Positions 1 to 23,328 of a stretch of DNA of 23,328 bases are shown here, piece by piece. The stretch is from the IMG/VR virus record IMGVR_UViG_3300047477_000034, positions 1-23,328 of that record. One strand, 5' to 3'. The DNA comes from a virus. The notes under the pieces are model-generated. The model was given only the letters and a program-made list of their open reading frames with translations, had not been told where the DNA came from and did not search any database. The number at the start of each line of letters is the position of its first letter. The stretch's first letter is position 1. The translations under genes and the position numbers were made by a program.

Positions 1-1865
1 GCTGCATTGGGTATTAATGCTTCACGAACCAACTTGGATGCTTGGGGACTTTGCTTACCCAACATCTGCATACGACCAACACGGCTCATGCCATAAGCGA
101 AGCGTGCTTGAACCTTGTTCAGAGCTATACCACTTGCATCAGCAATGTTCTGCATCTCTTTAACACGGCCAAACAATGACTCAAATGCAGATTGGATAGA
201 AAGATTCTTACCTTCCACTGTCTCAAGGTGAGTCTTGTTGTAAAGCTTCTTGTCTTCAGCAGTCAGTACACCAGCACCAAAGATTTCAAGCAGACTATCC
301 AGACCAAGCTGCTTGTACAAGTCCAGCATTGGTTGGTTCAAGTAGAACGGAGTCTTCTGTTCTTGCTCAATTGCTTTGGTCTGGTCAGCAGTCAATGCCA
401 CATCAGCATTGTTCATTTGTGTCTTGGCCACAGGCACAGTTGCATCACCAAAGTACATTGGTTCCACAATCTCAGAGTTAGCCATCTCAGCCAAGAATGT
501 TGGGTAAGCTTCATAGCCAGTACCCAATTGCTCATGATCCAAGGTGAACACATTCAAGTCTTGGGTGGCACCTTCAGGACGAATCTTGTTGTACTCGACC
601 AGACCCATTTCAATCATTGCAGTCAGCACTTCAGTAGCCACTGCTTGAGGAATACCCACTGTTGCTGATTGAGAAAAATCAGCATTGGCTTTCATGCCCC
701 AGAACTCAGTAATGTTTGCTGCCATACGTGGAATCACATCCCACATAGTCAGTTGATCACCACTGTTGAATGCAGCCAGCATCGCAGGAGACACGTCTTC
801 CTCGTTGATACCAAGCAATGCAGCAATATCACTTTCTTCACGAATCACACCAGCATTGGTTGCAGTCTGGAACCAATTCAAGGAACCAAGAACAGCAGCT
901 TCTACAAGCTCTTGGTTGTAAACGTAGTTTGCACCGTTGATGTAATCATTGATTGCTTCTTTAACAAAAGCTTGTGTAGGTTTTTCACCTAAACCAATTA
1001 AATGATTTTGAACAATAGATTCAATGAGCTTATGATTATGCTTGTACAGGTCTTTACCTTCAGCATTTTTACCAGCAGACTCAGCAATAACTATAGGCTT
1101 GTCTTTGAAATGAGCAACAAGGGCTTTTTGCACAAGCTTTAAATTTTGTTCATGCTTGGTATTACCATCAGACTCCAAAATATTTAATGCTTTACCACGG
1201 AGATAATCATGGACTGGAATACCAGTACCCAACAGAATACGCAGCGTGAGTCCATTTTTAGGAACAATGTCAATGGCTGCATTCATGGAAGCGTTCATAC
1301 GCTTGACCAACTCACCCACCATTGCAGGCACACGTTCACCATAGTAAGCAGCAACTTCAGGTGTCAATGAACGCTTGGTTGTGTCTTTACCAAGGAAGTC
1401 CACCAATGCTTCTGTTGAAGTCAGCACAGACTCAACCAGTGCAGCAGGGGATACCGAACCAAGGAAACGAGAGGCAATCTTACGTAGACTGAAAGCCTTG
1501 TCCAACGAAGTCACACCACGATCATTGCTGATCAAAGTAGGGTAGGCTTCAGCCACTGTCTTTGGTGCAGCAGGTGGAGTAACTGTAGTTGATGCAGCAA
1601 CAATTGCTTGACCAGTAACACTAGGAGCATTCGGCACAATTGTTGGAGTGATTACAGGAGCAACTTGCTCTGGTGTCTTCAGCAAAGTATCAAGTTTATC
1701 TTGTGCTTCTGCCATTAATGCTTCTGCAGCTTTATAAAAGTCAGAGTTCAACAGAGTATCTTCTGTTTTATTGAACAGAGTTTTTGCCTTATTTTGAATG
1801 AAGGCAAAACGCTTATTACTCATAGAATGAGCAACAGCACAGCCAGTAGCTTTGTTAACAGACAT
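1..1865 (-). CDS. Virion RNA polymerase, polymerase-domain protein (N4 gp50-like), 3' part beyond window
   Basis: Single-subunit T7-type RNA polymerase of the N4 virion class; in N4 it is packaged in the capsid, injected, and transcribes the early genes. The frame is open for 621 codons from ATG at 1865 to the left edge. The start has a good ribosome site (AAGGA, 7 bases upstream) and overlaps the end of the previous gene by 11 bases. Residues 1-65 form a novel mostly helical N-terminus and 66-104 a Pro/Thr/Val-rich linker. From about residue 105 (AEAYPTLIS) the sequence resembles the start of the N4 mini-vRNAP. Closest stretches are YFGDATVPVA (471-480), QPMLDLYKQLG (511-521), LEIFGAG (526-532), SRVGRMQMLGK (594-604) and KLVREALIP (611-619). 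SRVGR is the T/DxxGR signature with Ser for Thr; R598 would match the N4 catalytic-core Arg (R424 of mini-vRNAP). Motifs A, B and C must lie off the edge. The gene lacks the roughly 1000-residue N-terminal domain of N4 gp50, which is encoded separately at 5668-8976. Confidence 0.93.
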   Translation of the reverse strand, partial: MSVNKATGCAVAHSMSNKRFAFIQNKAKTLFNKTEDTLLNSDFYKAAEALMAEAQDKLDTLLKTPEQVAPVITPTIVPNAPSVTGQAIVAASTTVTPPAAPKTVAEAYPTLISNDRGVTSLDKAFSLRKIASRFLGSVSPAALVESVLTSTEALVDFLGKDTTKRSLTPEVAAYYGERVPAMVGELVKRMNASMNAAIDIVPKNGLTLRILLGTGIPVHDYLRGKALNILESDGNTKHEQNLKLVQKALVAHFKDKPIVIAESAGKNAEGKDLYKHNHKLIESIVQNHLIGLGEKPTQAFVKEAINDYINGANYVYNQELVEAAVLGSLNWFQTATNAGVIREESDIAALLGINEEDVSPAMLAAFNSGDQLTMWDVIPRMAANITEFWGMKANADFSQSATVGIPQAVATEVLTAMIEMGLVEYNKIRPEGATQDLNVFTLDHEQLGTGYEAYPTFLAEMANSEIVEPMYFGDATVPVAKTQMNNADVALTADQTKAIEQEQKTPFYLNQPMLDLYKQLGLDSLLEIFGAGVLTAEDKKLYNKTHLETVEGKNLSIQSAFESLFGRVKEMQNIADASGIALNKVQARFAYGMSRVGRMQMLGKQSPQASKLVREALIPNA

Positions 1866-2124
1866 TGAAGAATCCTTTTGTAACTAATGCCACGATAAGC
1901 TCTGTAGCAAGTTGATCGTCTTGGTGTAAGTGTAGTGTCTTAAGCTCTGCTAAACGATCACGTTCTTTACGTAAAGTTTTGATACGCAAAGAAGCTTCAC
2001 TCGTGGTGGAAGAGTGCTGAACTTTTGCTACTGGTTCTGGGACAGGAACATCTACAGGACTAAGTGCAAAAGCTGCAACACTGAATGCTGTTACTGCAAA
2101 AGAACTTGCAGCAAAACCTTGCAT
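1855..2124 (-). CDS. Small virion-type protein with five-residue Phe repeat and helical tail (89 aa)
   Basis: I do not recognise a function. The likely start is ATG at 2124, giving 89 residues. It overlaps the TGA of the upstream gene as TGATG and has GAGAGG 6 bases upstream. A TTG at 2139 in the same frame would add five residues but sits before this ribosome site. Residues 3-20 carry Phe at exactly every fifth position (F4, F9, F14, F19), each followed by small residues, which resembles the short AFQ-type repeats at the N-terminus of some small phage tail proteins. A Pro/Val-rich hinge follows (about 22-35), then a charged, probably helical segment (about 44-72, with LRKERDRLAEL). The stop lies inside the start of the polymerase gene, so the two may be translationally coupled. 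It is probably a minor structural protein; the role is unknown. Confidence 0.7.
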   Translation of the reverse strand: MQGFAASSFAVTAFSVAAFALSPVDVPVPEPVAKVQHSSTTSEASLRIKTLRKERDRLAELKTLHLHQDDQLATELIVALVTKGFFNVC

Positions 2125-2975
2125 CACTCGCCTCTCCAAAGATTAGTGCTTGAACCATCTCCAAGTATCGTCGCACCATTCATCTTTACTGTGTTGACTG
2201 GAATAGCTGTGGTGTTCAGAGCATCTAGTACGGCTGCTGCAATAGCTTCTGTATCTGGTGGAGTTCCTGCAGTCAATGTACGTGAAACACTTGCCCATAC
2301 TGCAGCACCTAATGCTGTGTAATCCACACCACCTGATGCTGCACTATTAAGCTTGGCTCCCATAGAACCTGCTGCTGCGTAGTCTGCTGATACTGCATTC
2401 CATACAGCGGCTGTTATTGTTGCTGGAGTCATCACACTGTTATCTACAGTACTAGCATTTCCATAAGCTAATCCGTAACCAACAACAGAACCAGAAACAT
2501 TAAACGCACCATTGGCTACACCCCAAGCTGTAGCACCTGCTACTGCATTACCCGTGATACTAATAGTTCCATTGGCATTACCGGAGGCTAAACCTGCAAT
2601 GACTGCGTTGCCCGATATAGTGATAACACAATTGGCAACGCCACCAGCAATAAGACCACCAATTGCATTACCAGTAATAGCAAAATTAGCACTGGCAGAA
2701 CCGGGTTTTCCTAACGCACCTATTGCACTACCATTGATGTTAAACGCAGAGCGTGTAACCATTCGCCCTGCTTTTTGTGGTGCAAGAAATGCTCGCCCTG
2801 CCATTTGTCCACTAGGCACAGCATCGTATTTCCATAACGTAGACAACGTGAGGTTGCCTCGGTTACGCATCATCCCCGGCTTGTTCCAATTGGCACGGTC
2901 ATTAAATCCTACCGTACCTGTAGTGTATTTAGCAGGAGATTTATGCAACAAAGAGATGTTGCCAAGCAGCGCCAT
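2124..2975 (-). CDS. Repetitive fibre-like virion protein (283 aa)
   Basis: Probable surface or tail-fibre-type structural protein. The ATG directly abuts the stop of the preceding gene (TAAATG), so translation is likely coupled. Residues 1-75 form an N-terminal part with many basic residues. Residues 78-177 contain five 20-residue repeats. Residues 183-245 carry the pattern AAVWxAxxxxYxxxGSMGAKLNxA and then AAVWxxVSRTLT, which recurs in phage tail-fibre and appendage proteins. The last 25 residues (KMNGATILGDG) resemble the closing segment of such proteins. No enzyme motif, signal peptide or transmembrane helix is evident; Gly, Ala, Asn and Thr dominate. Neighbouring genes are also structural. 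The fibre-like role is inferred from composition, repeat architecture and the AVW motifs, and receptor binding is not shown. Confidence 0.72.
   Translation of the reverse strand: MALLGNISLLHKSPAKYTTGTVGFNDRANWNKPGMMRNRGNLTLSTLWKYDAVPSGQMAGRAFLAPQKAGRMVTRSAFNINGSAIGALGKPGSASANFAITGNAIGGLIAGGVANCVITISGNAVIAGLASGNANGTISITGNAVAGATAWGVANGAFNVSGSVVGYGLAYGNASTVDNSVMTPATITAAVWNAVSADYAAAGSMGAKLNSAASGGVDYTALGAAVWASVSRTLTAGTPPDTEAIAAAVLDALNTTAIPVNTVKMNGATILGDGSSTNLWRGE
2445..2744 (-). repeat. Five 60-bp coding repeats (20-residue period)
   Basis: Within the 283-aa protein the core NGSAI, TGNAI, SGNAV, TGNAV, SGSVV recurs at residues 81, 101, 121, 141 and 161, an exact 20-residue period. Each unit has a short hydrophobic strand (FAI, VITI, ISI), the GNA turn, a Gly/Ala stretch and a GxA ending. 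The DNA copies have diverged more than the protein spacing, so this is an old duplication kept in register. The pattern suggests a stacked beta structure. Confidence 0.85.
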
Positions 2976-4103
2976 TTAGTTCTTCCAAACAGTTTGAAGC
3001 GTGAAATTGTATGGAGTGTTCACTGGATGTATTGCTCCAGCCAATTGCAACCAACTGAGACATGCACCATCAGGAATAATTGGCATACTTGGTAGCTGAT
3101 TGAAAAAGTCCCGTTCTCCCGGTACAGCAATTGTTGTTAGAGGTACAGGCAGACCAATCTCTTTATACAACACAATGGCGTACACGCCAGAAGTCATAGT
3201 GGCAGATTGCTGAATTGTCTGGATACTCAAAATACCATTATCACCAGCAGCCAGTGGCATACCGGGACCATACTTTCCAGCGCCAGTACCAGAGTACAGA
3301 ATCTGCCCAACAGGTGCTGTTGCATTAGCAATAGGCAATGATGGGAATGGTGGAGTCAAGCGTCCCGAGACAGACGATGGGTTGGTGTAGTTGAGTTGCA
3401 GCGTCGGGGTGCCTGCCCCCATGACCACAACTGGAGTGATGTACGCTTTGACACCTTTACCATCAGCGTAGCGTGGGTAGGCTTGTGAGCCAAGGATGGT
3501 CTGAGCCGTAGCAACAGTGACAGTATCAACTGGAATAAATCCGATGATGTCTACCAATTGAAAGAACGTGGGTGCCGATGTTGCAGCAGCGGATACCACT
3601 GAAGCATTGAGTAACTGCTTAACTGCAGGGGACACATTGCCACCATGCTTGATGAAATTGGCAGTAGCTGTTCCGGTAATAGTCTGTGCTGTGACGGTCT
3701 GTGAGTTGTTGACCGTATAAGTGCCACCGTTGTTACGACCTGTGCCTGTTCCCAATGCAGTAATGTAGGTATTGGCAGTAACGCCAGTACCAGTTAATTG
3801 CATACCAATAGTGAACCGTCCAGAACCATGTGTGGTGTCAGTAAATGTGGTGCCAGAAATACTGCCACCCAGAGCACCAGACACTGCCGTAGTCGTAGTA
3901 CTGTCGCTGACGGGCTGAAATGTAAGATTAGTGCCAGAGCCAATGAGCGCATCCCATGACAACATGCCAGCACCTTTACTCAAGTCATACCAAATACCTG
4001 CGGCTTGTGCGGTGACAGAGTGCAAGTTTTTACTAGAGGATTCAATCCATGTTTGCCCTGCTGCAAGTGCTGCGTCCAGATCGTCTTTTGAATTAATTGA
4101 CAT
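2976..4103 (-). CDS. Virion surface-type protein, paralogue of the upstream gene, with inserted module (375 aa)
   Basis: No function recognised, but it is clearly a paralogue of the 284-aa protein encoded just upstream. Shared landmarks in the same order are AGIWYDLS (35-42), HGGNVSP (153-159), RYADGKGV, PVVV, YTNPSSVSGRLTP, the LxxGDxGI segment, PGERDF and MPIIPDGACL. The two differ chiefly by an extra segment of about 80 residues (71-148) in this copy. No transmembrane or signal sequence is visible; the protein is rich in Thr, Gly and Ala, as in bead-like or beta-sandwich virion proteins. It begins 3 bases after the 284-aa gene with only a weak GGG ribosome site, so it may rely on translational coupling. 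A capsid decoration, head-fibre or tail-appendage role is plausible. I infer a structural role from the location and composition. Confidence 0.75.
   Translation of the reverse strand: MSINSKDDLDAALAAGQTWIESSSKNLHSVTAQAAGIWYDLSKGAGMLSWDALIGSGTNLTFQPVSDSTTTTAVSGALGGSISGTTFTDTTHGSGRFTIGMQLTGTGVTANTYITALGTGTGRNNGGTYTVNNSQTVTAQTITGTATANFIKHGGNVSPAVKQLLNASVVSAAATSAPTFFQLVDIIGFIPVDTVTVATAQTILGSQAYPRYADGKGVKAYITPVVVMGAGTPTLQLNYTNPSSVSGRLTPPFPSLPIANATAPVGQILYSGTGAGKYGPGMPLAAGDNGILSIQTIQQSATMTSGVYAIVLYKEIGLPVPLTTIAVPGERDFFNQLPSMPIIPDGACLSWLQLAGAIHPVNTPYNFTLQTVWKN
3660..3893 (-). other. Inserted Gly/Thr-rich module inside the 375-aa protein
   Basis: Residues about 71-148 of the 375-aa protein have no counterpart in its 284-aa paralogue, where the flanking landmarks sit about 80 residues closer together. 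The segment has the pattern GSISGTTF - IGMQLTGTGV - ITALGTGTG - GTYTVNNSQTV - ITG. This is a compact module I recognise as recurring in many unrelated phage virion proteins. It looks like a transferable beta-rich domain dropped into the loop before HGGNVSP. Boundaries are good to a few residues. Confidence 0.75.
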
Positions 4104-4106
4104 GAT

Positions 4107-4961
4107 TTATACCCAGAGAGTTTTTATGTAGCCCAAAATTTGAGCACCAGAAAGTGAGCCATTAGGTAGGCAAACGAGGTTGAGATAAGCATCATCTTTG
4201 ATGATTGGTAAGCTGCCTTGATCCATAGAGAAATCACGCTCATGTGGTGCCGTTACATCTCTAATGTAGCTCTCAGCAATCACCTTGACCAGTGCAATAG
4301 AGATAAGACCAATATCACCAACACCTTCAAATACGACACTATCTATTTGTCTAACCCCAGTATCACCTTCCTGTAATGCCATGAATGGAGCACGGGAGTT
4401 TTTAACTGCACCACCACTGGTAATAATAGTGCCATTAACTGCTTGTGCCCCCATAACATGCTGTGGGGTTTGCCTGCCAGATACACCATTCTGGTTAGTG
4501 TAGCGTACAAAGAATGTACCACCACCAATCTGACCAGCTACAACCACAGGCATCATCATTACACCAACACCATCAGGGTAGCGAGGTACTGCCACATTGT
4601 TGGTCATGAACTGCTCATCAGTTATTGACTCATCAAGAAATGGGTAAAAACCAAGATAATCCAGAATCTTAACTGACAGTGGAGCTACGTTAGCTGATTG
4701 AATTTCAAAGATACGCAGCAATTTAGTCTTAGGTGATACATTTCCACCATGCGGAACACCACCATCAGTGCTTTGACGCAACGGAGTAAATACACCGGGT
4801 GAACCAATAAAATAATTGGGAGTTGGATTACCCGGTGACATACTAAGATCAAACCATATTCCAGCCGCAGTAGTTTGCGTAGGCTGTTTTCTCCAGCCAC
4901 TGAAAAATGTAAATCCATCACGATCTGCGTCGAGTATCTCTTTCGACCCATAGACAGTCAT
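4107..4961 (-). CDS. Virion surface-type protein, shorter paralogue (284 aa)
   Basis: Not recognised by function. It is the shorter of two adjacent paralogues and probably closer to the unexpanded form. It carries AGIWFDLS (33-40), HGGNVSP (71-77), RYPDGVGVMMMPVVV, YTNQNGVSGRQTP, LQEGDTGV, PHERDF and LPIIKDDAYL, all matched in the 375-aa protein. The start ATG at 4961 follows the previous stop by 7 bases; the ribosome site (GAG, 10 bases away) is poor. No membrane segment or catalytic motif is visible. Being flanked on both sides by structural genes and having an adjacent duplicate fits an exterior virion component such as a decoration or appendage subunit. That role is inference. Confidence 0.75.
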   Translation of the reverse strand: MTVYGSKEILDADRDGFTFFSGWRKQPTQTTAAGIWFDLSMSPGNPTPNYFIGSPGVFTPLRQSTDGGVPHGGNVSPKTKLLRIFEIQSANVAPLSVKILDYLGFYPFLDESITDEQFMTNNVAVPRYPDGVGVMMMPVVVAGQIGGGTFFVRYTNQNGVSGRQTPQHVMGAQAVNGTIITSGGAVKNSRAPFMALQEGDTGVRQIDSVVFEGVGDIGLISIALVKVIAESYIRDVTAPHERDFSMDQGSLPIIKDDAYLNLVCLPNGSLSGAQILGYIKTLWV

Positions 4962-4968
4962 GAAATAA

Positions 4969-5382
4969 TTACTCGCAAGAAATTGTCACATCATTTGGAG
5001 CAAAAATAGGCTGGATGTTAAGATTAATATCCAACGTATCTGCTAGTGCTGCAATGATGCCCTGTGAAATAGGACCAGAAGCAGTGTCAACAATCACCAT
5101 AGCTTTAGCTTGTTGAGTTGCACCTGCGTCAGTGCGTTTACCAAATAGGAACTGCACAGCATTATTAAAAGAACTACCATTGTCCGTCCATGCAGTTGCT
5201 TTAGTAATCGGAATACGGGCATATCCTGTGTAAGTGAGTTCAGCAGCAATTGGTGCAGCTTCATCTGGATTCTGCAACGACACCAACGCAGCATATTGCG
5301 TAGGGTCAGCACGATAAGCAGGGTCTATACCTTGCAACTGGCTTTTGAGAATTTGATTTTCGGTAGCATTTGAGAGGGACAT
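4969..5382 (-). CDS. Small virion protein of the SxxxExxIL type (137 aa)
   Basis: It begins MSLSNATENQIL, then has a central YAALVSLQNPDEA and LTYTGYARIPI, and later a FLFGKRTDAGATQ stretch. This order (Ser-rich start with ExxIL, a YxALx...P strand, a GYARxxx strand, then a strand around residue 90) matches a common family of small phage structural proteins usually annotated as tail or head-fibre components. I know that family by architecture only. The ribosome site is good (TAGGA, 6-7 bases before ATG at 5382). The C-terminal third (DIQPIFAPND-like, hydrophobic and polar alternation) is less typical. Role in the virion is uncertain. Confidence 0.7.
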   Translation of the reverse strand: MSLSNATENQILKSQLQGIDPAYRADPTQYAALVSLQNPDEAAPIAAELTYTGYARIPITKATAWTDNGSSFNNAVQFLFGKRTDAGATQQAKAMVIVDTASGPISQGIIAALADTLDINLNIQPIFAPNDVTISCE

Positions 5383-5390
5383 GATGTTTC

Positions 5391-5666
5391 CTAAGTGGCT
5401 TCTGCGTAGATAGAACGTATAGTACCATCACTGTTACGTTCAAATGTGAAAGTCCAAGCTAACACTTGTTGACTTGGTTGTGCAGCTTGTACATGAACAA
5501 TAGGTGCTGGAACTTCTAACGTAGGCATTGTAATCTGAGGCACTGCTTGTGGTTTGCTTAATGCTTCCATAAGTTTTTGCATCAGATCAGAAGTTTGCTT
5601 TTGTTGCATTACTTCAGCAAGGCTAGGGCCATTATCCAGATCATCATCAAGATTATCTTTTTTCAT
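5391..5666 (-). CDS. Small protein with helical N-half and C-terminal WTFTFERNSDG strand motif (91 aa)
   Basis: First of the six genes that separate the two vRNAP pieces; its ATG follows the stop of the 1102-aa gene by one base. The N-terminus is acidic (KKDNLDDDLDNGPS) and is followed by a likely helix (LAEVMQQKQTSDLMQKLMEAL, about residues 16-37), a Pro/Val-rich linker, and a C-terminal LAWTFTFERNSDGTIRSIYA element. The last motif (W-F-F-ER-DG-I-I-A) recurs at the C-terminus of many small phage proteins next to structural genes; I cannot assign a function. DLDN-P near its start echoes DLDNAP at residue 1031 of the preceding 1102-aa protein. It may be a small adaptor or accessory virion protein. 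Confidence 0.65.
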   Translation of the reverse strand: MKKDNLDDDLDNGPSLAEVMQQKQTSDLMQKLMEALSKPQAVPQITMPTLEVPAPIVHVQAAQPSQQVLAWTFTFERNSDGTIRSIYAEAT

Positions 5667-5667
5667 T

Positions 5668-8600
5668 TCACTTGCCCTTCAAACATTTCATGAAAGCATC
5701 GTAAATTTCAATTTCTTTTTGAAGTTTGATGATCTGCTTTTGTTGTGCTTCTGTCCTTGGTTCCTGTACTACATCTGGTGCAGCAGGAATTACGGCAACT
5801 TGTGCTGCAGGCACTACATTAATCTTCACACCATCATTCAGAGCTTGAACCAACTGAAGAATACGTTCTGGAGCATTATCCAAATCACTCTCATCAGATG
5901 ATTCTTGCACACGGACAGCCTCACCATACTCAGCAGGAGTGGCAGTCAGTTCAGTAGTATCTACCGACTGAACGGTAGTTCCAGTTGCTTTGGTAGGGGT
6001 TGTTTCGGCAACTGTTGCTGTGCTTCCTTCTTGGGCCGCTTGGTTCGATTCTGCTTGGATGGCTTCAGGGGTTTGAGTGACACTTGTTGTCTCCGGGGTT
6101 GGTGGACTTTTACGAAGTTCTAACTCAGCATTAATCTGAGCCAGATTGTTTGGACGCTCTTCAGTAGTTAGACGTTCCTTCTTGCCTTTAACTACAGGTG
6201 CAGCAGGCGTAGTCGTGGCAGGAGATAGTGTCAGCTTCTGTTGTTGTGGGTAGCCACGTTTACCATTGGTGAATTCAGCAGCTACAACAGCAGAAGTACC
6301 CTGCAAGCCATCCTGCAATTTCACAGCAGTACGTGCTTGGCCCAACAAACTAGGGTAGGCAATAGCCAACCCGTTGTACACACCAACGAGAAACTCAGCT
6401 TCAGCAGCGAGCTTCTTGACAAAATTTAAAGACCCTGTGCTCTTAGGTTCAACACCATATAGAGTCTTGGATGCTGCCATCTTGTACCCAGCTTTGGGTG
6501 ATAGCACCTGTACCTGTTGACGGGGAGCACCCTCACCTGCATTAAAGTGATTATTGACACCTGCTACCTTATTGTTCTGCCCATCAATGAATAGACCAAA
6601 CATCTCCAAGGCAGTACCTGCACCAGCAATGTCACCTTTGTTCACCAAGTCACGTATTCTAGTTACGTGTTGCATAGCAGAGCGTTGGCCATCAACATCG
6701 CGCTCAACACTATCACTGGTCTTGATTTGGGAACCAACAATATCACGTACACGAGAGACACCAGCAGGACTTGCAATACCTGAAGCTGTCAGTTCAGCAT
6801 CATAGACTTGAGCAGATTCAATCAATGCCTGTGCAGCTAATAATGCTTCTCTTTGAGCAAGGGTAAGAGTAATTCTCCCATCCTTCGCCATCTTAAGAGA
6901 AGTACCTATAGCTTTAGAACTAGCTTGAATAGGCTTACCTGTAGTAAGAGCTGTTTGAGCATCCAGAATAACAATCTGCGCAGTTTCAGGTGTTTGCACA
7001 GGATTATTCAGAATAGCCTGTGCTTCTGCACTCTGTAGACGCTTCTGAGTTGCAGCGTAATGAGCCATTACTTCTGGTGAACTTGCCACAGCACCAAAAG
7101 TACTATTGATAATATTTACAAAGTCAGTGATCTCAGGATCACCCAATAAATCAGTATCAACACCATTAAGCTTTGATAGAGCAGCTTCTGTTGAATCAAG
7201 CAGAGACATTAACGCTCTGGTCTTTTCAAAAGAAATATCATCTACTGTTGCATCTTTCAGATGTTCAGCCAAGGCACGAATAGCACCAATACGAGTTTTC
7301 TGTTCACCAATAACAGGCAAAGCAGCTTGTAACTCAGGGGCTGCTAAATCTTGTTCATTGAGTTGCAGACCTTTGAGAAATGCAGGTATATCTGCTGCTA
7401 GGGTAGCTTTAGTTGCAGCAACTTCAGGAGTATCAGTAGCAGCAGGAGCAAGTTTACTTTGAAAATCTGCAAGTAATCCCGGTGCATTCTGAATGAACTC
7501 ATCAGACTGTTCAACTACACGGTTGATGGAAGCGGGGGAATCAGCTTCATTCTTTGCAAGATAAGCATCAGCACGATTTATAACAAGATCAAGAGCAGAA
7601 CCAGCAGTACTCTTAACAGCTGAACCAAGAACACTAGGTGCAGCCATAACACCAGCAGTACCCAGACCATACAGAGCACCACGACCACCTTGTTCACCCA
7701 CATTCTCAGACAGAGACTTGTTGCTATCTGCGAATGTTTGAATGCCAAGATTGGAAGCAAAGGCACCAGTAATACCCTGCGAACTTTCTTCAATAGTCTC
7801 TTTGCCCATGTTCATAGCAGCAACTTTGTTAGCACCCATCTTCAATGGATTACCTTCAAAGCCTTTGACTAGTGAACCAGCAGCCATAGCAAGTGGTGCA
7901 GTAATGGCAGCAGCAAGTAGACCAGCTTTGTTAGCTACAGAGGTGCGTGCTTCTTCTGGTGATACACCAGCAGCAATCATCTTGGCATAGTCAGGTGAAC
8001 CAGCAAGCAATTGCTCATGGGTCATATTGCCGATTTCAGCCACAGTACCTTGATATGCACCACCAGCTTCCATTGCACCAATGGCAGCAGGAATAGCCAT
8101 ACCATCTTTGGCCATGATTCCTTTAGCAATGACAGCAGCTTCATCAGCAGATTTACCCGCAACAATGGCTGCATCTTTAGCAGCAGCAGCTTTCAAAAGT
8201 TTGGCTGCATTAGCAGCACGACTGACAGGAGCCAAGGCCAAAAATGAGCCAGAACCTTCAGCAATTCCATCAGAAAGAGTGATTGGATCAGCAGCAGCAT
8301 TGGCAATACCATCTACAAAACCACGACCAAAACGAGCCAAGTCAGCAGTGATTCCCTTGCCAGCAGCTTTGTCCTTCTCATACTGGAGGTCATTGTCACG
8401 CTTGTCCATCTGATCAGCAGCAGCCAATACTTTACGGCGTTGTTGGACTGCAAGTGATTGAGTACCGTGAACGAAGTTACCAAAGTCTTCCAACTTGGTA
8501 GCAGCAGCTTGGCCAGCATCTGCGTTGACCATACCAAGACCCATTGCACCAATTCCACCAATGGAATTGACAGCACCAAGACCAACACCACTGATCAGAT

Positions 8601-8976
8601 CAGCAGCAGTTTGATTCCAATCACGTTGCTGTGTTTGGTCAGCAAAGATCGAATTGTTAGCCGTAGCACGGTTAGCAATCATCTGAGCAGCAGTGCCATA
8701 CCCATACTTACGTTCCAGATCAGACGTACCCATAGTACGAATGTCTGTTTCCATTGGATCAGCACTTGCTGCACCTGCACCAGTCTCCACACCCACCAAA
8801 GGAGCATACATCTGTTGTGCAGTAGGAACTGCACCACCCATGTTTGCAATCTTGTTAGCACTAACTTGTGCTACTTGAGCCTGCTTAATAACACTCAATG
8901 TAGGAGGCTGTGCGATGTTTCTTTGTTGGTTCTGGGCGACAGCATTGGCCAATATTTCATTGAGAACGTCATTCAC
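5668..8976 (-). CDS. Stand-alone N-terminal domain of N4-type virion RNA polymerase / ejection protein (1102 aa)
   Basis: This protein resembles the first ~950 residues of N4 gp50 but has no polymerase part. Landmarks matching N4 from memory are ISGVGLGAVNSIGGIGAMG (128-146), ADAGQAAATKLEDFGNFVHGT (152-172), FGRGFVDGIANAA (216-228), SDGIAEGSGS (235-244), AIGAMEAGGAYQGT (298-311), KETIEESSQGITG (392-404), GGRGALYGLGTAGV (430-443), AKDGRITL (697-704) and DIVGSQIKTSDS (745-756) with QRSAMQHVTRIRD. In N4 this domain precedes the polymerase and is part of the injected protein. Residues 915-1070 form a Thr/Pro/Glu-rich linker like the N4 one, but the chain then ends in a charged helix (1073-1100) and a stop. 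Glycine/alanine-rich stretches at 128-150 and 352-372 could be membrane-active. The ATG at 8976 has an in-frame TGA directly before it; the ribosome site (AGGA, 11 bases away) is somewhat distant. Confidence 0.92.
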   Translation of the reverse strand: MNDVLNEILANAVAQNQQRNIAQPPTLSVIKQAQVAQVSANKIANMGGAVPTAQQMYAPLVGVETGAGAASADPMETDIRTMGTSDLERKYGYGTAAQMIANRATANNSIFADQTQQRDWNQTAADLISGVGLGAVNSIGGIGAMGLGMVNADAGQAAATKLEDFGNFVHGTQSLAVQQRRKVLAAADQMDKRDNDLQYEKDKAAGKGITADLARFGRGFVDGIANAAADPITLSDGIAEGSGSFLALAPVSRAANAAKLLKAAAAKDAAIVAGKSADEAAVIAKGIMAKDGMAIPAAIGAMEAGGAYQGTVAEIGNMTHEQLLAGSPDYAKMIAAGVSPEEARTSVANKAGLLAAAITAPLAMAAGSLVKGFEGNPLKMGANKVAAMNMGKETIEESSQGITGAFASNLGIQTFADSNKSLSENVGEQGGRGALYGLGTAGVMAAPSVLGSAVKSTAGSALDLVINRADAYLAKNEADSPASINRVVEQSDEFIQNAPGLLADFQSKLAPAATDTPEVAATKATLAADIPAFLKGLQLNEQDLAAPELQAALPVIGEQKTRIGAIRALAEHLKDATVDDISFEKTRALMSLLDSTEAALSKLNGVDTDLLGDPEITDFVNIINSTFGAVASSPEVMAHYAATQKRLQSAEAQAILNNPVQTPETAQIVILDAQTALTTGKPIQASSKAIGTSLKMAKDGRITLTLAQREALLAAQALIESAQVYDAELTASGIASPAGVSRVRDIVGSQIKTSDSVERDVDGQRSAMQHVTRIRDLVNKGDIAGAGTALEMFGLFIDGQNNKVAGVNNHFNAGEGAPRQQVQVLSPKAGYKMAASKTLYGVEPKSTGSLNFVKKLAAEAEFLVGVYNGLAIAYPSLLGQARTAVKLQDGLQGTSAVVAAEFTNGKRGYPQQQKLTLSPATTTPAAPVVKGKKERLTTEERPNNLAQINAELELRKSPPTPETTSVTQTPEAIQAESNQAAQEGSTATVAETTPTKATGTTVQSVDTTELTATPAEYGEAVRVQESSDESDLDNAPERILQLVQALNDGVKINVVPAAQVAVIPAAPDVVQEPRTEAQQKQIIKLQKEIEIYDAFMKCLKGK

Positions 8977-9023
8977 AGGATATTCCTACATTGGTTTATT
9001 AGATGTAAGTATAGCAAGAAGCC

Positions 9024-11081
9024 TTATGACTTTAGAGCATCTCTATATGCTTTTTCAGCTTCTGCCCGAGACTTGAAAGTCTTACCTTTCAATTTTGTAT
9101 AAACAGGGTTTTCAATAGGTTGATAGTAACTAACCGAAGGATTACGAATAGTTTTATCAATGTCTAATGACCAAGTTTTACCACCGTCCGTACTGCGTAA
9201 AGGAGCTTTAACCTTATCAGCCGCAGCAATCAATGAAGCAGCGATAGGAGCAGAAACATTTGTCGGAGCATCCTTTGTTGATTTGGCAGCAGGTGGCGTT
9301 GTTTCACTCTCCGTCTTGGGACGGAAGCTATCAATTTGCAATTGAATCTGTTGAGCAGTACTCGATGCTTGATTCAAAGCAACATCAGCTTTGGTCACAT
9401 CATCTTGAGTGACACCATATACACCCTTGGCAAGTTCAATCTTCTTGGCATCACGGTATGCCTTAAGAGCCTCAACTTGTTTCTGAGTCTCAGCCAGAGC
9501 AGCAGTACCTTGATCCAAGGAACGACCAGCTTGAATTGCATCAGTTGTTGTTGAGCGTTTGTTGTACTTATCAATGTTCTCTTTGAGTAACTTATCATTG
9601 AAATCTGGATTGAAACCAAAAGTATCAGTGCCAAAACCAAACCTGAATGTTGAATCACCAGATAAGGAAGACTTAAGCAGTTCACCTGCCAAACGATAAT
9701 CACCAGTTGTCTTGGTAGCAGAAGCTACTTGTGCCAACATCTCCTGAATACGATTCATGGGAACAGTTGCAAGACTTCCCTTTTTCAATTCATTGGCAAC
9801 ATCAGCAAGGGAGCCATTACCCGGTGTAGCAGTAGCAGCCTGCCAACGCTCTACTTCTGGAGTATTAGCACTAAGCTTTGCCATATTATTCAGAGTAGCA
9901 GAACTCGCAGCAGAATTACTCAGTTGTTGGATAGTTGGTACACGGCCAATCACCTGATCAATGTACTGACCCACAGTTGGATCATTTGGTCTTTCAGGAT
10001 TACGACGATCACGATTGATAGTGCCATCTGCATTCACAGCAGCAGGGCCACTGTAATAAACAGCAGCTACTTGTTCTGGTGTTTTGTACTTCTTGGCCAG
10101 ATCAGCAATGTGAGCAAACCCTGCAGCTTTGTTGTCTGCAGGATTATTCCAATCTGCAGTTGCAGGAATGACACCATTCTTTTTCAGTCCTTCAAACGTA
10201 GCTTGCTGAATCTGCATCGGCCCAGTGACACTCTGAGAATTCACCTTCGTGGTGTCAGCTTTACCAGAGCTAGATTCTTGTCCATAGATTGCATTACCAA
10301 GAGCAACAGGATCAAAAGACAGACCAGTAGAAGCAGTACCAGCAACACCCGGAACAGTACCAACAGAAGTGCCCGGAACTTGTACTGAACCAAAGGAACC
10401 AATGCCACTGGCCAATGGAGGTGCAATTGGAGCAGCAGTCAGTTCTGGGAAGCGGCTACTCAATGCTTGAGTATATAAGGCAGTAACTTCCTTGGGACCA
10501 CCACTGACAGACTTGAGCAAGTCTCGTGCTTGGTTCACAGTACTCAATGAGCCATCAGTCAAACGCTTGTTGACATCAACTTGTGCAGTGTCCAAAAGTT
10601 CCCGGGTTTTCTCATTACGCACCCACACCCCATCAGCACGTTCACGATCAGTCTTGGCATTAGGACGGGTAACTTTCTCAAGATGGGTTTGAGCATCCCT
10701 ATCTTGATACAAGTCGTAACTCGCTTGATCATTTTGAGTACCTTGATTAGCAAGCAACAGAGGATTCAAATCTTTACGATATGCAGCCTGTTGTTGGTTT
10801 GTTTGGTTCTCAATCAAACTAGCAGGGCGACCCATAATCGTAGCCAATGCTTCAGGAGAAGCATTGGCTGTATTGAAACGACCAGACTGAATATCTGCTT
10901 GCAACTTCTGTGCATCAGAGTACTGAGCTAACTGTTGTAGAGTCTGTTGATCCCCAAACTGTGTCAATGCACCGGACAACCCAGTTGTACTTTTAGCAAG
11001 TAGATCAGCAGCACTGTTAATACCTGTCTGAACCCCTCGAAAGTCAGGACCAGAAACATCACGCCAAGTTAATGCAGCCAT
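9024..11081 (-). CDS. Ejection protein with lytic transglycosylase domain (N4 gp51 position, 685 aa)
   Basis: Large internal virion protein expected to travel with the DNA and cut peptidoglycan during entry. The SLT-type transglycosylase domain spans about residues 255-375. IYGQES holds the probable catalytic Glu (E269), GPMQIQ (287-292) is the conserved Gly-x-Met-Gln motif, and AAVYYSGPAAV (339-349) is the AYNxGPGAV-type motif. The N-terminus (TWRDVSGPDFRGVQTG) resembles the start of other podophage ejection proteins. Residues 30-220 and 400-640 are mainly helical and Gln/Ala/Lys-rich. The start at 11081 has an excellent ribosome site (AAGGA, 6 bases). It sits between the gp52-like and vRNAP N-terminal-domain genes, the place of N4 gene 51. 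The C-terminus (VYTKLKGKTFKSRAEAEKAYRDAL) looks like a small alpha/beta fold. Confidence 0.85.
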   Translation of the reverse strand: MAALTWRDVSGPDFRGVQTGINSAADLLAKSTTGLSGALTQFGDQQTLQQLAQYSDAQKLQADIQSGRFNTANASPEALATIMGRPASLIENQTNQQQAAYRKDLNPLLLANQGTQNDQASYDLYQDRDAQTHLEKVTRPNAKTDRERADGVWVRNEKTRELLDTAQVDVNKRLTDGSLSTVNQARDLLKSVSGGPKEVTALYTQALSSRFPELTAAPIAPPLASGIGSFGSVQVPGTSVGTVPGVAGTASTGLSFDPVALGNAIYGQESSSGKADTTKVNSQSVTGPMQIQQATFEGLKKNGVIPATADWNNPADNKAAGFAHIADLAKKYKTPEQVAAVYYSGPAAVNADGTINRDRRNPERPNDPTVGQYIDQVIGRVPTIQQLSNSAASSATLNNMAKLSANTPEVERWQAATATPGNGSLADVANELKKGSLATVPMNRIQEMLAQVASATKTTGDYRLAGELLKSSLSGDSTFRFGFGTDTFGFNPDFNDKLLKENIDKYNKRSTTTDAIQAGRSLDQGTAALAETQKQVEALKAYRDAKKIELAKGVYGVTQDDVTKADVALNQASSTAQQIQLQIDSFRPKTESETTPPAAKSTKDAPTNVSAPIAASLIAAADKVKAPLRSTDGGKTWSLDIDKTIRNPSVSYYQPIENPVYTKLKGKTFKSRAEAEKAYRDALKS

Positions 11082-11094
11082 TATGATTCCTTAA

Positions 11095-11604
11095 TTAAGC
11101 GGAAGCTGGTAATTTGCGACGTGCATATTCAGCATCCATCTCTTCTTTACTGGTTCCAACACCAGAACCAACACGTCGAATACGTTGTGCCAAAGTGTCA
11201 TTGTATGCGTGTGTTTGGTTCGCAAGGTTTGCAGTAGCAAACTTCTGTGCAGACTCAAACTGTTTGTTAGCCAAACCTAAAGACTTTGTACCCATGTACA
11301 AGGAACCAAGGGAATTCAATCCTTGTAGGCCCAGAGCGAGCGTAGGCATGTTGAAACCAAAGCCTGAACCTGTAGTGTTCTGCCCTATAGTGTTCTGCCC
11401 TATAGTGTTCCCACTACCTAACCGCCCTTGATAGTCTTTATACAGGTCTGGTGGTAAAGTGTTCCCACTACCTAACCGCCCTAGATAGTATTTAAACATG
11501 TCTGGTGGTATAGCGAAAGCAGGCTGTTGGCCAAAGCCAGCAAGAAGACCGTTCAACCCAACATCTTGGTTGGGTTGTTGATTGGTCAAATCATCGGGAA
11601 GCAT
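11095..11604 (-). CDS. Small internal virion protein with tandem repeats (N4 gp52 position, 169 aa)
   Basis: Probable small ejection or inner-core protein, comparable in place and size to gp14-type proteins of podophages. The C-terminal half has GFNMPTLALGLQGLNSLGSLYMG (about 88-110), a hydrophobic helix, then LANKQFESAQKFATANLANQT and a basic tail. This pattern (helix, then FxxAxxFAxxNLANQ) recurs in small internal proteins of many podophages. The N-terminal half holds two 18-residue repeats (PPDxxKxYxGRLGSGNT) followed by two IGQNT units, probably a recently expanded flexible spacer. The ribosome site is strong (AAGGA, 8 bases before ATG at 11604). Assignment to the gp52 slot is by gene order only. 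Confidence 0.75.
   Translation of the reverse strand: MLPDDLTNQQPNQDVGLNGLLAGFGQQPAFAIPPDMFKYYLGRLGSGNTLPPDLYKDYQGRLGSGNTIGQNTIGQNTTGSGFGFNMPTLALGLQGLNSLGSLYMGTKSLGLANKQFESAQKFATANLANQTHAYNDTLAQRIRRVGSGVGTSKEEMDAEYARRKLPASA
11373..11402 (-). repeat. Two perfect 15-bp tandem repeats (IGQNT units)
   Basis: The 15-base unit tagtgttctgcccta occurs twice without a mismatch (11373-11387, 11388-11402). A third partial copy begins at 11403 and runs into the 54-bp repeats. Five codons per unit keeps the frame. Perfect identity implies recent slippage or duplication. Confidence 0.95.
11405..11512 (-). repeat. Two 54-bp tandem repeats (18 residues each)
   Basis: Units 11405-11458 and 11459-11512 differ at five positions by eye. 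They encode PPDLYKDYQGRLGSGNT and PPDMFKYYLGRLGSGNT plus one flanking residue each. The first 23 bases are identical. The unit is a multiple of three, so copy number can change without breaking the gene. Confidence 0.95.
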
Positions 11605-11618
11605 GATAGGTATCCTTC

Positions 11619-14603
11619 TTAATCAAGATAAGGGAGTGCCAGTTGTGGGGCAGGGAAGTTTTCCACAAATTTAAGGGAAAGTTCAGCAATCTCAGTACCC
11701 GTCATTGTAGTTCTGTCTAGGAACTGTTCAGGGTTTTCTGTTGCATAACGAATCGCATCAGTGATTGTTGTGGGGTTAATGCCAGAGTCACCCAACAATT
11801 CTTGGGTAAGACGCTGAATGTCTTTCAGGGATTTTTCACTTTCAAGCATCAATGCTTGTGTTTCAGCGCTGATTTCTGCTACTTTACCTTGGAGGTAGCT
11901 ACCATACTCGTTTATGCCACTCAGGGATAGCTTGATCAAGTTATCCGCTTTGGTCATCTGTGTCCAAGAATCAGCAAGGCTAAAGGCTTTATCCCCAGAA
12001 CTCATCAAGTTGATGGTGATCATTGAAGCAATTAGACCAACAATCCTGCCTACTTCTTCACCCAGAGCAGCCTTTGAAACTCTGACAATCAATGCAGACA
12101 CAATGGCTGCAGCTACAGCATTGGCAATAGCACCAGCAATAGCTGCAGTGCCCACAAAACCTAACGTAGCCCCTACTGTTGCATTGGTTCCAAGCACTCC
12201 TGCTGCTTCAGGACCAATATAACCAGTGTAAACGGCGATAACAATAATGGCGACAACAACAATAATCTGGAAAAAGCCAGTGCTATACCAAGGAATTGTT
12301 TGTTTATTGTAGTAGTTAACCACGATAAATGCACATTCCAAACTAAGCTGTGTTCTACGAATTAAAGTTAATTCAGTAAATACACCCTCATGCAGTGGAA
12401 TGATAAAACTTGAATTCTCTTCTGTAGAAGCAATAGCAGTTGTTCCCAACGTGGTTGTGGTGACTCCTTGATACACGTTATTGACGTGAACCAAATCAAA
12501 AAATTCATACTCTACCCAAGTATCTGCAGCAACTTGTTTACCAAAAGCAATGACTGTAGTTGTTGCGGGTATAAAAGATAACTCAACATCGTTGGTGTAA
12601 GAAGGAACAGACAGAGTTATTGTGCTCTTTGCATATACCCAGCAATGTCCAATCTTACCTAAAGATTTTGCATGATACCCGGAACCAATAACTTGACCAC
12701 CCCCTTTAGCAGTAATGGTTATATTAAAAAGCCAGTTCTGTACTGCCCCAGAAGAATTTATAGTAGTTGTGTATTCCTGAGCTACTGGAGGAATAGGTCT
12801 AGTAGGTATATCTACGCCTGATTCATCATTAGTAGATACTTGTGCTGCAGACACAAATGTTGCCCAAGCATCTGCATAAGCAGTCGGGCTTTTATATGTA
12901 CCTACTGCAATGGCGGTAGTATCAGCAATGTTCTTGAAGAATTCATACAAATACTTTTGACCGTCTTGCTGCTTGGTGTTTAAGGACACTCCAAAAACAA
13001 CCCAAGCATGATCAATGTCACCCAAGCCGGGATTATCAGCAAGAGATTCCAAGAGGCTATCGTATTTTTTCTTACTGCCAAAACACTTCTTAGCGGCTTT
13101 CCTGTTCCATCCATATTGTGTTGGAAAATTAGCAAGGTCTACCATTACGTTATCCCTACGCAATGGAATAACTGGAAAGAACTTTTGTGTGCTGGTGGGG
13201 GTATTGAATAACAATGAGTCTCCCTCACTGCTACTACCCTTTTGATAGATTTTTAACAAGTAAGGCGACCACTTTTCTTGGGTGATTTCAGTAGTTACTT
13301 GTTTGTATTTCCAATACGTTTCAACAACTGGAGTAACGGTGGTAACTGTTGTAGTTATCGTTATAGGGGTACTACGTGTTATTGTGAATCCAACTGTAGC
13401 AGTAGGGTACGTGAAATAAGCATACACTGCACCTGCCATATATGAAAGCGTTCTGCTTGCAATATCTGTTCCTGTGACAAGGGAGCCGGGAATAACTGCT
13501 GTAGTTGTAAATAACCCGTTATATCCACCTGCTCCGGGCGAGTGACTAGCTACAAGTGTTTGTCCTGCTGAAATGGGGATTGCTAGAGTTGTGCTTGATC
13601 CTCCAAGAGTTATAAACACACCCGCACTATTTATACTTTTATTAGTTTCAGAACCAAAGGAAACTGCAACAGTTTGTGGATCAACTACAGAATTGGTAGT
13701 TACTTCTGTTGTGTACTGAATGTTGTAAAAAGATTCTTCCTCTTGCACCAAAGTAGTTTCTTTACCTTTAATAGAGGCAGTAGCGTCTATTAATGTAATC
13801 TTAGTATAGGTGCCTGTAACATGATCAAAAGACAAAGCAACAGGTTCAGTAGTTTCAACATGAGTTGTTGGGTTCCCGTTTGAATATGAAGTATCTGTTG
13901 TTATCGTTTTATCCAAACTACCTGTCACAACATCAATAGTAGGAGTGCCTGTGAAATCTACTTTAGCTGGTGGTGTTTCTGGGGCTGCAAGAGTTATCCA
14001 ACCGGTGTCAGTAATTTCAGGAACAGAAAGAAGACGCTGTTCATGATAAAGGTACACAAACGGCATATTGTTATTGAGATTGTATGCAGGGGTAAATACT
14101 GCTGTAGCTCCCCCTGTATATGTAATCAAAACGTTGCCCGTCAATGTGCCAAGAAAACCCGATGTCTTCTCAAGCGTAGCAGCAAAAGTTAAATACCTGT
14201 TTGCAGGTGTGTTATTAATAATCCATTCAAGAGCAATCAGATGTAAATCCAAAGCAGTGATGGAAAAGGTTATAGCTCTTTGATCGTGAGTAGCTAACGC
14301 TGGAACCAAGTAACTAAAACCTGCAGGCGACAAACTTCTTGAACTATAAATTAAACCTCCCAAATTACCCACTTGAGTGTTATATCCAGAAGTCTCAGCC
14401 CACTTAAAGAAACGAGTGTAAGACGTTGCTGGCCCTGCCAAATGAGCATCAATAATACCGTTGCCTAATCCTCCTTTTGAAGCCCCTGAAAAAAGAGTAC
14501 TAAGGATGGTGTTCTTCATGAAATTAGCACGATTAACAACATCCCCTGCTAAGTTATAAGCAGAAGAACCAACTGAGATTACCTCTTCATCTTCTAAGCA
14601 CAT
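11619..14603 (-). CDS. Large virion protein with hydrophobic core segment (N4 gp53 position, 994 aa)
   Basis: No enzyme motif recognised. Residues about 1-480 are Thr/Val/Ser-rich and beta-like, with long alternating strands. Residues 480-560 hold a distinctive charged block (LRRDNVMVDLAN, YGWNRKAAKKCFGSKKKYDSLLESLADNPGLGDIDHAWVVFG) that I have seen in other large tail or internal proteins. At about 775-865 there is a long hydrophobic stretch: FFQIIVVVAIIVIAVYTG, then Gly/Ala-rich TAAIAGAIANAVAAAIVSAL, then VGLIASMI, enough for two to four membrane helices. The C-terminal 110 residues are helical and polar. A strong ribosome site (GAGG, 7-8 bases) precedes ATG at 14603. It lies in the N4 gene 53 slot, between the gp54-like and gp52-like genes. 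The hydrophobic core hints that it could enter the host membrane during DNA delivery; that is inference. It could instead be a tail-hub or fibre-base protein. Confidence 0.75.
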   Translation of the reverse strand: MCLEDEEVISVGSSAYNLAGDVVNRANFMKNTILSTLFSGASKGGLGNGIIDAHLAGPATSYTRFFKWAETSGYNTQVGNLGGLIYSSRSLSPAGFSYLVPALATHDQRAITFSITALDLHLIALEWIINNTPANRYLTFAATLEKTSGFLGTLTGNVLITYTGGATAVFTPAYNLNNNMPFVYLYHEQRLLSVPEITDTGWITLAAPETPPAKVDFTGTPTIDVVTGSLDKTITTDTSYSNGNPTTHVETTEPVALSFDHVTGTYTKITLIDATASIKGKETTLVQEEESFYNIQYTTEVTTNSVVDPQTVAVSFGSETNKSINSAGVFITLGGSSTTLAIPISAGQTLVASHSPGAGGYNGLFTTTAVIPGSLVTGTDIASRTLSYMAGAVYAYFTYPTATVGFTITRSTPITITTTVTTVTPVVETYWKYKQVTTEITQEKWSPYLLKIYQKGSSSEGDSLLFNTPTSTQKFFPVIPLRRDNVMVDLANFPTQYGWNRKAAKKCFGSKKKYDSLLESLADNPGLGDIDHAWVVFGVSLNTKQQDGQKYLYEFFKNIADTTAIAVGTYKSPTAYADAWATFVSAAQVSTNDESGVDIPTRPIPPVAQEYTTTINSSGAVQNWLFNITITAKGGGQVIGSGYHAKSLGKIGHCWVYAKSTITLSVPSYTNDVELSFIPATTTVIAFGKQVAADTWVEYEFFDLVHVNNVYQGVTTTTLGTTAIASTEENSSFIIPLHEGVFTELTLIRRTQLSLECAFIVVNYYNKQTIPWYSTGFFQIIVVVAIIVIAVYTGYIGPEAAGVLGTNATVGATLGFVGTAAIAGAIANAVAAAIVSALIVRVSKAALGEEVGRIVGLIASMITINLMSSGDKAFSLADSWTQMTKADNLIKLSLSGINEYGSYLQGKVAEISAETQALMLESEKSLKDIQRLTQELLGDSGINPTTITDAIRYATENPEQFLDRTTMTGTEIAELSLKFVENFPAPQLALPYLD

Positions 14604-14625
14604 GAAGCATCCTCTGCTTAATTTT

Positions 14626-15717
14626 TTATAAACCGTTGGCAGTTCGCAAAGTGGTTAGCACGGCTGAAACATTAGTAGCATTAATGGCAACAGGTGAACC
14701 ACCTGCTCCATCTGTCAACGCAGATTCTGCAGTAAACGCATCAGCAAATACTTTAGCTGCATTAAGTTGAGCACTACGTTGGTAACTGATAACCTGTTGG
14801 CTGTACAAATCCTTTTGGGATTTGACAGAACCACTAACAGGAATAGCATCAGAACGCACATCTAGAGTTTGTGCACGTTGTACTTCACCTTGTTCTTTTA
14901 CCAAAGTTAATTGAGCAGGCAGCAGGCTAGACAAGTTATATTCAGCAATATCGGTATTTGCTTCTACACTCAGTTTCTGTGCATCCAGCATTGCACCCTC
15001 TTTTGGAATGTTCACCAGCTTGGCTTGAGCAATGGCAACTTCAGCTACAGATACCAGAACTTGTTGCTTCTTGATAAGAATCTCTTCGTCAATTACAAGA
15101 GCTTGTTTGTTAGTCAATGCAGCCTGTGCATTAAGTTGTGCTGTTTGTGCGCCAATTTGTGCTGTTTGTGCAGGCAATGTACTGGCCAAGTTGTACTTAG
15201 AAATACCATACTGAGCGTCTTCATTTGCAAGACGAATCTTGTTTAATGCAAACGTAGCACGTTGGTTGTTCACTTCAACCAAAGCAATAGCCAGTTGTGC
15301 TTTAGCTGTCTCAAGCTGAACCTTTGCAGTAATTGCCTGTCCTTGAGCAACTACCGCTGCCCAGTAAGCCTGATCTTTGCCTAGAAGAAATTGAATAGCT
15401 TGACCACATGCAGATTGAGCCAAGGCAACATATGCCTTGGAGTACTCAGCACCAGTGATACGCCCAGCAGTAAATTCATCTTTCAAATGCACAGCCTGCG
15501 ATGCCATGATTGCATCAAATGTACCGCTGCCCCCCACGGTTCGTGTGGTCAAGTCTGCGTTCGTTAGTTCTGAAATCTGTGCGTATAGAGGGTTCCCTAC
15601 AATACTAGGGAAGTTAAATGCTGGATCGTTCAAATTAACACTAGGTAGGGTAAATGTTTCCCCAACCAGCAAGGCATCCATTACGGCATCTGCTACGACT
15701 TCTGCACCATTACTCAT
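14626..15717 (-). CDS. Helical virion protein (N4 gp54 position, 363 aa)
   Basis: Conserved N4-group structural protein, probably a head-tail or tail component. Residues 65-115 contain GTFDAIMASQAVHLKDEFTAGRITGAEYSKAYVAL and then AIQFLLGKDQAYW, a signature I recognise in this family. From 125 to 325 the chain is almost entirely Ala/Gln-rich helix with heptad-like spacing. It contains two related segments, YNLASTLPAQ (175-184) and YNLSSLLPAQ (260-269), 85 residues apart, so the rod seems to have an internal duplication. The short C-terminus is Gly/Thr-rich. The ribosome site AAGGGG lies 5 bases before ATG at 15717 and immediately after an intrinsic terminator, so expression depends on read-through or on a start signal I cannot see. 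Confidence 0.8.
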   Translation of the reverse strand: MSNGAEVVADAVMDALLVGETFTLPSVNLNDPAFNFPSIVGNPLYAQISELTNADLTTRTVGGSGTFDAIMASQAVHLKDEFTAGRITGAEYSKAYVALAQSACGQAIQFLLGKDQAYWAAVVAQGQAITAKVQLETAKAQLAIALVEVNNQRATFALNKIRLANEDAQYGISKYNLASTLPAQTAQIGAQTAQLNAQAALTNKQALVIDEEILIKKQQVLVSVAEVAIAQAKLVNIPKEGAMLDAQKLSVEANTDIAEYNLSSLLPAQLTLVKEQGEVQRAQTLDVRSDAIPVSGSVKSQKDLYSQQVISYQRSAQLNAAKVFADAFTAESALTDGAGGSPVAINATNVSAVLTTLRTANGL

Positions 15718-15730
15718 GGCAACCCCTTAA

Positions 15731-15758
15731 ATAAAAATGGCCCAATTGAAGGGCCATT
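15731..15758 (-). terminator. Intrinsic terminator between gp55-like and gp54-like genes
   Basis: On the minus strand, AATGGCCC, a 7-base loop, GGGCCATT, then TTTATTT. The 8-bp stem is perfect (15736-15743 with 15751-15758) and the U-rich run follows it directly in the direction of transcription. On the plus strand no T-run follows, so it works for minus-strand transcripts. It lies 19 bases after the gp55-like stop codon. Confidence 0.82.
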
Positions 15759-15777
15759 CAAAATTAGCTGTGATAGT

Positions 15778-16413
15778 TTACTTGTTCCCAGCAGCCGCTT
15801 GTGCAGTAGCCAACTGAGTCAGTTCGGCTCGGGTCAATGGAGGCAGCACTTCCAAAGAGAACTCACGTACCCAAGACGATTCAATACGGATTTGGCCAGT
15901 AGCCTTGTCCGTGTAGGTACGCACATTCTGGAAGCGACGTGATTCCAATTCCGTAAAGATGCAATACGGTACATGATAACCATCATCACTTGCCTCACCA
16001 TAGGGAATGTACTTCTTGATAGTGCCAAGATATTCATTGGCCACACACAGTACTTCACCGGGAAGGTCTTTCTTCTTTGGATCAAGATTCTGAATACGCA
16101 AACGCACCAGTTTCATTTGGTCTCTGACCAGAATTTCACGCATGGTCAATTCACGTACTGGGGGAGTTTCTTGAGCAGCACCGACAGCAGCCAGAGGATT
16201 CACTTTGTTTACTAGTTCATCAGCAGGCATTTCTTCACCTGCAATTTTTGCTGCAATCTTTTCACGCAGAGATTCAATGTGAATGTTATTGGAGAATTTG
16301 ATGCCCATCAATTTGGCACGATCTTTCAACAGAGTCAGTTCATCTTCAGCCACATCAGTAGCTTCATCAATTTGATTCTCCGAGTCTGCAAGGAGTTGTT
16401 CATTTTCAGTCAT
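15778..16413 (-). CDS. Conserved virion-assembly protein with HeH/LEM-like domain (N4 gp55 position, 211 aa)
   Basis: Small conserved protein that follows the capsid gene. The N-terminal 20 residues are acidic. Residues about 24-58 (LTLLKDRAKLMGIKFSNNIHIESLREKI) fit the HeH/LEM or SAP-like helix-extended-helix fold that phages use for binding DNA or protein. Residues 90-155 hold the conserved core: VRDQMKLVRLRIQNLDP, DLPGEVLCVANEYLGTIKKYIPYGE and GYHVPYCI. The C-terminal part includes SSWVREFSLEVLPPLTRAEL. The ribosome site AGG lies 8 bases before ATG at 16413. It is enclosed by two RNA hairpins, one on each side, so its level may be set apart from the capsid gene. Exact function is unknown; a capsid-associated role is suggested by gene order. 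Confidence 0.78.
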   Translation of the reverse strand: MTENEQLLADSENQIDEATDVAEDELTLLKDRAKLMGIKFSNNIHIESLREKIAAKIAGEEMPADELVNKVNPLAAVGAAQETPPVRELTMREILVRDQMKLVRLRIQNLDPKKKDLPGEVLCVANEYLGTIKKYIPYGEASDDGYHVPYCIFTELESRRFQNVRTYTDKATGQIRIESSWVREFSLEVLPPLTRAELTQLATAQAAAGNK

Positions 16414-16428
16414 TGTGTTTACCTATTT

Positions 16429-16445
16429 ATTTGAACCAAGGAAAG
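16429..16445 (-). repeat. 17-bp exact repeat, copy A (intergenic)
   Basis: atttgaaccaaggaaag on the plus strand, overlapping the outer arm of the post-capsid hairpin. An identical copy lies in the last codons of the portal gene at 19372-19388. This copy is non-coding. Confidence 0.85.
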
Positions 16446-16470
16446 AAGGGGAGTATTCCCCTTCTTTCCT
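16439..16470 (-). promoter_or_regulatory. Strong RNA hairpin just after the capsid gene
   Basis: A perfect 14-bp inverted repeat (16439-16452 with 16457-16470) with a 4-base loop lies 13 bases after the capsid stop codon. On the minus-strand transcript it reads AGGAAAGAAGGGGA, loop, and its complement. It is followed by TGGTTCAAATAAATAG, which is not a clear U-run. It may be a weak terminator, a processing site, or a 3' stabiliser of the capsid message. Confidence 0.8.
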
Positions 16471-16483
16471 ATTATCTACCAGA

Positions 16484-17806
16484 TTAGATAGGAGCGACGG
16501 ATTTCATCAAACCGATGCGCTCTGGGCGAGTAACCAGAATACCATAGTACCACTTGATTGAACTGAAGCCAGTTTCACCGTAAGGGTCATTCCGGTCAGC
16601 AGTCTCACGACCCGGCATCTTGGTCATAACAGTGAACTTCATAGTCTTACCGTCGGTTTGGAAACCAATAGTAGTGAAAGACTGATCACCAACAACCAAC
16701 ACTGGGAACACATCGTACTTCTCATTACCACCAACAGTGGTAGTACGATAACCGGGGTTAGTAACCACAGTTGCACCAACACCAGCCCAATGGAGCATGT
16801 CAGGAACTTGCACAAAGCGCAAAGGACCAACAGAACCAATCTCACCATTCAGAACAGTACCAGCATCAGAGTAATGCTGAACAGCAATGAAAGCAGGGTT
16901 GTTGAATGCGTCTTTGATTTCCATCACGACAGGAGCCAATTCAGAACCAATGTAGGCAATACGCCCAGCGCCAATAACCTTGGTGTCAATGTAACGTGAA
17001 CCAGAAATTACAGTCGTTTGTTTCGGTGTACGATTTTCATCGAGAATCGAAGACATACGCATGATGTTCTTGTAGCTCAGAAGCGAGATTGGAGCAGAAC
17101 TGATAACTTCACCGGCCATAGTTGCATTGGACGTGGCAGCACCAGAGTACACAATCACACCAGCAGAGGCCAGCAAATCTTTTTGCAGAACATCTTCAGT
17201 GATCTTGGTAGCACCATTCATCAACTCACGCGACAAGTGTTCCTTCAGCGTGTCATCACTATCGAAGTCCATAGACTCTTGTGTGAATTCATAGAAGAAG
17301 CCAAACTTCAGCAACGAAGCTTCACGAGACAGACGAGTGAAACCAACACGGTTCACACGGCCACCGTTCTCACCAACCAGAGGTAGTTTGCTGGTGATCG
17401 TGCCAATGTCTTTGGACGAACCATACAAATTACCTCCGTTAGCAGAACTTTGTCCACCAGCACCAGCGGCTGCATCTGCTGCAGCTTTGTTGGCATAAGC
17501 TGTACCAATCAAAGTACCACCAGCATTCCAAGCACTCCAAGTGCCAACCACCATTGTCACACCATTGGCATCAATACCTTGGTCATTGACGTTGCGAGCA
17601 TCCAGCATGGGCACGTATTCATAGACCTTAATGGTCTTACCAAAGTTCTTCGGCATGTTAGTGACCGAAGCCAAAGGCATGAAGTACTGTTCACGGCGAG
17701 CTTCAATCAGAGATTTCCGCAGCCAGTAGAACGAGTTCATTTGATCTGAACCAGCACCATCAATAGACGATTTGGAACCAGAAATAGGGGCGTTGTAATT
17801 CAACAT
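16484..17806 (-). CDS. Major capsid protein, N4 gp56 family (440 aa)
   Basis: Forms the icosahedral shell. The N-terminus ([21 protein letters not shown]) is followed by [13 protein letters not shown] and DQGIDANG (about 60-82), the signature of the N4-gp56 major capsid family, in which an HK97-like fold is expected. A Gly/Ala-rich loop lies at 90-125. The central [22 protein letters not shown] and the C-terminal [15 protein letters not shown] and [18 protein letters not shown] are also typical. The length is close to the usual ~400 residues, with the extra residues in the Gly/Ala loop. The start ATG at 17806 has AAGGA 9 bases upstream. It lies 12 bases after the scaffold-like gene and is followed by a strong hairpin. 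Confidence 0.95.
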
Positions 17807-17818
17807 TTTGTTTTATCC

Positions 17819-18970
17819 TTAAAGGCGATTTTGCCAATTTTTTAGAAAATCATCGTCGCTCATACTTTGAAGATTCACGACAGGTAACACACGTTTTTGG
17901 GTTTGGCGTGTAGAGGCTGCTGCATTTGCTGCTGCACCGTTTGTTACTTGCGATTTAGGAACTACCACACGGGTAGCTACTGGCGCATTCACAGGAGCAG
18001 TAGTTTGCGTAGACGCATTTTGCACACCTTTACCATTTGGTGCATTTAGATTAGTAAATGCACCGCGAGTCTGCAATTCATTGCCTACAGTCAAGTAAGC
18101 CTGAATGAATGGAGTACTCGCAGGAATCTTGCCCAACATTGCCTGACGAGTGATTTCAGCGGAGATAGTATCGTAGATACCATTTTCTCTTTGCTGTTGA
18201 ATCGTTGCCATTATCTCTGGAGCTTTCCACAACTCTTCTTTAGAGGCTTGATCCCACGATGAGTTAATCACGGAGATGGTTTCTTGACCTGTTGGTGTGG
18301 ACTGTAAGTCTTCTAACACGGTACGAAACGCAATCTCTGTATCACTCACCTTGTGATTGCCTGCTTGATAAGCGGGTTCACTGCTCACATCAATATCCAG
18401 CGGATCAACACCTGAATCTTTGATCAGTTTCTTGAGGGCTTCTGGATTCTTTTTGTCCAAGTCAATAAAGAAAGATAACTTCGCTTCATCGAGTAGACCG
18501 TTATTTTCAAGCATAGCAAGAATCTTGCGATGCGGGGCGATGTCTTGCATCTTACGGGTGAAGTTTGCACCCATTGAAGCAAGCTGTCGCAATTCGTCCA
18601 TAGACTGAATTTCAATAGTCTTGCCATTAGCCTTCAAAGGAGCCATAGCTTCTTTGTACTTGGCTTCAAAGTTTACAGTTTCGGTGGTTGTAGCTGCAGA
18701 CTTGGCCTCAGGTTCAGTAACTGGTGCCTCAGTCTTTGGAAGACTAATAGCATCATCTGCTTCCCCATCTTCTTGGTTCGGCAATTCAACAGTCTCCTCA
18801 GAAGCAGGAGTTTCTGCTTCTGGTTCCACAGAGGGAGTTTCTATTACTTCCTGAGATACAGAAGCAGGAGTCTCTACAACAAGTTCTGGAGCTTCAACAA
18901 CTGGAGTAATAGTTTCCGTAACCTCCGGTGGAGGCTCATTCAGAAAAGCTTCATCATCAAGAATAGCCAT
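17819..18970 (-). CDS. Scaffold-like protein (N4 gp57 position, 383 aa)
   Basis: Probable internal scaffold for capsid assembly. Residues 1-100 are very acidic and Pro/Glu/Thr/Val-rich (EPPPEVTETITPVVEAPEL and similar), predicted to be disordered. Residues 100-270 are charged and helical (KYKEAMAPLKANGKTIEI, MDELRQLASMGANFTRKMQ, LSFFIDLDKKNPEALKKLI, then LLKD-like GVDPLDID). This is a layout often seen in phage scaffold and assembly proteins. The tail (300-383) is low-complexity Ala/Thr/Asn followed by SMSDDDFLKNWQNRL, a short acidic-aromatic end that could be the capsid-binding tail. The ribosome site GGAG is 8 bases before ATG at 18970. It lies between the gp58-like and capsid genes, the usual scaffold slot. 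The function is inferred; no experiment is known to me. Confidence 0.78.
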   Translation of the reverse strand: MAILDDEAFLNEPPPEVTETITPVVEAPELVVETPASVSQEVIETPSVEPEAETPASEETVELPNQEDGEADDAISLPKTEAPVTEPEAKSAATTTETVNFEAKYKEAMAPLKANGKTIEIQSMDELRQLASMGANFTRKMQDIAPHRKILAMLENNGLLDEAKLSFFIDLDKKNPEALKKLIKDSGVDPLDIDVSSEPAYQAGNHKVSDTEIAFRTVLEDLQSTPTGQETISVINSSWDQASKEELWKAPEIMATIQQQRENGIYDTISAEITRQAMLGKIPASTPFIQAYLTVGNELQTRGAFTNLNAPNGKGVQNASTQTTAPVNAPVATRVVVPKSQVTNGAAANAAASTRQTQKRVLPVVNLQSMSDDDFLKNWQNRL

Positions 18971-18975
18971 GTTGA

Positions 18976-19338
18976 TTACTCCAGTACGTCAGTAATGGTA
19001 GTAATGGCAGTATCTGCACGAGCATCATCAAGAGCATTATCAATTGATTCCATCTCATTCTCAGCAGCATTACCCATCTGAATAAGCACAGAAAGATAAC
19101 GCTTCAAATGTCCAGCAGCTTGTGCAATAGACAAAGCATCCTTCTGGTTACGCTCACTCAACGCAGGATCAGCAGATGCGTGTACATAACGTGCACACTC
19201 TTTCTCCATAAACTGTTCGGCAATAACTTTACGAAAGTCTGTATTTTGTGTCAAGCGTTGTACTGCTTGACGCATTTCAACAGCTTGTTTCATGGATTCA
19301 CGTTGAGCTTCCAGTTGTTGTACGGTGACTTCAGACAT
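18976..19338 (-). CDS. Small conserved protein between portal and scaffold genes (N4 gp58 position, 120 aa)
   Basis: All-helical small protein. RLTQNTDFRKVIAEQFMEKECARYVHASADPAL (about 28-60) and AAGHLKRYLSVLIQMGNAAENEMESID match a widespread small phage protein next to the portal gene. I recall its usual form as NPDFKKVI...EEAxRLV...ADP...LRQYLxxIxQMG. No function is established that I know of. The ribosome site is weak (GAAAGA). It ends 5 bases before the scaffold ATG, whose ribosome site lies inside this gene, so the two are likely coupled. Confidence 0.8.
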   Translation of the reverse strand: MSEVTVQQLEAQRESMKQAVEMRQAVQRLTQNTDFRKVIAEQFMEKECARYVHASADPALSERNQKDALSIAQAAGHLKRYLSVLIQMGNAAENEMESIDNALDDARADTAITTITDVLE

Positions 19339-19362
19339 GCTGAGTGGTCTTTCTATTAAGAG

Positions 19363-21597
19363 TTAAAGGGAATTTGAACCAAGGAAAGGACTACTCTGTC
19401 TTGGTGCATCATTAAGTTTATCACTAAGTTGGTTAAAGCCAATAGCTGCATCTAAATTAGGAGCCTGTTCACCTTCTTTTCTAGCTGCAGTCAGTGCTTT
19501 AGTAATCTGAAGATTCTGGTTACCTTCTGCTTGTGCTTTCATACGTTCCATATCACGAGCATGATGAGTGCCAGTATCTTGTTCCACATAATCCAAGTCA
19601 AGAGCGTCTTTCTTCGCTTTAGTTTCTTCAGCTTTAGCTTCATTCAGTGCCACTTCAGACATGATCTTGGCCACAAGAGCACGTTTCTCTTCCACTTCAA
19701 GCTTTAGCAACTCTTGTTGTTCAGGTGTTGGTTCTGGTTTATACCTGCGAAGTTTTTCTGCCAATGCAGGCATACGCTTCAATTCAGCAATCTCAGCCAT
19801 CACCGTGAAGGTGATGTCTTGTCCAGCATTAGGACCAATTGTTTGAATCATGAAGGCCAAGTCTTTTGCTTTGGCATCGTCAACTTCAGCCGTGGAAATA
19901 TCCACTTCAAGGTCAAAATCCCCCGTCAAATCATCACGTTTGACTTCCACAAACTCCGTGTTGGTCACGCGGATTACTTCCTTGTTTGACAGGAACACCG
20001 CATTCATCTTAATGATCTTGTAGCCAACATCAGCAATAGCTTTAGCCAAACGACGAAGAATTGCCATTTCTCGTTTGGAGGATGCGTCCAGTACACCACG
20101 GATACCAGCAGCTACATCACCATAAGCTTCACCAGAAATACCACCGCCAAAAGACTTAACACCTGTCAAAGCTTCTGCTTCTTGGTTCTGGAGGTTCAAC
20201 ATCAACAAAGCTGACTGAGGAAGTTCAGGGTACTTATGTTCAATCAAGCCTGCGTCTGGTGTAACTGTTGGATTGAATTCGTAGTCCTGACCATTCTCAT
20301 AACGACGCTTATTCAATGGGTCCAACATACCTTTGGCAAAACCTTGTTGACCATTTGCTGAACGGCCCAACAAATCAATCATGCCACGGGTAACAGCACC
20401 CAAGATTGCTTGGTTATCTTCAAGCAATTCAGCATCAGGCTCACCATACAACTCACGTTTGACAGGGAGATACTTGGCGATAACAAACGGTAGTTTCTTG
20501 TCCGGGTATGGATTCTCTTCCATACGAATCATCGTATCACCAATCCAAGTAGCAACAATACTTGTAAGTTCCCCCTTGCCATGAATATCGTAGAAACCCC
20601 AATACTCACGCGCCACAATCTTTTTACGTGGTGCATCTTGGAATTGAAAGTCTGTAGGAGTTTTGGTTGCGAACTCACTGTCTGACAATGGAGCAGCATT
20701 TTCCCAGTTCACTTTATCCAGATTGGTGTAACGATCTTTCTCAGCTTCAAGGTCTGCTTTGCATGTTTCAAAAGATACAACAATAAACTTTGCTTTGAGT
20801 ACATCACCACCAGAAGAAGGATCAATCACTACATTGTCGGGGTTCATCACCTCCACAGTAGGATGATTGAATACAACCTTCTCAACATCAACTTGCTGTT
20901 CACCAGTTTGTTGAGCTACGACTGTTTGACCAGTCTCTTCATAATAATCAAGTGACGCTTTCAATGCAGGATCAGCCTGTTCCTCATAGGTGCGGGGATC
21001 AGCCTGTTTCATCTCCATACCCTGCTGCAAAGCTTGTATTTGTTCCTGTGTCTGTACAGGGAAATACGAATACACAGGGGCTGTCTCTTTAACCATAACG
21101 GTCTTACGATTCCAGCCCACACGCAAGATACAAGTACCTTCGTCTACCGTAGCACGAACAAAGTCATCAATAAAATTGACCCTGTTGAGTTTGGTTCGGA
21201 ATTGATAGTTCAACAGTAATTCATTCTGTTTGGCAGAACGAGCATCTTCAAAAGTCAAAGGACTGACTTTGTAGAGTTTGTTGGTTCCAAGAAAGGGTTC
21301 AGTCAGTGCAGAATAACGCCACTCAGCTTGACGCCGAATAAGCTTAGGCTGCACTGAAGAACGTCCTTTAATCTTAGTAGGGCGCGATTTACCTTTACAG
21401 GCCATCAAATCATTCCACAAACTAATCTTTGTCATCTGGGCAGAATGTGCACCAGCAGCTTGCTCCATGTCATGTTTAAGTTGAGCAACGGAAGGTTCTT
21501 TCTGCCATGAAGTAATTTTGGCAGACTGGTTAGGGTCCAACGGAACATTGCCAATTACTTGCTTTGGTTCGTCATGGTTAAGAGAATCATCAGTCAT
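19363..21597 (-). CDS. Portal protein, N4 gp59 family (744 aa)
   Basis: Dodecameric ring at the DNA entry vertex; joins head to tail and serves packaging. The length is close to the N4 portal (about 760). Conserved features include [41 protein letters not shown] (about 92-132), [12 protein letters not shown] (about 151-162), a Gln/Glu-rich insertion (180-235), a [18 protein letters not shown] segment (about 247-264), [15 protein letters not shown], and [28 protein letters not shown] with the following helix (about 494-530). The C-terminal 150 residues are long charged helices (barrel-like), ending [10 protein letters not shown] 17-base stretch of that end is repeated after the capsid gene. 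The ribosome site AGG lies 8 bases before ATG at 21597. Confidence 0.93.
19372..19388 (-). repeat. 17-bp exact repeat, copy B (portal C-terminus)
   Basis: Identical to 16429-16445. Here it encodes the PFLGSN part of the portal tail, while the other copy is untranslated. Confidence 0.85.
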
Positions 21598-21615
21598 TTT
21601 TGGAACCTAATGTAA

Positions 21616-22125
21616 TTATTTAGTTGGGGTACTATTTGCTAATAGTACATCTTTGTTTTGTGACCCTCGACTGGAACCAAAGAAAAAATTCAATACGGCA
21701 CCAAAACCAGCACTCAAGGAACCAAGAAGAATAAGCAATGCTTGTTGATCAGTGGCTATTAGCAGGCCCAGCATCATGGTAATCAAGATGCCAAAAAACC
21801 CAACCACAATAACCACAGCCAGAATATCTGGGGTGTGGCTCTTAACTGCAATCTGCATTGCCCTAGCATCAGCAGTATTTTGAGTATCCAACTGAGACAA
21901 CGTAATTTCATTCTGAGCCAAGAATTTAGTGAAATCAATTTCAGCTAAACGAATTGCTGCCACTTGATCAGCAGTCATCTTGTTGTCGCTCAGTGCTTTG
22001 GTTACAACATCAACAGTCTTACCTTCAAGACCTAGCTTCTCTGCAATAAAGCTTGCAGCGATGCCACCAAAAGGACCACCTAAAGCACTGCCTACCATAG
22101 GAGCAAATGTCTTCAAGAATTCCAT
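21616..22125 (-). CDS. Holin-like membrane protein (169 aa)
   Basis: Fits the three-helix holin family found near phage and gene-transfer-agent lysis genes. The N-terminus MEFLKTFAPMVGSALGGPFGGIAASFIAEKLGL is hydrophobic and glycine-rich. A soluble helical middle follows (KMTADQVAAIRLAEIDFTKFLAQNEI), then two strong transmembrane segments (ILAVVIVVGFFGILITMMLGLLIA and ALLILLGSLSAGFGAVLNFFFG, about 105-152), and a short polar tail. I place the start at ATG 22125, which overlaps the endolysin stop as TAATG and has GGGGGA 9 bases upstream. A GTG at 22134 would put that ribosome site against the start codon. Located directly after the endolysin. A holin role is likely but not proven; some relatives are annotated as structural. 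Confidence 0.75.
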   Translation of the reverse strand: MEFLKTFAPMVGSALGGPFGGIAASFIAEKLGLEGKTVDVVTKALSDNKMTADQVAAIRLAEIDFTKFLAQNEITLSQLDTQNTADARAMQIAVKSHTPDILAVVIVVGFFGILITMMLGLLIATDQQALLILLGSLSAGFGAVLNFFFGSSRGSQNKDVLLANSTPTK

Positions 22126-22550
22126 TATTGCCACTCCCCCGTAATCATCTGTTTAATCAAACGGTCAGAACGCTCAGGTGTTTGACTATGCCATTTGCTT
22201 ATCTGCATATTCATGGCAGCTTGTGCGTAGTTACCATTTTTGACAAAGTTCAGGGTATTCTTGAAACTAAGCAAACCTGTAATACCCAGTTGAAACGCCA
22301 TATTCTGTAACACAGCACGACGTACTGGGTCTAGCTGATCCACCCAAGGTAAAGCAACAACCAACTCATAAGTCTTGGAAGTAATATCATTATCTAACAG
22401 ATATGCAGACTCTGCAGCAGTAATACCACCACCTTTACGCTTATCAATCAAACGGCCTACACCTAACGTCCAATAGCCAAGATGATCTTGATAAGCATGA
22501 AGAACTTCCCCTTCATCACGACGAAGTTGTTCATTCAAGTTTGTGATCAT
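22125..22550 (-). CDS. T4-type endolysin, GH24 lysozyme (141 aa)
   Basis: Cuts the glycan strands of peptidoglycan to release progeny. RRDEGEVLHAYQDHLGYWTLGVG (10-32) carries the T4-lysozyme triad: Glu13, Asp22 and Thr28. The later AFQLGITGLLSFKNTL and the C-terminal WHSQTPERSDRLIKQM with GEW are typical of the family. At 141 residues it is shorter than T4 lysozyme (164). There is no N-terminal hydrophobic segment, so it is not a signal-arrest-release enzyme and needs a holin to reach the wall. The start ATG overlaps the previous stop as ATGA, with AAGGA 6 bases upstream. N4 itself uses an unrelated GH108 N-acetylmuramidase (gp61), so this position holds a different enzyme family. Confidence 0.93.
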   Translation of the reverse strand: MITNLNEQLRRDEGEVLHAYQDHLGYWTLGVGRLIDKRKGGGITAAESAYLLDNDITSKTYELVVALPWVDQLDPVRRAVLQNMAFQLGITGLLSFKNTLNFVKNGNYAQAAMNMQISKWHSQTPERSDRLIKQMITGEWQ

Positions 22551-22930
22551 TTAGTTTCCTTAGTTTGCACAATGGCCTGAATTTTAGCTGTAATTCCAGT
22601 AGAGACTAACAACACAAATGTTGCAACAATGGCAGCAATAACTTTGTGGGTAGCAGAAATTTTGTAGTTTTCCATTATCTTGGCAGACTCTTTACGCAAG
22701 CGATGGTCATTCCTGTGACCATCAAAGTCAGGCAAGTTAATGTCATTCAAAATGAAAGCATTCTTGATCAAAGTATTATCACGTTCCAAAGCAACAAGCC
22801 TTGTGCGTATATCTAGTGCAGTAACGCAGTGATCAGGATTGAAGGGTTTACCCTCAGGAGGGCACAAATCAGTCTGTCGAATACGGAAGGTTTTCGACTT
22901 AGGAGAATCACGCTGTTGTTCTGTAGGCAC
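22547..22930 (-). CDS. Small phage membrane protein with C-terminal anchor (127 aa, GTG start)
   Basis: Lysis-region protein of unknown function. I start it at GTG 22930, preceded by AAGGA at 7 bases, giving MPTEQQRDSPKSKTF at the N-terminus. The soluble N-terminal part has RIRQTDLCPPEGKPFNPDHCVTALDIRTRLVALERD and the motif LPDFDGHRNDHRL (about 80-92), a GHxxxH-type pattern known from small phage membrane proteins with one C-terminal helix. That helix (KVIAAIVATFVLLVSTGITA) is here at about 99-118. The gene overlaps the upstream membrane protein by 23 bases and the endolysin by 4 (ATGA). It could regulate the holin or be a virion or injection membrane component. Confidence 0.75.
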   Translation of the reverse strand: MPTEQQRDSPKSKTFRIRQTDLCPPEGKPFNPDHCVTALDIRTRLVALERDNTLIKNAFILNDINLPDFDGHRNDHRLRKESAKIMENYKISATHKVIAAIVATFVLLVSTGITAKIQAIVQTKETK

Positions 22931-23328
22931 GATAGTATCCTTGAGCAAGTATGTAAGGACGTGCCCAAATCCAACAAGCAGAGAGTGCCAAAGCAATTTC
23001 TCCACCGATAGCTGCAGGAGGTGAATACACAGAAGCTAACATCAAATATACCGTGTATATCCAAAGACAAGCATTCCAACAAGCAAAGTATCTGGCAAAT
23101 ACTGAGTGCATGTCTCCCAGTAAGACGATGGTAAGCTGTGTTACACAGGACACTAGAAAGATTATACCCCACACTTCTTCATTTGCTACACTCATCATGT
23201 GACTACATGTTGGCCTAGAAAAGGACTCTCCGGGCCAGAACAGCATGATTGCCCAACAAAGCTCACCGAAAGCAAGTGTTAAACGGAAACTGATTAAATC
23301 AGTATCCCAGACAAATGAACTTAATGCT
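22908..23328 (-). CDS. Multi-span phage membrane protein, 5' end beyond right edge
   Basis: The frame is open from the right edge to the stop at 22908, so the ATG at 23246 is probably internal. Residues before it (FRLTLAFGELCWAI) read straight into MLFWPGESFSRPT. Four hydrophobic segments are visible: LTLAFGELCWAIMLFW, EVWGIIFLVSCVTQLTIVLLG, ACLWIYTVYLMLASVY and IALALSACWIWARPYIL. Small four-helix proteins with a xWPGxxFxRPT segment and a following ExxWGxxFL helix are found in many phage lysis or tail regions; their function is not known to me. It is translated just before the anchored 127-aa protein and overlaps it by 23 bases, suggesting a coupled membrane pair. Confidence 0.78.
   Translation of the reverse strand, partial: ALSSFVWDTDLISFRLTLAFGELCWAIMLFWPGESFSRPTCSHMMSVANEEVWGIIFLVSCVTQLTIVLLGDMHSVFARYFACWNACLWIYTVYLMLASVYSPPAAIGGEIALALSACWIWARPYILAQGYYRAYRTTA
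22928..22942 (-). promoter_or_regulatory. Ribosome binding site that sets a GTG start
   Basis: AAGGA (plus-strand 22938-22942) lies 7 bases before GTG at 22928-22930. The longer in-frame start at 23005 has no purine-rich site before it and would overlap the upstream gene by 98 bases. Confidence 0.7.

What the first reader, a model, noticed from the sequence alone, without database searches (positions are those of the whole stretch)
1..8976. Virion RNA polymerase split into two genes, separated by six other genes
The 1102-aa protein resembles the N-terminal domain of N4 gp50, including DIVGSQIKTSDS and QRSAMQH near residue 750. It ends without a polymerase. The polymerase domain, with SRVGRMQMLGK, begins as its own gene 3.8 kb later. 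In N4 and the relatives I know, these are one chain of about 3500 residues. This implies either a non-covalent two-part injected polymerase or a separate ejection protein freed from the enzyme. Whether the split is derived or ancestral is open.
Basis: partly seen in the sequence, partly recalled or inferred. Interest (0 to 1): 0.93.

Follow-up and report, generated by a model that had tools for sequence, protein, structure and literature searches.

The report
Virion RNA polymerase split by insertion
In one uncultured N4-like phage, the giant RNA polymerase that such phages inject with their DNA is encoded as two separate genes, because a 4.3-kb block of capsid-type genes sits exactly in the flexible joint between its injection part and its polymerase part; this was seen in no other phage surveyed and would let the two roles be tested apart.

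Summary
Window 8976-5668 (-) encodes the N-terminal domain (NTD) of an N4 gp50-type virion RNA polymerase. Window 1865-3 (-) encodes the start of its polymerase domain, as a separate gene with its own ribosome-binding site; the contig ends inside it. The split is derived. The closest relatives (L003, 90% identical over the polymerase part; L004; L092) have one 3,450-3,700-aa chain, as do about 70 distinct vRNAPs in the survey. A 4,297-bp insert interrupts the chain cleanly between two neighbouring codons, inside the region matching N4's ~100-aa disordered NTD-polymerase linker. It carries six genes. Four form a module that in unrelated phages lies beside portal and major capsid genes; it is absent from 20 schitovirus records searched. 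Linker length varies 69-996 aa in relatives, and some linkers carry extra domains, so this joint accepts insertions. Published N4 work assigns injection and membrane contact to the NTD, transcription to the middle domain, and encapsidation to the C-terminal domain. Most likely the phage makes an injection protein and a polymerase as separate virion proteins. Whether they dock through their new tails is open. It is one metagenomic contig, without the catalytic core or C-terminal domain.

The parts
5668..8976 (-). Gene P1 (1102 aa, GTG start): vRNAP N-terminal (injection/membrane) domain as a separate gene. Residues ~53-903 are predicted as a folded all-helical domain, ~911-1013 as disordered linker.
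   Evidence: phrog_2206 profile 27-923, E 1e-99; N4 gp50 residues 16-1000, E 1e-100; AlphaFold2 model; Ka/Ks 0.33 to L003
5668..5961 (-). New C-terminal tail of P1 (residues 1006-1102), with no relative found; two low-confidence helices (1029-1047, 1076-1101)
   Evidence: junction alignment to L003; no relative; model
1665..5961 (-). Inserted block, 4297 bp, placed between codons equivalent to L003 899 and 900 (near N4 residue 964-970), with no loss of flanking codons
5391..5666 (-). Insert gene 1, 91 aa, no family
4969..5382 (-). Insert gene 2, 137 aa, head-associated (Pfam Gp80 'podophage GP4 fiber I'; phrog_240 head protein)
   Evidence: E 1.9e-8, E 1e-4
4107..4961 (-). Insert gene 3, 284 aa, paralogue of gene 4; conserved head-region module
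   Evidence: 77 IMG/VR relatives; paralogy E 4e-25
2976..4103 (-). Insert gene 4, 375 aa, head-region module
   Evidence: phrog_21413 E 1e-9; module synteny
2124..2975 (-). Insert gene 5, 283 aa, repetitive, follows gene 4 in most relatives of the module
1855..2139 (-). Insert gene 6, 94 aa, no relative; its 3' end overlaps the start of P2 by 11 bases
3..1865 (-). Gene P2 (at least 621 aa, open at the contig end): start of the vRNAP polymerase domain as a separate gene, with AAGGA 7 nt before its ATG
   Evidence: fold match to N4 vRNAP 9pnq, E 1e-24; Ka/Ks 0.18 to L003
1665..1865 (-). New N-terminal extension of P2 (residues 1-67), no relative; low-confidence helices 17-30 and 43-62
9024..21597 (-). 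Host-phage structural operon collinear with N4 gp59 (portal) to gp51, which makes the record a schitovirus
   Evidence: compared with N4; synteny and 55-98% aa identity to L004 where L004 overlaps

Best explanation
This is a derived fission of the single-chain virion RNA polymerase of an N4-like phage (Schitoviridae). An operon fragment of head-associated structural genes from an unrelated phage type entered the DNA that codes for the disordered linker between NTD and polymerase [shown by comparison]. The first half gained a stop codon and a 97-aa tail; the second half gained a ribosome-binding site, a start codon and a 67-aa head [shown]. Both halves are now made as separate late proteins from the same structural operon [inferred]. 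The NTD protein works as a free-standing ejection protein that contacts the inner membrane and helps DNA entry. The polymerase protein still carries the C-terminal domain needed for encapsidation and does early transcription after ejection [both inferred from published N4 domain functions]. The split is tolerated because the linker was already a flexible joint, and in N4 the polymerase domain is active without the NTD.
For: Abutting matches of the two proteins to one family profile. Intact single chains in the nearest relatives, L003 and L004 and L092. Clean junction between adjacent codons. 70 distinct fused vRNAPs in IMG/VR and GTDB loci; the only other non-fused cases are explained. Single-chain CDSs of about 3,020-3,640 aa in 14 named schitoviruses. 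Module conserved beside portal/MCP genes in other phages and absent from 20 schitovirus records (positive control). Own Shine-Dalgarno site for P2. Purifying selection on both halves relative to L003. Literature: N4 residues 907-1006 are a low-complexity linker and the isolated NTD enters nanodiscs (PMC12633501); the 998-2103 fragment is transcriptionally active (PMC4496689); NTD for injection, CTD for encapsidation (PMC8472413, PMC9569702; original data listed as unpublished in PMC4496689). DarB-like giant proteins and an ORF beside a DNA-ejection-protein gene share part of this NTD, so it occurs apart from the polymerase.
Against: One contig only. The catalytic core and C-terminal domain of P2 lie beyond the contig end. 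No virion proteomics. If the CTD is the sole packaging signal, it is unclear how the free NTD protein gets into the capsid. Ka/Ks includes time before the split.
Confidence: 0.72

Rival explanations
1. The two halves dock: the new C-terminal tail of P1 and the new N-terminal head of P2 carry helices that pair, so a non-covalent two-subunit vRNAP is packaged and ejected as one complex.
For: Both new segments are predicted to contain helices (P1 1029-1047 and 1076-1101; P2 17-30 and 43-62). It would also explain how the NTD protein is packaged if the CTD carries the signal. Precedent: N4's other polymerase, RNAPII, is a two-chain enzyme (PMC4193335).
Against: Helix confidence is low (mean pLDDT about 40-63), no relative of either segment exists to test co-variation, and no multimer prediction was possible.
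Confidence: 0.3
2. The split vRNAP is a relic or a non-viable variant: the phage is defective, or an intact gp50 elsewhere supplies the function.
For: Only 23.3 kb of an expected ~70-75 kb genome is seen; insertion in an essential gene is normally harmful.
Against: Both halves are open and under purifying selection relative to L003. P2 has a good ribosome-binding site. Insert genes match the host phage in GC3 (0.33 against 0.33). The near-complete 73-kb relative L092 has only one gp50.
Confidence: 0.1
3. Assembly chimera: the head module belongs to another phage and was joined to the vRNAP by the assembler.
For: One contig; the module is otherwise known only outside schitoviruses; coverage and reads cannot be examined here.
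Against: Two independent false joins would have to fall on adjacent codons of one gene. The longest exact repeat shared by the two junction neighbourhoods is 12 nt, too short for usual assembly k-mers (own knowledge). Both flanks are closest to the same relative, L003: P1 first half ~80-88%, P2 ~83-97% outside its new N-terminus. The genes are tightly packed with overlapping ends.
Confidence: 0.06
4. The chain is rejoined after transcription or translation (intron, intein or trans-splicing).
For: Removing the insert would restore the L003-like sequence at the junction exactly.
Against: No group I or II intron or other relevant Rfam match. No terminal repeats or target-site duplication seen. 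P2 has its own ribosome-binding site. The insert length is not a multiple of three, so read-through gives no fusion. By inspection, no intein-like ends and six ordinary genes inside.
Confidence: 0.03

Closest known systems
Escherichia phage N4 virion RNA polymerase gp50 (and Schitoviridae vRNAPs in general)
   Same: Sequence, order and neighbours of NTD and polymerase domain; the break lies in the known NTD-polymerase linker
   Different: One chain of ~3,000-4,000 aa in all examined; here two genes with six genes between
RNAP2 of Achromobacter phages JWAlpha/JWDelta (PMC4193335)
   Same: A schitovirus polymerase gene reported as divided in two by an inserted coding sequence
   Different: The middle RNAPII subunit, not the virion polymerase; one small gene inserted; functionality there is unclear
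Polyvalent proteins (PMC5512222), including DarB-like injected proteins
   Same: Modular giant injected proteins to which the N4 vRNAP belongs; DarB-like giants share part of the vRNAP NTD
   Different: Described as fusions of many domains; here the chain is broken instead
T7 ejection protein gp16
   Same: Works like the proposed role of P1: a large ejection protein without polymerase that helps DNA cross the inner membrane (own knowledge; N4 vRNAP is called its analogue in PMC12633501)
   Different: No homology tested here; an analogy of role only

Membership tests
Schitoviridae (N4-like phages) | Late operon collinear with N4 gp59-gp51 | tested here: met
   portal, gp58, gp57, MCP, gp55, gp54, gp53, gp52 and gp51 positions present in order
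Schitoviridae (N4-like phages) | Single-chain giant virion RNA polymerase of ~3,500 aa | tested here: not met
   NTD and polymerase domain are separate genes; domain sequences are homologous, so the phage is filed here by descent and by the operon, with this hallmark modified
Schitoviridae (N4-like phages) | RNAPII subunits and SSB genes | not testable with these tools
   outside the 23.3-kb contig
N4-type vRNAP | NTD homologous to N4 gp50 residues 1-906 | tested here: met
   E 1e-100 to N4 gp50 chains
N4-type vRNAP | T7-like polymerase domain (N4 998-2103) | tested here: met
   first ~450 aa of the domain present: sequence E 5e-57, fold E 1e-24 to N4 vRNAP structures
N4-type vRNAP | Catalytic motifs and C-terminal domain with HExxH | not testable with these tools
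   contig ends before them
N4-type vRNAP | Packaged in the virion and ejected | not testable with these tools
   needs virion proteomics
Group I/II intron or intein insertion | Ribozyme structure or splicing-domain ends | tested here: not met
   no Rfam match; intein ends judged by inspection only
Transposon insertion | Terminal inverted repeats and target-site duplication | tested here: not met
   none seen at the ends by repeat search; junction codons read

The most novel reading that the evidence does not exclude
A natural two-subunit injected RNA polymerase: the separate NTD protein and the polymerase-CTD protein are both packaged, dock through tails that arose with the insertion, and are ejected as a complex, turning a giant single-chain ejection enzyme into a multi-protein one.
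Probability: 0.27. Interest if true: 0.85.

Novelty: new variant of a known kind. Interest (0 to 1): 0.62.

Why it matters
The single giant chain is regarded as a hallmark of Schitoviridae, and how it is packaged, unfolded, ejected and coupled to DNA entry is open (PMC12633501). A phage that makes the injection domain and the polymerase separately would show that covalent linkage is not needed for packaging, ejection or early transcription, and would let those steps be assigned to separate proteins. It also marks the linker as a site where phages insert cargo.

Tried and rejected
Intron or intein: rejected. Transposon ends: none. Assembly join through repeats: only 12 nt shared between junctions. 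Second split case in a Sulfurovum MAG (L173): an N-run scaffold gap lies in the linker, so rejected. Shigella phage pSb-1 (L094/L192): broken into three overlapping frames with no genes between, read as sequencing frameshifts. L174: the 859 aa before the polymerase match no NTD profile, so its NTD is diverged or absent; not counted as split. P1 tail as a duplicate of insert gene 1: no similarity. Relatives of P1 tail and P2 head: none. Fold search of P1 in PDB: no match. Homologues of insert genes in PDB by sequence: none credible. Candidate stand-alone NTD in the L046 record: runs off its contig.

Full report
What is there. The window is a whole IMG/VR virus record of 23,328 bases, probably a third of a genome. 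All the identified structural genes lie on the minus strand. From the right end they follow the N4 late operon: portal, gp58, gp57, major capsid, gp55, gp54, gp53, gp52 and gp51 equivalents (N4 order). Where gp50 should follow, there is instead a 1102-aa gene (P1, 8976-5668), six genes, and then a gene that starts at 1865 and runs off the contig (P2, at least 621 aa).

P1 and P2 are two parts of one protein. P1 matches the virion RNA polymerase profile at positions 27-923, and P2 the same profile at 928-1342. Against solved chains, P1 29-1011 aligns to N4 gp50 16-1000 (E 1e-100), and P2 311-620 to N4 1138-1443 (E about 5e-57). A predicted structure of P2 matches the N4 polymerase domain (E 1e-24). 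P1 is predicted as a folded helical domain (about 53-903) followed by a disordered stretch.

Derived, not ancestral. The closest relatives carry a single chain: L003 (at least 3,475 aa; 90% identical to P2), L004 (3,496 aa) and L092 (3,684 aa, one copy in a 73-kb record). A survey with the polymerase core (80 viral and 5 genome loci) and with the NTD (59 loci) gave 70 distinct sequences with both domains on one chain and 10 uninformative at contig ends. The other exceptions are not split by genes: pSb-1 is broken into overlapping frames, L173 has a run of N in its linker, and L174 has no recognisable NTD. Fourteen named schitoviruses from distant genera have one CDS of about 3,020-3,640 aa. 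A last scan with the closest relatives found no second case.

How it split. Aligned to L003, homology on the left ends at P1 codon 1005 (window 5964-5962 = L003 codon 899) and resumes at P2 codon 68 (window 1664-1662 = L003 codon 900). So 4,297 bases were inserted between adjacent codons without loss, within a few bases of alignment uncertainty. In N4 terms the site is near residue 964-970, inside the 907-1006 low-complexity linker that could not be seen by cryo-EM (PMC12633501). The insert length is not a multiple of three, so read-through cannot restore the chain. P2 has AAGGA seven bases before its ATG, as good as other genes of the operon, and its start overlaps the end of the preceding gene. 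No intron family, terminal repeats or usable assembly repeat was found. Both flanks are closest to L003, apart from a divergent stretch at P1 about 470-880 that looks like ordinary mosaicism.

What was inserted. Genes 2-5 of the insert (137, 284, 375 and 283 aa) form a block whose relatives lie in the same order in most of 77 other viral loci; none of those loci carries a vRNAP match near the block. In the examples checked they follow the portal or major capsid gene. Gene 2 matches Pfam Gp80, a podophage GP4 fibre protein. A head-surface fibre or decoration role is the best guess. The block is absent from L003 and L004 (fragments), from L092 and from 17 further schitovirus records, while the same search finds it in known carriers. 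GC3 equals that of the flanks and synonymous sites to the nearest donors are saturated, so this is not a fresh transfer from any sequenced donor.

Why it could be tolerated. The linker varies from 69 to 996 aa among relatives. Some linkers hold matches to known domains, all below Pfam cut-offs: an ADP-ribosyltransferase of polyvalent proteins (L095), a DprA-like domain (L135) and acetyltransferases (L162, L165). An ART fused to a vRNAP is already reported (PMC5512222). Part of the NTD also occurs in DarB-like giant proteins and in an ORF near a DNA-ejection-protein gene. The NTD is thus a movable unit and the linker a natural joint.

How it probably works (inferred). In N4 the polymerase fragment 998-2103 transcribes like the full enzyme (PMC4496689). 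The isolated NTD enters membrane discs (PMC12633501). The NTD is credited with injection and the C-terminal domain with encapsidation (PMC8472413, PMC9569702; original data listed as unpublished in PMC4496689). Separate P1 and P2 could therefore each do their part. The unsolved step is how P1 is packaged. It may have its own affinity for the portal or ejection proteins, or it may bind P2 through the new tails, which are predicted to contain weak helices. Nothing here decides between these.

Limits. One contig; no reads; no catalytic core or C-terminal domain of P2; the rest of the genome is unknown; Ka/Ks values (0.18 for P2, 0.33 for P1) include time before the split. In the literature searched I found no report of a split vRNAP. 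The nearest is a split RNAP2 in JWAlpha/JWDelta (PMC4193335).

Noticed in passing
L095:8858-9757, L135:7616-9673, L162:9035-9739, L165:8354-9688, L195:12605-15667: The NTD-polymerase linker of single-chain vRNAPs is a cargo site: 69-996 aa long, with weak matches to ART-PolyVal, DprA-like and GNAT domains in some. All are below Pfam cut-offs.
   Followed up: partly
L228-L233, for example L228:9254-17227: DarB-like giant prophage proteins (2,658-3,290 aa) share the first part of the vRNAP NTD (phrog_2206 positions 90-432, E 3e-28), suggesting a common injected-protein module.
   Followed up: partly
L245:3-2435 (-): An 811-aa ORF open at the contig end, in a phage that carries the head module, has a weak vRNAP-NTD match and lies near a 'DNA ejection protein' gene.
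   Followed up: partly
window 7570-6330 (P1 residues ~470-880): This part of P1 is only 35-50% identical to L003, although both sides are more similar; L003 shares this part with L004 instead. Recombination inside the NTD.
   Followed up: partly
window 16484-17806: The major capsid protein is 440 aa, against 356 positions in the PHROG profile and about 400 aa in N4; it appears to carry an insertion.
   Followed up: no
window 9024-11081: The gp51-equivalent ejection protein carries a lytic transglycosylase domain (Pfam SLT, E 8e-8). N4 ejection proteins are said to lack peptidoglycan hydrolase activity (PMC12633501).
   Followed up: no
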